A stretch of DNA of 64,000 nucleotides, taken from NCBI RefSeq assembly GCF_029589055.1, contig NZ_JARQZP010000003.1, positions 1,240,001 through 1,304,000 of the forward strand, read 5' to 3'. The translations under genes were made by a program, and so were the position numbers. The notes beneath the pieces are model-generated. The model was not told where the DNA came from and did not search any database. It saw only the letters and a list, made by a program, of their open reading frames with translations. Each line of letters opens with the position of its first letter. Positions within the stretch are counted from its first letter, which is position 1. This stretch comes from Vibrio hannami (GTDB lineage Bacteria; Pseudomonadota; Gammaproteobacteria; Enterobacterales; Vibrionaceae). This document shows positions 1-64,000 of this stretch, one piece after another.

Positions 1-2
1 GC

Positions 3-134
3 TTTGCTCGTTCAATTGGAGGTAACAGCTTCCCTTCTCTTTTTGTCCGAAAAGACAACCGCCTGCATGAGTTGCCAATCAATTATCAGGATGCAAAAGA
101 GACTGTAGCTCAGGTGTTGAAGATAATAACTTAA
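3..134 (+). CDS. C-terminal fragment of a probable thioredoxin-fold (DsbA-like) protein, 5' end outside window
   Basis: An open frame runs from the left edge to a TAA at 132-134 and encodes about 43 residues. The fragment contains GGNSFPSLFV, which resembles the cis-proline loop (G-F-P-T/S-L) near the end of DsbA/FrnE-type thioredoxin folds, followed by a charged tail. No active-site CxxC is visible because the N-terminal part lies outside the window. The family call rests only on this short motif. It is convergent with the gene ending at 177. Confidence 0.4.
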   Translation, partial: FARSIGGNSFPSLFVRKDNRLHELPINYQDAKETVAQVLKIIT

Positions 135-176
135 CTGAGTTCAATCGAAGAGCAGAGATCGAATGCGAAACGGATA

Positions 177-1178
177 CTACTCTAATAGCTCTGCTCTCCT
201 AAGAACATTATTTGGCAACTTTAATCCCCACCGTTCGAGTTCATACTGACTAAACAGATACTCTCCATCTGCTGACTTTTCTATGTAAGGAATCGTTCCA
301 ACACTTAGGATTTCATCCACTATATTCGCAGCAAGCTCCCCTTGTTTATAGCCACTGTTGACGAACCCTCCGATTGCTTTATTTTTGCCCACTGAATAGC
401 GCCAGAAAGCAAATACCGGGATATTACTGTTAACACTGGTCCACTCCGTTGTTATCTCTGAAGAAACCTGATCTCCGTTTTCATTTTTTAATCGGGAATA
501 GCTGGATATAAGGACTGCGTCGTAATCATCAATAGAGAGCGAATTAATCTTTTCCTGCCACTCTTTAAAGTCATTGGCGAGATAGAAATCAAGCTGAACG
601 CCTCCAATCATATCCCTACCTCCTTGCGCTCGATATGTGTTAACGATCGCTTCAGAGGTTACGCCACTATCCATTAGCAGCAATGTTCGATGTGCTTTAA
701 GATCCAAAAGTCTGGGAAGTAAAAATTTTAGATTCTGTTTTAATAGGGGCCGTTCTAACACACCTGAAACATTAGGTGGGATAGCGCCGTTATTGAAATA
801 TACTTTAGGATCGTTGTTTACTCCCATAAATACCAGAGGAATCCCCGCATCGCTGACTCGCTGACCCAGATATTTAAGCGCATTGTCATCCATGGTAATC
901 ACGATATCGGGGTTGGCTAATAGAATCTTTTGCCAAATATCATTCCCGCGATTGGCAAACTCGGATGAAGGTATCCGTTTTGTGTCCATTTCAGCATAAG
1001 TCAGCTGATGCTGGTCATTGAACACCGATTCCAAACCGCGTCTGCATTCAGATGTCCAAAGGTATTCAGCGTGATAGCTATCCACCACAAACACTGTGGC
1101 TGCGGATAGCTTAAATGTCATCAAAAGTAACAGGCAACTTAAGTTGATTCGTAGCAGCAAATTCAATATCCATATCAA
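177..1178 (-). CDS. Periplasmic ABC-type substrate-binding protein (ABC_sub_bind / TrpX-like family)
   Basis: The 333-residue protein starts with a hydrophobic signal peptide (about residues 1-26, ending in LSAA) and continues as a two-lobed type-1 periplasmic binding fold: VFVVDSYH start, PDIVITMDDNALKYL, GIPLVFMGVNNDP and, in the second lobe, IPVFAFWRYSVG and GGFVNSGYKQGELAA. This pattern belongs to the ABC_sub_bind proteins that in other bacteria feed ABC importers or act as the sensory part of signalling proteins. No permease or ATPase is adjacent, so it stands alone here. The ligand cannot be told from sequence. Convergent with the preceding fragment; the next gene leftward in transcription order is the GRE activase, 80 bp away, on the same strand but probably in a separate unit. 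Confidence 0.65.
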   Translation of the reverse strand: MIWILNLLLRINLSCLLLLMTFKLSAATVFVVDSYHAEYLWTSECRRGLESVFNDQHQLTYAEMDTKRIPSSEFANRGNDIWQKILLANPDIVITMDDNALKYLGQRVSDAGIPLVFMGVNNDPKVYFNNGAIPPNVSGVLERPLLKQNLKFLLPRLLDLKAHRTLLLMDSGVTSEAIVNTYRAQGGRDMIGGVQLDFYLANDFKEWQEKINSLSIDDYDAVLISSYSRLKNENGDQVSSEITTEWTSVNSNIPVFAFWRYSVGKNKAIGGFVNSGYKQGELAANIVDEILSVGTIPYIEKSADGEYLFSQYELERWGLKLPNNVLRRAELLE

Positions 1179-1259
1179 AGATGATTAAAAGTAACTATAT
1201 ACATAGCAACTATGTTCATAAAGTATAGATGAATTTTACTGTGAATTGGCAATAGAGAG

Positions 1260-2210
1260 CTAACCAGTAGCTTTTTCTCTGGTCCCCACTACGCAATGGA
1301 TACCTCGTTGATTAAAATACGAGGCTATTTCGTTTACATGCTCCTGAAACACAGCCCTGTCGAACTCTAATTCCCGTATCTTGTATTCAAGCCCTAAAGA
1401 TTCATATTTTTCCTCTCCAAGCCGCATAAAGCTAAGAAGCTGAAGGGTTCTGACTCTCCCGGACATCTCGTTGAGAATAAAATCCGCTGTTGCTTCGATG
1501 TTCTCAAAGTCATCATTGACTGAAGGGATAACAGGGATTCTTACTATCAACTCTTTGTCAGTCTGAGAGAGCTTCTTCAGGTTGTTTAATATTTTATGGT
1601 TATCTACCCCTGTGTACTTTTTGTGTCTCTTACTATCCATGAGTTTGATGTCAGAGATAAACAAATCGGTATAGGGAATCAAGGACTCTAATTTGTTCCA
1701 GTTAGAATAGAAACTGGACTCAAGGCATGTGTGAACCCCTTCCCTATTACACTCTTTGAATAGTTCTATAACAAACTCGCTCTGCAAAAGTGGCTCTCCA
1801 CCCGATACAGTGACCCCACCGCCTGAGCGTTCATAAAAACCTCTATCCTGTAAGATAACCTTCATGCATTGCTCTACGGACATATGACTGCCCCACTGCT
1901 TTATTGCTTCAGAGGGGCATTCATCTGCGCAGTCACTGCAGTTTACACAAAGGTTACGATCAACTTTCACCAGTTTAGAGTCTGAAAAAATAAGCATCTT
2001 CGGATCATGGCACACTTCTTCGCACGAACCACATTTTTCGCTGGAGATACACTTATTATGATAAACACCAACTTCAATATGCCTGTTAAAGCTCTCCGGG
2101 TTACCACACCAGTCGCACCTTAAAGGACACCCTTTAAGGAAAAACTCAGTGCGGATACCCGGACCATCATGAAGCGTGAACCGCTGGACGTTTAGAACCG
2201 TTCCTGGCAC
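1260..2210 (-). CDS. Glycyl radical enzyme activating enzyme (radical SAM) partner of GRE1
   Basis: The 316-residue protein carries the radical-SAM CxxxCxxC cluster site as Cys28, Cys32 and Cys35 (GCPLRCDWC), then an inserted domain with cysteine groups typical of two 4Fe-4S ferredoxin clusters (about residues 54-100), and the SAM-binding GGEPLLQ motif. It should reduce S-adenosylmethionine and abstract hydrogen from the C-terminal glycine of its partner. The start is GTG at 2210 with a GAGGTAG ribosome site six bases upstream; only 12 bases separate it from the GRE1 stop, so the two are co-transcribed. The ferredoxin insert is shared with activases of dehydratase- and sulfolyase-type GREs and is absent from the short PflA. 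An HpsH, HpfH or IslB role is inferred from the neighbour. Confidence 0.88.
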   Translation of the reverse strand: MPGTVLNVQRFTLHDGPGIRTEFFLKGCPLRCDWCGNPESFNRHIEVGVYHNKCISSEKCGSCEEVCHDPKMLIFSDSKLVKVDRNLCVNCSDCADECPSEAIKQWGSHMSVEQCMKVILQDRGFYERSGGGVTVSGGEPLLQSEFVIELFKECNREGVHTCLESSFYSNWNKLESLIPYTDLFISDIKLMDSKRHKKYTGVDNHKILNNLKKLSQTDKELIVRIPVIPSVNDDFENIEATADFILNEMSGRVRTLQLLSFMRLGEEKYESLGLEYKIRELEFDRAVFQEHVNEIASYFNQRGIHCVVGTREKATG

Positions 2211-2222
2211 TTGCTACCTCAA

Positions 2223-4754
2223 TTAAAATCTAAGTTCAGTTCGTTGGATAAGGTCGTCCTGCAACGGTTTACCCAGCTCGACAAAGTAAGCGCTGTATCC
2301 TGCTACACGCACCAGCATATCTCGATAGTTATCTGGATTTTTCTGTGCTGCGCGCATCTTCTCTGCACTCATAATATTGAACTGAACATGCATACCCTGC
2401 TTAGCGATATACTCGTCGACAAAGCTAACCAGAATATCCCTTCCTTCCACACCTGCAACCGCATCTTCCGGGAAGCGAAGGTTAAGCAGCGTCCCGTTTG
2501 TCGCAAGGCTGTGATCAACCTTAGTCACTGAGTTCACGATAGCGGTAGGACCATTGATATCGTGTGAACCGCCCTCTGTATGTACCGGTCCCATATTGTC
2601 AGAAATAGGTTCTTCGTTCTTACGACCGTCCAGAGATGCCCGGGTATACAGCCCCATACCAACATTGGCATTCACCGTATACACACCAGGGCTGAACTTA
2701 CCACCACGCGGGTTATCACGCCCTTTAATGTGGCGGCAATAACACTCAAACATAAAGTTAAATAGGTTATCCGCTTCATCATTATCGTTACCGTAATGGG
2801 GGATCTTGGAGCTGTTTACCAGTGCATACAACTTTTCATGGCCTTCCCAGTTATCTCTGACCGCATCCAGTAGCTCTTTACCAGTATACTTTTTATCTTC
2901 GAACATCAGCTTTTTAATGGTAGCCAGCGAGTCGGCACAGGTTGCGATACCCGCCGCCTGCGGCGCGGTTCCGTTATACTTCACGCCGCCATAAGTCATG
3001 TCCTTACCAGACTCTATACAACCTTCAAAAAACGCGGAAATATAAGGCGTTGGCTTAATCATCCGATGGATTTTATCTGTCACATTCAGGCAGCTACAAA
3101 GCTGGTCACACCAATATGCAAACTGCTTATCCACGCTTTCCAGCACTTCTTCAAACGTCTTGTAAGTTTCCAGGCTACCTGTATCAGGACCTAGCTGCAT
3201 GCCTGCATCAGGACCAGATAAAATTCGACCACCATTAATCACCATTTCCATCATCTTGGCGGTGTTCACATAACCCGCGTCTAGCCAGCCATGCTCTTTA
3301 CCCGGAATGGTAGGCTCAACACAACCAACAACGGCATAATCTCGCGCTTCTTTCAAAGTCACGCCTTTACCCTGCATCGCTTTGATAGCAGGGCCATCGT
3401 TGAACAGTTTCGGGTGACCATAACCTGCTCGAATACACTCAATGGTTTTGATCTTTAGTTCATATGGTGTGTTGTCGTGCATACGCACACATACCCACGG
3501 GTTCATCATGCGAGTGTGAACAGAGCCTTCCAACATCAACATGGTTAAATCATTGGTCGCATCATCACCATTTGCATCGACACCACCAATGGTAAGACTT
3601 TCGCCACCAAATCCACGACCATTACGCACTTTTACCGTGCCCTTATCTTTTAGCTTGGTCGGGTTGTTCATCTTCACATAAAGCACTTCAATCAGCTCAA
3701 GGATGAACTCTTTAGCAACGGCGTTCTTTTTTACGTCTTTCTCATAAAACGGATACAGCCACTGGTCCATACGTCCATAGGAAATGGAGTGACCGTTGCC
3801 TTCAATTTGAGTCATCGTAACTGCGAAATTAAATAACTGGACCGCCTGCCAGAATGACTGAGGAACGCCACCAGCTATTTGATAGCAGTTATCCGCCATA
3901 ATCTGAAGCTCTTGCTGGCGTTTAAGATCGGTTTCGCTCGCAGCCATCTCTTCAGCCAGTTTTGCGTAACGGGCAATATATTGCTTCGCAGCTTCCAGAG
4001 TGATAATGGTTGCTTTGTAATAATCTCGTTTGTCGCTGAAATCAGGATCCTGTTTAGACAATTTAGCAAATGCCGATTTTGCCTGATCCAGAACACCGTC
4101 ATATCCAAGCGTCATGAGTTTATTAAAGTCCATGGCGAAATGACCAATGCCAGCGAAGTGATAGTTATTGGTCTGGAACACCTTTTCCCCCATGTGAGAA
4201 CCTTTCTTCTGGTCTTCATCCAGGTGGGCGGTAATGATCTCGTTGGCGCTCTTACCTTTCCAGTACTCGCAAAGCTCCAGAATCTCAGCTCGGTCTTCAT
4301 CATTACGAATGTAGAACTGATCATTGGCACGCTCTTCAAACGGAGAGTTCAGTATTTCATCAATGATCCAGTCCACAGAGAATTCAGGATAGATAGGAGA
4401 AGCTTTCGCCGGAGCAGCAATCTCACCAAGAATTAAGTCATCCTGGTATATATGGAGAGTAGTGTTTAGCAGGATGTTCTCGAACGCATATGCGCACTGA
4501 AGAATTCGCGGCGTTGCTTCGTGCTTTTTATACGCCTGAGTCACAAGGCGCAATCTCTCTACATCGATATCGTAAGGTCGGCCAAGGAATGCCTGACGCA
4601 GTTTATTGACGCGTGGATACGGAGACCAGTCTTCATGACCAACCTCATACCCCAAACCATATACTTTATCAAAGTCATCTAAACCACGCGCAAGAGTATG
4701 AGAGTCTGCGCTTGTTTGTAGCAAACTCTCCTTATCCACCTGGAAGTTATCCAT
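2223..4754 (-). CDS. Glycyl radical enzyme GRE1; candidate sulfonate sulfite-lyase (HpsG/IslA-like) or DHPS dehydratase (HpfG-like)
   Basis: An 843-residue glycyl radical enzyme. Seen directly: thiyl motif GCVEP with Cys478 and general-base Glu480, and glycyl-radical motif RVAGYSAYF with Gly819. A single Cys-x-Glu instead of the Cys-Cys pair excludes pyruvate formate-lyase and places it with dehydratases, choline lyase and C-S lyases. Arg683 and Phe687 (RGGKF) have the spacing I recall for the sulfonate-contacting Arg678/Phe682 of isethionate lyase, which is weak evidence; I could not place an equivalent of Arg189 there. A TauE/SafE exporter is divergently transcribed, which favours a product such as sulfite or a sulfonate that must leave the cell. 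A promoter-region word shared with the sulfoquinovose cluster points to DHPS as substrate. The GRE identity is secure, the substrate inferred. Glycerol or another diol remains possible. Confidence 0.9.
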   Translation of the reverse strand: MDNFQVDKESLLQTSADSHTLARGLDDFDKVYGLGYEVGHEDWSPYPRVNKLRQAFLGRPYDIDVERLRLVTQAYKKHEATPRILQCAYAFENILLNTTLHIYQDDLILGEIAAPAKASPIYPEFSVDWIIDEILNSPFEERANDQFYIRNDEDRAEILELCEYWKGKSANEIITAHLDEDQKKGSHMGEKVFQTNNYHFAGIGHFAMDFNKLMTLGYDGVLDQAKSAFAKLSKQDPDFSDKRDYYKATIITLEAAKQYIARYAKLAEEMAASETDLKRQQELQIMADNCYQIAGGVPQSFWQAVQLFNFAVTMTQIEGNGHSISYGRMDQWLYPFYEKDVKKNAVAKEFILELIEVLYVKMNNPTKLKDKGTVKVRNGRGFGGESLTIGGVDANGDDATNDLTMLMLEGSVHTRMMNPWVCVRMHDNTPYELKIKTIECIRAGYGHPKLFNDGPAIKAMQGKGVTLKEARDYAVVGCVEPTIPGKEHGWLDAGYVNTAKMMEMVINGGRILSGPDAGMQLGPDTGSLETYKTFEEVLESVDKQFAYWCDQLCSCLNVTDKIHRMIKPTPYISAFFEGCIESGKDMTYGGVKYNGTAPQAAGIATCADSLATIKKLMFEDKKYTGKELLDAVRDNWEGHEKLYALVNSSKIPHYGNDNDEADNLFNFMFECYCRHIKGRDNPRGGKFSPGVYTVNANVGMGLYTRASLDGRKNEEPISDNMGPVHTEGGSHDINGPTAIVNSVTKVDHSLATNGTLLNLRFPEDAVAGVEGRDILVSFVDEYIAKQGMHVQFNIMSAEKMRAAQKNPDNYRDMLVRVAGYSAYFVELGKPLQDDLIQRTELRF

Positions 4755-4789
4755 TATCTACCTCATAAACTTAAAACTGAAAAATCATC

Positions 4790-4831
4790 AAAATGCCAAT
4801 GTTCATTCCGAAAAATGAACATTGGCATTTT
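4790..4831. repeat. Perfect 18-bp inverted repeat in the GRE1/exporter intergenic region
   Basis: Arms at 4790-4807 and 4814-4831 (beginning AAAATGCCAATG) are exact reverse complements around a six-base loop, CCGAAA. It lies 36 bp upstream of the GRE1 start, so a GRE1 transcript beginning further upstream would carry a strong hairpin in its leader. It could instead be a dimeric regulator operator or, read on the plus strand, a roadblock. There is no long T-tract, so a simple terminator is less likely. Confidence 0.85.
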
Positions 4832-4940
4832 GACCAGTTACCACTTTTAGCCAGCTAACCAAAAGTATTAGGTAATGAAGCCATTATACGGAGTGGCTCG
4901 TCTTCTTCTGAGAAAATAATCACAAATACGAAAACAAAAA

Positions 4941-4964
4941 TACAAAAAACAACACAATGTGACA
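4941..4964. promoter_or_regulatory. Candidate operator shared with the sulfoquinovose cluster (site C)
   Basis: The word CAACACAATGTGACA (4950-4964) matches CAACAAAATGTGACA (51563-51577, yihV-yihU promoter) at 14 of 15 positions, and both are preceded by an A-rich ACAAAA stretch. It lies about 70 bp upstream of the exporter start and within the GRE1 divergent promoter region. The TGTGA part could also be half of a CRP site. Confidence 0.4.
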
Positions 4965-5033
4965 TATGTAATGGTTATTTAATTTAATAGGATTATAGTG
5001 TCACTAAATTTCAATCGCTCAAAAACAGGACAC

Positions 5034-5774
5034 ATGGATACCACCATTATTTTTGTCTCGCTGATCATCGCATTGGCTGGTTTTACTCAGGGTCTGACCG
5101 GATTTGGTTCTGCTCTGGTATCGGTACCGCTTCTTTCACTAATAGTCGGCGCTCAAACTGCAGTGCCAATTGCTGGTATCTTCGGCTGGCTGGTGACTCT
5201 GCCGATTGCCTGGAAGATGCGTCACTCTATTCAGCGACAAACGGGACTTATCCTGTTTGCAGGCTCGGTTCCGGCATCTTTTGTGGGAGCGAAATTGCTT
5301 GCGACCATGCCGTCGCAGTACATTCTGCTTACGATGGGATTAGTACTGATTATATCTAGCTTGCACTCGTTCCGGGCGACCAAACCTGTTTTCCAGAAAA
5401 CCTCTATTCCTGTAACGATTGGCGCGGGTTTTACATCAGGCGTTTTGGGGGCGAGCGTTGGTGAGTCGGGTCCACCAGTAATTGCATACACATCTATGCA
5501 GCCCTGGACAGCAGACCAGGTTAAATCGACTCTAACTTTCTTCTTTATGCTTCAGATGATTGGTGCAAACATCAGCTTCTGGAATGAAGGGCTAATCACC
5601 GATGAAGTAATATCCCATGTCATTTCTGCTTTGCCTGCATTTGCAATTGGCCTGGCAGGAGGAATGGTTGGCTATCACTACCTTCAAAAGTACAACATCA
5701 ACTACCACAAGATCGTACATAGCTTCCTGCTGTTTATTGGCTGTGCCCTGGTGTTTAAAAACCTTCACTTCTGA
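5034..5774 (+). CDS. TauE/SafE family exporter (sulfite/sulfonate efflux type)
   Basis: The 246-residue inner-membrane protein has the family hallmark GFTQGLTGFGSALVSVPLLS near the N-terminus, the mirrored second-half motif GFTSGVLGASVGESGPPVIAY, and about eight hydrophobic segments. TauE/SafE permeases export sulfite, sulfoacetate and related anions during organosulfonate degradation. I chose ATG 5034 (AGGA four bases upstream) over the upstream GTG at 4998 because it begins directly before the first membrane segment. Divergent from GRE1 over 279 bp containing an 18-bp palindrome and candidate operator. Context suggests export of sulfite released by C-S cleavage, or of 3-hydroxypropanesulfonate if GRE1 is a dehydratase. 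Confidence 0.82.
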   Translation: MDTTIIFVSLIIALAGFTQGLTGFGSALVSVPLLSLIVGAQTAVPIAGIFGWLVTLPIAWKMRHSIQRQTGLILFAGSVPASFVGAKLLATMPSQYILLTMGLVLIISSLHSFRATKPVFQKTSIPVTIGAGFTSGVLGASVGESGPPVIAYTSMQPWTADQVKSTLTFFFMLQMIGANISFWNEGLITDEVISHVISALPAFAIGLAGGMVGYHYLQKYNINYHKIVHSFLLFIGCALVFKNLHF

Positions 5775-5800
5775 TTGTTTTTGTCAGAAATAACACAATA

Positions 5801-5828
5801 AATCCTCTGGTTATCCAACTAGAGGATT
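5801..5828. terminator. Hairpin between convergent tauE-like and PilZ genes
   Basis: AATCCTCT (5801-5808) pairs with AGAGGATT (5821-5828), followed on the plus strand by ATATTTT. It sits just past the exporter stop and overlaps the last codons of the convergent PilZ gene, consistent with a terminator for the exporter. Confidence 0.55.
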
Positions 5829-6487
5829 ATATTTTGCAGCACTTCCAGTTGTAATTCATCGCTTACCTTTAACTTATGCTCAAGTGTCACGCCTATTACT
5901 GTGCCGCTTCTTATATGCCTGCAGTTAGCAATAAAGCATTTGGGATAAGGTTTTGGAAGGTGTTTCATCTCAGGTTCGATTTGGATCTCTTCGCCCTGTT
6001 TGACCTCTATAGACTCACCTTCAATGAGCAGGCCACAGCCACATCTTGAGATATCAATTAGCTTTCCAAAATACAATTTATTCCTAATAACAACGTTCGC
6101 CTTAAAATCAACGGAATAGCGCTTAAACGCTCTAACGGACTTGGTTTCTACTTGCTTTGGGAACTCAACAAACATCAGGTGAGTACCTGATGATTCCAGC
6201 CTGATGATTTTGCTTCTGAACGCTAATACGTGCCCTTCTCCCATATCGGAAAAGCCACGAATAACAATGGCCACTCCATTGGTTTTGCGCATAAACAGTT
6301 CATCAATCGACTTGATAGAAAATTCAAAAAGTAGATATTGATGATGTTTCAGACCAACAAAGAGACAAGTGACCTCTCGTTTATCATCTGATGCAAATTC
6401 GATTGTACCTGTTAGTTTCATACCAAAGGAAAGGTAGGAAACTAATTCCTGGTTTATAGCCTCTGACGTTATCAAGCAAGCCTCCAT
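5819..6487 (-). CDS. PilZ-domain cyclic-di-GMP receptor (YcgR-like N-terminal region plus PilZ)
   Basis: The 222-residue protein has a YcgR-type N-terminal half (about residues 1-115) and a C-terminal PilZ domain with both signature elements: R-A-F-K-R (the RxxxR motif) followed by DISRCGCG (the D/NxSxxG motif). Those residues bind c-di-GMP in known PilZ proteins. Homologues act on flagellar brakes, surface behaviour or enzyme control; no target is adjacent. Start ATG 6487. Convergent with the exporter and unrelated in likely function. Confidence 0.85.
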   Translation of the reverse strand: MEACLITSEAINQELVSYLSFGMKLTGTIEFASDDKREVTCLFVGLKHHQYLLFEFSIKSIDELFMRKTNGVAIVIRGFSDMGEGHVLAFRSKIIRLESSGTHLMFVEFPKQVETKSVRAFKRYSVDFKANVVIRNKLYFGKLIDISRCGCGLLIEGESIEVKQGEEIQIEPEMKHLPKPYPKCFIANCRHIRSGTVIGVTLEHKLKVSDELQLEVLQNIIL

Positions 6488-6520
6488 ATCGTTATATTTA
6501 TTATTTTTTTATTATTAGTT

Positions 6521-6785
6521 TATACTCAAGTGACCTCATGATGCGGGATTCAGAGCTACATCAGAAACGTTAGTTCAAGGAAAATATTTGTAGGAATGGC
6601 ATTCCCTTTCAAGAATATTTGACGAAGAAATTACGCTTCTTATGAGCTTCCAAAGGGCGAGCTTTATTCGCTTCTACTCTGCGTTACTGATTTTTGATGT
6701 AGAACCACTATATCTTCAAATCAGTGCCTTGATTAATAGCGAATAAATTCTCGCTGAAAATGCATCTTGAGGTTACTTGAGTATA
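6521..6785. mobile_element. MITE-like non-coding element with 24-bp terminal inverted repeats
   Basis: The left end TATACTCAAGTGACCTCA (from 6521) and the right end, ending CTTGAGTATA at 6785, are inverted repeats matching at 22 of 24 positions. The 265-bp interior has no plausible gene and includes a small GGAATGGCATTCC palindrome. The ends start and finish in TA, as expected of TA-targeting IS630/Tc1-type elements. It fills most of the 400-bp gap 6488-6887; I see nothing else there. I believe similar elements are common in Vibrio genomes but cannot verify copy number. Confidence 0.7.
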
Positions 6786-6887
6786 TACGCCTGTGAGGAA
6801 TTGGGATAAAAAATGAAACTTATTGAATAAAAATTGTGATATGGATAAAGCGAAGACACAACCGCCAACAATGAGAATTTAGCTGAA

Positions 6888-8534
6888 TTAACGTCGCTTA
6901 ATTTTGCCCATAAGTCTTTCTGACCAGGTGCTTTTAGGTACAACCACGGGCTCTGTTTTAATCGGTCTGACGGTTACTGAGGGAATGCTGCCTTTGTAGC
7001 GGTTAACTTTGGAAAGCGCTCTACCAACTCTTTCAATTCTTCGCTTACTCACTCGTATGTATTTTTGGGCATCAGCACTGGATCCAGAATATCTGCGTAG
7101 CGCATGTAGGCTTCTGTTAACCATCTCTTGCGAAAATTTATACTGAGTCCCCACCATATTGACCACCATAAACTGGTGCTCGTCGCTTACGCTGCTAATC
7201 AAGGCTCGCTCTGCATCCACCAACTCACGATATCGGTCCATGGTTAATGTATAGCCGATGGTATCAGCATTGATATTTTCGTTTTGCTGGATTCGGTTGT
7301 GGCTACGGTATGCATAGTTGTATTCGCCAGCCACCGATAGATACATCAGCTCAATCAGTTGCATCTCTTCAAAAAGATAACCATGAGGGCCATTGGTACG
7401 TCTGGCCAGATCAAATGAAAGCATCGCTTTTGCGGGCTTACCGCTCAACTGCATACCAATCGCATCTATCAGATACCCATAAACACTTGCCTGCTGACGC
7501 AGATTAGCAGGTACTCGCTTAAGATACCTTGCCAACACCGGTGTTAGCCTTCTACTGATCTTTGTAAACTGTTTGGGGTGTTCTATTGCAGCCTCGTAGA
7601 GCACCCCAAAAAACTCCATCAACTGCTGTTCATTGTGTGTAAGCGACTGAAGATAAGAAACTATAAAGCTCTCTAGCGATTTTACCTGTCCCTGTTTAAC
7701 TAACGCCAATACAGACTTTTTAAACAGGATAGTATCGTCACTTCGGGTTATCTGTGAACGAACCAGCGCCTCTGTTGCCAATTCTTCTTTACCCATGCTC
7801 ATATAGGTTTCATACAATGCAGTATTAGCCTGAAAATGAAAAACACCTACGTCTACCAATGACGTCAACAGAGACTCTGAACGTTCTGGCTGAAGGTCTA
7901 TAAGAAGCTTCGCTAGGGTGAGTTTGTTTTTGCTGGAAAGAAATTTATCCGGCTGCCTCCTGGCAATAGCATGGTATACCGCTAATTGAGTGTTAAACCG
8001 TAGTTGGTCCAGAACAAAGTTCAGCTTCACTGTATCGTTTATCTGATGTAAATCGTCTCTGCAATGGGAAACTAGCGCATCCAGATCCTGATATCTTTGC
8101 GCCACTTCCTGAGTTCGGATCTGCAAGCGAACACTTTTAGATACGGCATCACCCACCAGTTTGTTTGTCAGCGGAGAGGTAAAGAAGATATCAGCACCGC
8201 TTTCCCTTGCTTTGAGTATCTCCACCTTATCATTGATGATATGTCGAATATCGAGCACATAAACAGGCCTTACTCCGTATATCGCCATCTTATGCTGCTG
8301 CTCTATATACTGAGTGATTTTGTCGATATGTTCAGAATGGTACTCAATCACCGTAATATCTGCAGGAGATCGATTGATGATGCCATCCCTTACCGACCGG
8401 GCATTTATGCTTTCTGTATCGACTCCGGCGGTCCGCAAACACTCCCTTATTAGATTTCGCTTCCCTCTGTCATCGACAAAAAGATTCACTTTAATATTTG
8501 GGAAAAGATTGGCTGACCTGACTAGTGACTTCAT
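6888..8534 (-). CDS. Large protein with degenerate response-regulator receiver and helical-repeat region
   Basis: A 548-residue protein. The N-terminal 125 residues follow a receiver fold (VNLFVDD start, ITVIEYHSE at the phospho-acceptor strand, GADIFFTSPLTNK near the end), but the acceptor aspartate position reads Glu or His and the conserved K-P is S-P. It is therefore probably not phosphorylated in the classical way. The remainder is helix-rich and TPR-like, suggesting protein-protein contacts, with a basic C-terminal tail (MGKIKRR). No enzymatic output domain is visible. It may be an adaptor in surface or c-di-GMP signalling, given the PilZ gene nearby, but that is a guess from position. 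Confidence 0.6.
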   Translation of the reverse strand: MKSLVRSANLFPNIKVNLFVDDRGKRNLIRECLRTAGVDTESINARSVRDGIINRSPADITVIEYHSEHIDKITQYIEQQHKMAIYGVRPVYVLDIRHIINDKVEILKARESGADIFFTSPLTNKLVGDAVSKSVRLQIRTQEVAQRYQDLDALVSHCRDDLHQINDTVKLNFVLDQLRFNTQLAVYHAIARRQPDKFLSSKNKLTLAKLLIDLQPERSESLLTSLVDVGVFHFQANTALYETYMSMGKEELATEALVRSQITRSDDTILFKKSVLALVKQGQVKSLESFIVSYLQSLTHNEQQLMEFFGVLYEAAIEHPKQFTKISRRLTPVLARYLKRVPANLRQQASVYGYLIDAIGMQLSGKPAKAMLSFDLARRTNGPHGYLFEEMQLIELMYLSVAGEYNYAYRSHNRIQQNENINADTIGYTLTMDRYRELVDAERALISSVSDEHQFMVVNMVGTQYKFSQEMVNRSLHALRRYSGSSADAQKYIRVSKRRIERVGRALSKVNRYKGSIPSVTVRPIKTEPVVVPKSTWSERLMGKIKRR

Positions 8535-8681
8535 ATTGCCTGTTTGTTGTTCTTTATGATCAACACCGAGACTAATCGTTTCATCCCGACAATGAAATAT
8601 CTAACTCAAAGAAAAATCGATTAATGAGTACCTACTCTACTTCCGTGATTATATGCAGAAACATATATTCAAGTAATCAAG

Positions 8682-9422
8682 TTAACCCAATATAACTTCT
8701 ACGCCCTGCGCTTTCAGATACTCTATATCTTCCGTAGGAGCCGAGTTATCCGTTAACAGAATAGAAATCTCGTTGGTTTGTCCAATACTAGATGGATAGA
8801 TCTGACCAAACTTACTGGAATCGGTAAGAACGATATTACGTCGCTTCTTAGCCAGAATAGTTTCCGCAATCTCCGCCCGCATCATATCCCTGCTGGTAAA
8901 TCCGGTATCTTGCTGGAAACCATCGATTCCGAGAAACGCAGTGCTAAAGTGAATATTCTGAATACAAAGCTTTGTCAGAGGACCAACAAGACTTTCTCCC
9001 TGGTGTTGATAAACACCACCAAGAAGAATGATATTGGCATTAGAGTTTCGGATAAGGTGTGCGATATAAGCTGAAGGCGTAATGATGGTTACATCACCTC
9101 TATCGGCTAATGTTCTCGCAAGTAGAGCATTGGCACTGCCACCCTCGATTAAAACCGTTTCATTTGGTGCCACCAAATCCGCCGCTTTAGTTGCCAGCGC
9201 CTGCTTTACATCGAACCGAACTTCCAGGCGAGAATCAATATCATCGCTCTGTAGCGCAACTGCAGCGCCATGCACTCTTTTCAGGTAACCTTGTTGCTCC
9301 AGAAAGTTCAGATCCTGCCGAATGGTAACGCCTGAGACTCCAATGGTCTCGACAAGCTCCGTCACCTGAACTCGTTTCCTTTCATTCACCAGTTGCAGAA
9401 TTTCATTTTGTCTTGAGTTCAC
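8682..9422 (-). CDS. yciT: DeoR-family transcriptional regulator, YciT-like
   Basis: A 246-residue DeoR/GlpR regulator with an N-terminal winged helix (MNSRQNEILQLVNERKRVQV, recognition region VSGVTIRQDLNFLE) and a C-terminal sugar-phosphate-sensing domain (VLIEGGSANALLA, ITPSAYIAHL, LGGVYQ, FLGIDG, VLTDSSKFG). Extended similarity to remembered E. coli YciT, including SRQ-ILQ, SNALLARTL and RDMMR, supports orthology. DeoR proteins usually repress sugar catabolic genes and are relieved by a phosphorylated intermediate. Being 232 bp downstream of the GRE2 gene on the same strand makes it a candidate regulator of the anhydrosugar locus, although a repeat element separates them. Confidence 0.85.
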   Translation of the reverse strand: MNSRQNEILQLVNERKRVQVTELVETIGVSGVTIRQDLNFLEQQGYLKRVHGAAVALQSDDIDSRLEVRFDVKQALATKAADLVAPNETVLIEGGSANALLARTLADRGDVTIITPSAYIAHLIRNSNANIILLGGVYQHQGESLVGPLTKLCIQNIHFSTAFLGIDGFQQDTGFTSRDMMRAEIAETILAKKRRNIVLTDSSKFGQIYPSSIGQTNEISILLTDNSAPTEDIEYLKAQGVEVILG

Positions 9423-9481
9423 AGTGCTACTCCAAAAACTAAAAAGAGGCTACTATTGTAACCTCACACTTATACCCCACA

Positions 9482-9567
9482 CCGTCATTCCACTAGCCGT
9501 GCGCTCACGAAAGCGGGAATCTAAATAAATCAAGACGCTAGATCCCTGCCTACGCTGGGATGACGGG
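9482..9567. repeat. Intergenic imperfect palindrome (CGTCATTCC-type repeat)
   Basis: Ends CCGTCATTCC (9482) and GGGATGACGG (to 9566) are imperfect inverted repeats, with an internal GAAAGCGGGAATCTA and a TAGATCCCTGCC segment. This is the layout of the dispersed CGTCATTCC...GGAATGACG repeats of many gammaproteobacteria. It lies in the 232-bp gap between the GRE2 and YciT-like genes and could fold on the transcript. Confidence 0.6.
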
Positions 9568-9654
9568 TAGTATCAATAAACTGAAGCTACTATTGTAACC
9601 CCTATAACTTTCATATGAAACCGATATGAAATATAAATATTAAGTCAGACGATT

Positions 9655-12078
9655 TTATAACTCATGCTCTGTACGGGCGATAATGTCATCCTGAGCATCT
9701 GGAGACAGAGCCGTAAAGAACGCAGAATACCCTGCAACACGCACCACCAAGTCTCGGTATTGTTCCGGATTCTCTTTCGCCGCCAGTAACGTATCCCGTG
9801 AAACGATGTTGTACTGTACATGCCACCCTTTATGATGGTTAAAGAAGGTACGGATCAACATAGAAAGTTTAAGCTTATCCCCTTCTGACGCCACCGCTGC
9901 CGGGCTAAGTTTCTGGTTCAGCAATACGCCACCCAAAATCTTATCCGCCTGGATTTTTGCCACCGAGTTGTATACCGCAGTTGGTCCTAAGCGGTCAGAG
10001 CCGGAGGCAGGGCTGGCACCTTCTGCAAGTGGCGACTTAGCCTTTCTTCCATCTGGCGTTGCCATTGTAGACGAACCAAATGGGACATTAGCAGAAATAC
10101 TGGATGTACCTGCATAGTAGCCACCGCCGATTGGACCTCTACCGTGTCGGGTATTAACAAAGTTTTCCAGTTCATCAATATAGTACTGATAAGCCTGTGC
10201 CAACAGGCTATCAACGGAGTCATCATCGTTGCCGTACTTAGGTGCGAAATTCAGTATGCGCTGACGAAGTTGCTCTTGCTCAGAAGACTCGAAGTTGTCT
10301 TTAAGTGCCTGAGCAAGCTCTGGTTGTGTAATCTGCGCATCGTCAAACACCATATGTTTAACCGTTGCCAGGCTGTTGCCCAGATTCGCGATACCGACCT
10401 GAAGACCTGACACCCAGTCATATTTTGCCCCGCCTTCTTTCACCGTTTTACCGCGTTCAAGGCAGTTATCAACCAGAGAAGAACAGAAGATGTCCTGAGC
10501 CTGTTGCTCAAGAACGGTATCCACAACAGTATCAATCTCGATAGATTTACGAGCGTAATAACGAATCTGTTGCTCCCATGACGCCATCACTTCATCAAAG
10601 TTAGCAAAGTTTCCTTCTGCAAGAGATTTTTCATGCGGCAGGAAAGCCTTACCGGATGTCGCATCTTCGCCTTTATTGAGCGCTGCCAGCAGTATGCGGG
10701 CAAAGTTGATAAAGCTCATCCCCGTACAACGGTAGCCCCATTTTCCCGGTACAGCCGTTTCAATACATCCGATAGAGGCGTAGTTATAAGCATCCTCTTT
10801 TTCTACACCAAGCTTAATAAACTCAGGAATCACGATTTCATCGTTATTGAAGGCCGGCATACCAAAACCACATTTGATGACTTCGATACAACCCATAAGG
10901 AACTCCTGATTGAGCCCTTCATGGTAACGAACACTCAAGTTTGGCTGAGTAGAACGAAGCTGACCACAAGATTCAAGGATCGCCCATGATAGAGGGTTTA
11001 CCGCATCTTCTGGTTCACCGGCTTCATTCAGCTTCTGACCACCGATGCAGACGTTCTGATATAGGGGTGAACCGGCTGAAGCTTTAGAGTGTGCGCCAGA
11101 GCGAATCTTATTTACCTCAAGTAACTTCAACCAGCAACTCTGAAGTAGCTCTAAAGCAAAGGCTTTTTCAATAGAGCCGCTTTCAATATCCTGCACATAG
11201 AACTCATTCAGGAACTGATCCATACGACCGAAAGAAACAGAGTGTCCGTTGGATTCAATCTGCAACATAAGCTGAACAAAGTAGCTCAACTGTAGTGCTT
11301 GCCAGAAGTTTTCAGGCGCTTTGTATGCAATATGTCGGCAGTTTTCAGCAATGCTCTCTAACTCGGCTTTACGCTCTGGGCGCAACTCTTGTTCAGCCAT
11401 TTGCAACGCAAGTGCGGAATAGCTGACAATATGCTCTTGAATAGCGAGTAAAACAATCTCTGTCGCCTTGTAGAACTGCTCTTTTTTCAGGCCATCAAGA
11501 GTAGAAAGATCGTTGTCTGCTCGATACTGTCTCACTTCTTCGATAAGCCCACTCATACCGAGCTTCAGGATTTTGTCATTGTCTACAGCCAGATGCGCAT
11601 CACCTGAAGTCATATTGCCTTCAGCTTTGATAATGGTGGTTGCCAGTATCTCCTGTTGCTCATAGGTAAACATGCCATAACAACGATCCTGAACCGTTTT
11701 ACCTCGCCAGTATGGGGTGATCTTATGGATACTTTCTTTGTCTTCTTCTGTAACAGCAAAACCAGCGCCAGGTCGATCCGCCAGGTCGTCTATTTCAGCT
11801 TCAATCCAGCGAACCGTGTACTCTGGGAAAATAGGTGCTGCGCGAACCTTGCTGGCCTGATTGCCAACAATCAGTTCGTCATGCTTAATCCAGATGGTAC
11901 GGGTTTCAAGGTGCTCTTTTAATGCCAGCGCGCGCTGGACAATCACTGGCTTATCTTCATTTGCTCTGTATGCACGTGTATATGCTTCAGCTCGCTCCGT
12001 ACATACCGGAGGAGTAATAATATTTACCAGCTCTGATTTATGCGCTTTGATACGTTCTGGTAGAAAATTTAAATTCAT
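9655..12078 (-). CDS. ybiW: Glycyl radical enzyme GRE2, YbiW (PflF) orthologue; probable 1,5-anhydroglucitol-6-phosphate lyase
   Basis: From the ATG at 12078 the protein has 807 residues, matching E. coli YbiW (about 810); a longer frame upstream overlaps the activase and is not used. Thiyl motif GCIETAVPGKWGYRC with Cys438/Glu440 and glycyl motif RVAGYSAFF with Gly783 are present, and the flanking sequence closely follows remembered YbiW. YbiW was recently reported to open the ring of 1,5-anhydroglucitol-6-phosphate to 1-deoxyfructose-6-phosphate, which FsaA splits to glyceraldehyde-3-phosphate and hydroxyacetone. Here the activase lies immediately upstream (2-bp gap) and an Fsa gene is divergent, as expected. 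An FNR-like box fits oxygen-sensitive expression. Not pyruvate formate-lyase: the Cys-Cys pair is missing. Confidence 0.9.
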   Translation of the reverse strand: MNLNFLPERIKAHKSELVNIITPPVCTERAEAYTRAYRANEDKPVIVQRALALKEHLETRTIWIKHDELIVGNQASKVRAAPIFPEYTVRWIEAEIDDLADRPGAGFAVTEEDKESIHKITPYWRGKTVQDRCYGMFTYEQQEILATTIIKAEGNMTSGDAHLAVDNDKILKLGMSGLIEEVRQYRADNDLSTLDGLKKEQFYKATEIVLLAIQEHIVSYSALALQMAEQELRPERKAELESIAENCRHIAYKAPENFWQALQLSYFVQLMLQIESNGHSVSFGRMDQFLNEFYVQDIESGSIEKAFALELLQSCWLKLLEVNKIRSGAHSKASAGSPLYQNVCIGGQKLNEAGEPEDAVNPLSWAILESCGQLRSTQPNLSVRYHEGLNQEFLMGCIEVIKCGFGMPAFNNDEIVIPEFIKLGVEKEDAYNYASIGCIETAVPGKWGYRCTGMSFINFARILLAALNKGEDATSGKAFLPHEKSLAEGNFANFDEVMASWEQQIRYYARKSIEIDTVVDTVLEQQAQDIFCSSLVDNCLERGKTVKEGGAKYDWVSGLQVGIANLGNSLATVKHMVFDDAQITQPELAQALKDNFESSEQEQLRQRILNFAPKYGNDDDSVDSLLAQAYQYYIDELENFVNTRHGRGPIGGGYYAGTSSISANVPFGSSTMATPDGRKAKSPLAEGASPASGSDRLGPTAVYNSVAKIQADKILGGVLLNQKLSPAAVASEGDKLKLSMLIRTFFNHHKGWHVQYNIVSRDTLLAAKENPEQYRDLVVRVAGYSAFFTALSPDAQDDIIARTEHEL

Positions 12079-12080
12079 GG

Positions 12081-12980
12081 TTAGCCTCTCACGGTCACAG
12101 TTAGTTGTGTGGTTGTGTTTGCGTATTCTTCTGCTCGCTCTAATAACGCCGGATTCTTCAGTGGTTGGTCTGAACATTCATAAGGCATATCAAGCAGGCG
12201 ATATTTGTTGATACCTAGAGTGTGGTATGGCAACAGGTGTAGTTCTTTGCAGCTTTCAAGTGAAGCTGCAAAATCAATAATTTCTTTCAGTTCTTCATCT
12301 GTGTCGTTGAAGCCCGGAACCACAGGGACTCGAATAACGATGCGTTTAGCAATAGCGTCGAGCTTACGAAAGTTATCTTTTATTCTCTTCGATGATCCCT
12401 TTGCCCAGCTTAAGAATTTTTGCTCATCAGTGTGCTTCAGGTCTGCCAGCCAGCAATCGACATAGGGCGCGATAGCTTCAACATTTTTCCAAGGAGCATG
12501 CATACATGACTCAATAGCCGTGGATACCTGGTTTTCCTTTAACCGACTAGCGATTTCTTTTACTAAATCAGGCTGCATTAGTGGCTCGCCACCGGAAAAT
12601 GTCACTCCACCCTGACTCTGATCGTAAAACGGCTTGTCCTTCATCAAGGTCTCAAACAGAGTGTCAGCTGTTGCTTCCTGTCCACATACATTTAGCGCCT
12701 GCGTAGGACACACTTTTTCTAGCGCAATTAGCTGCTCTTCAGTGATTGCTTTTCGGTTGACTGTGATATTTCCACCATTACGTTCAATACCTTCACAGGC
12801 GTCCGAACAGAGGGTACAACCTTCCAGACAACTACGTTCATCAAACAATAAGGAGCGTTTCTCGCTACGACTCTCGGGGTTCTGACACCACGGACATGCC
12901 AGGCTGCATCCTTTAAGGAACAATATCGTCCGAATGCCATCACCGTCGTGTGTCGAGAATCTTTGAATATTGAAGTACAT
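12081..12980 (-). CDS. ybiY: GRE2 activating enzyme (radical SAM, YbiY/PflE-like)
   Basis: I use ATG 12980 because AAGGTGA lies five bases upstream; a longer GTG start at 13013 adds eleven residues. The 299-residue product opens MYFNIQRFSTHDGDGIRT and has the radical-SAM cluster Cys25/Cys29/Cys32 (GCSLACPWC), a ferredoxin-like cysteine insert (CLEGCTLCSDAC, then CPTQALNVC) and the SAM motif FSGGEPLMQ. It installs the glycyl radical on the enzyme encoded 2 bp downstream, and the pair is one operon. Transcription starts in the 13.0-13.15 kb region shared with the divergent fsa gene, where an FNR-like box is found. Confidence 0.9.
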   Translation of the reverse strand: MYFNIQRFSTHDGDGIRTILFLKGCSLACPWCQNPESRSEKRSLLFDERSCLEGCTLCSDACEGIERNGGNITVNRKAITEEQLIALEKVCPTQALNVCGQEATADTLFETLMKDKPFYDQSQGGVTFSGGEPLMQPDLVKEIASRLKENQVSTAIESCMHAPWKNVEAIAPYVDCWLADLKHTDEQKFLSWAKGSSKRIKDNFRKLDAIAKRIVIRVPVVPGFNDTDEELKEIIDFAASLESCKELHLLPYHTLGINKYRLLDMPYECSDQPLKNPALLERAEEYANTTTQLTVTVRG

Positions 12981-13068
12981 GCTCGTCACCTTAATTTCAT
13001 ATGGAAGTTTCACCTTCCGGCTTAACTTTCGCTTAATGAAATTATTATACTTTCATTTGAAATTTAAA

Positions 13069-13082
13069 TTGATCCGCGTCAA
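13069..13082. promoter_or_regulatory. FNR-like box between ybiY and fsa
   Basis: TTGATCCGCGTCAA matches the FNR consensus TTGAT-N4-ATCAA with one mismatch. It lies about 90 bp upstream of the activase start and 70 bp upstream of fsa, a position from which it could activate either divergent unit under anoxia. GRE expression only under anoxia is the expected logic. Confidence 0.55.
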
Positions 13083-13152
13083 TATCAATTGAAGTTAACG
13101 GTTTTATATTAGCCAGTACAACCTAATCCGTTTTCAAATAAAGGTAATTGAG

Positions 13153-13827
13153 ATGATCGAACTCTATCTGGATACTGCCGATGTCGAGCAAACAAAACGT
13201 TTTAATCAATGCTTGCCGTTAAAAGGGATAACAACAAACCCAACGATTCTTGCTCAATCAGGAAAAGGCCTAAATGAAACATTAGCCAATATGCAAAGCG
13301 TATTAGGCGAAACGCCGCGTTTTCATGCCCAAGTAGTGAGTACCACAGCGGAAGCTATGCTAGAAGAAGCTCGTCAGTTGAATGAGTTGCCATACGACAT
13401 GGTCGTTAAAGTGCCAGCGACCGAAACGGGACTTGCGGCGATTAAGTTGATGAAGAAAGAAGGTATTCAGGTATTGGCTACCGCTATTTACTCAGCGCAA
13501 CAAGGTTTCATGGCTGCATTGTGTGGTGCAGATTATTTGGCTCCCTATGTAAACCGCATTGACGCGATTAACGGTAATGGTGTCGAAGTCGTGGCCGATC
13601 TTCAGCTTCTGTTAGACCAAAACCAACTACCGGCCAAAATACTGGCTGCCAGCTTTAAAAATACCCAGCAAGCGATGGAAGTAATGAAGTTGGGTATAGA
13701 GGCGATCACACTGCCAGTTGATGTCGCAGCTTCGATGTTTGCTCACCCATCAGTAAAACCAGCAGTAGAGCAATTTGATGCAGACTGGAAAGCTGCATTT
13801 GGTAACAAGCTCTCTTTCGAAAGCTAG
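13153..13827 (+). CDS. fsa: Fructose-6-phosphate aldolase (FsaA/TalC type)
   Basis: A 224-residue short transaldolase-family aldolase (E. coli FsaA has 220). It has the LYLDTADV start, GITTNPTI, and the Schiff-base lysine Lys86 in VVKVPATE, followed by TAIYSAQQG and LAASFKN. FsaA cleaves fructose-6-phosphate and, in the reported anhydroglycolysis pathway, 1-deoxyfructose-6-phosphate to glyceraldehyde-3-phosphate plus hydroxyacetone. Divergence from ybiY-ybiW supports that role. A sulfofructose transaldolase (sulfo-TAL) role is possible because that enzyme belongs to the same superfamily, but the SQ cluster elsewhere in the window has its own aldolase. RBS AAAGGTAA lies just before the ATG. 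Confidence 0.9.
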   Translation: MIELYLDTADVEQTKRFNQCLPLKGITTNPTILAQSGKGLNETLANMQSVLGETPRFHAQVVSTTAEAMLEEARQLNELPYDMVVKVPATETGLAAIKLMKKEGIQVLATAIYSAQQGFMAALCGADYLAPYVNRIDAINGNGVEVVADLQLLLDQNQLPAKILAASFKNTQQAMEVMKLGIEAITLPVDVAASMFAHPSVKPAVEQFDADWKAAFGNKLSFES

Positions 13828-13855
13828 GCTCTGTTGACCGTCAAAGTGCTTATTG

Positions 13856-13879
13856 AGGTCGCGTAATGCGGCCTTTGTT
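13856..13879 (+). terminator. Probable rho-independent terminator after fsa
   Basis: AGGTCGC (13856-13862) pairs imperfectly with GCGGCCT (13868-13874), followed by TTGTT. It lies 28 bp past the fsa stop. The rest of the 280-bp gap to yiaY is AT-rich with no gene; I see no clear further signal in it. Confidence 0.5.
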
Positions 13880-14107
13880 ATATCTGTAGCCACTCCTTAC
13901 CCCTCCCCAAAAACATCAAATACGGTAAAAATCACAGAGTCTGACTAAATTCCTGACCACAACACCCCATAACCTAATGATTATTAATAACAAAAATAAT
14001 GTCACTAAAATTCCGGCTATTTTTTTAAAAACTGAGCTAGTTGCGTTTTTTCGACATTGATAGTCTCGCTTGCAGTTATCTTATTAATAATTATATCGGA
14101 GCAAATT

Positions 14108-15256
14108 ATGTCTAACGCATTTTACATTCCCTCGCTGAACCTTATGGGTGCTGGTTGTTTGGGAGAAGCAGTAAATAACGTTAAGTCTTTCGGTTACAAA
14201 AAAGCGCTTATCGTTACCGACAAAGTACTTAATGAAATCGGTGTTGTTGGTAAGATCGTTGATCTGCTATCTGAAGCTGGTGTTGCTTCTGCTGTTTTCG
14301 CAGAGACAAAACCAAACCCGACAATCGAAAACGTTAATGATGGTCTGACAATGCTTAAAGATGCAGAGTGTGACTGCGTAATCTCTCTTGGTGGTGGCTC
14401 TCCACACGATTGTGCAAAAGGTATCGCACTACTGGCAACCAATGGTGGCGAGATCAAAGACTACGAAGGCGTTGATCAATCAGCTAAACCACAACTTCCA
14501 CTAATTGCTATCAATACTACAGCGGGTACCGCGTCTGAAATGACTCGTTTCTGCATCATCACTGATGAAGCTCGCCACATTAAGATGGCGATTGTTGATA
14601 AACACGTAACGCCAATTATCTCGGTTAACGATCCAGAACTAATGCTGCTAAAACCAGCAGGCCTGACAGCTGCTACTGGTATGGATGCATTGACTCACGC
14701 TATCGAAGCTTACGTTTCAATTGCTGCTACTCCTGTAACTGATGCAGTTGCACTTAAAGCCATTGAAATGATTCAGGCAAACCTTCGCAATGCGGTTGAA
14801 AATGGTGACGACCTGACTGCTCGTGACAATATGGCTTACGCTCAGTTCATGGCTGGCATGGCGTTCAACAACGCTTCTTTAGGCTATGTACACGCGATTG
14901 CACACCAGCTTGGTGGTTTCTACGACCTTCCACACGGCGTGTGTAATGCTATCCTTCTTCCACATGTACAACAGTACAACGCACAAGTTGCACCAGAGCG
15001 CCTGGCTGACGTAGCAAAAGCAATGGGTGTTGATATCGCAGGAATGGAAGCGGCTGATGCTGCGCAAGCTGGTCTTGATGCTATCCGTCAGCTATCAAAA
15101 GATATCAACATACCTGCGGGCCTTGAAGGTCTTGGCGTTCGTAAAGACGACTTCGATACGCTAGCGGAAAACGCTCTGAAAGATGCTTGTGGTCTGACTA
15201 ACCCGAAACAAGCGACACACGAAGAGATCGTTGCAATTCTTGACGCAGCGATGTAA
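14108..15256 (+). CDS. yiaY: Iron-containing alcohol dehydrogenase, YiaY-like; candidate hydroxyacetone/aldehyde reductase
   Basis: The chosen ATG (14108) follows CGGAG at spacing six; the longer upstream reading is rejected. The 382-residue product has the NAD-binding [21 protein letters not shown], and the metal-site segment [12 protein letters not shown]...[16 protein letters not shown], whose His residues and Asp bind iron. It tracks remembered E. coli YiaY almost throughout. Group III alcohol dehydrogenases reduce lactaldehyde, hydroxyacetone and similar carbonyls. Its place after fsa makes it the likely counterpart of GldA in anhydroglycolysis (hydroxyacetone to 1,2-propanediol). It could equally serve GRE1 products, including an HpfD-like role on 3-sulfopropionaldehyde. 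Substrate is inferred. Confidence 0.85.
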
Positions 15257-15467
15257 TCAACCCACCCGGTTACTTTCTTTCAAGGGCTATTAGTTGAGCA
15301 CTGGTAGTCCTTATTTTTCTATTTACTCAAGTAGGCTCAACCGTAGCTTCGCAGCGAAAACGTTTGGCTTCTATCTAAGCTCTCAATCCTGACTTTCCTC
15401 TGTAGATCTTGGATCTTGATTCCCATAACATCACCGTACAGCAACCCATAAAAAGTAAGCACACTAA

Positions 15468-16319
15468 ATGCACCAAATACGAGATTTTAGCCGGATAGCA
15501 GAGAGAGAATATGCCCTTTCGACTGATAGTATAAACTTGCTCTACTACGATCTCCCTAAGTATTTTAGTGATGAATACCATTCATACGACGCACCTCGTT
15601 TATGCACCATTATCGAAGGTACAAAAGAAGTCAGTATCAACCAATCTGAAAAGTTTGTTTATCAAAAGGATCAGTTTGTACTTCTACCACCCAACTCGAA
15701 TGTCCATATGTGTATGTCTGAATACACCAAAGCGCTGGTGTATGAGTTCAGCGATCAAATCATTAGCAATGTAAGCCAAAAGGTGTCCGATAATCTGAAC
15801 ATGGATCTGCCTGATGAGATGAACTACTCGAACTTCACTCTGGACAAAATTGACAATCGGATAGAATCACTGCATGGAAGAATGCAGCAAATATTGCGTG
15901 AAGACGACCCCAATATGCGTTTCCTGATCGATATTACTTCGCAAGAGCTTGTCTATGAGTTACTCAAGAAACAGGGGTGTCACGATATAATTTACCACTA
16001 CAAAAACCATCCGATAAATAAAGCCATTCGGATAATGAACGGTACAGTTGGCGGAAATCTTAAGGTCGCGGAGGTCGCTGAAGAGGTGGACATGTCTTTG
16101 TCGAACTTCAGTCAGAAGTTCAAGCTAGTGACCAATCATAGCCCTAAAGAGTACATAACAAAGCTAAAGCTGCATAAATCTAAAAAGCACCTGAACTCGA
16201 TGTCCGTCACCGACACGGCTTATGAAGTGGGCTACGACAACATATCCCACTTTATACGCCTATTTAAGAAAGAGTTTGGCGTGACGCCAAAGCAATATCA
16301 ACTACTCGATAGGCACTAG
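15468..16319 (+). CDS. AraC-family transcriptional regulator
   Basis: A 283-residue regulator with a cupin-like N-terminal sensing region (IIEGTKEVSI...DQFVLLPPNSNVHMCMSE) and a C-terminal AraC double helix-turn-helix (about residues 185-280; LKVAEVAEEVDMSLSNFSQKF, TDTAYEVGYDNISHFIRLFKKEFGVTPKQY). Such N-terminal domains usually bind a small effector. It lies downstream of yiaY on the same strand across 211 bp, so it could be a separate regulator of the alcohol dehydrogenase or unrelated. The frame could start further upstream of the ATG used, but no better ribosome site was seen. Confidence 0.8.
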   Translation: MHQIRDFSRIAEREYALSTDSINLLYYDLPKYFSDEYHSYDAPRLCTIIEGTKEVSINQSEKFVYQKDQFVLLPPNSNVHMCMSEYTKALVYEFSDQIISNVSQKVSDNLNMDLPDEMNYSNFTLDKIDNRIESLHGRMQQILREDDPNMRFLIDITSQELVYELLKKQGCHDIIYHYKNHPINKAIRIMNGTVGGNLKVAEVAEEVDMSLSNFSQKFKLVTNHSPKEYITKLKLHKSKKHLNSMSVTDTAYEVGYDNISHFIRLFKKEFGVTPKQYQLLDRH

Positions 16320-16320
16320 G

Positions 16321-16719
16321 CTAAACAATTTCCCAACTATGAGTCATCTTCACACCTTCGCCAAGCATCAGGCATACTGAACAGTATTTTTCTAGTGAGT
16401 CTGCCGCAACTTTAGCGACAATCGCATCGTCGAGCTTATCTCCTGATACTTCGAAGTGGATATTAACGCTGGTGAAGATACGTGGCGCAGTATCACGTCG
16501 CTCTGTAGTTAGCTTCGCAACACATGAAGTCACTTTCTGATTCGCGGTTTTAAGGCCATCAACGACATCTACAGAACTGCAACCACCAGCCGCCATCAGT
16601 ACCATCTCCATCGGGCTTGGTGCTGTCGCTCCGCTATTGCCATCCATCACCACCGAGTGACCAGACTGAGACTCACCCAGAAACTTAAAATCTTCTATCC
16701 ACTTTACTTCTGCTTTCAT
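16321..16719 (-). CDS. yhfA: OsmC-family protein YhfA
   Basis: ATG 16719 gives 132 residues, the length of E. coli YhfA (134); the upstream TTG would add five. Hallmarks: KFLGESQSGHSVVMDG, the near-invariant APSPMEMVLMAAGGCSSVDVV with a redox cysteine, and a second cysteine pair in EKYCSVCLMLGEGV. OsmC/Ohr-fold proteins use two cysteines for peroxide chemistry, though YhfA itself is not well defined. The stop is one base from the stop of the convergent AraC gene, so the two genes share a termination region. Confidence 0.88.
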   Translation of the reverse strand: MKAEVKWIEDFKFLGESQSGHSVVMDGNSGATAPSPMEMVLMAAGGCSSVDVVDGLKTANQKVTSCVAKLTTERRDTAPRIFTSVNIHFEVSGDKLDDAIVAKVAADSLEKYCSVCLMLGEGVKMTHSWEIV

Positions 16720-16786
16720 AAATCTTATTTCCAAATTTTACGTGACAAAGCCATTCCGTCGAATGGCTTCTAATTCCCTACATACC

Positions 16787-17794
16787 TCAATGATTATCTT
16801 TCCCTAATACTTTCATTGCTGCTAACAAATCTCTATCGACCTGGGTAGGCTCGGCATCTATCACTCGCCTAAACTTGTCATACTCTTGTTTCGCTTTTTG
16901 CTTGGCTTGCTCTGAAGAGACTTTTCCGGCGTGAGTGAGTATTTCAAAATCACTCAGTTGCAAGAAGTCATCCAGTTTATTCGCCCAATCTGCCATTTTC
17001 ATCAACTTACCTTGTCTCGCTTGCAGCTCTGCAAATTCAAGATAAGAAGTGACTATTCGATTGAGGGTATCTAACTCTTGCTCTGACAAATAATTCTTGG
17101 CTGTGACTACTTCTTTTCGTGTTGGCTCTTGCCCTTGATAACTGGTTAACCCAAGATGAGGTTTATCACTATCGACACGTTTAAACACCAACTCTGCTGC
17201 GGTGTGTCCATGAGCAGCCCAATGCATTTTATTTTGAACCTGGGCGAAGAAATACATACTGGTTTGTGCTTTTCCATCGTAATCAATACTGGTGGCGTAA
17301 ATATCACACACCTTACGCCAGAAGATTTTCTCTGACGAACGTATATCACGAATACGGTTGAGCAGTTCATCGAAGTATTGGCTGGACTCTGGCGACTTCA
17401 AACGCTCATCATCCATCACAAAACCTTTACTTAAATATTCCTTCAGGGTTTGTGTCGCCCATTGACGAAATTGTGTACCTTGCTTTGAACGAACTCGATA
17501 ACCCACCGCTAATATCACATCTAAATTATAGAATTTAGTGTTGTAGGATTTTCCATCTGAGGCAGTTGTTCGGAATAACCGAACAACTGAATCTTCGACC
17601 AGTTCATCTTCTGAAAATATATTACTCAGATGTTCACTTATGGTTGCTTTTGCCTTACCGTACAAAGAACACAAATCAGCCTGACTTAACCAAAGTGTTT
17701 CTGCTTCAAAGCGGCACTCCACCTGAGCGCGACCATCAGCACTTTCAAACAGGATAAATTGACCTTTATCCGATGGAGTCAGTTCTTTGGTCAT
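16787..17794 (-). CDS. RhuM family protein
   Basis: A 335-residue protein with the RhuM-family arrangement: N-terminal QADLCSLYGKAKATISEHLSNIF (a helix-turn-helix-like segment), YNLDVILAVGYRVRSKQGTQFRQWAT, and a C-terminal helical region (KKNYLSEQELDTLNRIV type). RhuM proteins are named from a Salmonella pathogenicity-island gene. They are common single accessory genes in bacteria and their biochemical role is not settled. There is no phage or IS partner next to it here. It may be a cargo gene acquired individually. Confidence 0.8.
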   Translation of the reverse strand: MTKELTPSDKGQFILFESADGRAQVECRFEAETLWLSQADLCSLYGKAKATISEHLSNIFSEDELVEDSVVRLFRTTASDGKSYNTKFYNLDVILAVGYRVRSKQGTQFRQWATQTLKEYLSKGFVMDDERLKSPESSQYFDELLNRIRDIRSSEKIFWRKVCDIYATSIDYDGKAQTSMYFFAQVQNKMHWAAHGHTAAELVFKRVDSDKPHLGLTSYQGQEPTRKEVVTAKNYLSEQELDTLNRIVTSYLEFAELQARQGKLMKMADWANKLDDFLQLSDFEILTHAGKVSSEQAKQKAKQEYDKFRRVIDAEPTQVDRDLLAAMKVLGKDNH

Positions 17795-17968
17795 TGCGAC
17801 ACTTCCCCCTTAGTTAAAGAGAAGTCACGCAGCAGGTCTACCACCGACCAAAGGGATGCTGCTGAAGAGAAGCTAGTGCTCATTATGCGTGTTCTGCTAT
17901 CAAATAAAATTGACGGCATATTACCACAGAGTAAAGCAGATTAGCCTTTTGAAAACAGAATTTTGAGG

Positions 17969-18654
17969 CTAGATTTCCAGTTTATAGCCGACTCCATAAA
18001 TGGATTTTACGAAATCACATTCAGGGTTTACTTCCATCATTTTTTTCGCAGATTCTTTACGTGGCTATCGATGGTTCGATCTGTAACAACCCTGCCATCC
18101 TCATAGATTCGCCCCATAAGCTGATCTCGGCTGAAAATCTGCCCATGGTGCTTATGTAAATGATTCAATAAACGAAATTCCGCAGGCGTCAGGTTTACAT
18201 TATCCCCATGAAGGACAACCGTCATACAAGCCTCGTCAATAACCAGCGCTGCCTGAACCTCTGCAACTTCTGAAACAGACATTGATGAGCGACGCAGGAT
18301 GTTTTTCACTCTGGCGACCAGCTCACGCGGGCTATATGGTTTACAGATATAGTCATCGGCACCGAGTTCTAAACCTAACAAGCGGTCAATTTCATCAACC
18401 TTGGCAGTCGCCATTACTACAGGTACTTCACTAAAGGTTCGCAACTCCCGATAAATATCCAATCCATCCCTATGGGGTAGCATTAGATCGAGCACGATAA
18501 GGTCAGGAGAGTTCGCTTTTACCCAATCAATCACGTCAGCACCATCGTCTATCCAGTGATGAGCGAAGCCAGAATGCTGGAGGTATTCACACAATACCGC
18601 AGCCAAGGCCGGTTCATCTTCTACAACCAGTATCGTTTTTTGTTTGTCACTCAT
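17969..18654 (-). CDS. OmpR/BaeR-type response regulator, C-terminus interrupted by a one-base loss
   Basis: Receiver domain with ILVVEDEP, phospho-acceptor Asp in LIVLDLMLP and KPYSPREL, followed by an OmpR winged helix (LTPAEFRLLNHLHKHHGQIFSRDQL, DRTIDSHVKNLRKK). As given, the frame stops at 18037 after LRKK. Adding one A to the seven-base A run (T run 18040-18046) restores MMEVNPECDFVKSIYGVGYKLEI and a stop at 17969-17971, which is exactly the conserved winged-helix end. A homopolymer undercall is the simplest explanation; otherwise DNA binding would be crippled. It overlaps the sensor kinase by four bases (translational coupling). The target genes are unknown. Confidence 0.85.
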
Positions 18655-20096
18655 GATGCGTCCTTAGGTAACGTTATAATAATTTTCAGCCCGCCCAGTT
18701 CTGAATGCCCAGCGGAAACAGTTCCACCATGGGCATGTACTATGTTTTCACAAATAGCCAAACCCAGCCCGGAGCCACCGCTTAAGCGACTTCTTGATTT
18801 ATCAACTCTGTACAGCCTCTCAAACAGGTGACCCAGGGATTCTTCCGGAACACCCGGTGTGCTGTCCTCAAAGGTAATCTGAACCTGGTTTTCTTTTTCA
18901 GTAATGGCTATAGATGCACTTCCACCTGCATCTGTGTAACGATAGGTATTTTCCAGAAGATTGGTAAATAGTTGACTCAGGTATTTGGCATCTCCTTTGA
19001 TATCTATCGGTGCCAACTCATCGAAACTGGTAACCAGCGATATGTTCTTTTCCGCTAAGCGAGATTCACATTGATAGGCAACCGAATCCACAATCGCGAC
19101 TAGTTCGACCTTTGAAGTTAGATCTATATTCATGCCACTATCAGTTAAAGAGAGTTGGTGAAGGTCGTCAACCAATTTGCCTAAGGTTAAAACCTGATTA
19201 TGAAGCGAATCTATATACCTGGGTTCTGGTTTTCGTATTCCATCCTGCATAGCTTCGAGCTCACTTCTTAACACCGCAATTGGAGTTCTAAGCTCATGGG
19301 AGATGTCGGATAACCATTGCTCGCGAATCTCTTTCTGGGATTTAAGTGAAGCGACGACACCATTGAATGTCCGGATTAGGTCTGCAAGCTCGTCGGTGCC
19401 TTTCGCCTCTATATGAAAATCCAGCTCACCTTCCGCAATGGATTGAGCGCCTTCAGAGAGCGCCTTGAGTGGATTCAAAAAATGACGAACCATAAAAAAG
19501 GCGATGATAAACGACAGCAAGATGGTGATTGATACGATAACAAACACATAATGGGTCTGCTGTTCAAAAAAACTCTCGGCCAGTTCTCCTGATAGCTCGT
19601 TACTTTGCACAATAGATACATACCCTACAACCTTGTTATCAATCATGACTTCAAGCTTTGTCAGAGTCTTACTATCACCCAGTTCTTTTGTGTTCTCCGG
19701 CATGCCAGCGACAGACTGGCCGTTTGTATCCAACAGGTTTACTCTGACTCCGAATGGCACAAAAGCTGTTTGAGCCCCCGATAATTGCTCAACCCGAGGG
19801 GGATTTAGGCGCTCTCTTGGTTTACCCGGAGGTGGTGGGATCTCCCCAAGGTTACCTATAAGGCTAGCCCAGATATGTGGAGCATGTTCCAGTCGACGCC
19901 AGCCAAACTTATCCGAATAGTAAGCCTTTACATTTTCAACTAAGGTTTCGGCCTGAGCGATTTCCTTATCATTCAGATACCCCTGCAACCCAGTTTTAAA
20001 ACTAGAATTGATCATCAGGGTCATCACACTCAGGCTTGCGATACAAACCAGCAATATCGAGACAAAAAGCTTAGCAAAGATAGAAAGACGCACCAC
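18651..20096 (-). CDS. BaeS-like sensor histidine kinase
   Basis: A 481-residue membrane kinase: first membrane segment about residues 9-28, a periplasmic sensor region of about 150 residues, second segment about 180-205, HAMP, then the H-box SDISHELRTPIAVLR, N-box LFTNLLENTYRYTDAGG and G-boxes DSTPGVPEE and GGSGLGLAI. It phosphorylates the regulator encoded just downstream. The periplasmic region contains a proline-rich IPPPPGKPRERLNPPR stretch, which is unusual. Envelope stress is the known input for BaeS but the signal here is unknown. Confidence 0.88.
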   Translation of the reverse strand: MVRLSIFAKLFVSILLVCIASLSVMTLMINSSFKTGLQGYLNDKEIAQAETLVENVKAYYSDKFGWRRLEHAPHIWASLIGNLGEIPPPPGKPRERLNPPRVEQLSGAQTAFVPFGVRVNLLDTNGQSVAGMPENTKELGDSKTLTKLEVMIDNKVVGYVSIVQSNELSGELAESFFEQQTHYVFVIVSITILLSFIIAFFMVRHFLNPLKALSEGAQSIAEGELDFHIEAKGTDELADLIRTFNGVVASLKSQKEIREQWLSDISHELRTPIAVLRSELEAMQDGIRKPEPRYIDSLHNQVLTLGKLVDDLHQLSLTDSGMNIDLTSKVELVAIVDSVAYQCESRLAEKNISLVTSFDELAPIDIKGDAKYLSQLFTNLLENTYRYTDAGGSASIAITEKENQVQITFEDSTPGVPEESLGHLFERLYRVDKSRSRLSGGSGLGLAICENIVHAHGGTVSAGHSELGGLKIIITLPKDAS

Positions 20097-20489
20097 TTGT
20101 TCCAGGGTATAAACAGTATTTGTTCAATATATACTAAATCAAGAGTGTGCAGGAATTATGGAGTTAAATAATCCCTGAATTCGTCAATTGGGCAGTATAT
20201 ACAGCGATTTTTTCTTCAGTAGAACCTAATAAGAAATACAATCGTTGCGTGTTCCATTAGTTTCGGCATTTATTGTCAAATCTATTGACCGTGTAAATCA
20301 ATCATCTGGACAAAATATCACGCTTACTTAACGGGTTACTGGAAATACTGCAGAGCCCTTCTAAACTTTAGCATTAGAGCCACAACAAAGATGGTTCGTA
20401 AGGTTAGCACTAAATGGACTATCCAATGTGACTAGCAGGGTGCTTACACGCTAAGTCTTCGAATTCAACAACGGTAACGTTTTTGCTTT
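20097..20489. other. 393-bp intergenic region without recognised gene
   Basis: This gap lies between the divergent kinase and EAL genes and must hold both promoters. I see no inverted repeat, RNA gene or open frame that I can defend. Confidence 0.5.
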
Positions 20490-21710
20490 ATGAAAGTAAT
20501 CATAATAAATAGCTCTCATATATCAGGCCTGGCTTTACCTGACCTTTTGGGTGTTAGAGGTATCAGTCATGTGGTGTTTTCTTCACCATTAGATTTTATT
20601 GAATACACCCAACAAAACGCGGATCCATTTGTTTTAATTACTGAGATTTTCACTTCCCTGGATACTGGTCAGCAGGTGTTCTATGAGATGTTAGACCGTA
20701 TTGAGCTCCTGGGTGTTCTGCTAATCAGTAAGCATGCTGAAGATATTATCCACGCCACAAAAAGCTTTCTTCAAGAAACCAAAGTCAAAAACGTACGAGC
20801 TGTCTCGGGAAGCTGCTCACAAGAAGATATCGTTCGAAATATCGAAAGATTGAAAATAAACATCAAAAAACAAGATATTTCCAGCACTTCCCAACCAGGC
20901 GCTAATTTCCCGCAACTATGTGATGTGTTACAAGATGCGCATATTGTTCCTCATTATCAACCTAAGGTTCGTGCCGCTGATGAACAGATCGTCGGTTACG
21001 AAGTACTGAGCAGATTAAAAATAAATAACAAGATCTGCCCCCCTTCTAGCTTTATCCCAAATCTGATAGAGCAAGAAAAAATAACCGAATATACCTGTAA
21101 GTTATTTAAGGTGGCGTTGAAAGAGGTTTCTACTCTGCGGAAGTTTGATAAAACATTGTCATTCAATGTCGATTATCAATCTCTCAGGATGCGAGGCTTT
21201 GCAGACCAGATATTATCCATTGCAGAAAGATTTGGCTTTCCGCTCGATCAATTAACCATTGAAGTTACTGAAAACGCCTCGGCATTAAATGGTAACGTAA
21301 TCGCAAACCTAACTAAGTTCCGAATCAAAGGGTGTAACGTATCAATTGATGACTTCGGAATGAATCATTGCGGGTTTACCGAGTTACTTAAACTTCCATT
21401 TACAGAAATCAAGATAGACAGAAGCTACGTAGTTGATATCGTTGAATCGAATCGGGCGTTTGATTTGGTTAGAGCCCTAAGCAGTGTGGCTAGTTGTTTA
21501 GGGATTACCATTGTCGCTGAGGGGATAGAAACGCTAGAGCAAAGGGATAAGTTGCGTTCCATCCATATCGATTACTTTCAGGGTTATATGTACGGGAAAC
21601 CAACCACAATAGATAATGTAGCCCATAACGAAAGCTCAGTATCGCTCCAGGAGTTAGATGAACTACCTTATGGTACGGCTTCCATAGAACGACTGATCGG
21701 CAGAATCTAG
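20490..21710 (+). CDS. EAL-domain cyclic-di-GMP phosphodiesterase with receiver-like N-terminus
   Basis: A 406-residue protein: residues 1-130 resemble a receiver without a clear phospho-acceptor; the EAL domain occupies about 155-390. The signature reads EVL (GYEVLSRL) rather than EAL, a common variant. Catalytic and metal ligands appear present: Asn in SFNVDYQSLR, Glu in IEVTENAS, the DDFG motif IDDFGMNHCGF, Lys and Asp in EIKIDRSYV, and VAEGIE. It should hydrolyse c-di-GMP to pGpG. No cognate kinase is adjacent; the two-component pair to the left is divergent and could be related. Confidence 0.85.
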   Translation: MKVIIINSSHISGLALPDLLGVRGISHVVFSSPLDFIEYTQQNADPFVLITEIFTSLDTGQQVFYEMLDRIELLGVLLISKHAEDIIHATKSFLQETKVKNVRAVSGSCSQEDIVRNIERLKINIKKQDISSTSQPGANFPQLCDVLQDAHIVPHYQPKVRAADEQIVGYEVLSRLKINNKICPPSSFIPNLIEQEKITEYTCKLFKVALKEVSTLRKFDKTLSFNVDYQSLRMRGFADQILSIAERFGFPLDQLTIEVTENASALNGNVIANLTKFRIKGCNVSIDDFGMNHCGFTELLKLPFTEIKIDRSYVVDIVESNRAFDLVRALSSVASCLGITIVAEGIETLEQRDKLRSIHIDYFQGYMYGKPTTIDNVAHNESSVSLQELDELPYGTASIERLIGRI

Positions 21711-21775
21711 CCAAACCAATCCAATTCTAATTATACTAATGCTTCCTCCCCAGGAAGAAAGCATTAGCGGTTACT

Positions 21776-22999
21776 TTAAATCGAATAGAAGTAGTACAGC
21801 TGTGACTTCATACGTAGGATAATGCCTCGTATCGCATCCAGGAAAGACATAAAGCCTATTGGTTTTTCACCACTTACCCACGCTAGCCCAACTGATCCTA
21901 CCGGGATGTCATAACCTTCAGGCTCTTCTATCTTAAGCCTGACAAAGTGATGCTTGTTTTGAAGGTTCTTGCCAGTTGTCACTCGAACCGATTCATCAAA
22001 GCCCAACAGTGTACCTTGTGCCTCACCGGTTGCTTCTACAATACCTTCAACTTGTGCAGCAAAGACTTTTCCTGGATATACTGCAGATGCAAATTCTGCA
22101 GCCTGTCCCGGTTTTACATTTCTTATCGCCTGATGGTTGACCCTCATTAGCACGTACTTTTCGTTGGTGTACATCTGAAGCCTTGGCATCGCAGATACTC
22201 TCTGCCCTTCCCTCAAGATAAAGTTCGTCACAAAGCCATCAGTCGGAGCATATACAGTCGTACTTTGAAGATCCCACTCCGCCTGCTTAACATTCTCTTC
22301 TGCAGTCTCGATATTTGCTTGCATAGCGTCGACTTTGAGTCGAGCACTCGCGATAGCCATATGAGCCTTTTCGCTGTTTAGCTTTTTAGTCGCCAACTGA
22401 GATTCCAGAGTTTCGAGGTTCTGCTTCGCCAGCTGCACAGCGGTTCGCTGCTTATCAATATCGTTTTCGGTAATCGTATGTTCAACAACCCGATTTTGCT
22501 CTTCAAAACGATTGAGTGTTTTTACCTGCAACGCTAAATCGGCTTTGGCAGAGTCAACCTGTGATTCCGCAGTGTGGATATCCTGCTTGCTAGTTTCGTA
22601 TGTCGCAGTGGCAATCACTACATCTTGTTCTGCATTTTCTAACTGCGTCTGAGCTGATGAGAGCTGTACCTTCGCTTTATTCAGCGCTATCTCATAGGCA
22701 GTCGAGTCTAACTGATATATTGGCTGTCCTTTTTCCAGCTCCTGGTTCGGCTCAATATAGATAGCATCAACTTTACCTTTTACATTGGTTGAGTCCGGGC
22801 GTAATTGAATGTGAGGTGACTGAACAACCGAACCTCCAGAAAGATCCATCGGCGTATAGTTAATCAATCCGACCCAGACAAATAACAGCCAGGCCGTGCC
22901 TCCGATATAAGCAAACCCTTTGCTGTATACATTCCACGGCATCCCTACTAATCTAAGCAGGTAGATAAAGAGTGCCCAAATCGCTAAACCTTCTAACAT
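21776..22999 (-). CDS. yibH: HlyD-family membrane fusion protein, YibH-like
   Basis: A 407-residue periplasmic adaptor with an N-terminal membrane anchor (about residues 30-50), a biotinyl-lipoyl-like half (GKVDAIYIEPNQELEKGQPIYQLD), a long coiled-coil hairpin (about 85-225, rich in A, K, E, Q) and the closing half ADGFVTNFILREGQ-like strand (APTDGFVTNFILREGQR). It overlaps the YibI-like gene by one base, reproducing the E. coli yibI-yibH pair. The transport partner is not encoded here. C-terminal extra residues (SFLDAIRGIILRMKSQLYYFYSI) may be another membrane-associated helix. Confidence 0.82.
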   Translation of the reverse strand: MLEGLAIWALFIYLLRLVGMPWNVYSKGFAYIGGTAWLLFVWVGLINYTPMDLSGGSVVQSPHIQLRPDSTNVKGKVDAIYIEPNQELEKGQPIYQLDSTAYEIALNKAKVQLSSAQTQLENAEQDVVIATATYETSKQDIHTAESQVDSAKADLALQVKTLNRFEEQNRVVEHTITENDIDKQRTAVQLAKQNLETLESQLATKKLNSEKAHMAIASARLKVDAMQANIETAEENVKQAEWDLQSTTVYAPTDGFVTNFILREGQRVSAMPRLQMYTNEKYVLMRVNHQAIRNVKPGQAAEFASAVYPGKVFAAQVEGIVEATGEAQGTLLGFDESVRVTTGKNLQNKHHFVRLKIEEPEGYDIPVGSVGLAWVSGEKPIGFMSFLDAIRGIILRMKSQLYYFYSI

Positions 23000-23343
23000 T
23001 ATTGCGCCTCCTCAGAAACTGAAACTTCTGTTTTATCATTGCCCTGACTTTCACCACGCCAGATATCTCTAAGATTGATTATCATTTTCTCGATGTCTGC
23101 AAATGCAATAATTACCGCAATTACCCACACCCAATGCCACATAAAGCCGATCCATGTCAGTGCAGTTATTAACCCTATTTGGTGATGACCTTTGCTATGC
23201 GCTTTACTTATCGGTAACTCATGTAAGCGCCAGAAGCCATAAATTGCACCACCAACAGAGGCTAAAAGCACTATCCCTGCAACAACATGCAATGCGGTAT
23301 CAGCTCCTGTACCGACAAATGGAACACTTAGTAAACTCATCAA
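22999..23343 (-). CDS. yibI: DUF3302 inner-membrane protein, YibI-like
   Basis: A 114-residue protein with two hydrophobic segments (about 15-38 and 58-85) and the DUF3302 pattern: GFWRLHELP, KGHHQIGLITALTWIGFMWHWVWVIAVI, FADIEKM. The last codon overlaps the start of the HlyD-family gene, so the two are translationally coupled. Function is unknown. It is divergent from an AraC regulator that probably controls it. Confidence 0.82.
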   Translation of the reverse strand: MMSLLSVPFVGTGADTALHVVAGIVLLASVGGAIYGFWRLHELPISKAHSKGHHQIGLITALTWIGFMWHWVWVIAVIIAFADIEKMIINLRDIWRGESQGNDKTEVSVSEEAQ

Positions 23344-23467
23344 TTTCTCCGATTTATTCTTTAGGTGAAGAATAAACCCCGCGTATTAAAATGGCTTTAT
23401 AATTACATATTACATCAGTTGTTAGCTATAATTGACGCTATATGTAATTCACCGAACCAATTTAACC

Positions 23468-24475
23468 GTGAAAAATAAATATTTCTTCAGAGCAATTTTA
23501 TTGAATGCCATACACCACTCAGGCGTTGAGAAGTATGGAAAAGGCGCTATGTCATTGAATATTCCTGAATCTGTTTTTCATGAACCTATGACTCTGGTTC
23601 CTATAAGCCATGTTAATGACTGGCTAAGGGATATTGAAACATCAACCAACGATCCTGATTATATGCTGCATCTGGCCGTCCCTATCGACATTGGTAGGAG
23701 AGGCGTTCTCTCCCGATGGTTTTTTTCAGGACATGATCTTGCTGCGACCATCCGGCGTATCAACACTTCTATCTCATGTTTTCAGTCAGGCGTATTTTTA
23801 GGTGGTGCTGTGTCTGGTCCCTATATGAAATGGGTTTACGACAACAAAGCTGTCGCTCCGGATGTGAAAGTTCATGACGGTATTCGTTGCGCGATTTTTC
23901 TGACTAAAGTACTAAGACGTTACCTGGGAGAGCAATTTAACCCTACGCTGGTCCGCTTGCCTGGTAAACGAACCAACACTTCTGCCTACAACCAGTTTTT
24001 TGGCTGTGAGGTTGAGTGGAATCAACCCAGCACAGAAGTCTGGTTTCACAGTAAATTACGTATGACAACGGCACTATATGGCCGGCAGGAGAAAAAGCAG
24101 CTCGCTATGAGCTACGGAGAACTGGACGATATTCTCAACATGCCATCACCAGAAGATGAGTTGAAAGTTGTATACGAAACCATCAATTACTCAAGACACC
24201 TTGGAATGCCTAAGGTGGCAATCGTGGCAGAAATGTTAGGGCTCTCTGTACAACAGTTTCAGCGCCGGCTTCGTACTCAAAATCTCGACTTCACAACGCT
24301 GATGTCGTATGTGCTAAGTAACACAGCGGTCAACCTATTTGCAAAAGGGCTAGGTATAGAAACCGTCGCGCAGCAACTCGGTTATACCAATACAGCAAGC
24401 TTCACCCGAATGTTTAAAAAAAATCGAGGCGTGACCCCGTCACAATACATTGAAATGTTCCACGACTCATTTTAA
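23468..24475 (+). CDS. AraC-family regulator with arabinose-binding-like N-terminal domain
   Basis: About 335 residues: an N-terminal Arabinose_bd-type domain (FFRAILLNAIHHSGVE onward, about 1-200) and a C-terminal HTH_18 domain (PKVAIVAEMLGLSVQQFQRRL, ETVAQQLGYTNTASFTRMFKKNRGVTPSQYI). This OruR/ArgR-like architecture activates adjacent genes with an amino-acid or lipid-like effector in known cases. GTG 23468 begins just before the domain, but no ribosome site is clear, and a TTG at 23432 is also possible. It is divergent from yibIH across a short gap, suggesting control of that pair. Confidence 0.78.
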   Translation: MKNKYFFRAILLNAIHHSGVEKYGKGAMSLNIPESVFHEPMTLVPISHVNDWLRDIETSTNDPDYMLHLAVPIDIGRRGVLSRWFFSGHDLAATIRRINTSISCFQSGVFLGGAVSGPYMKWVYDNKAVAPDVKVHDGIRCAIFLTKVLRRYLGEQFNPTLVRLPGKRTNTSAYNQFFGCEVEWNQPSTEVWFHSKLRMTTALYGRQEKKQLAMSYGELDDILNMPSPEDELKVVYETINYSRHLGMPKVAIVAEMLGLSVQQFQRRLRTQNLDFTTLMSYVLSNTAVNLFAKGLGIETVAQQLGYTNTASFTRMFKKNRGVTPSQYIEMFHDSF

Positions 24476-24510
24476 ATTACAGCGTTATATAAAACTAAAG
24501 AGAGATTCCA

Positions 24511-25168
24511 ATGAACATCGCCAACGTTGCATTATCCCGTTACTCGACAAAAGAGTTTGACTCCCAAAAGAAGATTCCAGCCGAAACCTTCGAACAAATA
24601 AAAACACTGCTGCGTTTTAGCCCTTCCAGCGTAAACTCCCAACCGTGGCATTTTGTTATCGCGGAATCAGACGAAGCTAAGCAGCGTTTTTCTGCCGGAA
24701 CTCAGGGCAGGTTTGTCTTCAATCAGGCAAAGATAAATGATGCCTCTCATGTGGTTATGTTTTGCGCAAAAACACAGATAGACGAAGAATATTTAGAGCA
24801 TCTGTTAGATTGTGAAGACAAAGCTGGGCGCTTTCCACAAAAAGAGTTTAAAGAGACGGTAAGCAATGGTCGCAGCTACTTTGTGAATATGCATCGATTT
24901 GACCTGAAAGATGCGCAGCACTGGATGGAAAAGCAGCTGTATCTGAACATGGGAACGGTATTACTCGGAGCGGGTGCTCTGAATGTAGACGCGGTGCCAA
25001 TTGAAGGTGTTGACTTAAAAGCTCTGAATGAAGAGTTTGGTTTATTGGATAAAGGTTATACCGCAGTTGCGGTGGTTGCTCTTGGCTACCGTAAAGAAAC
25101 CGATTTTAACGCGGCTTCTGCCAAAAGCCAGGTTGGAAGAAGAAGAAATTTTCACCATCCTGTCATAA
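24511..25168 (+). CDS. nfsB: Oxygen-insensitive NAD(P)H nitroreductase NfsB, 3' end shifted by one extra base
   Basis: A flavoprotein close to E. coli NfsB: VALSRYSTKEFD start, LRFSPSSVNSQPWHF, FVFNQAKINDASHVV, MEKQLYLNMGTVLLGAGALNVDAVPIEG, EFGLLDKGYTAVAVVALGYR. NfsB reduces nitro groups, quinones and flavin using FMN. As given, after AKS the frame runs 40 codons too far, through the terminator at 25194. Removing one C at about 25129-25130 gives AKSRLEEEEIFTILS and a stop at 25166-25168, making 218 residues (E. coli 217). This is therefore an apparent one-base insertion, probably a sequencing error. RBS GAGAGAT precedes the ATG. Confidence 0.88.
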
Positions 25169-25193
25169 CTAAAAACACGCAGAAACGTTTACT

Positions 25194-25223
25194 GAGCCCG
25201 ACAAAAACAACTCGGGCTTTTTT
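25194..25223 (+). terminator. Rho-independent terminator of nfsB
   Basis: GAGCCCGA (25194-25201) pairs with TCGGGCTT (25212-25219), followed by a T run. It lies 25 bp after the restored nfsB stop and inside the shifted reading frame, which supports the frameshift interpretation. Confidence 0.88.
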
Positions 25224-25543
25224 ACACAAAATTTTTTAAATTTGAATTATTCTCAAAATAAAGTCAGTTTGATACATAAGCAACTGTGATATAGGACAAA
25301 AATTCGTGGATTACCCTCTTTAATTAGAACAAAAAGCTCTATTCTTCATACTAATATCGTTGACTTCCTAAAATATTGATTTAAGCTGCGTAACGGCTAG
25401 AAAGAACAGCTTTGGTTTTAGGTTTTACAAGTCGTTGGTTAGTACCCCTTTCCTCGTGTTGTATCTAAATAGCAATCTATTTTTTCCACGCTATAAGTAT
25501 GCCCAAAGGGCTCAACACAATTTTTATATTAGGAAAAACTACT
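25224..25543 (+). promoter_or_regulatory. Long 5' region of the cold-shock gene
   Basis: A 320-bp non-coding stretch precedes the csp start. cspA-type genes typically have a structured 150-nt or longer leader that acts as a thermosensor. A TTGACT at 25368-25373 could be a -35 element, but no convincing -10 was found. The leader role is inferred from the family, not demonstrated. Confidence 0.4.
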
Positions 25544-25753
25544 ATGTCTAACACAGTGACTGGTACAGTAAAATGGTTTAACGAAACTAAAGGTTTTGGT
25601 TTCATTCAGCAAGAAAACGGTCCAGACGTATTCGCTCACTTCAGCGCTATCCAGTCTGACGGCTTCCGTACTCTTACTGAAGGTCAAAAAGTTGAGTTCA
25701 CTGTAACTCAAGGCCAGAAAGGTCCTCAGGCTGAAAACATCAAGCCTGTATAA
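25544..25753 (+). CDS. Cold-shock domain protein (CspA family)
   Basis: A 69-residue single CSD protein starting [21 protein letters not shown], with RNP1 KGFGFI and RNP2-like DVFAHF. It binds single-stranded RNA and DNA and melts secondary structure. I chose ATG 25544, with AGGAAA nine bases upstream, over an in-frame upstream start at 25499. It is monocistronic, with a strong terminator 30 bp downstream. Which CspA paralogue (CspA, CspE or CspV) it is cannot be decided. Confidence 0.95.
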
Positions 25754-25782
25754 TTCTCTGTAAATAACAGAAAGAATTCTGA

Positions 25783-25813
25783 TAGCCAGTCGCATGCGAC
25801 TGGCTATTTTTTT
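25783..25813 (+). terminator. Rho-independent terminator of csp
   Basis: TAGCCAGTCG (25783-25792) pairs with CGACTGGCTA (25797-25806), followed by seven Ts. It is compact and strong. Confidence 0.92.
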
Positions 25814-25841
25814 ACACGCTCAATAAGTTTAGGATCACCAC

Positions 25842-26378
25842 TTGGCACTAAAACCGACGATTTTCAAATTTCGCATCTCTCTATCTGATATCAATCGAGA
25901 CTACTACGACTCACTGGCACTAACCGTTGCTCAACACCCTTCGGAAAACACATCACGCATGCTGGTTCGTGTACTAAGCTACTGCCTGAATGCTTCACCA
26001 GAACTTATGTTTACCAAAGGGCTCTCAACCGTTGACGAGCCTGATCTCTGGCAAAAGACACTTGATGATAAGATAAACACCTGGATAGAAGTTGGTGAGC
26101 CTGATTCAGAAAGGGTAAAGAAAGCAACAAGAATTGCAGACAAAGTAATTATCTACAGTTTTAATAGAAAGAGTGACATCTGGTGGCAACAAAATCAGAC
26201 TAAACTAGACTTTAGTAAGGTAAGTGTTTATCAGTTTACATCAGATGATATTCAACAGCTTAGCACTAATATATCCCGTACAATGGAGTTGTCTGTGATG
26301 ATAAGTGGTAGCTCGCTTTTTATTTCAACACCGGAAGGTGAGCATGAAATAGAAGTAGTGACATTAAAAGGGAAATAG
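25842..26378 (+). CDS. yaeQ: YaeQ family protein
   Basis: A 178-residue YaeQ (E. coli 181). Motifs include MALKPTIFKF, LTVAQHPSENTSRMLVRVLSYCL, FTKGLSTVDEPDLWQK, WIEVGEPDSERVKKA and WWQQNQTKLDFSKVSVY. YaeQ has a PD-(D/E)XK-nuclease-like fold with E-rich motifs, but its activity is not settled. TTG start at 25842 with AGGATCACCAC upstream. It is followed 2 bp later by an uncharacterised gene, so probably co-transcribed. Confidence 0.9.
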   Translation: MALKPTIFKFRISLSDINRDYYDSLALTVAQHPSENTSRMLVRVLSYCLNASPELMFTKGLSTVDEPDLWQKTLDDKINTWIEVGEPDSERVKKATRIADKVIIYSFNRKSDIWWQQNQTKLDFSKVSVYQFTSDDIQQLSTNISRTMELSVMISGSSLFISTPEGEHEIEVVTLKGK

Positions 26379-26380
26379 AC

Positions 26381-26944
26381 ATGTCGGAAATTATTGTTAG
26401 CAACCTAAAGCAACAGTTAGAAGTCGCCGGAGTTGATACCCTGCACCTCTCTACAAAAGAAGCGCAGCTTTTTGCAACAGCTGTAGAGAATAAAGCGGAT
26501 TTTTTCGATAAGCTGTGCGATGAAAAAGCCGATAAATCTCCCGTTATGTTGCTACTGGGACTTCTAACCAAGTCTCATATTGAAGCTGTTGCTAAGCTAG
26601 AGCCTCAGATTGATGCTATCAAGGGAATGAATGACGTATTTGCTGATACCGTTGGCCACCAGCAGGCACACAAGTTTGAAGCTGACGCCCTTATTGAACT
26701 ATCTCTTGTGACAAAACTCTGGTTAATGGTTCAGGGCTATCTGAACATGGATTTCAGCCTGGCCAATGACCACGCGCAGCAGAGTGCTGATATGTTAGCA
26801 AATGCACTAAACTCGGAGTCACAAGAGCTCCGAACCGAGCTTCTTGCTAGTTATTATCATGGTAAATCAAAACGAGAAGAAAACGCACCAACTACTACCA
26901 ATTGGCCGAAGAAGCTTTTAGATTGGCTAACAATAACCAGATAA
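26381..26944 (+). CDS. Uncharacterised 187-residue protein co-transcribed with yaeQ
   Basis: No family recognised. The protein is acidic, mostly helical, without signal peptide or membrane segment; it has a leucine-rich central stretch (PVMLLLGLLTKSHIEAVAKLEP) and a short basic end (KKLLDWLTITR). It begins 2 bp after yaeQ and ends 17 bp before the Gfo/Idh/MocA oxidoreductase, suggesting a three-gene unit. The region VGHQQAHKFEADALIELSLVTKLW could be a helix-hairpin. Function unknown. Confidence 0.7.
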   Translation: MSEIIVSNLKQQLEVAGVDTLHLSTKEAQLFATAVENKADFFDKLCDEKADKSPVMLLLGLLTKSHIEAVAKLEPQIDAIKGMNDVFADTVGHQQAHKFEADALIELSLVTKLWLMVQGYLNMDFSLANDHAQQSADMLANALNSESQELRTELLASYYHGKSKREENAPTTTNWPKKLLDWLTITR

Positions 26945-26961
26945 ATTAAAGCGAACTAAAT

Positions 26962-27945
26962 ATGATTAATCTTGCCGTAATAGGCACAAACTGGATTACA
27001 GAAAAATTTGTTGAAGCCGCACTGGAATCAGAATTATTTCAATTAGCCGGGATTTATTCCCGCGATAAAACCAACGCGCAACACTTTGCCACAGAACTCC
27101 AAAGTGAAGATTGTCGTTTTTATGACGAGCTTGAAACCCTCGCTAAAGATCCTTCGATCGACGCAATCTACATCGCCTCACCGAATAGCCTCCACTGTGA
27201 ACAGGCTTGTTTGATGATGTCGAACGGCAAGCACGTGATATGTGAAAAGCCAATTGCTTCAAACTTAGATGAAACAACCAGAATGTATCAAGCCGCGAAA
27301 ACCAACGGAGTTGTGCTGTTTGAGGCGTTCAAGACCGAGTTTCTTCCGAATTTTATTGAGTTAAAACGTAACCTTCCGGAAGTAGGCAGGCTTCGTAATG
27401 TGTATCTGAGCTATTGCCAGTACTCATCTCGTTATAAGAAGTACCTATCCGGACAAAATCCAAACACATTCAACCCTGATTTTTCCAATGGCTCGATCAT
27501 GGATATCGGTTACTACTGTGTTGCAACAGCGGTATCTCTGTTTGGCAAACCTGATTCGATTGTGTCTTCGGCTAAGCTGCTTGATTCTGGTGTAGATGCC
27601 CACGGCACAGCGGTGCTGACTTACGAAAACTTTGTGGTTACTATCCAGCACTCCAAAGTCTCAGATGGTGTGATCCCAAGTGAGATTCAGGGAGAAGACG
27701 GGGCAATTATCATAGACCACTTCTCTGAGTGCACTGGATTCATGATAAAGAAAAAAGGACGCGAGCACGATTTCATCTCTCTGGAACAAGCTGAAAACTC
27801 AATGCTCTATGAAGCGATTGAGTTTGCCGAGCAAATACAGACAGGAGAGATGCAAGACGCAGCTGTTCAGCGCTCTCTGGAAGTGTCTGAGGTCATTACA
27901 GAGATTCGTAAGCAGACAGGTGTCGTCTTTCCGGCAGACAAATGA
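26962..27945 (+). CDS. Gfo/Idh/MocA-family NAD(P)-dependent oxidoreductase
   Basis: A 327-residue protein: the Rossmann start VIGTNWITEKFVEAA, SIDAIYIASPNSLHCEQACLMMSNGKHVICEKPIASN (the family EKP motif), and the C-terminal substrate domain with GSIMDIGYYCV. The family oxidises or reduces sugars, inositols and biliverdin; this one resembles virulence-factor MviM-like or YjhC-type members, with no assigned substrate. RBS AAAGCG lies before the ATG. Convergent with the U32 gene, whose stop is one base away. Confidence 0.82.
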   Translation: MINLAVIGTNWITEKFVEAALESELFQLAGIYSRDKTNAQHFATELQSEDCRFYDELETLAKDPSIDAIYIASPNSLHCEQACLMMSNGKHVICEKPIASNLDETTRMYQAAKTNGVVLFEAFKTEFLPNFIELKRNLPEVGRLRNVYLSYCQYSSRYKKYLSGQNPNTFNPDFSNGSIMDIGYYCVATAVSLFGKPDSIVSSAKLLDSGVDAHGTAVLTYENFVVTIQHSKVSDGVIPSEIQGEDGAIIIDHFSECTGFMIKKKGREHDFISLEQAENSMLYEAIEFAEQIQTGEMQDAAVQRSLEVSEVITEIRKQTGVVFPADK

Positions 27946-27946
27946 T

Positions 27947-29938
27947 TTAGAGCCCCTTACGGTACTGAGAGTTTGCCGTTGGGTATACATGCCGTCGAAT
28001 ATTCTCGGCGGCATTTTCATCGCCACTCAGAAGCTGTTTGAAGCGGGTAATAAGCTCTTCGTTATTGATATCCACCTTAGTTTCTGTTTGGATATCCCTC
28101 AGGTCGATCATAAAGTCTGAGTACAGATCTTTCATATCAGTCACTATATCCGTATTCAGTTTGTGATACTGGCTATACAGGTGGTTGTAATCACCTTTCT
28201 GCTTATCCACGATATAAGGCGAATCTTTTAGATTGATGATAGACGTGTGCTTGCTACAGCGAGGTAAACAGCCTTTGTTGATACGCATCTTCTTACAGCC
28301 AGTGCTTTGCTGGAACAGGCACTGACGACTCACCATAATCGATGAAGGGTGATATAAGCTATAGAAAAGCCTGAAACCTTCAGGAGCAACAAGCTTCTTC
28401 ATTTGTGTCGCATTAATCTCGTTTGAGATAAATGCACCTGAGCAGTGAAACTCCTCTGTTAAAGCTTTTAACGCGAACGAGTTGGCAATATTGAGTTGTG
28501 GCCCGGCAATCCATGAAATACCTAATTCATTAACCGCCTCTACCAGACCAGTATTGTTCAATATAACCTGCTTAGGCTGAGCCAGTTTTAAAAATTCCAG
28601 TGCTGCGTCATAGTCTTGATCGATCAATATCGCAGGAAAAACCGCTGTCATTGAAGGGTTGGCAGCAAAACAGTTCATCATTGAATCTAAGAACCGAGAT
28701 AGGTTTGACGGCAGTTGGAAAAACAGATCAACGTCTTCTGCTTGTGGAATACTATCTGTATCAGAGATAAGTACAGACAAACGAGCTTGCTCCTGCTTAG
28801 GTTCACTAGCCCCTAGCAAAGTGCGCAGCACCCGGGTTTTATCTATTCCCTTTCTTGACAGGAATTCTTCACTGACGACTGGCGCGGTTGTATTCAACTC
28901 TGCGATTTTTCGCTCTGTTGTATCAATAATGCTAGTTTTAGCATCGTAGAGCTGCTGTTTAACTTCTTCTCTGGCTTGCGGGCTTGTATCTCCTTTGAGA
29001 GAGACAAAGTGATCCGTAGAGTGATCTCTAGGGTTTTCAATGAACATATCTTCACTGATGTCCCCCTTCAGGTACCCATCTGAGAAGTCGCGATTGTATA
29101 CAGTATAAAGCTCTGAACGGTCTTCAGATAATTCCTCAGAATTACAATAACGATCGACCTGATTTCGCCAGTTGTTCACTGTTGTATAAACGTAGTGTGA
29201 ACCTTTTATCCTGCCTTCAATTTTGAGTGAGTAAACTCCAGCATCCGCGAGTGCCTCCAGATCGAGATAAGCAGAGTTATCTTTCATATTCAGCGGGTAA
29301 CGAGAACCGGTTTCTGTAATCTGATACTCATCTCTACATGGCTGACTGCATCGTCCACGGTTGCCAGATGCCCCATTTCGAACTGAGCTTACATAGCACA
29401 ACCCAGAGAAACCTATGCAATATGAACCATGTACAAATACTTCCATCAATACATTTAGCTTTTTACCAAATGTCGCCAGGCGTTTTATCTCCGGCTGGCT
29501 GAGCTCACGAGACAAGTTAACTCTGCTAACACCAAACTTATGCAGGAACTTTATCTGGCCTTCGTTGTGGGTGTTCATCTGAGTCGAAGCATGCATATCA
29601 AGCTGAGGATAGAACTGCTTGATGATATAAGCCAAACCAAGATCCTGAACAATCACGCCATCGATTTCGGTATTCAGCAAGCGGTTTAGCATTGCAATAA
29701 CAGCTGCTATTTCTGGCTCTAAAATCATGATGTTGAGCGTAACGAATATCTTGCACTCGTGCTGATGAGCAAGATTCACGACTTCATTAAGCTGATCCAT
29801 GGACAAGTTAGTCGCGCGATTTCTGGCGTTAAACCTATCCAGACCACAATAAACAGCGTCCGCACCTGCGACAATCGCTGCTTTTATTGAGTCTGCATCG
29901 CCACCGGGCGCGAGTATTTCAAATTTACTGGTATCCAT
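27947..29938 (-). CDS. Peptidase U32 family protein (RlhA/collagenase-like)
   Basis: A 663-residue protein with the U32 hallmarks: EILAPGGDADSIKAAIVAGADAVYCGLDRFNAR, a Met/His-rich MDMHASTQM-like strand (LDMHASTQMNTHN), EVFVHGSYCIGFSGLCYVSS and four cysteines in GNRGRCSQPCRDEY, and LEALADAGVYSLKIEGR. E. coli members (RlhA, TrhP, UbiU/V) hydroxylate RNA or ubiquinone precursors; some carry Fe-S clusters through such cysteines. The C-terminal half has additional Cys residues (CKKMRINKGCLPRC), fitting an Fe-S cluster. Length is similar to RlhA (653). Precise substrate uncertain. Confidence 0.82.
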   Translation of the reverse strand: MDTSKFEILAPGGDADSIKAAIVAGADAVYCGLDRFNARNRATNLSMDQLNEVVNLAHQHECKIFVTLNIMILEPEIAAVIAMLNRLLNTEIDGVIVQDLGLAYIIKQFYPQLDMHASTQMNTHNEGQIKFLHKFGVSRVNLSRELSQPEIKRLATFGKKLNVLMEVFVHGSYCIGFSGLCYVSSVRNGASGNRGRCSQPCRDEYQITETGSRYPLNMKDNSAYLDLEALADAGVYSLKIEGRIKGSHYVYTTVNNWRNQVDRYCNSEELSEDRSELYTVYNRDFSDGYLKGDISEDMFIENPRDHSTDHFVSLKGDTSPQAREEVKQQLYDAKTSIIDTTERKIAELNTTAPVVSEEFLSRKGIDKTRVLRTLLGASEPKQEQARLSVLISDTDSIPQAEDVDLFFQLPSNLSRFLDSMMNCFAANPSMTAVFPAILIDQDYDAALEFLKLAQPKQVILNNTGLVEAVNELGISWIAGPQLNIANSFALKALTEEFHCSGAFISNEINATQMKKLVAPEGFRLFYSLYHPSSIMVSRQCLFQQSTGCKKMRINKGCLPRCSKHTSIINLKDSPYIVDKQKGDYNHLYSQYHKLNTDIVTDMKDLYSDFMIDLRDIQTETKVDINNEELITRFKQLLSGDENAAENIRRHVYPTANSQYRKGL

Positions 29939-30021
29939 GATTCATGCTCATCAAAAAATTGAGGCACGTATTCTATACTCTAGTGACTCTCCGTTAAAGT
30001 ATAAGAACAAAGAGCGCCACG

Positions 30022-31601
30022 CTATCTCCGCCCTCTTTCTGGTGGTTCAGGAATTTCAGAAGCGTCTAAATATCCATCATTGTTTATGTCGAAGCGGTCA
30101 AAGTCCCTGGCAATTGGTCCTTTAGCTTCGCTTTTAGAGAGCTTACCATCACCGTTTCTATCCATTTTCGAAATCAGATCTGACGAAGAATGCTTTCCAG
30201 AAGGCATCTCTCTTTTAACGCCCATATCGGGCAGAGAACTGGATTTACGATTTGGCTTAGACGATGTTCTGGTTTCTTTGCCTGTAAGTGTATAGACCTT
30301 TGACTCTCTGGTTTGAGGTTGTGGATTTTGTACAAAATGGGTGTTTGAGTCCGTTACACACCTGGCATAGTTCTGAGTTCGAACCGCATCCCCTTGTGGG
30401 CCGTGGCCTTGTGAGTAGTCTTTTCCATCGCTCACTTTCGGGTCACTGCGCTGCGACCCTGCGCCATGAACATCCATCCAACTATTACCCATGTAACCAA
30501 GTGAGCGCCCAAAAGCAATATAGACAGCATTTTTAGAATTATTGAGATTTTGGTGAGTAGTACTGCTCCAATAATTTGCATAATCCAGCTTCCCGGCTTC
30601 GTTTACGATTGATGTTGTTGTGAATAGAGGATCGATAGCTGCGCTGTTAGAAGTGTCAGGAGATTTTGTATAATTAACTATCGACTGTAGCTCTTTAGCG
30701 TTAGGTAAGCGCCAATTTGATCGGCCTGCCAGATTTAGATTTTCACAATAAGAAAGCGCCGTAGGCCAATCCATACTCATTTCACTGTCATTTTGCTGCC
30801 ATGTCAGCCCCGTTGCCTTATCTGTAATGGTGCCGTTTCCGTTATCCTTGTAATCATTGATACCGTAGTCCGTATTGCCACGAACTACTAAGACATAAAA
30901 CGTCTTATCTCCTCCCCTCGGTGAACTTGTTCCATATCCCTTAATTCTTCCGTCAATAAAGTTGACTCCAAATACGGTTTCATCACCTTTCATTGTAGTG
31001 GAAACATACTTGGTACTGCTGACATATTGCGAGTCAATCAGGCGCTCTCCGGCTTCTGTATCGCCGGAGTTAAACCCAAAGTATTGGTGGTTGATAAAAG
31101 GCATAATTGACACATTACCCTTTTTACCAGCAATACCACTTGGATCCTGGCCATCAAACATCATCAAAGAATAGAGCTCTTTTATCGTGGGTAGTCGCCA
31201 GTCGCTATAGCCCGCTAGCTCTAGGGTTCTGGCATAAGCAAGAGCATCACCATAGTTAAGCTTATCGGCGGCAGTAATCTTGCCATCACTATTGATATCA
31301 ATGGTTTGAGCCCAAACTAATTGAGTAATGTTGTCGGTAACCGTGCCATTTTGGTTGTCGGAATAACTCGGCTGAAACCCCAAATATTGCGAATCCTGCC
31401 CATAAGTTTCACCTCCGGGAACCGGACAACTGGAAAGAGTATCTTTTAAACCAAGACATCGGGTCTGGTTTGTGTCTATCACCGGATAAGATAGATTTTG
31501 AGGTTGCAGTGCGGCCTGCACAGAGGCAGCAAACGAGAAAGCCGTTAGCATATAAGCCAACGGTTTAAATAATTTTGAAAAAAAGAATTGCTGGATTTCA
31601 T
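30022..31601 (-). CDS. Secreted DUF1566 (Lcl) protein with C-terminal EF-hands; signal peptide frame-shifted by one base
   Basis: The mature region carries two Lcl/DUF1566 domains (YSDWRLPTIKELYSLM and RSNWRLPNAKELQSIV, each with NGTVTD/NGTITD entry strands), a dockerin-like calcium loop DINSDGKITAADK, and two EF-hands at the C-terminus (DRNGDGKLSKSE, DINNDGYLDASE). As given, the frame lacks a proper start (TTG 31560). Adding one T to the seven-base T run (A run 31578-31584) joins it to ATG 31601, giving MKSSNSFFSKLFKPL and a full Sec signal ending SVQA, with AGGGGGTGAT upstream. Homopolymer undercall is likely. DUF1566 proteins are surface or adhesin-like lectins; the role here is unknown. 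Confidence 0.82.
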
Positions 31602-31681
31602 ATCACCCCCTGCATAAGTTCTATTTTAGATTACTCAGACAATAAGCAGAAAGTATGCAGAGAGTGTGAAGAAGAAAGGGA

Positions 31682-32716
31682 TTACTCCTCCGGGTCTGGT
31701 TTTTTAGTCTTAATCAAGGTAGAAGCGACAGCAAATGAAACTGCTGCAGAAGAGACAACAGCCAGTAACACTCCAAACATTGATGACTGTGGTGCCATTA
31801 GCATTACGGCAAAGATAGAACCTGGCGAAGCGGGGCTAACTAAACCGGCATCAAAGAAACTAAGAACAAAAACGCCCGTCATACCACCAGCAATAAGCGC
31901 AAGTATCATCCTTGGGTACATAAATACATAGGGGAAGTAAACCTCATGTATCCCACCGAAGAAATGAATAACGGCGGCCCCTGCACCGCTTCTCTGCATG
32001 GTTCGCTGTCCAAACACGATATAGGCTAGCAACATACCTATGCCTGGCCCTGGATTGGCTTCGATAAGAAAGAATATCGATTTGCCTTCTTCTACCGATT
32101 GCTGGATACCTAGTGGAGAGAAGATACCGTGGTTAATAGCATTGTTTAGGAACATCACTTTTGCTGGCTCAACAAAGATTGAAGTCAGAGGTAGTAACCC
32201 CATTTCAATCAAGAACTTGAGTGACATTGTGATAAAGCCAGCGATAATAGCAATAAACGGCCCAACCAGATAGAAAGCGAATATGGTACATAAAAGGCCA
32301 ACCACTCCGGCGGTAAGGTTGTTGACCAACATTTCAAAGCCACTTTTGATTTTGCCTTCAAGTAGCTTATCAACCTGTTTAATCGCATAACCACCAGCAG
32401 GGCCAACGACCATAGCACCGAGGAACATCGGTATATCAGTACCAACGATCGCCCCCATGGTTGTTGCTGCTCCTACGATAGCACCGCGCTCTCCACCAAC
32501 CAACTTTCCTCCAGAATAGCCAATAAGTAATGGAAGTAAATAGATGATCATAGGATCGACGAGCTGAGCTAATGCTTCATTTGGAAGCCAGCCTTGATCC
32601 TGGAACAGAGCAGCAATAAAGCCCCAAATAATAAAAGCACCTATATTAGGCAAGAACATGTTTGTTAAAAATCGACCAAAGCTCTGAACTTTAAGCTTGA
32701 TAGAAGGACTTAGCAT
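31682..32716 (-). CDS. Stand-alone mannitol-type PTS EIIC permease lacking IIB and IIA
   Basis: A 344-residue membrane protein homologous over its whole length to the IIC domain of the MtlA encoded just to the right (LKVQSFGRFL, PNIGAFIIWGFI, GIFSPLGIQQSVEEGKSIFFLIEANPGPG, SPASPGSIFAV). It stops where MtlA's IIC ends, with a charged tail (KTKKPDPEE) and no IIB cysteine domain following; the downstream DNA does not encode IIB in another frame. It must borrow phosphorylating domains, perhaps from MtlA, or act as a sensor or as a channel for another polyol. It is divergent from mtlA over 790 bp. Confidence 0.85.
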   Translation of the reverse strand: MLSPSIKLKVQSFGRFLTNMFLPNIGAFIIWGFIAALFQDQGWLPNEALAQLVDPMIIYLLPLLIGYSGGKLVGGERGAIVGAATTMGAIVGTDIPMFLGAMVVGPAGGYAIKQVDKLLEGKIKSGFEMLVNNLTAGVVGLLCTIFAFYLVGPFIAIIAGFITMSLKFLIEMGLLPLTSIFVEPAKVMFLNNAINHGIFSPLGIQQSVEEGKSIFFLIEANPGPGIGMLLAYIVFGQRTMQRSGAGAAVIHFFGGIHEVYFPYVFMYPRMILALIAGGMTGVFVLSFFDAGLVSPASPGSIFAVMLMAPQSSMFGVLLAVVSSAAVSFAVASTLIKTKKPDPEE

Positions 32717-33148
32717 ATTTATGTCTCTTCCTTGTATACCTTAAGACTGATAATTATTGTAGATGTAACTACTTGTAATTAATATCGACCAGATCGTTAA
32801 TATGAGTACTCACGCACCCTTCTCCTAATTTTCTCCATATTTACTCCTTATTTAAGTACTAACTTTGTACCCGAGTGAAAGCCCAACCATTTCACTCACT
32901 TTTCATTTTGAATAGACACTCTATTTGCGTTTAGCGCCATAGCCAGCTTGTGAGCACTTCCCTTTATTTCACAAGATTGGTATGGCGTTTTTTTGCCCCT
33001 TAGCACCTCATTTAATAATACAATTAAAGCAGCGCTATTCCAAACTTCGTCAATATGCCTAGCGTGATCTATGTCACTATTGTAATTTAATTACAGAAAC
33101 AGCCTCTAAATCATGCCTTATTTATTTCACACTATAAAATAAATAAAA

Positions 33149-33382
33149 CATAGTGATTTCGATCACATTATTATTTTGTAAAATTTATTGTCTTTGCGTT
33201 TATGTGACAATGATCACCATAAGAATACAATTTAATCGATTCCATTCTGTGATATCAAGCGCTTTATTTTTGTTGACATTTTGATTTTATACAATTTGTA
33301 ATAAATTAACCTGTCATTTATGTGACACGGATCACTTTAAAATACCAGGCCAATATTAATTAAGGTGATAAATGTCACATTA
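33149..33382. promoter_or_regulatory. mtlA: Cluster of four CRP-like sites upstream of mtlA
   Basis: Four palindromes resemble TGTGA-N6-TCACA: AGTGATTTCGATCACA (33152-33167), TGTGACAATGATCACC (33203-33218), TGTGACACGGATCACT (33321-33336) and GGTGATAAATGTCACA (33364-33379). Multiple CRP sites are consistent with glucose repression of mannitol uptake. The two distal sites could serve the divergent IIC gene as well. Confidence 0.7.
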
Positions 33383-33398
33383 AAGCTCCAGCTCGTGC

Positions 33399-33489
33399 GT
33401 TCTGAAAATGATGTGTTAGATTGAAATTGTACTAATTAATCAGCGAGCCAAATAACTCGCAATACATCAACTAAACACAATTTCAGAAC
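33399..33489 (+). promoter_or_regulatory. mtlA: mtlA leader with two mutually exclusive pairings
   Basis: GTTCTGAAA (33399-33407) can pair with TTTCAGAAC (33481-33489), while GAAATTGT (33423-33430) can pair with ACAATTTC (33477-33484). The right arms overlap, so only one pairing can form at a time, 18-24 bp before the mtlA start. A short GCGAG/CTCGC hairpin (33443-33460) lies between. This could affect translation initiation or be the target of an antisense RNA. Confidence 0.45.
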
Positions 33490-33507
33490 ATCGAACGGGG
33501 TACTCTT

Positions 33508-35397
33508 ATGCTAACACCTGGAGCGAAGGTCAAAGTCCAAAGCTTTGGTCGTTTTCTATCAAACATGGTAATGCCAAACATCGGCGCATTCATTGCGTGG
33601 GGTTTCATTACTGCACTATTCATCCCAACTGGCTGGCTACCAAATGAAACACTAGCAAGCATGGTTGGCCCAATGATCAAATTCCTGCTTCCACTACTTA
33701 TCGGTTACACCGGTGGTAAAATGGTTGGCGGCGACCGCGGTGCGGTTGTAGGTGCTATCACAACAATGGGTGTTATCGTTGGTACGGACATCCCAATGTT
33801 TATGGGAGCAATGATTGTTGGTCCTGCTGGTGGCTGGGCAATCAAGAAATTTGACGAAGCAGTTCACGGTAAAGTGAAGAGCGGCTTCGAAATGCTAGTT
33901 AACAACTTCTCTGCCGGTATCATCGGTATGATCTGTGCGATCATCGCATACGTAGTTGTTGGCCCAGCAGTAAAAGTACTGTCTAACGGTTTAGCAGCAG
34001 GCGTAAACGTTCTAGTTGAAACAGGCATCCTTCCTCTAACATCACTTTTTGTAGAGCCTGCGAAAATCCTGTTCCTGAACAACGCAATCAACCACGGTAT
34101 CTTCTCTCCACTGGGTATCCAGCAGTCTGAAGAGCTTGGTAAATCTATCTTCTTCCTAATCGAAGCAAACCCAGGTCCTGGTTTAGGTCTTCTACTTGCT
34201 TACATGATGTTTGGTAAAGGTAACGCTAAGCAGTCAGCACCTGGCGCAGCGATCATCCACTTCCTGGGCGGTATCCACGAAATTTACTTCCCATACGTAC
34301 TTATGAACCCACGCCTAATCCTTGCAATGATTGCTGGTGGCGCGACTGGTGTAGCTGTAAACGTAATGTTTGATGCAGGTCTTGTATCTCCAGCATCACC
34401 TGGTTCTATCTTCGCAGTATTACTGATGACTCCTAAAGCAGCATTTGTCGGTGTAATCCTATCGGTAATCGCATCTGCAGCAGTAACCTTCTTCGTAGCT
34501 TCTCTACTGATGAAGACTCAGAAACAAACTGACGACGAAGAAGATTCTCTAGAAGCGGCTTCAGCTCAAATGGCTGACATGAAAGCAAGCTCTAAAGGTG
34601 CTGCGGCAGCTTCAGAAGCAGCAGTAGACATGGGTGCGGTTAAGAAAATAATCGTAGCGTGTGACGCTGGTATGGGTTCAAGCGCAATGGGTGCAAGCCT
34701 TCTTCGTAAGAAAGTAGACGCTGCTAACCTTGGTATTGAAGTAACTAACCTTGCAATCAACAACCTTCCAGGTGACGTAGATATCGTTGTTACACACCAG
34801 GATCTAACTGACCGTGCACGTCAACACGCAGGGCAAGCAAAGCACATCTCATTATCTAACTTCCTGGATAATGCGCTGTACGACAATCTTGTTGCTGAGC
34901 TGGTATCTGCAAAAAAGCCTGATGCACCAGTAGACGCAACCGTAAGCTCTAGCGACGAGGAAAAAACGCTAAAGCTTTCTAATGAGAACATCTTTCTAGG
35001 AATGAAAGCTGAAACCAAGGAAGAGGTAATCAGGTTTGCTGGTGAACAGCTTGTAAAGCTTGGAAATGTAGCTCCAGAGTATGTTGAAGGCATGCTAGCT
35101 CGTGAAGAACTTGTTTCAACTTACTTAGGTGAATCAATCGCTGTTCCACACGGCACGATTGAAGCCAAACAATATGTTCAAAAGACGGGTATCGTTTTCT
35201 GTCAGTTCCCTGAAGGCGTTCAGTGGGGTGAAGACGAAGACGATGTAGCGAAGATGGTAATCGGTATCGCTGCACAAGGTGACGAACATATTCAGGTAAT
35301 CACCGCAATAACGAATTCACTTGATGATGAAGAGGCGGTTAACTGTTTGCAGACAACATCGAATCCGGAAGATGTGCTGCGAATCCTAAACAGCTAA
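33508..35397 (+). CDS. mtlA: Mannitol-specific PTS enzyme IICBA (MtlA)
   Basis: A 629-residue three-domain transporter: membrane IIC (about 1-340; LNNAINHGIFSPLGIQQSEE, GGIHEIYFPYVL), IIB (about 375-470; KKIIVACDAGMGSSAMGASLLRKK with the phosphocysteine) and IIA (about 490-629; phospho-histidine in ESIAVPHGTIEAK). It imports mannitol and releases mannitol-1-phosphate. The first gene of mtlA-mtlD-mtlR. Codon use is strongly biased, as expected for a high-expression gene. Confidence 0.97.
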   Translation: MLTPGAKVKVQSFGRFLSNMVMPNIGAFIAWGFITALFIPTGWLPNETLASMVGPMIKFLLPLLIGYTGGKMVGGDRGAVVGAITTMGVIVGTDIPMFMGAMIVGPAGGWAIKKFDEAVHGKVKSGFEMLVNNFSAGIIGMICAIIAYVVVGPAVKVLSNGLAAGVNVLVETGILPLTSLFVEPAKILFLNNAINHGIFSPLGIQQSEELGKSIFFLIEANPGPGLGLLLAYMMFGKGNAKQSAPGAAIIHFLGGIHEIYFPYVLMNPRLILAMIAGGATGVAVNVMFDAGLVSPASPGSIFAVLLMTPKAAFVGVILSVIASAAVTFFVASLLMKTQKQTDDEEDSLEAASAQMADMKASSKGAAAASEAAVDMGAVKKIIVACDAGMGSSAMGASLLRKKVDAANLGIEVTNLAINNLPGDVDIVVTHQDLTDRARQHAGQAKHISLSNFLDNALYDNLVAELVSAKKPDAPVDATVSSSDEEKTLKLSNENIFLGMKAETKEEVIRFAGEQLVKLGNVAPEYVEGMLAREELVSTYLGESIAVPHGTIEAKQYVQKTGIVFCQFPEGVQWGEDEDDVAKMVIGIAAQGDEHIQVITAITNSLDDEEAVNCLQTTSNPEDVLRILNS

Positions 35398-35435
35398 TCA
35401 ACTGATTAGTTCATCATAGCTCCTTAAGTGAATAA

Positions 35436-35471
35436 GGTCAGTTCCTCCCCCATGTCGGCTGACCTTTTTTT
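35436..35471 (+). terminator. Hairpin with T tract between mtlA and mtlD
   Basis: GGTCAG (35436-35441) pairs with CTGACC (35459-35464), followed by seven Ts. It lies between co-directional operon genes, so it probably reduces rather than abolishes readthrough into mtlD, lowering enzyme relative to transporter. Confidence 0.65.
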
Positions 35472-35494
35472 AAAATTTTTGTAGGAAAAAACTC

Positions 35495-36643
35495 ATGAAA
35501 GCTCTACATTTTGGCGCAGGCAACATCGGCCGTGGTTTTATTGGTAAATTACTTGCAGACGCTGGTATCGAAGTAACATTTGCGGATGTAAACGAAGTTG
35601 TTGTTAACGGACTAATAGAAAAGAACGAATATCCGGTTAAAGTGGTAGGCGAAGAGTGCGTAGTTGAAATGGTAACTGGTGTTACAGCAATTAACTCTAC
35701 TTCTCCAGAGGTCGTTAACCTTATAGCCGAGTCAGATTTAGTGACCACAGCTGTTGGTCCTACGGTTTTGAAAATAATTGCTAAAACTGTTGCTCAAGGT
35801 ATTGAAAAACGTCTTGAAAATGGTATCAATACACCCTTAAACATTATTGCTTGTGAAAACATGGTTCGTGGAACCAGTCAGTTAAAAGCGGCAGTATTTG
35901 AACTATTAACTGATGATATTAAAGCGCAAGCAGAGGAGTTAGTAGGATTTGTTGACTCTGCGGTAGACCGCATTGTTCCACCAGCAGAAGAAGGCGAAGA
36001 GAATCCTCTGGCTGTAACCGTTGAAACCTTTAGTGAGTGGATCGTAGATGAAACTCAGTTTAAAGGTGACATTCCAGAGATTGCTGGGATGGAAAAAACT
36101 GACAATCTAATGGCATTTGTTGAGCGCAAACTGTTTACTCTTAACACGGGTCACTGTGTTACAGCATACCTTGGCTGCCTAAAGGGTCACGAGACAATTC
36201 GCGAAGCCATTGAAAACCCAGAAATCCGCAGTGAAGTGAAAACTGCGATGGAAGAGAGTGGTGAAGTATTAATTAACCGCTATGGCTTTGACCGCGAAGC
36301 TCATGCCGCTTATATTGAAAAGATTCTTGGCCGCTTCGCAAACCCATACCTTGTTGATGAGGTAGATCGTGTTGGAAGACAACCAATTCGAAAACTTAGC
36401 GAAAACGATCGTTTGATCAAACCACTTAACGGTACAATCGAGTATGGTACGTCTAACGATACACTGTTAAAAGGTGTCGCGGCTGCGCTAAAATATAAAA
36501 ATGAAGATGACCCACAAGCAGTTGAACTGCAGCAGTCTTTAGAAGAAGCAGGAATCAGAAAGACACTTGCTAAGTATACTGGGTTAAGTGAAGACAGTAA
36601 GGAAGCAATTCAGGTTGAAGCCCTGTACTGTCACATAAACTAA
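35495..36643 (+). CDS. mtlD: Mannitol-1-phosphate 5-dehydrogenase (MtlD)
   Basis: A 382-residue dehydrogenase of the standard length. N-terminal NAD-binding [27 protein letters not shown], and the catalytic-region [19 protein letters not shown]. It oxidises mannitol-1-phosphate to fructose-6-phosphate with NAD+. RBS TAGGAAAAA precedes the ATG. Second gene of the operon. Confidence 0.97.
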
Positions 36644-36702
36644 AGAAGCAGTCCGGAGAGGTTTCACCGGCCTCTTCGGATTGACTTTTAAACGTAATAT
36701 AT

Positions 36703-37233
36703 ATGACAGATACAATCAGCGAATCAGAGATAATTGAAAGACTTAACGCCGCACCAAACGTTAGAGGCTTTTTCATAGCAGCGGTGGATGTCTTTAATGA
36801 ATCTTTAGACGCGTTGATACAACGTGTATTCCGTAAAGACGATTTTGCGGTTCAATCAGTTGTCGGCCCTCTTCTTCATGACTCCGGTCCTCTCGGAAAC
36901 CTCTCAGTAAGACTCAAATTACTTTTCGGATTAGGTGTGTTACCTGATGACGTATACCATGATATCGAAGACATCATCAAACTCAGGAATACGCTTAATA
37001 ACGATGCTACAGAATATGAGTTCACGGATGTGAATGTTCTGGAACCACTGAAAAAGCTTAAGTCCGCACAAAAGATGGGAATCTCCATGGTGACGATTAC
37101 TGAACCAGAAGAAGATGATGACCAGGAGTTCTATCAGCTACAGATGCAAAGACAAAGACAGGTAATAAAGTCAGGAATGTCGTTGGCTATCGTGGATATA
37201 TGCAGCCAACTTGATAAAGACAGCCCCTTCTAA
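36703..37233 (+). CDS. mtlR: Mannitol operon repressor (MtlR)
   Basis: A 176-residue MtlR (E. coli 195). Family segments: EIIERLNAAPNVRGFFIAAVDVFNESLDALIQRVFRKDDFAVQSVVGPLL, LGVLPDDVYHDIEDIIKLRNTLNN. MtlR has no helix-turn-helix; in V. cholerae it represses mtlA. It closes the operon, 59 bp after mtlD, before a strong terminator. Confidence 0.95.
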   Translation: MTDTISESEIIERLNAAPNVRGFFIAAVDVFNESLDALIQRVFRKDDFAVQSVVGPLLHDSGPLGNLSVRLKLLFGLGVLPDDVYHDIEDIIKLRNTLNNDATEYEFTDVNVLEPLKKLKSAQKMGISMVTITEPEEDDDQEFYQLQMQRQRQVIKSGMSLAIVDICSQLDKDSPF

Positions 37234-37240
37234 AACAAGC

Positions 37241-37264
37241 AAACCGCCAAATGGCGGTTTTTTT
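37241..37264 (+). terminator. Terminator of the mtl operon
   Basis: AAACCGCC (37241-37248) pairs with GGCGGTTT (37253-37260), followed by a T run. It lies eight bases after mtlR. Confidence 0.93.
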
Positions 37265-37275
37265 GCGCTTCAGAC

Positions 37276-37374
37276 TTAAGCTAGTGTGAAAACAAGGCCT
37301 ATTACTGTTAATGAGAACAAGCAAATACGCTCTAGAAGGCCAAATACTTGATATTCTATTTTTTCTGGTTTCAT
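37276..37374 (-). CDS. Putative 32-residue small membrane protein
   Basis: An ATG at 37374 preceded by GGGGAGAG at spacing five opens a 32-codon frame ending TAA at 37276. The product has a charged N-terminus (MKPEKIEYQVFGLLER) and a single hydrophobic helix (ICLFSLTVIGLVFTLA), the usual shape of bacterial single-span small proteins. It ends just past the mtl terminator, on the opposite strand. The very strong ribosome site is the main evidence. No homologue recalled; small membrane proteins often adjust transporters or cytochrome complexes. Confidence 0.6.
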   Translation of the reverse strand: MKPEKIEYQVFGLLERICLFSLTVIGLVFTLA

Positions 37375-37493
37375 AAACACTCTCCCCAAAATCAAAATGT
37401 ATATACATAGTATAATCACCAGATACACAATGCAAGTACATAGTGATGACATTCATCATTAATTAGAGAATTAATCGAGCTAAGGAGTAAAGT

Positions 37494-38114
37494 TTAAGAA
37501 ACAAACAGCCACACACCTACACCCATCATAAGCGTGCCAGAAATTCTATTCATAAAGCGCACATTCTTTGAGTGGCCAAGCACCCTTTTCAGACCTTTAC
37601 CGCCAGTGGCATAGAGTGTCATACAGATAAACTCAGAGATCATAATAATGCCAACTAGTAACACCAACTGCAGTGTTATTGGCTTACTATGATCGATAAA
37701 TGGTGGCAAAAGAGAAATCATGAACGCCCAGCCCTTCGGATTAGCAATCGCAGTGACAAAACCCTGCACGACCAATTCCCAGTCGCTTCCAGACTCTACC
37801 TGCGTGGTCTCTTCTGTTATCGCTAGTTTCCCTCTTGATAGCCACATTTGAACCCCGAGAAAAAACAGATAACTAGCCCCAATGGCTTTAAAAGCAACAA
37901 ACAGCCATGGGTAATTAAGCATGACAGCGGCAATTCCCAGTACCGCGGCAACCGAGACTAATGCAACACCGACTACCTCCCCCGCCATCATCCACAATGT
38001 ACGCCTATATCCAATACTCATACCGAGGCTAAGTGCCAGGGTCATACACATGCCTGGAGTAATAGATACAAAAAAGAAAGTCGGAATAAATACACCGAGA
38101 AGCGAAAAATTCAT
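37494..38114 (-). CDS. LysE/RhtB-family amino-acid exporter
   Basis: A 206-residue membrane protein with about six hydrophobic segments and the RhtB pattern: FFFVSITPGMCMTLALSLGMSIGYRRTLWMMAGEVVG near the N-terminus, and GFVTAIANPKGWAFMISLLPPFI in the centre. The family exports amino acids or related metabolites. Convergent with the small-protein region and mtl operon. Substrate not predictable. Confidence 0.87.
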   Translation of the reverse strand: MNFSLLGVFIPTFFFVSITPGMCMTLALSLGMSIGYRRTLWMMAGEVVGVALVSVAAVLGIAAVMLNYPWLFVAFKAIGASYLFFLGVQMWLSRGKLAITEETTQVESGSDWELVVQGFVTAIANPKGWAFMISLLPPFIDHSKPITLQLVLLVGIIMISEFICMTLYATGGKGLKRVLGHSKNVRFMNRISGTLMMGVGVWLFVS

Positions 38115-38305
38115 TTAACTGTTTTCCTAGAAGACTTAGCGCCTAGCCTTTATTTACCGTTGTTTATACTGAAGTTGTTAAGGTAACTCTATTTGCTTGT
38201 TTTTAACACCAGGAATAAAGATTTTTTAAACTTTTCAATTTAGTTGAAAGATTTATCCGAAACGCTGGGTCTACTGTAGGGCAAATAAAATGATTGAGTG
38301 TAATT

Positions 38306-38911
38306 ATGGAATGGATAGCAAACGTAAATAACTGGTTAGGAGTATCTGGCACTTTCAGCCTGATGGTGACTATTATTTTACTTTCTTATCTTCTAGAAGA
38401 TCTCGCCATCATAACCGCAGCTCTGCTTGCCGCCGACAACGCGCTTCCGGCCGAGTACGCTCTTATCGCTATTTTCATCGGAATCGCCAGTGGAGACGCC
38501 GCTTTATATGGCGCTGGAATGATAGCTTCTAAGTGGCGTGCTCTACGATTAAAACTACTGACTAATAAGCAGATGCGTTATGTCAGAAAAAAACTGCTTA
38601 CCCGGCCTTTCATAAACATAGCCATCATTCGCTTTATACCAGGACTCCGGACTTTGGGTTTCACACTTAGCGGTTTGTTTAAAGTTAACTTTGTTTATTT
38701 TCTGTTTTCAGTTCTGGTAGCTACCGCAGTTTGGACTGTCATCATCTTCTTTTGTATCTACCAGTTAGGTTCCGTCAGCTGGTTACAAGACAGCCAATGG
38801 AAGTGGGTCATCGCCCCAGTAGCGCTTGTTTTGCTCTGGCTGCTGAATCGAACAACCGCCCGGACTTCAATTTCAAAACGTGCTAACAACAGACAAGGAG
38901 TGTCCGCGTGA
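38306..38911 (+). CDS. DedA-family membrane protein
   Basis: A 201-residue inner-membrane protein with DedA hallmarks: SYLLEDLAIITAALLAA (the E-D of the re-entrant loop), GDAALYGAGM and the signature FIPGLRTLGFTLSGLFKVNF. DedA proteins are lipid or polyprenyl carrier-related transporters. ATG 38306 is used rather than an upstream GTG at 38294. The stop overlaps the next gene by four bases, so it heads a four-gene operon. Confidence 0.88.
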   Translation: MEWIANVNNWLGVSGTFSLMVTIILLSYLLEDLAIITAALLAADNALPAEYALIAIFIGIASGDAALYGAGMIASKWRALRLKLLTNKQMRYVRKKLLTRPFINIAIIRFIPGLRTLGFTLSGLFKVNFVYFLFSVLVATAVWTVIIFFCIYQLGSVSWLQDSQWKWVIAPVALVLLWLLNRTTARTSISKRANNRQGVSA

Positions 38912-40073
38912 GAGCATTAACTAAAAACAATTCTCAAACCACCAGAGATACCAACAACGTGATACCTTTCCAACTAACTCCAGCCGTCAACTCAGGCATG
39001 CCTAAAATGGACACCTCAGGACCTGCGGTTTCAAAATACGAGTTCTGGCCCACCTGGTTTTTCTATGCACCCGTTCTGGTGCAAAGTTTGTGGCACAGTC
39101 TACGTTACCGAGGCATTTGCTTACCTTTAGTCGCTAATCCTTCTATTTGGTTAAGTGGTATGGTCGGTGAATCCAAAAAAGAGATCCTCGAGCTTGCTGG
39201 AACTGACGCAAAAGAATGGATTCTTCCTTTCACCACGCAAAGACGAAACAATAGTGATACAGAGCTACAGTATCGAGATGCCAAAGATGCGATAGCAGAA
39301 AGCAAACTAACCTACCCCTGGTTGCTAAACCCGACAGAGGTTGCCGTGGTGCAGGAGTAAAACTGATTAAAAACGACCTGCAGCTTAAAAACTATATTAA
39401 GAGCTTTCCTGCTGGTGCAGATTATTTGCTTCAGAAAAAGTCAGACTACGAAGCTGAAGCCGGTGTCTTTTGGATGCGTTATCCGGGCGAATCTAAAGGA
39501 CAGATATTTTCTATAACCTTAAAGTACGCACCGTTTGTTGTAGGAGATGGAAAGAACACCTTAAGCGAACTGATTGATATAGATGAAAGAGCAAGCCAGA
39601 TATCACATCTCTACCGCTCCAGACACACAGAGAAACTAAACACCGTCATTCCTATTGGACAAAAATTTCAGCTTGCTTTTGCCGGTAGCCACAGTCGTGG
39701 TTCGATATTCAAAAATGGCAATCAATATATCTCTGATGGTTTAACCAGAAAGCTGGATGAAATATTTGATGATTTTGAAGGTTTTCATTATGGAAGATTA
39801 GATATCAAGTTCAAAGAAATCGATAGCCTGATGAAAGGTGAGGACTTTCAAATTATCGAAATAAATGGGGCAAGCAGTGAGGCGACTCATATCTGGGATA
39901 GTAAAACACCACTTTCAGAGATTTTTAATACGCTGCTTTTTCAATATAAAACACTATATAAGATTGGTTACCTGCAAAAAAAAGCAGGGCATAAGCCTCC
40001 TTCTCTGATGACTCTTTTCAGGACGTTAAAAGAAGAGAAAGCGCTAGTAAAACAATATCCAGAAACAGATTAA
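38908..40073 (+). CDS. ATP-grasp (D-Ala-D-Ala ligase-like) protein, split by a one-base loss
   Basis: As given, the frame stops at 39360 and a second reading continues to 40073. Adding one base in the C run at 39315-39318 joins them as KLTYP-x-VAKPDRGCRGAGVKLI, the ATP-grasp lysine/glycine loop. Later parts hold FHYGRLDIKFK and FQIIEINGASSEATHIWD, the D/E-N metal-binding motifs of the fold. The complete protein is about 388 residues. Family members ligate amino acids or peptides with ATP. It overlaps the DedA gene. The target is unknown; a lipid or cell-wall modification fits the neighbours. The break is probably a sequencing error. Confidence 0.82.
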
Positions 40074-40087
40074 AGCGGAGAAGAATA

Positions 40088-40624
40088 ATGACAACACAAC
40101 CACCTATGCATCTATGCCCATCGATATCGGGAAATATTGAAGCAATTGACCAGGGACTGGAGCTTTTCTCTGTTCTATCCAATGAAAACTACGTGTACAA
40201 GGCTAAACCTTACGTAGACAGTTCTATGGGGGAACATTTAAGACATATCTTAGATCTCTATCACGCTGTAATTAATGAGTCAGAAACCGGAGTCATCGAT
40301 TACGATCATCGCAGACGTGGCGCTCATGTAGAACGCGAACGTATGGTCGGCATCAAAGAGTTAACCGAGATAAAAATCTGGCTGACAAAACTAAGCGAGT
40401 CCGAATTAAACCGAAACGTTATTATTCTTTCTGAAGCCTCGATTTCTACCCAGCAAGTTTGTGAAATGACTTCAACTCTTCAACGTGAACTACTGTTTGT
40501 TGGCAGTCATACTATCCATCACTTTGCATTAATTAATGTCATCGCAAAGCATCTTAAACTGGATACTGACGAACGATTCGGTTACGCACCTGCTACAGCA
40601 ACTTATCTAAGGAAACAAGCATAA
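40088..40624 (+). CDS. DinB-like putative metal-dependent protein
   Basis: A 178-residue four-helix protein with DinB-superfamily features: SMGEHLRHILDLYHAV (metal-site His), YDHRRRG, and LFVGSHTIHHFALINVIAKHL with the paired histidines. Superfamily members are thiol-dependent transferases using a divalent metal. RBS CGGAGAAGAATA lies before the ATG. Its stop overlaps the next start (ATAATG), giving tight coupling. Precise reaction unknown. Confidence 0.8.
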   Translation: MTTQPPMHLCPSISGNIEAIDQGLELFSVLSNENYVYKAKPYVDSSMGEHLRHILDLYHAVINESETGVIDYDHRRRGAHVERERMVGIKELTEIKIWLTKLSESELNRNVIILSEASISTQQVCEMTSTLQRELLFVGSHTIHHFALINVIAKHLKLDTDERFGYAPATATYLRKQA

Positions 40625-41388
40625 TGTGTACAGCATCATGGCTTCTTGAGGAAGACGGTTTCCAGCTATTTTTTAATCGTGACGAACAGGTAGGAAGAGT
40701 TCTGGCAACCCCTCCACAGTTATTCGATATTGACCCGGACAACAACCATGCTAGCTTCCTGATGCCTGTTGATCCACAAGGTGGCGGTAGTTGGATTGCG
40801 GTCAATGAGTTTGGTCTGGCTGTCTGCCTACTTAACTACTATCAGGGAGAGGTTCCTAAAGGTGAACTGATAAGTCGAGGACAGCTTGTTAAGAATTTCT
40901 CTTCTCATCAAAGCAGCGAATCACTGATTAAAGAGTTCACTCAGATCGATTTTTCAAAGTATGCACCTTTTACTTTTATGGTTTTCGACAGTGCATTGAG
41001 CAAGCATAATGGACACGTGAAGGCGCTTCGCTGGGATGGGAACAGCATCATTGAATTTCTTGCCCAGCCACCGATGATCTCAAGTGCCGTCGATGCCGAA
41101 ACTGTTCATCACACACGCAGTGAGCTGTTTCACACCTATCAGGCAGAAGGAGATACTGTAGAATCACGCCTAGCATTTCACCACAGTCATCATCCGGAAC
41201 AGGGACATTTATCGCCCTGTATGCATAGAGAAGACGCTCATACAGTAAGCTTCACCTTGATCAAAGTGTCTTATGACAATGTAAGCATGAGTTATCAGGA
41301 AGGGGCACCATGCCTGCAAAATCCCTATCAGCATAAACAGCTTAAACGTCGCCACACTGAAAAGATGGTTCAGGTGTCTCTGAAATAA
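40624..41388 (+). CDS. NRDE-family (TANGO2-like) protein
   Basis: A 254-residue protein with the NRDE signature (FFNRDEQVGRVLATPP), Met1-Cys2-Thr3 at the N-terminus (a catalytic Cys exposed after Met removal in related Ntn hydrolases), and GGGSWIAVNEFGLAVCLLNYY. Eukaryotic TANGO2 has been linked to lipid or heme trafficking. Last gene of the DedA/ATP-grasp/DinB/NRDE operon, which looks like a conserved module of unknown role. Confidence 0.85.
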   Translation: MCTASWLLEEDGFQLFFNRDEQVGRVLATPPQLFDIDPDNNHASFLMPVDPQGGGSWIAVNEFGLAVCLLNYYQGEVPKGELISRGQLVKNFSSHQSSESLIKEFTQIDFSKYAPFTFMVFDSALSKHNGHVKALRWDGNSIIEFLAQPPMISSAVDAETVHHTRSELFHTYQAEGDTVESRLAFHHSHHPEQGHLSPCMHREDAHTVSFTLIKVSYDNVSMSYQEGAPCLQNPYQHKQLKRRHTEKMVQVSLK

Positions 41389-41458
41389 AACACAAATAAT
41401 CTGAAAGATTTCCGTGAGTTGGCCTTTCCTTATGAATACCGACTCAGGAGATTTTGTT

Positions 41459-41913
41459 ATGAAAAAGATTGTTATGCTTATTACCCTGGCTTTAAGCCAG
41501 TTGATGTTCTCTCTTAGTGCTCACGCAGAAGACCCGGTATACACAGGCATATTTAGTAATAAGGCAGTAGATGGCTACGATACCGTTGCTTATTTTACTG
41601 AAGGAAAACCAGTTAAGGGCTCTAAAGAGTTCAAAACAGAATACATGGGGGCAGACTGGTATTTTGCCTCTAAGGAAAACCTAGACAAATTCACAGCAGA
41701 CCCAGAAGCTTTTGCTCCTCAATACGGCGGTTACTGCGCCTGGGCAATTGCAGAAAAAGTGATTTTGCACCCGGGGATCCTGAGCAGTGGAAGATTGTAG
41801 ACGGAAAGCTATACCTTAACTACAACGCAGATATACAAAACCGCTGGCTAAAAGATGTACCGGGCTTTATTGCAACTGGTGATAAGAACTGGCCGAAGCT
41901 TATTCAACAATAG
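41459..41913 (+). CDS. Secreted YHS-domain protein, split by a one-base loss
   Basis: ATG 41459 (AGGAG eight bases upstream) starts a Sec signal peptide ending SAHA. The YHS region is VDGYDTVAYFTEGKPVKGSKEF, YMGADWYFASKENLDKFTADPEAFAPQYGGYCAWA. As given, the frame ends at 41800; adding one A to the five-base A run (41754-41758) restores AEKSDFAPGDPEQWKIVDGK and a stop at 41911-41913. The full length is about 151 residues. YHS proteins often bind metal and accompany copper genes; no such neighbour is here. Confidence 0.85.
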
Positions 41914-41999
41914 CATTGCTAACATACAACCTAGAGAGCTACGGCATTAATAATCATGATGCCGTAGTAACATTCTATGAAAAGCATCTCTTATAAAAT

Positions 42000-42401
42000 C
42001 TAAGCCACTGATGGTTCCACAGATAGTTGCAACAGATAATATTCGAGTTCAGAGTCAGTCACAATTTCAAAGTCAGTATATAACGCGACTGGTTTGACAG
42101 CTTTGCCCCTTCCCTGCTCCAACCTAACAAACCCTTTCTCACTCAATATTTTGAGTGTGTTGGATAAGTTGGATTTTGCCCTACCCGTTAACTCTGATAA
42201 CTGAGTTAAACTTTCCGGTCTCTCTGAGTCTATTAAACGAAGAAGATCAATATTTTCTGGCCGAAGGATTTGTGAAATAGCATTAATCGAGGTGTACCAA
42301 ACTTTAGGTTCACCTGTTTGTGGCTTGTACTTACCTTGTGCAATCGCCAGTAACCGAACGCGAATCAACTTTTCAGACATAATACCAATTCTTGCTTTCA
42401 T
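42000..42401 (-). CDS. Winged-helix regulator, probable antitoxin of a TumE/TumA-like pair
   Basis: A 133-residue protein with an ArsR/MarR-like winged helix (NIDLLRLIDSERPESLTQLSELTGRAKSNLSNTLKILSEKGFVRLEQGRGKAV). It lies one base downstream of the TumE-like gene on the same strand, the layout of an autoregulated toxin-antitoxin operon with an HTH antitoxin. Start ATG 42401; a nearby Met at residue 8 could also be used. Confidence 0.72.
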   Translation of the reverse strand: MKARIGIMSEKLIRVRLLAIAQGKYKPQTGEPKVWYTSINAISQILRPENIDLLRLIDSERPESLTQLSELTGRAKSNLSNTLKILSEKGFVRLEQGRGKAVKPVALYTDFEIVTDSELEYYLLQLSVEPSVA

Positions 42402-42402
42402 A

Positions 42403-42759
42403 TTACCTACCTTCTATTGCTGCAATGGTTCTGTCTACACCCTCAAAGAAATCCTGAAGCAACGAATAACAGTCAGAAAATTCATATGGTGTACCATGGT
42501 CTATCGCCGATTTATGCAAGTGATCGTACTCATAGCGTTTACCACTAAATCTTTTACTCTTCGGTGGCTTTACCGCATGAGCATTATCATGCCCAAATAT
42601 CCTTTTATTAAACTTGTTATGCAGAGTTAAATTATAGCGAATACCGTGAGGACGCTCTTTTGTAGGTGGGACGCTCCAAGCTTCTATTTTCCACCAGTAA
42701 CCATCATCCCTATGTACTTGTTCACCGTGCATACTCAGTAAAACATCAATACCTTCCAC
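42403..42759 (-). CDS. TumE-family (DUF6516-like) putative toxin
   Basis: A 118-residue protein with the compact pattern I associate with the TumE family: YWWKIEAW near the N-terminus, GIRYNLTLHNKFNKRIFGHDNAHAV in the centre, and YEYDHLHK. The family is annotated as a toxin paired with an HTH antitoxin. It is followed by that partner at one base. No phage genes flank it. The family call is from memory of short motifs and needs a profile search. Confidence 0.62.
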   Translation of the reverse strand: MEGIDVLLSMHGEQVHRDDGYWWKIEAWSVPPTKERPHGIRYNLTLHNKFNKRIFGHDNAHAVKPPKSKRFSGKRYEYDHLHKSAIDHGTPYEFSDCYSLLQDFFEGVDRTIAAIEGR

Positions 42760-42854
42760 ATCATAACTCCAATATAATGTTATGACCAGAGTATAACTAA
42801 ATATGGTATGCCTAAAAGTATGAAAAGAACCGAATCAGGCTCCATGGATAGGTT

Positions 42855-42879
42855 AAAAAAAAGATGCCTTTCGACATCT
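42855..42879 (-). terminator. Terminator of the PTS EIIBC gene
   Basis: On the minus strand AGATGTC-GAAA-GGCATCT forms a seven-base stem (one G-U) with a GAAA tetraloop, followed by eight Ts. It is 30 bp past the EIIBC stop. Confidence 0.85.
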
Positions 42880-42908
42880 CTTTTTTAGTTTTTAGTTCGA
42901 GAACTTAA

Positions 42909-44534
42909 TTAAGCTTGTGCTTTTGTTGCTGCAGTCTTGCTCTCTTTGTTCATCATCTTCAGACCAATCGTGATTGCCATTGATACTGCGATACCGATTA
43001 CGAAGTATGTTAGCCATGTTAGAGGCTGGCTTATTACTGGTAGCATGAACACCGCACCACCTGCAACTGTACCGATTGTAATCTTAGATGAAAGAATCAG
43101 GCCTGCTGCTACACCACCACCAATCATGTGAGCCGGGATGATACGCATTGGGTCTTTAACAGCGTAAGGGATTGCACCTTCAGTGATACCACAGAAGCCC
43201 AGGATTGCTGTTGAAGGACCAGCCAGACGGTCTTCCTCGTCGAAGTAACGCTTGAATAGGAATGCCATGATACCTAGAGACATACCTGGGATACATTTCG
43301 CTGCAGTAAACGCTGCGTAGAAGATAGATGCATCACCGTCGAAGCTACCACTTGTACCCACACCGATACAGAACATGTAAGCCGCTTTGTTTACAGGGCC
43401 ACCCATGTCGAAACATGCCATTGCACCAAGGATGAAGCCAAGAATCAGTAGGTTGTTTGTACCCATTGATGTTAGCCACTCAACCAGACCAGAGTTCAGT
43501 TCTGCGAAGAATTTACCAGGACCAACGTACATGAAGATAATGGTTAGCACACCTGCAAGAAGCGGAGTGATGATAATCATCTTCACGGATTCCAATACTG
43601 CCGGAACCTTAATCTTACGGACAAGCATTACAAACAACGCTGCTGCTGCACCTGCTACCAGACCACCCAGGAAACCACCTGTCATAATGGAGATCTTACC
43701 GAAGCCGCCACCTACTGCAACGTAGCCACCTACAAAGCCCGGAGCAAGACCTGGCTTACCAACCATGCCGTAAGCAGTAAACGCTGCCAGAACACAGATC
43801 AGTAGTGGGTTGAATGCTTTCAACGTACTGTAGTAAATGAAGTGGACGATACCCTGGAAAGAGGTTTCGAACTGCGCTTTACCTTCAGCGGTACCTATTG
43901 CAGCATAAACTTCTTTCTTGATTGCACCGATTTCACTGTTTTTCAGACCTTCAGCGGCATTAAGAATACCTAGGTCAGCGTAAGTTTTACCAGTGTACTC
44001 TGTCAGGATAGCTTCATCATAAAGGTGGGTGTAATCGTAACCAAAGAATAGGTTAAGTAGACCTACACAAAGACCACCGATTATTACAAGAGGAATGATG
44101 TGAGATACGCCTGATAGTGCGCCTTTGTACCAATCTTTCAGGAACTTAACAACGATGTTGTCGTTGCTTTCTTCTGTTGCTTCTTCAAAAGGTGCTGTAG
44201 CCGCTGCTTTAGGAGCCGCGCCACCCGCTTTTACTTTTGCTTCAAGAGCGTCAAACATTTCATCAGCTTTCTTGATGCCATCTTTAACTTTACCCTGAAT
44301 TGAAGGAAGGCTTTCAAAGCGTTCGATTTCCGCTACACCAACATCTGTTGCGTAGATGATACCGTCAGCTTCTGCCACGTCTTGCGCAGTGATACGGCCA
44401 TCGATACCGTTAGCACCTTGTTTTTCTACCTTGATTTGCCAGCCGCGTGCTGCAGCTTTGTTTTCTAAATTCTTAGCCGCCATGTAGGTGTGAGCCACAC
44501 CGGCGGTACATGCAGTAATAGCTAAGATTTTCAT
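42909..44534 (-). CDS. Fructose-type PTS enzyme IIBC
   Basis: I use ATG 44534 (AAAGGGGC seven bases upstream), giving 541 residues. The IIB domain starts MKILAITACTAGVAHTYMAA with the phosphocysteine in TACTAG; an Ala/Lys-rich linker (about 105-130) leads to a IIC domain of about ten membrane segments (GIVHFIYY, FDMGGPVNKAAYMF, GITEGAIPYAVKDP). No IIA is present. Fructose-family IIBCs transport fructose, mannose derivatives or other hexoses; it might supply a 1,5-anhydrohexitol phosphate to GRE2, but this is only a possibility as it is 30 kb away. Confidence 0.9.
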   Translation of the reverse strand: MKILAITACTAGVAHTYMAAKNLENKAAARGWQIKVEKQGANGIDGRITAQDVAEADGIIYATDVGVAEIERFESLPSIQGKVKDGIKKADEMFDALEAKVKAGGAAPKAAATAPFEEATEESNDNIVVKFLKDWYKGALSGVSHIIPLVIIGGLCVGLLNLFFGYDYTHLYDEAILTEYTGKTYADLGILNAAEGLKNSEIGAIKKEVYAAIGTAEGKAQFETSFQGIVHFIYYSTLKAFNPLLICVLAAFTAYGMVGKPGLAPGFVGGYVAVGGGFGKISIMTGGFLGGLVAGAAAALFVMLVRKIKVPAVLESVKMIIITPLLAGVLTIIFMYVGPGKFFAELNSGLVEWLTSMGTNNLLILGFILGAMACFDMGGPVNKAAYMFCIGVGTSGSFDGDASIFYAAFTAAKCIPGMSLGIMAFLFKRYFDEEDRLAGPSTAILGFCGITEGAIPYAVKDPMRIIPAHMIGGGVAAGLILSSKITIGTVAGGAVFMLPVISQPLTWLTYFVIGIAVSMAITIGLKMMNKESKTAATKAQA

Positions 44535-44588
44535 GTTCTGCCCCTTTGTTCCGTCTCTAGTCGTATGAGCAACAGATGAATCACTCAA

Positions 44589-44915
44589 TGACTATATTGT
44601 TACCCAATTTGTCCTAATCATCCGTGACAGATCTCACAATCAGAAAACTTTTGTATTAAATTGGTACCATACATAAATAAACAAATTGCCATACAAACAC
44701 CAAAAACCACAATTATTCATTCGAAAACCATTTACACACGAACAAATAAATTCATACTTTACAATAAGTTAATCAGGAAAGAATAAACTAAACACATGTA
44801 AATGCATAAATCAGAAACCCAAATACACAAATTAGAGACAAACAGGGAAATTATGCGTATTCAGCTAGCAGAGCATCTTCTTATAGAGGAACAAATACAA
44901 CTTCAAGACATACAT
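44589..44915. other. AT-rich intergenic region upstream of EIIBC with a CRP-like site
   Basis: CGTGACAGATCTCACA (44623-44638) resembles a CRP site 90 bp upstream of the EIIBC start, as expected for a sugar PTS gene. The rest, towards the Nudix gene, is AT-rich without a defensible open frame or hairpin. Confidence 0.6.
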
Positions 44916-45425
44916 CTAACAAGACAAATGAGATACAAGTTTATCGATTGCCCTTTTTGCCGACTCAAACGCAAAGTTTTCCAACTCGATATCTTTTAGT
45001 TTAGTCCATTGGATGGACTCAACATCATCATCGGCGACAAGGTGAGGTTTCTCGTCGAGTTCAACCAGGAAGAATGCATCTAAAGTTTTGTATTCAACGT
45101 TTTTGTACAGATAAGTATTAGGGTTGGAAGCAACATATTTCGGGGACTCAAACGAAAAACTGAGCTCCTCTTTTAGCTCTCTTATCGCCGCCTGCTCGAG
45201 AGATTCATCCGGATCAACAAACCCTCCAGGAAGATCCCACATCCCCTTGCCTGGCTCTCGGCCACGTATCGCAATTAGTATTTCATCCTTACAGACTATT
45301 GCGACCATAACAGCCGCTGCCGTATTCTGAAACAGTGTGAAATTACATTCGGAACATACAAACTGTTTTGTAGGTAGATAATTAGTTTGCAGAGCTTCGG
45401 CTCCGCAGTCCGGACAGAATTTCAT
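44916..45425 (-). CDS. Nudix hydrolase with N-terminal zinc ribbon
   Basis: A 169-residue protein: zinc ribbon CPDCGAE...CSECN at residues 4-27, then a Nudix domain with the box [22 protein letters not shown] (GX5EX7REUXEE pattern). Zinc-ribbon Nudix enzymes include NADH/NAD-decapping NudC types and other nucleotide hydrolases. Start ATG 45425. Substrate unknown. It is followed by the EIIBC promoter region. Confidence 0.87.
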
Positions 45426-45584
45426 TTTATTCCCTCATAGTTGAATCAAAGAGTTTTTCTCAGCGTATCAACAGCAACTTTATGTGGCTACTGTTACGTA
45501 CTTAAAACGCCTAAAGTTGTACAGCCTGAGACCGATAAATGGCTATAATATTAAATTATCAAACCATAGCCTTTGAGTATATTA

Positions 45585-46817
45585 ATGAATAAAGCTCTTC
45601 CATTGCTTTTTTTAGTTGCTTCTTTTCACGCCTATTCTGCTCAAGACCTACGTGTATCTCTACTTTCATTCAATGGCGCACAACGAGAAGCATATGACAC
45701 CATATTTGAACAATTTTCCCAAAAGCACACGAATATCAATCTTGTAGTAACCAATTATGAAGCTGAAAAATACAAGTCTGAGATTGGAGACTGGCTGCAG
45801 ACCGACAAGCATAGCGACATAATGTATTGGTTTGGTGGAGAGAGATTACGTAGCTTTGTAAAACAAGGATTAGTGAAAAATCTGGACGAAACATGGCAAA
45901 GCAATAATTGGGATGAAAGCTTCACTACTGCTGCAAAATCTAGTGTTTCGTTTGAAGACCAAAAGTATGGCCTTCCCGTACATTACTATCCGTGGGCGAT
46001 GTATTATAAGAAGTCTCTTTTTGAACGTTTAGGTATCGTACCACCAACGACCTGGGAGGAATTTATATCCACCAGCAACAAACTGAAAGAGAACCAAATA
46101 ACCCCTATTGTAGTGGGCAGTAAAAACCATTGGACTCTTGCCGCATGGTTTGACTACTTGAACCTCAGACTCAATGGGTTAGAGTTCCATCTAAAACTCA
46201 TGAACGGGGACGTTAGCTACAAAGATAACAGGGTCATTAAAGTATTCGAGGTATGGAGTTCTCTGGCAACACAAAATTACTTCCTGGCAGGACATCAAAA
46301 TCTAACATGGCGAGAAGCGCTACCTTTTCTCTACCGGAACAAAGGTGGAATAATGCTTATGGGCAACTTCTGGACTTCACAAATCCCTCCCTCTTTATAC
46401 GACGACATAGGAATGATTCGCTTCCCTATTATTGATAGCTCTCTCCCCGTATATGAAGAAGCGCCTACGAATGTATGGATGATCCCTGACAACACTCAAA
46501 ATAAAGAGGGAGCTATAACGTTAATGGAGTATCTAGCTGAACCGCAAGTTCAGGAAGAACTTAATAGTGCTATAGGGATGATAGCTCCTAGTCCAACTCA
46601 TAAAGCATCAAATGACTATTTCATTAATAGAGCCTATGAACTATTAGCGAAGGCTGATGGTAGTTCTCAGTTTTTCGATAGAGATACCCTACAACCTATT
46701 GCGTCGAAAGGTATTGAGCAGTTTTCCCGCTTTGTTTCCAATGTCGAGACGCTGCCAGATGTACTAGAAGAACTGGAAAGATTGCGTATTGAAAGCAAGC
46801 AAGGCACAAATAATTGA
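45585..46817 (+). CDS. Lone extracellular sugar-type substrate-binding protein
   Basis: A 410-residue family 1 solute-binding protein with a Sec signal (MNKALPLLFLVASFHAYSA) and the fold segments HSDIMYWFGGERLRSFVKQGLVK, YGLPVHYYPWAMYYKKSLFERLGI, NVWMIPDNTQNKEGAITLMEYLAEP. Such proteins deliver carbohydrates to ABC importers. No permease or ATPase is near, so it may be an orphan component or a sensor. ATG 45585 is preferred over an upstream codon at 45573. Confidence 0.8.
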   Translation: MNKALPLLFLVASFHAYSAQDLRVSLLSFNGAQREAYDTIFEQFSQKHTNINLVVTNYEAEKYKSEIGDWLQTDKHSDIMYWFGGERLRSFVKQGLVKNLDETWQSNNWDESFTTAAKSSVSFEDQKYGLPVHYYPWAMYYKKSLFERLGIVPPTTWEEFISTSNKLKENQITPIVVGSKNHWTLAAWFDYLNLRLNGLEFHLKLMNGDVSYKDNRVIKVFEVWSSLATQNYFLAGHQNLTWREALPFLYRNKGGIMLMGNFWTSQIPPSLYDDIGMIRFPIIDSSLPVYEEAPTNVWMIPDNTQNKEGAITLMEYLAEPQVQEELNSAIGMIAPSPTHKASNDYFINRAYELLAKADGSSQFFDRDTLQPIASKGIEQFSRFVSNVETLPDVLEELERLRIESKQGTNN

Positions 46818-46920
46818 ATCCACTATCAATCATTTAATGCAAATAAAAAGTCAATAACCTGTAACAAACTGCGAATAAAGTAATCGATTTCATCGATAAT
46901 AAAATAGTACAGGGAAGACA

Positions 46921-48693
46921 ATGTCTATCACTCAGAAAATTCATTTGGCGATTCTGGCTTCTGTAGTAGCTTTAACCGCCTGCTCCACAAATAACTCCAG
47001 TTACACAGAGCTGGGAATTAAATGCCAAGCTTCACCTATTACGGGGCAATCCGATAAAGAAATTTCAGGGCTAAAACTCGTCGGAACGTCCATCGCTGAC
47101 GCTGAATTTGATTCTTCAGCTGCAGAAATTGTTAGCTACGATAGCTGTACAGATAAGATTTATGTAGTCAATTCTCAAGCGAGCCGGGTAGACGTGTTAT
47201 CACTAGATGAACGCGGGATGCCTGCGCATACGGGCTCTATTGCCCTTGAAGCTGCCGGAAACGCTGCTGGAGTTCCTATCGGTGCCGCAAACAGTGTCGC
47301 TACACACAATGGACTGATCGCCGTCGCTATAGAAAACGCTGAAAAGCAACAAGATGGCATTATTGCTCTATATCGGTCTGATACGCTTGAATTGCTTGCA
47401 ACTTACCCTGCGGGTGCGCTACCCGATATGGTTGGTATCTCCAAAGATGGAAAGTACATCGCGACAGCCAACGAAGGTGAGCCAAACAGTGATTACACCG
47501 TCGATCCAGAAGGCAGTATCACTATTGTCGATATATCAAAAAGTGTTATGAACGGGAAAGTGCATCAAATTGGTTTCAAGGAGTTCAATGAAGGCGAAGC
47601 TCGTCATTACGAACTAGACCCAAACGTTCGAATTTCCGGACCTAACGCAAGCGTGGCTCAAGATCTCGAGCCAGAATACCTGACATTTACAGACAACGGA
47701 AAGCTCTACGTTGCTCTTCAGGAAAACAACGCGCTAGCGGCGATTGATCTAGAGACAAAGAGGGTTGAGTCCATCTATGGTTTAGGCGGGAAACCCTGGG
47801 CGACGTATGAATTAGATGCATCAAACAAAGATAAGAAGATTGGGAACTTCAAGAGCTATCCAATGTTAGAAGGGCTCTATATGCCTGATACGATAGACAG
47901 TTTCACCATCAATGGTCAGTCTTATATAATCTCTGCTAATGAAGGTGATGGCCGCGAGTATGGCTTCGATACCACTCAGAGTGTATGTAATGAACGCGGT
48001 TTTGACTGGGACGAGGATGATTTATCTGGTACCGAAAAATACTTTACCGAGGAAGGATTCTGTATCGCTTACGTTGATGAGACTCGCGGTAAGAAGCTGA
48101 AAATCGCCCCCGAACACCCACTTGCAGAACAACTTCAAGACAAAAAGGCACTAGGCCGTCTTAAAGTGGTTAACGATAAGATGGTAAGAAAAGATGAGCC
48201 TGTTTACGCGTATGGAGCTCGTTCATTCTCTATCTGGGACGAGAAAGGCAACCTTATTTTCGATAGTGGTGACACAATAGGCAAAGTGGCTTTTGCTTCC
48301 GATGGTAAATACTTCAATAGTACCAACGATAACAACAACAGTGGTGATGACCGGAGTGATGACAAAGGAACAGAACCTGAAGCTATCGAAACTGCAAGTA
48401 TAAACGGTCAACAGTATGTATTTGTTGGACTAGAAAGACACGGTGGTATTATGGTGTTTGATGTTACTCAACCAAGCAGAAGTCAGTTTGTAACATTTGC
48501 AAACAACCGTAGCTTTGGTACAGATGTTTGCACTGAAACCGATGATGGTGATTGTGATAATGGCGCATACAACCCTGGTGCGGGAGATTTAGGCCCCGAG
48601 TCTATCAACTATTTCCAGCGTAATGGAAAACACTATCTTGCGGTGGGCAATGAAGTTAGCGGTACGACGTCCGTCTTCCAGATAGAATTCTAG
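46921..48693 (+). CDS. Choice-of-anchor I type beta-propeller lipoprotein
   Basis: A 590-residue lipoprotein with a lipobox (ALTAC, Cys21) followed by WD/phytase-like propeller repeats: SYDSCTDKIYVVNSQASRVDVLSLDE, NSVATHNGLIAVAIENAEKQQDG, YIATANEGEPNSDYT, LTFTDNGKLYVALQENNALAAID. This resembles the choice-of-anchor I proteins, which lie on the outer membrane or surface and are of unknown role. An acidic calcium-loop-like segment DETDDGDCDNG-type is near the end. RBS AGGGAAGACA precedes the ATG. Confidence 0.72.
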   Translation: MSITQKIHLAILASVVALTACSTNNSSYTELGIKCQASPITGQSDKEISGLKLVGTSIADAEFDSSAAEIVSYDSCTDKIYVVNSQASRVDVLSLDERGMPAHTGSIALEAAGNAAGVPIGAANSVATHNGLIAVAIENAEKQQDGIIALYRSDTLELLATYPAGALPDMVGISKDGKYIATANEGEPNSDYTVDPEGSITIVDISKSVMNGKVHQIGFKEFNEGEARHYELDPNVRISGPNASVAQDLEPEYLTFTDNGKLYVALQENNALAAIDLETKRVESIYGLGGKPWATYELDASNKDKKIGNFKSYPMLEGLYMPDTIDSFTINGQSYIISANEGDGREYGFDTTQSVCNERGFDWDEDDLSGTEKYFTEEGFCIAYVDETRGKKLKIAPEHPLAEQLQDKKALGRLKVVNDKMVRKDEPVYAYGARSFSIWDEKGNLIFDSGDTIGKVAFASDGKYFNSTNDNNNSGDDRSDDKGTEPEAIETASINGQQYVFVGLERHGGIMVFDVTQPSRSQFVTFANNRSFGTDVCTETDDGDCDNGAYNPGAGDLGPESINYFQRNGKHYLAVGNEVSGTTSVFQIEF

Positions 48694-48730
48694 CCTGTAA
48701 TATATACTCGAGACAGACAAACTTAGCCCG

Positions 48731-48928
48731 CTAGGCTTGTCTGTCTAAATCTCGCTTCTCAACAGCACCGCTCGACTTCCCCCTATTGTCCCAGATGTAC
48801 ATTGGAGAAGACGCAGCACACTCATCACAAACAACGTGTGCTTCTTTCTCATCCCCGCCCCATGCAGGATAAAGATATTCAATAGACAATGTATTGCTAC
48901 CGCAAAATGGACAAGATTTATGTTTCAT
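48731..48928 (-). CDS. Lar-family restriction-alleviation-like zinc ribbon protein
   Basis: A 65-residue protein with two CxxC pairs (CPFCGSN and CDEC) and the Lar pattern (KSCPFCGSNTL...VVCDECAASS). Lar of phages lowers type I restriction; chromosomal homologues of this size are frequent and mostly of unknown role. It is a single gene here, between the lipoprotein and TetR genes, with the start at ATG 48928 and GGGGAGAGC upstream. Confidence 0.72.
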   Translation of the reverse strand: MKHKSCPFCGSNTLSIEYLYPAWGGDEKEAHVVCDECAASSPMYIWDNRGKSSGAVEKRDLDRQA

Positions 48929-48975
48929 TAATGGCTCTCCCCAAAGCTAAGCTTATTATTTTATCTGGTCATCGG

Positions 48976-49563
48976 TTAACGACGGGTTAAAACTTCAATC
49001 GTTTTAAGCACTTTCTCGAACTCAGTATGCACATCAAACGTGTTGGAAGTAGCAGCCATCGAAAGCAAACCCTCAAGCATAAGAAAAACAGCTATTGTTA
49101 GCTCTTCAACACTGAGTTCTTTTGTACGGCCCGGGCAGTTATTTACCGCATCGGCAATGGCGTTTTTATACATATCCAGACAGCTATTCAAGCTTGATTG
49201 AACAAGTTCGCTCTCCATCATTTCGTGGCAAACCATATTCAGGCGATTTAGTTTTACGATGTATTCAAGGTTTTCATACATAAACACTCTGAGGAAATCG
49301 AATGGCTGAGCGTCAGACCTGAAGCTCTCTATCTCTTCCTCGAAACGTCCACCCACCCCATGGATAATAGAGACAAAAATATCTTCCTTACTTGTAAAGT
49401 AATGATATATCGCGCCTTTTGAAAGCTGAGTTGCAACCATTATGTCTTTCATGGTTGTTCTCGAATACCCTTTTTCAAGAAAGATATCCAGAGCACAATC
49501 CAGTATCTGATTCTTTCTTTCCTGTTCGGATCGGTGTTTCGTACCTTGTTTTTCTTCTGCCAC
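48976..49563 (-). CDS. TetR/AcrR-family regulator
   Basis: A 195-residue regulator: helix-turn-helix ILDCALDIFLEKGYSRTTMKDIMVATQLSKGAIYHYFTSKEDIF, then a helical ligand-binding domain. TetR proteins usually repress a neighbouring exporter or enzyme. No obvious divergent target is adjacent; the next gene rightward is the csqR terminator region. Confidence 0.85.
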   Translation of the reverse strand: MAEEKQGTKHRSEQERKNQILDCALDIFLEKGYSRTTMKDIMVATQLSKGAIYHYFTSKEDIFVSIIHGVGGRFEEEIESFRSDAQPFDFLRVFMYENLEYIVKLNRLNMVCHEMMESELVQSSLNSCLDMYKNAIADAVNNCPGRTKELSVEELTIAVFLMLEGLLSMAATSNTFDVHTEFEKVLKTIEVLTRR

Positions 49564-49750
49564 GAATCTAATTCAACTCAAAATAAACCGCACGGTCGGT
49601 ATATTATTCGGTTTAAACTAAAAGATAAAGCAAAACAATTATTCAACAATGAAACTTTTAGATATTTTATACTTGGTCTATTTAACGAAGAAAGAAAGCT
49701 AAATAATTCGCCAAAAATGAGTTATTGATTAGAAGGGAAGCATGGAATCA

Positions 49751-49775
49751 AAACGGCACCCTGTGAGTGCCGTTT
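49751..49775 (-). terminator. Terminator of the csqR-yihV unit
   Basis: AAACGGCAC (49751-49759) and GTGCCGTTT (49767-49775) form a nine-base stem. On the minus strand it ends in TTTTG and lies 11 bp past the csqR stop. Confidence 0.8.
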
Positions 49776-49786
49776 ATCAAGATTAG

Positions 49787-50545
49787 TTATTTGCAAATTT
49801 CGACTTTAACACTGCCGGTATTCAGAACATCCTGAATATCTTCTGGTGGTTGCTCGTCGGTGAAGAACACCGTCGCATCCTTAATATTACCCAGTTCGAT
49901 AGAACCTTTAGGCGTGTATTTGGTTGAGTCCAGAGCCACAAATACATTCCTTGCGGACTTCATTACAGCCTGAGCAATGGCTGTTTCGTTAAGATCATAC
50001 TCAAGCAATGTTCCATCTTCATCAATAGAGCCTGCACTAGTAATCATGTAATCGAAACGGAAGTTATTAATAAAATCAAGAGCCTCAGTACCGACAATTC
50101 CGCCATTCTTCGCTCTGATTTTTCCGCTTGGGATCAACACATCAAAGCTTTTATTGCTATGCAGTACATTTGCAACCCGAAGCGAGTTGGTGATCACCTG
50201 CAAATTGCTTTTCTTAAGAAGATGCGTTGCTATGATTTCTGTTGTTGTGCCTATCGTCAGGAACACGGTTGAGTTATCGGGAATCATCTGAGTAATGCGT
50301 TCACCGATAGCATTCTTTTCTTCAGTTTCTGAGACTTTACGAATTTCGTAATCAAGGTTAACTGTACTGGAAGGAGAACTTGCACCACCGTGGTGACGCA
50401 CTAACAAGCGCTCGTCGCTGAGTTTCTTGATATCTCTTCTGATCGTTTGTGTCGAAACTTGCAGAATTTCTGCAAGTTCTTCGACGGTACAGTAACCTTT
50501 ATCAATAACTAATTGTAATAGTTTGTCTTGTCTTGGATTAGTCAT
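49787..50545 (-). CDS. csqR: DeoR-family repressor of sulfoquinovose catabolism (CsqR/YihW-like)
   Basis: A 252-residue DeoR regulator: winged helix NPRQDKLLQLVIDKGYCTVEELAEILQVSTQTIRRDIKKLS and effector domain (FLTIGTTTEIIATHLL, VITNSLRVANVLHSN, IVGTEA). Sequence follows remembered E. coli CsqR (YihW). CsqR represses SQ genes until it binds SQ, its glyceryl form or a pathway intermediate. It lies 24 bp downstream of yihV on the same strand, so it is co-transcribed and autoregulated. Candidate operators are at 51535-51577 and elsewhere in the cluster. Confidence 0.87.
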   Translation of the reverse strand: MTNPRQDKLLQLVIDKGYCTVEELAEILQVSTQTIRRDIKKLSDERLLVRHHGGASSPSSTVNLDYEIRKVSETEEKNAIGERITQMIPDNSTVFLTIGTTTEIIATHLLKKSNLQVITNSLRVANVLHSNKSFDVLIPSGKIRAKNGGIVGTEALDFINNFRFDYMITSAGSIDEDGTLLEYDLNETAIAQAVMKSARNVFVALDSTKYTPKGSIELGNIKDATVFFTDEQPPEDIQDVLNTGSVKVEICK

Positions 50546-50569
50546 GATAACCTTTGCTTAAATTTGTTA

Positions 50570-51457
50570 TTAATCTGCAATATCTGCTTCAACCGTTGCA
50601 CGGTCAGGAATGCCTTCGCGGCCACCTCTTCGGGTGCATTTTATCGCTGCTACTGTATTTGAAAATATAACTGCCTGACGGGTTTCCATTCCTTCAGCGA
50701 CCGCAACAGCAAGTGCTCCATGGAAAACATCACCAGCACCTGTAGTATCCACCACATCAACAACTTTACCCGGCTGATGCATCAGTTCGTCGTCTTCTAA
50801 CCAGTAGCAACCCTTTGCGCCGACAGTAACATATACTTTCCCTTTTGTCCTTTTCTGAGCGATTTTTAGACCTTCAATTGGATCATCTGTCGCACTAAAT
50901 TTAGCCAGACCAGGTTCTGAGAATGCAATATGATCGGAAAGTTCTACAAGCTCATCAATAGGATCCGGACAAATATCGGCATCCAGTACAGAAGGAATAC
51001 CGAATTTTTTCGCCTGTTCAAGCGCGTATTTGGCACCTTCTATCCATCGTACATCACATAAAATGGTTTCGTATGTAGAGAAATCAACAGATTTAAGAGG
51101 TTCAATATCTCGGCTTAGAGACTTGTCCTGGTAGTTGATGATCATGCGCTCACCTTCATCATCCACCAGCACCGCAGAGAAAGCCGATGACGCTTCAGAT
51201 ATATGAACAGCATTGTCTACACCAACACCGTATCCAGATAACTCAGACAACATAGTGTCTGCCACAGAATCACCACCAACACGTCCGATAAAATCAACAT
51301 CCTTTCCGAGTCTAGCCACAGCAACTGAAGCCGTTGCCGCTGGCCCACCGCCAACTTCAAAATAGTCGGTTGCAACAAACTTGCCGCCGGTAGTAGGTAG
51401 TTGAGCGACTCGCTGGATTCTGTCGAGTACGGTAATTCCAAGACACGCTATTGCCAT
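50570..51457 (-). CDS. yihV: 6-deoxy-6-sulfofructose kinase (YihV-like)
   Basis: A 295-residue PfkB-family kinase. VGGGPAATASVAVARLG is near the N-terminus, the catalytic GAGD is at residues 240-243 (Asp243), and the C-terminus has KCTRRGGREGIPD. It closely follows remembered E. coli YihV throughout. It phosphorylates sulfofructose at C1 with ATP. It is divergent from yihU over 199 bp carrying repeated candidate operators. Confidence 0.93.
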   Translation of the reverse strand: MAIACLGITVLDRIQRVAQLPTTGGKFVATDYFEVGGGPAATASVAVARLGKDVDFIGRVGGDSVADTMLSELSGYGVGVDNAVHISEASSAFSAVLVDDEGERMIINYQDKSLSRDIEPLKSVDFSTYETILCDVRWIEGAKYALEQAKKFGIPSVLDADICPDPIDELVELSDHIAFSEPGLAKFSATDDPIEGLKIAQKRTKGKVYVTVGAKGCYWLEDDELMHQPGKVVDVVDTTGAGDVFHGALAVAVAEGMETRQAVIFSNTVAAIKCTRRGGREGIPDRATVEADIAD

Positions 51458-51534
51458 TAGTTAATTCTCTTTTTGTATATGTAGGGTTATGTTTCCATTA
51501 TATGAATATTCATCTTTTTGGATGAGATGACAAT

Positions 51535-51577
51535 CACAAAACAACACCAAATGTACACAAAACAACAAAATGTGACA
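51535..51577. promoter_or_regulatory. Two 21-bp-spaced operator-like repeats between yihV and yihU
   Basis: CACAAAACAACACCAAATGT begins at 51535 (site A) and CACAAAACAACAAAATGTGA at 51556 (site B). The starts are 21 bp apart, two turns of the helix. Repeated A-rich ACAAAACAACA words fit a DeoR-family operator. Site B also contains a CRP half-site-like TGTGA. Confidence 0.55.
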
Positions 51578-51656
51578 GCGATTACGGTTGTATTTGTAGA
51601 AATCGTTATATTGGCGACACTACCAAACCAAATCATACGTTAAGAAGGATTAATTC

Positions 51657-52550
51657 ATGTCAACTATCGGCTTTATCGGTCTTGGACAAATGGGCAGCCC
51701 AATGGCGGCAAACCTTATCAAAGGCGGAAACTCTCTTAAGGTCTTCGATATTAACGAAGAAGCTGTATCTAAGCTTGTTGAGCAAGGCGCAACTGCCGCT
51801 ATATCTCCAGCTGAAGCTGCAAACGACGTTGAGTTCATCGTTACTATGCTTCCAAATGGCGCACTAGTTCGTGCAACTCTGTTTGGCGAAAACGGCATTA
51901 CAACAACAATGAGTAAAGATGCTCTTCATATCGACATGTCGACTATTCATCCAATGGAAACAGATGCTCTAGTTAAAGAGATGGCTGATGCTGGATTCCA
52001 GATGATGGAAGCACCGGTTGGTCGTACTTCAGACCACGCTATTCGTGGTGAACTTCTAATCATGGCAGGTGGTACTAAAGAGCAGATTGAAAAAGCTCAA
52101 CCTCTGTTTGATTGCATGGGTAACGAAACGGTTGATTGCGGCGGTCAGGGTAAAGGCATTCGCGTAAAAATCATCAACAACTACATGAGTATCGCACTTA
52201 ATGCGCTGTCTGCTGAAGCCGCAACACTTGCTGAAGCAATTGGCCTGGAGTTCGATGCTGCTCTGAAAGTAATGAATGGTACGCCTGCTGGTAAAGGACA
52301 CTTCACTACAACATGGCCAGGAAAAGTACTGGCTGGCAACCTTGATCCTGCATTTATGATCGACCTTGCACATAAAGACCTGGGTATCGCCCTTGACCTT
52401 GCAAACCAGGTTAACGTTCCAATGCCTTGTGGCGCCGCATCTCGTGAGATGTACAGCATTGCACGCGCAGCAGGTCGTGGTCGTCAGGACTGGACGGCGG
52501 TACTAGAGCAACTTCGTGTAACCTCTGGTCTTGAACCTAAAATTAAATAA
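51657..52550 (+). CDS. yihU: Sulfolactaldehyde reductase (YihU-like)
   Basis: A 297-residue member of the beta-hydroxyacid dehydrogenase family: [17 protein letters not shown]-binding start, MLPNGALVR, the substrate loop [11 protein letters not shown] (Arg123), and catalytic Lys171 in [10 protein letters not shown]. It aligns with remembered E. coli YihU almost from end to end, so it reduces 3-sulfolactaldehyde to DHPS with NADH. RBS AAGAAGGATTAATTC precedes the ATG. First gene of the rightward SQ units. Confidence 0.94.
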
Positions 52551-52576
52551 GAACTTCAATACAAAAAGGCATTAAC

Positions 52577-53638
52577 GTGAAACTCACTACTACCCCATGG
52601 GGCGAAGTAGAAGGTCAGAACACACCAGTCCAGCTATTTACGCTGGAAAACCAGAGTGGAATGAAGCTTTCGGTCACCAACTATGGCTGCATAGTGACGT
52701 CGATTGAAACACCAGACCGCAACTGTGAACTTGCTGATGTCGTTCTGGGCTACGAAAGCCTGGAAAAATACTTAGTCGGACACCCTTTCTTTGGTGCGAT
52801 TGCTGGTCGCTATGCAAACCGCATCAAAGATGGCAAATACAGTCTCGATGGCATCAATTACCAACTTGAAACCAATGAGCCCCCAACGACTCAACATTTG
52901 CATGGCGGTACAAAAGGGTTCGACAAGTATGTCTGGAACTACTCGGTAGAAGAAACCGAAACGGGTATCTTCATTCATTTTAACCGAGTATCTCCAGATG
53001 GAGAATCTGGTTATGGCGGTACACTAAACGTTGTTCATACGATTGGTTTGGATGAATCGAATCAGGTTCATTACAACTTTAAAGCCACCACTGACAAGCC
53101 AACCGTTTTGAACCTATGCAACCACAGTTACTACAACCTTGGTGGCCATGATTCTGGCTCTGTTGAAGGCCATGAACTGAAGCTGTTTGCTGATTTCTAC
53201 ACGCCAGTCGCAGAGAACATGATTCCTACTGGTGAAATCCTTTCCGTAAACGGGACTGGACTGGATTTCACCGCTTCTTCTGTTATTGGTGAAAACAAAC
53301 AAAAGCTTGAAGAAGATGGTTTCGACCATAACTACATACTCCATCACCGCGATGTAGAGGATGATTATGGTTACGCAGCAGAACTGTACGATCCTAAAAC
53401 GGGACGCTTTATGACGGTACTAACCACTCAGCCTGCGGTTCAGTTCTACAGCGGTTTTAAGCTATCCAACAAACCGTGGTTTGGTCGTAATGGCTTTAAG
53501 TACGAATCCTGGGGTGGAATGTGCCTGGAAACCCAGCACTTCCCAGACAGTCCAAACCAGTCTCACTTCCCTTCTGTTCGTCTGAATCCAGGCGAAGTAT
53601 TCGAAGAGAAGACCATACACAGGTTTGGAGTGAAGTAA
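52577..53638 (+). CDS. GalM-type aldose 1-epimerase of the SQ operon
   Basis: A 353-residue galactose-mutarotase-like enzyme: RYANRIKDGKYSLDG, QHLHGG, NLCNHSYYNLGG (catalytic His), FDHNYIL, and the catalytic-Glu segment CLETQHFPDSPN. It is the size of GalM (346) rather than E. coli YihR (308), so it is a paralogous replacement for YihR. It would interconvert SQ anomers for the isomerase. It starts 26 bp after yihU and is followed by a terminator. Confidence 0.88.
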   Translation: MKLTTTPWGEVEGQNTPVQLFTLENQSGMKLSVTNYGCIVTSIETPDRNCELADVVLGYESLEKYLVGHPFFGAIAGRYANRIKDGKYSLDGINYQLETNEPPTTQHLHGGTKGFDKYVWNYSVEETETGIFIHFNRVSPDGESGYGGTLNVVHTIGLDESNQVHYNFKATTDKPTVLNLCNHSYYNLGGHDSGSVEGHELKLFADFYTPVAENMIPTGEILSVNGTGLDFTASSVIGENKQKLEEDGFDHNYILHHRDVEDDYGYAAELYDPKTGRFMTVLTTQPAVQFYSGFKLSNKPWFGRNGFKYESWGGMCLETQHFPDSPNQSHFPSVRLNPGEVFEEKTIHRFGVK

Positions 53639-53648
53639 GTTTTACAAC

Positions 53649-53672
53649 AAGCGCTCACATGAGCGCTTTTTT
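53649..53672 (+). terminator. Rho-independent terminator after the epimerase
   Basis: AAGCGCTC (53649-53656) pairs with GAGCGCTT (53661-53668), followed by a T run. It divides the SQ cluster, consistent with a new promoter upstream of yihS. Confidence 0.9.
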
Positions 53673-53716
53673 AGGCCTTAATTTTCCAGTAAAGATTGTG
53701 CTCCAACGCTCAAAAA

Positions 53717-53805
53717 TGTCCGTTATTGTTTATTTATGTTGAAAAGTGATACATAACTAACAGAAATAAACTGAACAGACTGATAATTTTAGTCGCAACA
53801 AACAA
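53717..53805 (+). promoter_or_regulatory. yihS: Promoter/leader module of yihS (copy 1)
   Basis: TGTCC at 53717, a TGATACATAACTAAC block at 53747-53769 (23 bp identical to copy 2) and AACAAACAA at 53797-53805 keep the same spacing as in the aldolase promoter. TGATACATA could be an extended -10 element, but this is tentative. Confidence 0.55.
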
Positions 53806-53843
53806 TAATGACGATTATCCAATAATTCCAGAGGAAACAATGT

Positions 53844-55094
53844 ATGAAGTGGATTAATACCCGATCCCATATTTCTTGGTTAGAAACCGAAACAGACCGC
53901 ATCTTCGAATTTGGCAGAAACGCTGTTGTACCTAATGGCTTTGGCTGGATTGGTAACAACGGTAATGTTCGTGAAGAGATGGGTACACGCCTTTGGATCA
54001 CAGCAAGAATGCTACATTGTTACTCTCTGGCTGCGTTGATGGGTCGCCCTGGAGCAATGGACCTGGTTGAGCATGGTATCACTGCTCTTGAAGGCCCACT
54101 AAAAGACAAAGAGCACGGCGGTTGGTTCGCTACTATAGATAATGAAGGCGAAGGCATCATGGATGAGTCTAAACAAGGCTACCAGCATGCATTCGCACTG
54201 CTAGGCGCAGCAAGTGCTGTTACTACTGGTCACCCTCGCGCACAAGCTCTTCTGGAAGAAGCTATCGCTGTTTATGAGAAACACTTCTGGGTTGAAGAGA
54301 AGCAGATGTGTTACGAGTCATGGGATCGTGCCTGGACTGAAACAGAAGATTACCGCGGTGGTAATATGGCAATGCACTCTGTGGAAGCATTCCTGATTGT
54401 TTATGATGTAACTAAAGACAAAAAGTGGCTTGACCGCGCACTGAACATTACTGAATTCATGGTTCACAAGACAGCAAAAGGCCTGAGCTATCGTGTAAAT
54501 GAGCACTTCGATTCAGACTGGAATCCACTACCAGACTACAATAAAGAGACACCAGCAAGTCACTTCCGTGCATACGGCGGTACACCTGGTCACTGGATTG
54601 AGTGGGGTCGTTTGATCTGTCACCTACGTGCAACGCTCCTAGAAATTGGCGCTGATGCACCTGAGTGGATGCTAGAAGATGCCATTGGTCTATTCGATGC
54701 AACGGTACGTGACGCATGGTATGTAGATGGCGCACCTGGTTTTGTTTACTCGGTTGACTGGGACGGTAAACCTGTTGTTCGTGAACGTATTCGTTGGGCT
54801 CCAGTAGAAGCTATCGGTACTGCTTATGCGCTTTACGCTGTAACTGGTGAGAAAAAGTACGAAGACTGGTACCAGACATGGTGGGATTACTGTCGTACTT
54901 ACCTGATCGACTATGAAGGTTGCTCATGGTGGCAGGAACTAGACGTAAACAACCAGGCTGGTACAAGCGTGGTTTGGGACGGTAAGCAGGATATCTATCA
55001 CCTAATGCACTGCCTGGTGATTCCTCGCCTTCCTCTGACTCCGGGTCTGGCACCGGCTGTTGCTGCAGGTCTTCTGGATCAGGATGTGAAGTAA
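53844..55094 (+). CDS. yihS: Sulfoquinovose isomerase (YihS-like)
   Basis: A 416-residue N-acylglucosamine-2-epimerase-family isomerase (E. coli YihS 413). It begins [30 protein letters not shown] and holds [38 protein letters not shown] and [24 protein letters not shown], which supply the active-site His and other residues. It follows remembered YihS residue by residue and converts SQ to sulfofructose. RBS AGAGGAAACAATGT precedes the ATG. The gene has its own promoter module. Confidence 0.94.
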
Positions 55095-55118
55095 ACCTTC
55101 TCACGCACCTATCTCTAT

Positions 55119-55294
55119 CATTCCCACGCACATGCGTGGGAATGCTTTTCTGACACGTTTCAACACTTTACGTTCTTACTTCATTGTTCCCGACACATAC
55201 TGCGCCTTCTCAAATATTCGAGATCTGTCTGCATTCCCACAGGGACCGTGGGAACGAGGGTTTCTTGATCGTTCCCATGCTCTACGTGGGAATG
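55119..55294. repeat. Three REP-like palindromes of the CGTTCCCACGC type
   Basis: CATTCCCACGCACATGCGTG (from 55119, to 55144), TTCCCAC...GTGGGAA (55234-55253) and CGTTCCCATGCTCTACGTGG (from 55270, to 55294) are related hairpins in the yihS-aldolase gap. A fourth copy is at 59486-59510. They resemble dispersed extragenic palindromes and may stabilise or terminate transcripts. Confidence 0.7.
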
Positions 55295-55356
55295 CATACC
55301 TGAGTCAAAAACAAACAACAAACTTTGTCCAAAAGATGTGCCCCAGCACTCACTTT

Positions 55357-55444
55357 TGTCCATTTATGGTAGTTTTTGTAATTAATGATACATAACTAAC
55401 AGAAATAATCTTACTCTATTGGTAATTTCTACAGTAACAAACAA
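55357..55444 (+). promoter_or_regulatory. Promoter/leader module of the SQ aldolase (copy 2)
   Basis: TGTCC at 55357, the 23-bp block at 55386-55408 and AACAAACAA at 55436-55444 repeat the yihS module with equal spacing (45 of 59 positions identical from the block onward). It suggests that both genes are controlled together. Confidence 0.55.
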
Positions 55445-55463
55445 ATCAAGAGGAATACTCAAA

Positions 55464-56324
55464 ATGCCTTACATGTCCGGTAAAACTATGATCAAAGAAG
55501 CGTGGGATAACAGCTACGCTATCGGTGCATTCACTGCTCACAACCTGGAAACTATCAAAGCTGTACTTCTTGCAGCGCAGGAAGAGCAATCCCCAATCAT
55601 GATTCAGATCGGTCAGAAAGCTATCAACGAAATGGGCATGAAGCCTCTACGTGACGCCGTTGATTCTCTTATTCAACACCATGAAATCACAGTACCTATC
55701 TGTATTCACCTTGACCACAGCCGTAAATTTGAGCAGTGCATGGAAGCGGCAACTCGCGACTTCCAATCTCTGATGTTTGATGGTTCTGCGCTTCCGTTTG
55801 AAGACAACATCCGCATCACGAAAGCCGTTGTTGAAGTAGCAAACGCTCTAGGTTTAGGTGCTGAAGGTGAAATCGGCAAGATCGGTGGTACAGAAGATGA
55901 CATCACCGTTGATGAAAAAGATGCAATGGTCACTACTGTTGAAGAAGCTCTGGATTTCTCTGAGCGTACAGGTGTTGATTATTTAGCTGTTTCTATCGGT
56001 ACCGCTCACGGTGTATACAAAACAACACCAGAACTGAAGTTCGATCGTTTATCTGAAATCAAAGAAGCCGTTAAGAAGCCTATCGTGCTACACGGTGGTT
56101 CAGGTGTGCCAGACGACCAGGTTGTAGAAGCAGTTAAGCGCGGTGTAGCTAAGATCAACGTTGATACAGAGCTACGTCAGGGCTTTATTGCAGGTGTTAA
56201 AGCGTACTGGGAAGCAAATCCTGAAGATGTAATTTTGGCGGATGCAAACAACTCTGGTATCGCTTCAATGATGGAAGTTGTTAAACACAAAATTCGTCTA
56301 TTTGGTTCAAACGGCAAAGCTTAA
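55464..56324 (+). CDS. Class II aldolase, candidate 6-deoxy-6-sulfofructose-1-phosphate aldolase
   Basis: A 286-residue class II (zinc) aldolase of the GatY/KbaY/FbaA type, replacing the class I YihT of E. coli. Metal/active-site motifs: ICIHLDHSRKFEQC, GAEGEIGKIGGTEDD, VDYLAVSIGTAHGVY, VLHGGSGVPDD and the phosphate loop KINVDTELR. It should split sulfofructose-1-phosphate to DHAP and sulfolactaldehyde. A class II enzyme performing this step has been reported in a variant sulfo-EMP pathway. ATG 55464, with AGAGGA nine bases upstream, is used; the longer start at 55419 lacks support. A tagatose/fructose-bisphosphate role cannot be excluded by sequence alone. Confidence 0.88.
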   Translation: MPYMSGKTMIKEAWDNSYAIGAFTAHNLETIKAVLLAAQEEQSPIMIQIGQKAINEMGMKPLRDAVDSLIQHHEITVPICIHLDHSRKFEQCMEAATRDFQSLMFDGSALPFEDNIRITKAVVEVANALGLGAEGEIGKIGGTEDDITVDEKDAMVTTVEEALDFSERTGVDYLAVSIGTAHGVYKTTPELKFDRLSEIKEAVKKPIVLHGGSGVPDDQVVEAVKRGVAKINVDTELRQGFIAGVKAYWEANPEDVILADANNSGIASMMEVVKHKIRLFGSNGKA

Positions 56325-56347
56325 TGTCATTTATGTGACATAAACCC

Positions 56348-56370
56348 TACAAAAAACGACACATTGTCCA
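56348..56370. promoter_or_regulatory. Candidate operator upstream of the TRAP genes (site D)
   Basis: The A-rich ACAAAAAACGACACATTGTC stretch (56349-56368) matches site C (4942-4961) in all but about three to four positions over its first 20. It lies about 110 bp before dctQ. A downstream GGTTCAAAGAACC palindrome (56384-56396) is also present. Confidence 0.4.
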
Positions 56371-56481
56371 CTGCTGTGAATAGGTTCAAAGAACCAATTG
56401 TGTAACTAGGTTATCAATAGCACTTAGTGAACAATGTGTTGTTTAAACAACTATACAGATAATAATTATTTTGGTGATTCT

Positions 56482-57018
56482 ATGCTGAAAGCAATAGAAA
56501 GAGCATTAAACACAGTCAATGCGCCAATCGCTCGCTGGACGGCCAATATAGCTGGTTTCTTCCTGCTGGTTATGACAGTGATCGTCATCGTCCAGGTAGC
56601 ATTCAGATACCTTCTGAATACACCACTTGGCTGGACAGATGAATCGTCGCGCTTTTTGATGATCTACATGACCTACCTGTGCCTACCGATCATTTATCTT
56701 GATGATAAAAACATCGCAATGACCTTCGTGACAGACAAGCTAAAAGGCACTCGCGTATTTGAGCTGCTGATGGTAGTCGCACACATTGCAAGTCTACTTC
56801 TGTTTGCAGTTTGGATTTATTTTGGTTACGCATTCTACCAAACTGGCTCAGTGATGGCAGATAGCCTGCCTATTCCAATGTACACGATATATGCAGTACC
56901 TCCGGTGATGCTTGCGATTTCTTGTTCGTTTGCGCTGCAAAAACTGGCTGGTGCGCTGCACAAGCTTATCTATTTTAATGAAGAGCAGAAGAAAGTAGCT
57001 GCTCAAGCGGCAGAGTAG
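56482..57018 (+). CDS. TRAP transporter small membrane subunit (DctQ-like)
   Basis: A 178-residue protein with four membrane segments and the DctQ pattern: FFLLVMTVIVIVQVAFRYLLNTPLGWTDESSRFLMIYMTYL, then YLDDKNIAMTFV. ATG 56482, with GGTGATTC upstream, is used rather than the upstream start. It scaffolds the large subunit. Two or so bases after its stop begins the DctM ribosome site, so the pair is coupled. Confidence 0.9.
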   Translation: MLKAIERALNTVNAPIARWTANIAGFFLLVMTVIVIVQVAFRYLLNTPLGWTDESSRFLMIYMTYLCLPIIYLDDKNIAMTFVTDKLKGTRVFELLMVVAHIASLLLFAVWIYFGYAFYQTGSVMADSLPIPMYTIYAVPPVMLAISCSFALQKLAGALHKLIYFNEEQKKVAAQAAE

Positions 57019-57028
57019 AGGTCTTATC

Positions 57029-58321
57029 ATGGTTTCTCCTATTTTCGTTCTCTACTTTATGGCATTCCTGCTTATTGGTGTGCCTGTACTATTCGCTCTG
57101 GGTCTGGCTCCGATCATTACCTTCTTCCAGAACGATCAGGTACTGTTCATTAACATGCTTTACCAGCGCCTTTACTCTGGTTTGGATAACTTCCTTCTTC
57201 TCGCGCTGCCATTCTTTATGCTGGCAGGTGAATGTATGTCGAGTGGTGGTATCACACCTCGAATCATCGCATTTGCTCAGGCTCGCGTTCAGCACCTAAG
57301 CGGTGGTCTGGGACACGTTGTAATCCTGACTTCGACTCTGTTTGGTGCCCTTACAGGTTCAGCGGTAGCAGCGACATCAGCAATCGGTAACATGTTGTTA
57401 CCAGAGATGAAGAAGTTTAAGTACGACACAAGTTACTCAGCGGCACTAACCGCGGCAGCAACTATCATTGGTAATATCATTCCACCATCAGGTCTGATGC
57501 TGCTGTACGCATTTGTAATGAACACCTCGGTTGCAGCAATGTTTATCGCGGGTATTGTACCGGGTCTTATCTTCTGTCTTGGCCTCATGCTTGTTAACCG
57601 CGTACAGATTCGTAAATACCCTGATGTGCAAACGTTGCCACGAGCGAGCAAGTTGGATCGTCGTGAAAGCCTTAAGCTTGCGATTCTGCCACTGCTTACG
57701 CCAGTTATCATTCTTGGTGGTATCTACGGCGGTATCTTTACTCCAACAGAAGCAGCTGCGGTTGCGGTGGCATACGCTATCTTCCTGTCGGTTTACGTAA
57801 TCAAAGTAACAGACCTGAAAGCAACTTACGTATTGTTTACTAAGGTAGCAGTGAACGCAGCAGCGGTATTGATCATCGTAGCGGCGGCAAGTGGATTTGC
57901 TTCGGCAATCAGCTTCTCTGGTATCTCAAACATGGTGACTGAGTTCTTCAACGGAATTACTCGTGATCCATTGATGCTGTTCTTCATCATCAACGTGTTC
58001 TTGTTCATTGTTGGCATGTTCTTAGATGCAGGTCCTGCGATTCTTATCTTCGCACCTATCATCGCGCCAATCATGATCAATGCGGGCGTCGACCCAGTGC
58101 ACTTTGGTGTGGTGATGTGTATCAACCTGTCAATTGGTCTGGCAACCCCACCGATGGGACTGGTGCTGTTCGTAGCGTCGGGCGTATCGGGTCAGCCATT
58201 GCAGAAGATTTCGAAGGCGATTATTCCATTCATTATCGTGGAGTTCCTAATCATCTTCCTAATTTCGTTCTTCCCTGATCTAGTTATCGGCCTACCGAAA
58301 CTGTTAGGCGTGATGCAGTAA
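57029..58321 (+). CDS. TRAP transporter large permease subunit (DctM-like)
   Basis: A 430-residue permease with about twelve segments and DctM motifs: LPFFMLAGECMSSGGITPRIIAFA, FGALTGSAVAATSAIGNMLLPEMKKFKYDTSYSAALTAAATIIGNIIPPSGLMLLYAF, GGIYGGIFTPTEAAAVAVAYA, MCINLSIGLATPPMGLVLF. It drives sodium- or proton-coupled uptake. In this cluster it replaces the YihO/YihP transporters of E. coli, so it likely takes up SQ or sulfoquinovosyl glycerol. RBS AGAGG lies before the ATG. Confidence 0.93.
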   Translation: MVSPIFVLYFMAFLLIGVPVLFALGLAPIITFFQNDQVLFINMLYQRLYSGLDNFLLLALPFFMLAGECMSSGGITPRIIAFAQARVQHLSGGLGHVVILTSTLFGALTGSAVAATSAIGNMLLPEMKKFKYDTSYSAALTAAATIIGNIIPPSGLMLLYAFVMNTSVAAMFIAGIVPGLIFCLGLMLVNRVQIRKYPDVQTLPRASKLDRRESLKLAILPLLTPVIILGGIYGGIFTPTEAAAVAVAYAIFLSVYVIKVTDLKATYVLFTKVAVNAAAVLIIVAAASGFASAISFSGISNMVTEFFNGITRDPLMLFFIINVFLFIVGMFLDAGPAILIFAPIIAPIMINAGVDPVHFGVVMCINLSIGLATPPMGLVLFVASGVSGQPLQKISKAIIPFIIVEFLIIFLISFFPDLVIGLPKLLGVMQ

Positions 58322-58325
58322 CTAT

Positions 58326-58365
58326 TACAAAACAGTTTGTGAAACTACAAAACAAATCGTGAAAC
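58326..58365 (+). repeat. Adjacent tandem 20-bp repeats before dctP
   Basis: Two abutting 20-bp copies (58326-58345 and 58346-58365) begin TACAAAACA and end GTGAAAC, with 17 of 20 positions alike. They start just after the dctM stop, about 30 bp before dctP. They resemble the ACAAAACA operator words of the yihV-yihU region and could regulate, or stabilise the RNA for, dctP. Confidence 0.65.
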
Positions 58366-58394
58366 ATAAAGCAAAATACTATAAGGAACATAAC

Positions 58395-59444
58395 ATGAAA
58401 AAATCACTACTGGCACTTGCAACTACAGCCCTATTTGCAACATCAGCAGCCAACGCGGCGGATTACAAGCTGACTGTGCCACACGTGTCAAACCTGGAAA
58501 GCTACAACCACCAGTCATTGTTAGTGTTTAAGAACTATGTTGAGTCTCGTTCTAACGGTGCTATCGAAGTTGATATTTACCCATCAGGTCAGCTATGTAG
58601 CAACGCTAAAGAGTGTATCGCTGGGGTACAGGCAGGTATGTTTGACTACTTCCAGACGACTATCCCTGAGCTAGCTAACTTCTGGAAACCAGTAGGTGCG
58701 TTTGACCTTCCATACATGCTGCCAAACGACCGTGTTGCTGAGTGTGTTTACGACAACGAAGAGTTCTTAGGTGACGTTCGTGGCGAACTTATCAAGCGCG
58801 CTCCAAACGTACGTCTGATGATGGTATCTAACTCTGGTGGCTGGCGTAACATCGCGACTACTAAGAAGCAGGTAATGTCTCCAGATGATGTTAAAGGTCT
58901 GAAACTACGTACAGTACCAGCTAAGATCCAGCAAGAACTTGTTAAAGAACTTGGCGGTTCACCAACTCCTATCGCATGGCCAGAAGTTTACACAGCACTT
59001 TCCACAGGCGTAGTAGATGGTACTAAGAACGGCATCGTTGATATCGTACAGAACAAATTCCACGAGAGCCTAAATTACCTAATCCTTGATGGTCACGCAT
59101 ACATGGGTGGTGCTTGGGTATTCAACGACATGAAGTTCAAGTCTATGCCAAACGAGCTGAAGCAAGTACTTGTTGACGGTATCGATGCTCAGAACCAGTA
59201 CCTACGTGCATATCCTAAGCACCGTGAGTTCTCTGCTTACGAAGAGTTCCGCAAAGCTGACGGTACAATCTACAACCCAACAGCAGAAGAAAAAGCGAAG
59301 TTCCAGGCTAAAACTGCTCCGGTTAAAGATTATTTCCTAAGCACAGCTGGTGACGAAGGTAAAGCATGGCTTGAGCGTTTCCAAAACGAAATCAAGACAT
59401 GTGAAACTAAGATTGCTGCTGATTACTCAGTACAGTTCAAGTAA
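58395..59444 (+). CDS. TRAP transporter substrate-binding protein (DctP-like)
   Basis: A 349-residue periplasmic protein with a Sec signal (MKKSLLALATTALFATSAANA) and DctP features: YNHQSLLVFKNYVESRSNGAIEVDIYPSGQL, GLKLRTVPAKIQQELVKELGGSPTPIAWPEVYTALSTGVVDG. The conserved Arg in KLRTVP binds an acid group in characterised members; here it may bind the sulfonate. ATG 58395, AAGGAAC upstream. High-expression codon bias fits a TRAP binding protein. Ligand inferred from context. Confidence 0.92.
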   Translation: MKKSLLALATTALFATSAANAADYKLTVPHVSNLESYNHQSLLVFKNYVESRSNGAIEVDIYPSGQLCSNAKECIAGVQAGMFDYFQTTIPELANFWKPVGAFDLPYMLPNDRVAECVYDNEEFLGDVRGELIKRAPNVRLMMVSNSGGWRNIATTKKQVMSPDDVKGLKLRTVPAKIQQELVKELGGSPTPIAWPEVYTALSTGVVDGTKNGIVDIVQNKFHESLNYLILDGHAYMGGAWVFNDMKFKSMPNELKQVLVDGIDAQNQYLRAYPKHREFSAYEEFRKADGTIYNPTAEEKAKFQAKTAPVKDYFLSTAGDEGKAWLERFQNEIKTCETKIAADYSVQFK

Positions 59445-59456
59445 GTCGTAAGTTAG

Positions 59457-59510
59457 CGCTTCCTCTACAGGAAGCGTTTAACCCTCGTTCCCACGCTCCG
59501 CGTGGGAACG
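59457..59510. terminator. Hairpin after dctP followed by a REP-like palindrome
   Basis: CGCTTCC (59457-59463) pairs with GGAAGCG (59470-59476), followed by TTTAA. CGTTCCCACGCTCCGCGTGG (from 59486, to 59510) is a fourth REP-like palindrome. The remainder of the 185-bp gap to yihQ is AT-rich with no obvious operator. Confidence 0.65.
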
Positions 59511-59629
59511 CATAAGTTAAACAAATCCTACCTAAGTATATTTCTGCCTGACCTTACTCAAAGACAGAGAAAGGTCACACACAAATATCACTTATAAATA
59601 ACCACTTACCCTATGTGGAGCTTTAAAAA

Positions 59630-61635
59630 ATGAACGTATCCTACGACAACAGTTCACTAGTAATTAAACACAAAGACAGAATTGTTTTTACCCATACAGA
59701 AGAGAACCCTTCACTATTTTTAGGCGTTGGTGACGCTAACTACGATATGTATCGTGGTAACTTCAAAATCACCGACTACGTGACTGAAAGACTGCCAATG
59801 CGTAAGTTCTCTGTTGAACAGGCTGAAGACAAAACTGTTGTGACTTTTAAGTTTGACGGTGAACCAGCAATTGCAATGACCGTTGGCGAAACCGCTGAAG
59901 GCCGCCTGAAAGCAGAATTTGAAGCAATCGATAAGAAATTCAACCGTTTCTGGATGCGTATAAACGCAACAGAAGAAGAGAAAGTATATGGTTGTGGTGA
60001 GCAGTTAACATACTTCAACCTGCGTGGTAAAAACTTCCCTCTATGGTCTTCTGAGCCAGGTGTAGGCCGTAACAAGAACTCTTATGTTACCTTCCTTGCT
60101 GACACTAAAGATAAAGCAGGCGGCGACTACTACAACACCAACTACCCTCAGCCAACTTTTGTTTCTGATAAGAAGTACTTCTGTCACCTGGAAACAACGG
60201 CGTATGCTGATTTCGACTTCACCAACGCAGATTTCCACGAACTTCAGGCATGGGACATCCCTGAGTACGTCCTTTTTGACGCTGAAGAGTCCTTCCCTGC
60301 CCTTGTGAAAAACATTACTGACGTATTTGGCCGCCAGCCAGAGCTACCTGACTGGGTACTGGACGGTGTTATCCTGGGTATCCAGGGTGGCACAGAGATC
60401 ATGCTGGACAAAGTAGCAAACGCGAAAGCCGCTGGTGTAGAGGTTGCTGGTGCGTGGTGTCAAGACTGGCAAGGTATCAAGATGACTTCCTTTGGTAAGC
60501 GTCTGCAATGGGACTGGCAGTGGAACAAAGATCTATACCCTGGCCTAGATACTAAGATCCATGAGCTGAAAGAAGAAGGTGTTCGCTTCCTTGGCTACAT
60601 CAACCCATATGTACTGGAAGACTTCCCACTATACAAAGAAGCAGAAGCAAACGGCTATCTGGCGACTAAAGAAGATGGTTCTAAATACGTTGTAGACTTT
60701 GGCGAGTTCTACTGTGGTGTGGTTGACTTTACTAACCCTGAAGCTTGCGAATGGTACAAGGGCGTTATCAAGAAGAACATGATCGACTTCGGCCTTGATG
60801 GCTGGATGGGTGACTTCGGTGAGTACTTACCAACTGACTGTTCGCTGAGCAATGGCGTTAGTGCAGAGATCGAACACAACAAATGGCCTTACCGCTGGGC
60901 GAAAGTACAACACGAAGCGATTGAAGAAGCAGGCAAGACAGATGACATCCTGTTCTTTATGCGCGCAGGTGGTACAGGTATTCAGGGATACTGTCACACC
61001 CTTTGGGGCGGTGATCAGCTTGTAGACTGGTGTATTGACGACGGTCTAGCTTCTGTAATCCCAGCAGCGCTCTCATCTGGTTTGATGGGTAATGGTATCC
61101 ACCACTCTGATATTGGAGGTTACACAACTCTACACGGTTGTAAGCGACCAAAAGAGCTATTCCAGCGCTGGGCAGAGATGGCAGCGTTTACACCAATCAT
61201 GCGTAGCCACGAGGAAATCGCCCTGGAGACAACCACCAGTTCGACTCAGATCCAGAGACTCTAGCCCACCTTGCGCGTATGACGAAGATCTTTAAACACC
61301 TTAAGCCATACATCAAAGCGGCTGTTAAAGAAAACTCTGAAGTTGGTATGCCAGTCCAGAGACCTTTATTCATGCACTATGAGAACGATCAGGAAGCTTA
61401 CGAAATTAAGTTTCAATACCTATTTGGGCGTGACATTCTCGTCGCACCAGTCTACAATCAAGGGGAAGTTGTTAAAAAATTGTACCTGCCTGAAGACGAA
61501 TGGGTTCACGTTTGGACTGGGGAAACGTTTACAGGCGGATGGATTGAAATAGACGCACCGATTGGTCAGCCAGCGGTTTTCTATCGTAAACAATCAGACA
61601 ACGCTGAATTTATAAGCCAGATTTCAAAAATTTAG
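59630..61635 (+). CDS. yihQ: Sulfoquinovosidase YihQ (GH31), interrupted by a one-base loss
   Basis: GH31 glycosidase releasing SQ from sulfoquinovosyl glycerol. Catalytic residues are Asp395 (GWMGDFGEY) and Asp462 (WGGDQ). Compared with remembered E. coli YihQ (Asp405, Asp472; constant offset of ten), the sulfonate-binding Gln278, Arg291, Trp294 and Tyr498 are all kept. As given, the frame stops at 61264, after RSHEE. Adding one G near 61213-61214 gives SHEGNRPGDNHQFDSDPET and continues to the family C-terminus at 61635, making 668 residues (E. coli 678). The interruption falls before the C-terminal beta domain, so a real lesion would probably inactivate the enzyme; a GGG-to-GG undercall is more likely. 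Confidence 0.9.
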
Positions 61636-61783
61636 CCATATTGAAATAGATATCAGCTATCCCACGATGATACTGGTCTCTGAAAAACGCAATTGCCGGG
61701 GTTGAACGCCCGGTAGTTGGATAAAAGCAGAGGTTCCCAACCGGTATTTTTAGCCATATCCTTTTTTCTTTGTGCTAATAAAT

Positions 61784-61805
61784 AGGGCCTTCTTCGGAAG
61801 GCCCT
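61784..61805. terminator. Hairpin with TTCG loop between yihQ and DUF924 gene
   Basis: AGGGCCTTC (61784-61792) pairs with GAAGGCCCT (61797-61805) around a TTCG tetraloop, a very stable RNA hairpin. It could serve convergent yihQ and DUF924 transcripts. Between 61636 and 61783 I see no convincing gene. Confidence 0.7.
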
Positions 61806-61846
61806 TCCCTTATCCTTGTACGCATTTTCTGCGCAGAAAAACACAT

Positions 61847-62388
61847 CTAAAACCCTGAGTTGGGTAATTTCAGAAACTCTATCTCTTCTTCTGTGGATTC
61901 TCGACAAAGGATTCGATTTCGATGAGGGTAACGACCAAAGCGGTCGATAATCGCTTTGTGCTTATGCTCAAAATCGAGGTTTCCTTTACCTTCCGACCCA
62001 AGCGATTCGAATAGCTTCACCGCCTCAGTGTGGATGAGCTTTGATTCACTATGCATGAACGGCATGTGAGAAATACTCTTTGCGTTTGTGGTAGTTCCGA
62101 ATCTAAACCTTTGGAAACAGCGATCTGAGACAGTGCTAATGCCATTGCATCACACGCGAAAGATTCTGGCTTATCACGATAGATATTGCGAGAAAACTGA
62201 TCGAGAACGATAACTTCAGCAAGGCTTCCTAGCGCGGTTTCGCGCCACTGAAACAGTTCACCCGCTTTAGCCTGATTATGGAGTTCACCAAATCGCGATA
62301 GGATCATTTGGTCAAACCCCAGATCCTTTATCCACCACTGTTTTGGTTCAAGCTCGGAAAACCAAAAGTCGATAATTTGTTTGTACAT
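61847..62388 (-). CDS. DUF924 family protein, split by a one-base loss
   Basis: The N-terminal part (ATG 62388) reads MYKQIIDFWFSELEPKQWW...EVIVLDQFSRNIYRDKPESFACDAMAL, the DUF924 signature. The frame is lost after FLT. Adding one T between CTC and AC at about 62069-62070 gives FLYMPFMHSESKLIHTEA and a C-terminus FGRYPHRNRI...LPNSGF at 61847. The restored length is about 180 residues, the family norm. Function is unknown; homologues are soluble helical proteins. The lesion is probably a sequencing error, although this one is not in a long homopolymer. Confidence 0.85.
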
Positions 62389-62491
62389 TCACACCTTCCT
62401 TGTTCGGTAGCCCACGCTAAAACTTAGTTAGATTTGGGGTTGTAAGCAATTATTCGTTTTTCGTAAAAACCTACTTGGAAAGTTCCTTAAG

Positions 62492-63076
62492 TTAAATACT
62501 GTTCAATACGCTTTGAACAAGATTCCTTCCTGAATCAGTGAATAGCCATATAAACATGCAAATATTCATTACGATAGTAACCCACAAGACAAACTTAAAC
62601 GGCTGCTTCCTCGACTTATGGCGCAATAGAAATTGGGCCAACAATGCCCCCGGCCAACCACCTATCAGTGACAATATATGAAGGGTATTTTCCGGCGTCC
62701 TCCGCTTGCCATCTAACGCCGCTTGCTTATCCCAAGCATACATCAAATATGTGAGTAAGCTTAAAGCTAGGTACAAAGGTATAAGTATTACTTCTCCGTC
62801 AAGCACCAGCACGGACCCACTAGCGAACACCAAAAATGTCGTAGCAAATAATACGTTCATAGGAAAACCACCTAAACCTAGTATTTCTACGTTTTCAGCA
62901 TTGAATCGCCCTTTTTCTGTTTCAACAATATCAAAGGTAACTGCATCATTTAATTTAGGACGTCGATTTATATTTTTTACAGACGATACGTGGATAAAGG
63001 CTATTAGTTCACCATTCAATGCAGAAATAAATCCGTAACCTTTTTTATCATTCCATTCTACTATTTGACCTTTCAT
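62492..63076 (-). CDS. Cold-shock domain fused to DUF1294 membrane domain
   Basis: A 194-residue protein: N-terminal CSD (MKGQIVEWNDKKGYGFISALNGELIAFIHVSSVK; RNP1 KGYGFI) and, from about residue 75, a DUF1294 membrane domain with four hydrophobic segments and YAWDKQAALDGKRRTPENTLHILSLIGGWPGALLAQFLLRHKSRKQPF. This fusion is common; its job is unknown, possibly nucleic-acid-linked stress sensing at the membrane. The gene's start overlaps a decayed acetyltransferase remnant. Confidence 0.88.
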   Translation of the reverse strand: MKGQIVEWNDKKGYGFISALNGELIAFIHVSSVKNINRRPKLNDAVTFDIVETEKGRFNAENVEILGLGGFPMNVLFATTFLVFASGSVLVLDGEVILIPLYLALSLLTYLMYAWDKQAALDGKRRTPENTLHILSLIGGWPGALLAQFLLRHKSRKQPFKFVLWVTIVMNICMFIWLFTDSGRNLVQSVLNSI

Positions 63077-63209
63077 TATCCTTCCCTAACCAGTAGCCAA
63101 GAGTTCCAAGTCCATCTTCTAACGCTGGGAAGCTAACTGCACCAATAACTTCATCATGACTTTTCAGTGTTATGGCATAAATCACATATTTCCTTTGGCG
63201 AAGTGTGGC
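63048..63209 (-). pseudogene. Remnant of a GNAT acetyltransferase
   Basis: A 53-codon stretch without a proper start reads RQRKYVIYAITLKSHDEVIG and then, after FPALEDG, LGYWLGKDN, which is the GNAT core (beta-strand, then the L-G-Y-W-L-G motif before the acetyl-CoA loop). An upstream in-frame TGA and a stop at 63048-63050 leave no intact domain. It overlaps the start of the cold-shock/DUF1294 gene in another frame. Confidence 0.6.
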
Positions 63210-63312
63210 TCACTGGTTGCTATCTACTGCACGGTAATCACCAGGTGATATCCCAAGGTAGATTAAAATCTAGAAAGGCAGGAGGAGCGAGGAGCAGGTG
63301 ATTCCCATAGAA

Positions 63313-63337
63313 CAAAAAAAGCCCCGCTCAGCGGGGC
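63313..63337 (-). terminator. Terminator of glpK
   Basis: On the minus strand GCCCCGC-TGA-GCGGGGC is followed by eight Ts. It lies 30 bp past the glpK stop. Between it and the cold-shock gene, apart from the GNAT remnant, nothing else was recognised. Confidence 0.92.
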
Positions 63338-63367
63338 AATTAAGCTTAGGAACAAAGGTTTAGATTA

Positions 63368-64000
63368 TTATTCTGCTTCAGACCATGCGCGTACACCGCG
63401 TACCGCACGTTTCCAACCGTTATAACGCTCTGCGCGTTTTTCTTCATCGTGTGAAGGCTCGAACGTCTTATCGATTTCAGCTTTGTCAGATACATCATCG
63501 ATGCTATCCCAGAAACCTACAGCCAGACCCGCAAGATATGCCGCACCAAGCGCTGTAACTTCCGTTACTTTCGGACGAAGTACCTTAGTATCCAGAATGT
63601 CAGACTGGAACTGCATCAGGAAGCTGTTCGCTACTGCACCACCATCAACACGTAGGATTTCTAGTTTGATGTTAGAGTCAGCCTGCATAGCGTCGATAAC
63701 ATCGCGGCTTTGGTAAGCAATACTTTCTAGAGTCGCACGAATGATATGGTTGCGACCTGTACCACGCGTCATACCTACGATAGTACCGCGAGCGTATGCA
63801 TCCCAGTAAGGAGCACCAAGGCCAGCAAATGCAGGAACAACGTAAACACCATTACAAGAATCGATCTTAGTTGCGAAGTACTCTGAGTCTTTCGCATCGT
63901 TCAGAAGTCTCATTTCATCACGTAGCCACTGGATAGACGCACCACCCATGAATACTGAACCTTCAAGTGCGTATGCAACTTCACCTTTAGGACCACAAGC
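63368..64000 (-). CDS. glpK: Glycerol kinase, C-terminal part (5' end outside window)
   Basis: The last 210 or so residues of an FGGY-family glycerol kinase. [20 protein letters not shown] is the family signature 2 region; [28 protein letters not shown] and [18 protein letters not shown] follow. GlpK phosphorylates glycerol to glycerol-3-phosphate. It runs off the right edge; its upstream neighbour, probably glpF, is not seen. It has strong codon bias. Glycerol released from sulfoquinovosyl glycerol by YihQ could feed this enzyme. Confidence 0.96.

Follow-up and report, generated by a model that had tools for sequence, protein, structure and literature searches.

An HpfG-type glycyl radical enzyme of Vibrio hannami is predicted to belong to the SQ regulon

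The glycyl radical enzyme (GRE) HpfG dehydrates DHPS ((2S)-3-sulfopropanediol) to 3-sulfopropionaldehyde (3-SPA) with the sulfonate retained, as described in the available text of one report (PMC11489063). The closest described system, HpfGHDE, is known from HpfGH of Klebsiella oxytoca and HpfD of Hungatella hathewayi (PMC12890257 and PMC11489063, available text of each). The sulfite-lyase HpsG of Bilophila is also a GRE that acts on DHPS, but it cleaves the C-S bond. Two organisms are reported to combine conversion of sulfoquinovose (SQ), a sulfosugar of plants, to DHPS with HpfG: Vibrio scophthalmi, in which HpfG and HpfD are part of a sulfo-EMP cluster according to the available part of a review (PMC9594981), and Enterococcus gilvus, which has sulfo-TAL together with HpfGHDE and HpfXYZ. 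Vibrio mediterranei AbY-1905 has a hybrid sulfo-EMP pathway with a SqiA-type aldolase and, grown in shaken flasks, converts SQ to DHPS at near-stoichiometric yield; the main text of that paper, in the portion available, makes no mention of hpf or glycyl (PMC13372026). Another V. mediterranei isolate has hpfG (L016).

The locus described here lies in a 64,000-nucleotide stretch of the V. hannami genome (the window; contig NZ_JARQZP010000003.1, positions 1,240,001 to 1,304,000). It has in common with HpfGHDE an orthologous dehydratase and activase and, we predict, the substrate DHPS. In contrast to HpfGHDE, the V. hannami genome has no HpfD orthologue, its TauE-family permease is only 24% identical to Hungatella HpfE (eight further TauE-family proteins of the genome lie outside that comparison), and its hpfG carries an element of the SQ regulon. 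As in V. scophthalmi and E. gilvus, one organism would take SQ to DHPS and then on through HpfG, and the SQ cluster resembles that of AbY-1905 in its SqiA-type aldolase and in its expected end product, DHPS. However, V. scophthalmi and E. gilvus are reported with HpfD, whereas V. hannami has an orthologue of neither HpfD nor HpfY, and its hpfG is 47 kb from yihU. The coupling of SQ catabolism to HpfG in Vibrio is already in print (PMC9594981, available part) and the enzyme is known; what is new is the variant of the gene set. The literature searched, as far as its text was available, contains no description of an hpfG variant without HpfD or of the shared 23-bp element described below.

An initial annotation of the window had noted a GRE (GRE1), its activase and a divergent TauE/SafE gene, and all three open reading frames are in place, the activase just outside the range that had been singled out. 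GRE1 (2223..4754, minus strand; 843 aa) matches the NCBIfam HpfG equivalog NF048009 over profile positions 1-824 of 824 with 1639.7 bits (cut-off 1000), and it is 75% identical to HpfG of Klebsiella spallanzanii and 71% identical to HpfG of Hungatella hathewayi. The gene for an hpfH-type radical SAM activase (1260..2210, minus strand; 316 aa; NF048008, 584.3 bits, cut-off 500) starts 12 bp past the GRE1 stop and encodes, by eye, the sequence CPLRCDWC and two ferredoxin-type Cys clusters, in agreement with the ferredoxin-type pairing that had been proposed. The catalytic motif had also been read correctly as a single Cys478-x-Glu480, with Cys478 as the thiyl residue; the radical glycine is Gly819. 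GRE1 cannot be classed as a pyruvate formate-lyase (116.4 bits for TIGR01255, cut-off 994.2), and the models for CutC (503.6 bits, cut-off 1050) and HypD (536.2 bits, cut-off 1100) likewise set those identities aside. Family placement, the check that had been suggested, puts GRE1 with HpfG, not with CutC by model, nor closest to glycerol dehydratase.

The relatives used were the best 80 of 94, which correspond to 78 loci; two loci with no GRE longer than 750 aa were omitted from the tree and alignment. Among the 77 aligned HpfGs from these best 80 of 94 relatives, Cys478, Glu480, Gly819, His205, His322 and Ser323 are invariant, and Asp492 is kept in 76. In a quick tree, the TauE-linked group that includes GRE1 (16 rows) forms one side of a branch with an SH-aLRT value of 93 and neighbours Vibrionaceae HpfGs with adjacent HpfE-HpfD. 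Loci were labelled type A when they contain a TauE orthologue, and the presence of TauE in 15 of 15 type-A loci follows from that definition. Label B was given to 41 rows, including L059, whose sole HpfD match has 25% identity and should not count. GRE1, a radical enzyme sensitive to oxygen, is most likely an HpfG-type DHPS dehydratase. It scores as HpfG and far below the membership level of HpsG (NF048011, 490.7 bits, cut-off 1000), and therefore the C-S bond of DHPS is predicted to stay intact. Of the two DHPS-directed activities raised at the outset, the HpfG option thus stands and the HpsG option falls. The associated proposals of sulfite release and of carbon recovery from all six SQ carbons lose their support, since the HpfG family, in the available text of PMC11489063, makes 3-SPA and keeps the sulfonate.

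The SQ cluster noted earlier in the window is indeed there, at 49787-61632. It begins with a CsqR/YihW-like DeoR-family regulator (49787..50545, minus strand; NF008154, 240.4 bits, under the cut-off of 331), named from its score and its place beside yihV in the SQ clusters inspected, and a YihV-like sulfofructose kinase (50570..51457, minus strand), for which the ribokinase-family models score below cut-off and which is named by cluster position. On the plus strand follow YihU, the sulfolactaldehyde reductase that would make DHPS (51657..52550; NF012005, 494.9 bits, cut-off 348), a YihR-like mutarotase (52577..53638; NF008277, 274 bits, cut-off 240), a YihS-like SQ isomerase (53844..55094; GlcNAc 2-epimerase family PF07221, 406.7 bits) and a SqiA-like class II aldolase (55419..56324; TIGR00167, 281.4 bits, cut-off 215.6). 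Next come dctQ-, dctM- and dctP-like genes for a TRAP transporter proposed to take up SQ or SQGro (56434..59444, plus strand; dctM TIGR00786, 381.5 bits; dctP NF037995, 166.1 bits), the small dctQ-like subunit having no model match. The yihQ sulfoquinovosidase gene (59630..61632, plus strand) is interrupted: the 775.5-bit match to NF007746 runs to position 539 in a profile of 683, the frame breaks near 61.2 kb, and what remains of the profile is matched in another frame. No second yihQ was found above the NF007746 cut-off in the genome. By family or cluster place, the sulfo-EMP set (hybrid EMP/EMP2: isomerase, kinase, aldolase, SLA reductase and YihQ) is complete, with yihQ interrupted, a break that counts against the scheme proposed below.

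One link between hpfG and the SQ genes is a 23-bp operator-like element. One copy is in the tauE/hpfG intergenic region (4942..4964, minus strand; 38.1 bits) and another in the divergent yihV/yihU intergenic region (51555..51577, minus strand; 34.9 bits), whereas the third-ranked match in the window reaches only 11.9 bits, all with a matrix from which the window was left out. With the reverse matrix, built from hpfG-less genomes only, the best match in the window is at yihV/yihU (28.4 bits) and the second at hpfG (28.2 bits), so that these are the two best matches in both directions. When the window was resampled ten times by a Markov model, the top score was 16.8 bits. At a threshold of at least 21 bits, the element is present at hpfG in 18 of 19 type-A genomes of the genus, including six of the seven outside the training set, and at yihU in 25 of 26 genomes. 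The weakest score at an hpfG promoter is 21.0 bits (G037), and a 23.8-bit match lies within the hpfG coding sequence of another genome (G138, locus L119), so the threshold does not separate promoter sites from other matches without exception. The one type-A genome without the element at hpfG is G104, in which hpfG sits after gldA. Neither of the two type-B genomes with upstream DNA has the element at hpfG; in the third, G117, the contig begins inside hpfG. The genes hpfG and yihU are on separate contigs in two two-contig assemblies (G022 and G103) and three drafts (G016, G167 and G084), and all ten hpfG and yihU promoters of these genomes have the element.

An alignment of 16 intergenic regions revealed further features of the hpfG promoter. 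A CRP-like site, TGTGA-N6-TCTCA (4909..4924, minus strand), is centred 28 bp upstream of a -10-like hexamer, TATAAT (4883..4888, minus strand). TGTGA-N6-TCNCA occurs without mismatch in 14 of the 16 promoters, although the pattern was picked after viewing the alignment, and TATAAT is at equal distance from the CRP-like site in 15 of 16. No FNR box with at most one mismatch was found in the 16 promoters. The hpfG gene apparently shares its genetic switch with the SQ genes. We suspect that the CsqR-like regulator is probably what binds the 23-bp element, an assumption made from gene order; we found no published CsqR motif in the literature searched, as far as its text was available.

The distribution of hpfG tells a similar story. 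Among 196 genomes of the genus, 19 have hpfG of the GRE1 type (type A), and yihU is found in all 19 compared with 7 of the 177 others (Fisher 5.5e-21, uncorrected for kinship, the related genomes not being independent). HpfD is absent from all 19 type-A genomes and present in all three type-B genomes. From its sequence associations, then, hpfG has a connection with the SQ pathway of its own genome, as the initial annotation proposed, and a stronger one than it proposed.

The TauE/SafE-family permease gene (5034..5774, plus strand; PF01925, 84.2 bits, cut-off 32.6) is divergent from hpfG. The listed start is a GTG at 4998, but a conserved ATG at 5034 gives a protein of 246 aa, the same as in many relatives, and orthologs were sought with the sequence from the codon directly after this ATG. 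TauE accompanies yihU in 25 of 25 genomes, six of which lack hpfG, and in those six its gene is inside or beside the SQ cluster. It had been viewed as an exporter serving GRE1, for which we find no support. Because it tracks yihU rather than hpfG, TauE probably exports a C3 sulfonate (DHPS, perhaps 3-hydroxypropanesulfonate, 3-HPS) rather than sulfite, as a member of the SQ regulon.

We consider it very probable that GRE1 and its activase are an HpfGH pair recruited into the SQ regulon that would give 3-SPA and then 3-HPS under anoxia. In this scheme, the anoxic SQ pathway would yield DHPS via YihU, HpfH would install the glycine radical on HpfG, and HpfG would dehydrate DHPS to 3-SPA with the C-S bond kept. 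An NADH-dependent reductase would convert 3-SPA to 3-HPS, so that NADH could be reoxidised a second time for each SQ, and the TauE-family permease would export C3 sulfonates. Transcription of hpfG would be switched with the SQ genes through the 23-bp element (probably by CsqR, relieved by SQ), which the CRP-like site in front of hpfG accompanies. The sequences themselves show the family membership, the common 23-bp element, the co-occurrence with yihU and the lack of an HpfD orthologue; the reaction, its product, the role of CsqR and the cargo of TauE are predictions.

No HpfD orthologue was found in the V. hannami genome with the Hungatella protein as query, nor in type-A genomes with the Vibrio thalassae protein, searched in 22 genomes; the two queries are 75% identical. 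HpfD being absent, 3-SPA may go to another enzyme, or another product may form. The likeliest enzyme appears to be YihU itself, a choice to which we give a little less than even confidence. YihU is favoured because 3-SPA is its normal substrate minus the 2-hydroxyl and is also the sulfonate analogue of succinic semialdehyde. The title of a 2009 paper by Saito gives E. coli YihU as a hydroxybutyrate dehydrogenase that acts in the metabolism of succinic semialdehyde. YihU of type-A genomes differs from that of six hpfG-less genomes by a single fixed difference, I22L, and so gives no sign of adaptation. We propose that YihU and TauE together replaced HpfD and HpfE.

It is quite conceivable, if short of probable, that a generic aldehyde reductase or the iron-dependent alcohol dehydrogenase (Fe-ADH) at 14057-15256 reduces 3-SPA instead of YihU. 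That Fe-ADH is closer to HpfD than any other protein of the genome (38-40% identity), the genome has further Fe-ADHs, and an engineering paper, in its available text, lists YihU among reductases inferior to YqhD for gamma-hydroxybutyrate. However, the Fe-ADH scores as an L-threonine dehydrogenase equivalog (639.1 bits, cut-off 581) and its gene is grouped with those of a second GRE (GRE2) and an FSA-type aldolase, so that we assign it to GRE2 rather than take it for HpfD. The 15 type-A loci among the best 80 of 94 relatives yielded no iron-dependent ADH resembling it or HpfD, and the PF00465 gene near hpfG in three of them (L056, L083 and L014) is GldA by model. Oxidation of 3-SPA to 3-sulfopropionate with a gain of ATP, as in E. 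gilvus, is improbable. The genome has 19 aldehyde dehydrogenase matches, some of them pieces of one gene, but none is an HpfY orthologue (best match 35%), and HpfX, HpfY and HpfZ were not found in the same 15 loci from the best 80 of 94 relatives.

We think it very unlikely that GRE1 is a glycerol or propanediol dehydratase, perhaps acting on glycerol freed from SQ-glycerol. Its nearest solved sequence is a B12-independent glycerol dehydratase (624 bits by phmmer; IslA, 344 bits), and glycerol dehydratase and IslA were set aside by this phmmer ranking only, no model with a cut-off having been seen; gldA and dhaK are also near hpfG in L014, L056, L083 and G104. Against this are the HpfG equivalog score and the identity to the Klebsiella and Hungatella enzymes. 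In addition, gldA-dhaK occurs in hpfG-less SQ clusters (L166, L167 and L169) and is therefore no marker of the GRE substrate, and the lack of an ADH like that of the window or HpfD in the 15 type-A loci means that there is no 1,3-propanediol-type partner there. That GRE1 is instead an HpsG-like lyase giving sulfite and hydroxyacetone, with TauE exporting the sulfite, fits a DHPS-acting GRE family, the SQ genes and the TauE/SafE neighbour but is extremely unlikely, given an HpsG score under half its cut-off, TauE retained in six SQ-gene genomes without an hpfG match, and conservation of the residues aligned (numbered by counting) with glycerol dehydratase His164, His281, Ser282 and Asp447, which we take to speak for dehydration.

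If GRE1 is an HpfG, SQ-derived DHPS could take up electrons in the absence of oxygen rather than be degraded with release of sulfite. From the promoter element common to both gene sets follows a specific prediction that can be tested, and the absence of HpfD raises the question of which enzyme carries out the second reduction. We think it conceivable, at somewhat less than even odds, that in a marine gammaproteobacterial clade the SQ regulon captured HpfGH and dropped HpfD and HpfE, with YihU acting twice, on sulfolactaldehyde to give DHPS and on 3-SPA to give 3-HPS, and TauE exporting the products. Because of this double role of YihU and export through TauE, a fermenter of SQ-glycerol could reoxidise the additional NADH that glycerol brings and would release a pool of 3-HPS. 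According to the available text of PMC11489063, 3-HPS is not degradable by Bilophila wadsworthia, whereas DHPS feeds H2S producers. If many marine Vibrio proceed to 3-HPS without oxygen, bulk sulfosugar would be diverted from DHPS, the feed of H2S producers.

The glycyl radical enzyme, activase and divergent TauE/SafE permease genes of the initial annotation were all found in the window. GRE1 (843 aa; 2223-4754, minus strand) matches the HpfG equivalog model over its full length (NCBIfam; 1639.7 bits, cut-off 1000), and its activase (1260-2210, minus strand) matches HpfH (NCBIfam; 584.3 bits, cut-off 500). GRE1 is, as annotated, not a pyruvate formate-lyase (116.4 bits, cut-off 994.2), and Cys478 and Glu480 were correctly identified. 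CutC (503.6 bits, cut-off 1050) and HypD (536.2 bits, cut-off 1100) were rejected as identities with NCBIfam models. In a PDB sequence search, the closest match was B12-independent glycerol dehydratase (624 bits); IslA gave 344 bits. A genome scan found 78 loci, from the best 80 of 94 relatives; among those 80, GRE1 is 75% identical to HpfG of Klebsiella spallanzanii and 71% to that of Hungatella hathewayi DSM 13479. Cys478, Glu480, Gly819, His205, His322 and Ser323 (GRE1 numbering) are invariant in 77/77 aligned HpfGs, and Asp492 is kept in 76/77. When aligned with glycerol dehydratase and numbered by counting, Cys478, Glu480 and Gly819 lie opposite Cys433, Glu435 and the radical Gly, and His205, His322, Ser323 and Asp492 lie opposite His164, His281, Ser282 and Asp447, whose roles in glycerol dehydratase we assume in this comparison. 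Judged by sequence, GRE1 looks like a diol dehydratase. Given these residues and the HpfG match, the C-S cleavage proposed earlier is not expected; the HpsG model scores 490.7 bits (NCBIfam), under its cut-off of 1000 and against 1639.7 for HpfG.

HpfG reportedly dehydrates (2S)-3-sulfopropanediol (DHPS) to 3-sulfopropionaldehyde (3-SPA), HpfD reduces and HpfE exports, and the pathway is an NADH sink (PMC11489063, accessible text). We defined two hpfG types in Vibrionaceae and their neighbors. In type A, a label set by the presence of TauE, hpfG-hpfH is joined by a tauE orthologue transcribed away from hpfG; this type comprises 15 named loci and the window. Within the flanks covered, the 15 loci show neither HpfD nor HpfE, and eight of them have sulfoquinovose (SQ) genes there (L010, L013, L014, L015, L020, L056, L083, L084). 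Type B, in Vibrio and Photobacterium, has the order hpfH-hpfG-hpfE-hpfD, as in Hungatella, whereas Klebsiella has the same genes in another order. Type-A tauE, hpfG and hpfH also occur in two genera that are not Vibrionaceae, Reinekea (L085) and Alginatibacterium (L015), which suggests lateral transfer. A quick tree sets the 16 type-A rows apart by a single branch (SH-aLRT 93); HpfD is present in every other member of the enclosing set (five Vibrionaceae, one Fusobacteriaceae).

The two types also separate by gene content. Among 196 genomes of the window's genus (a subset of a larger group; 12 match named Vibrio type-A loci in hpfG coordinates), 22 have hpfG: 19 are type A (85-100% identity) and three type B (81-82%). 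Of the 196, 26 carry yihU (E up to 1e-100): 19/19 type A, 0/3 type B and 7/174 without hpfG, so that 7/177 genomes other than type A have it (Fisher p 5.5e-21, kinship ignored). An HpfD orthologue (90-98% identity) is in all three type-B genomes (one copy, where a contig stops, spans 101 residues) and in 0/19 type-A genomes, where the best matches reach at most 41% identity.

hpfG and yihU share a 23-bp promoter element. TGTCACATTnTGTTGTTTTnTGT, or a closely similar sequence, lies between tauE and hpfG. A matrix built on the tauE/hpfG regions of 15 other genomes, the window excluded, scored 38.1 bits at 4942 (minus strand; tauE/hpfG), 34.9 at 51555 (minus strand; yihV/yihU) and then 11.9. A reverse matrix, from yihU promoters of six genomes without hpfG, ranked the same two sites first (28.4 bits at 51555 and 28.2 at 4942; then 15.1). 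Ten Markov resamples of the window gave maxima of 5.3-16.8 and, with the reverse matrix, 8.1-15.9. The element (at least 21 bits, a cut also passed by a 23.8-bit match within the coding part of hpfG in G138) precedes 18/19 type-A hpfG genes, 12 of these genomes being in the training set, and 6/7 outside that set. It is at 25/26 yihU genes (at least 25 bits); the miss, G065, has a YihU that is 57% identical. Of the three type-B genus genomes, one starts within hpfG; in the two that include upstream DNA the score does not exceed 2.2. Seven named type-B loci, one of which (L022) likewise starts within hpfG, reach at most 9.0. Both copies are kept where hpfG and yihU are on separate contigs (G022 and G103, two contigs each; drafts G016, G167 and G084). 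A simple reading is that HpfD and HpfE were probably lost when hpfG entered the SQ regulon.

In E. coli, SQ releases CsqR from the yihU/yihV region to which it binds (PMC12608037, in the part available), so a CsqR-type regulator would be a natural candidate, by analogy, to bind the element. A CRP-like site, a pattern chosen post hoc, is mismatch-free before hpfG in 14/16 promoters, and E. coli yih genes are also under CRP regulation (PMC5816610, portion consulted). Weaker element copies at 53717, 55357 and 56349 (yihR/yihS, yihS/sqiA and sqiA/dctQ gaps) score 6-9 bits, within the chance range in the window; in Vibrio maerlii, a copy in the yihR/yihS gap scores 21.1 bits (L010, 17788).

With no HpfD, another enzyme must reduce 3-SPA. 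We suspect that YihU would take this role in type-A genomes: its gene shares the element with hpfG and is present in all 19, its substrate and 3-SPA are one hydroxyl apart, and 3-SPA is the sulfonate analogue of succinic semialdehyde. E. coli YihU is reportedly named, in a paper's title, a hydroxybutyrate dehydrogenase in succinic semialdehyde metabolism. However, the YihU sequence shows no sign of adaptation between type-A and hpfG-less genomes, and for gamma-hydroxybutyrate YqhD was described as more effective in the text available. A search for an HpfY orthologue found none.

The permease gene (5034-5774 by its conserved start, plus strand) has orthologues (E up to 1e-60) in 25 genus genomes, 19 type A and six without hpfG, and all 25 have yihU. 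In the hpfG-less genomes, tauE either separates yihR from yihS within the SQ cluster (L165, L168, L170) or adjoins yihR (L166, L167, L169). G104, type A by identity, also has its tauE in the SQ cluster, at a distance from hpfG. TauE can therefore be assigned to the SQ pathway, which in Vibrio mediterranei ends in DHPS (PMC13372026, available portion). Tracking SQ genes, even in six genomes without hpfG, it gives no evidence of the proposed sulfite release.

The SQ cluster itself was confirmed at 49787-61632. Its yihQ (59630-61632) is in two reading frames, split near 61.2 kb by a real break or an assembly error; it is intact in relatives, and the genome has no second match over the model cut-off. 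Inverted repeats GTTCCCACGC...GCGTGGGAAC lie in intergenic regions of the cluster (55094-55419 and 59444-59630). A second locus (8682-15256) encodes a DeoR-type regulator, GRE2 (TIGR01774, 1128.7 bits), an activase, an FSA-type aldolase and a YiaY-like Fe-ADH. It is reminiscent of E. coli ybiY-ybiW-fsaA and of a radical glycolysis via 1-deoxyfructose 6-phosphate, on which no paper was found in the literature searched. The glycyl radical domain has eight matches in the genome; they include two pyruvate formate-lyases, a PflD-like enzyme and a GrcA-sized protein (128 aa).

Two papers already remark, on gene clusters, that SQ degradation is coupled to HpfG in Vibrio (PMC9594981, where HpfD is included, and PMC11489063). 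No mention of the HpfD-less hpfG type, of the element common to hpfG and yihU or of this assignment of TauE turned up in the literature searched. The metal-ADH gene near hpfG in Vibrio renipiscarius (L083) is GldA by model; HpfD calls from Pfam PF00465 alone thus deserve a second look. gldA and dihydroxyacetone kinase genes adjoin SQ or hpfG genes in seven loci (L014, L056, L083, L163, L166, L167, L169), and gldA immediately precedes hpfG-hpfH in G104. These neighbors suggest that the glycerol part of SQ-glycerol is used as well, and glycerol from this source may be a reason for the extra NADH sink.
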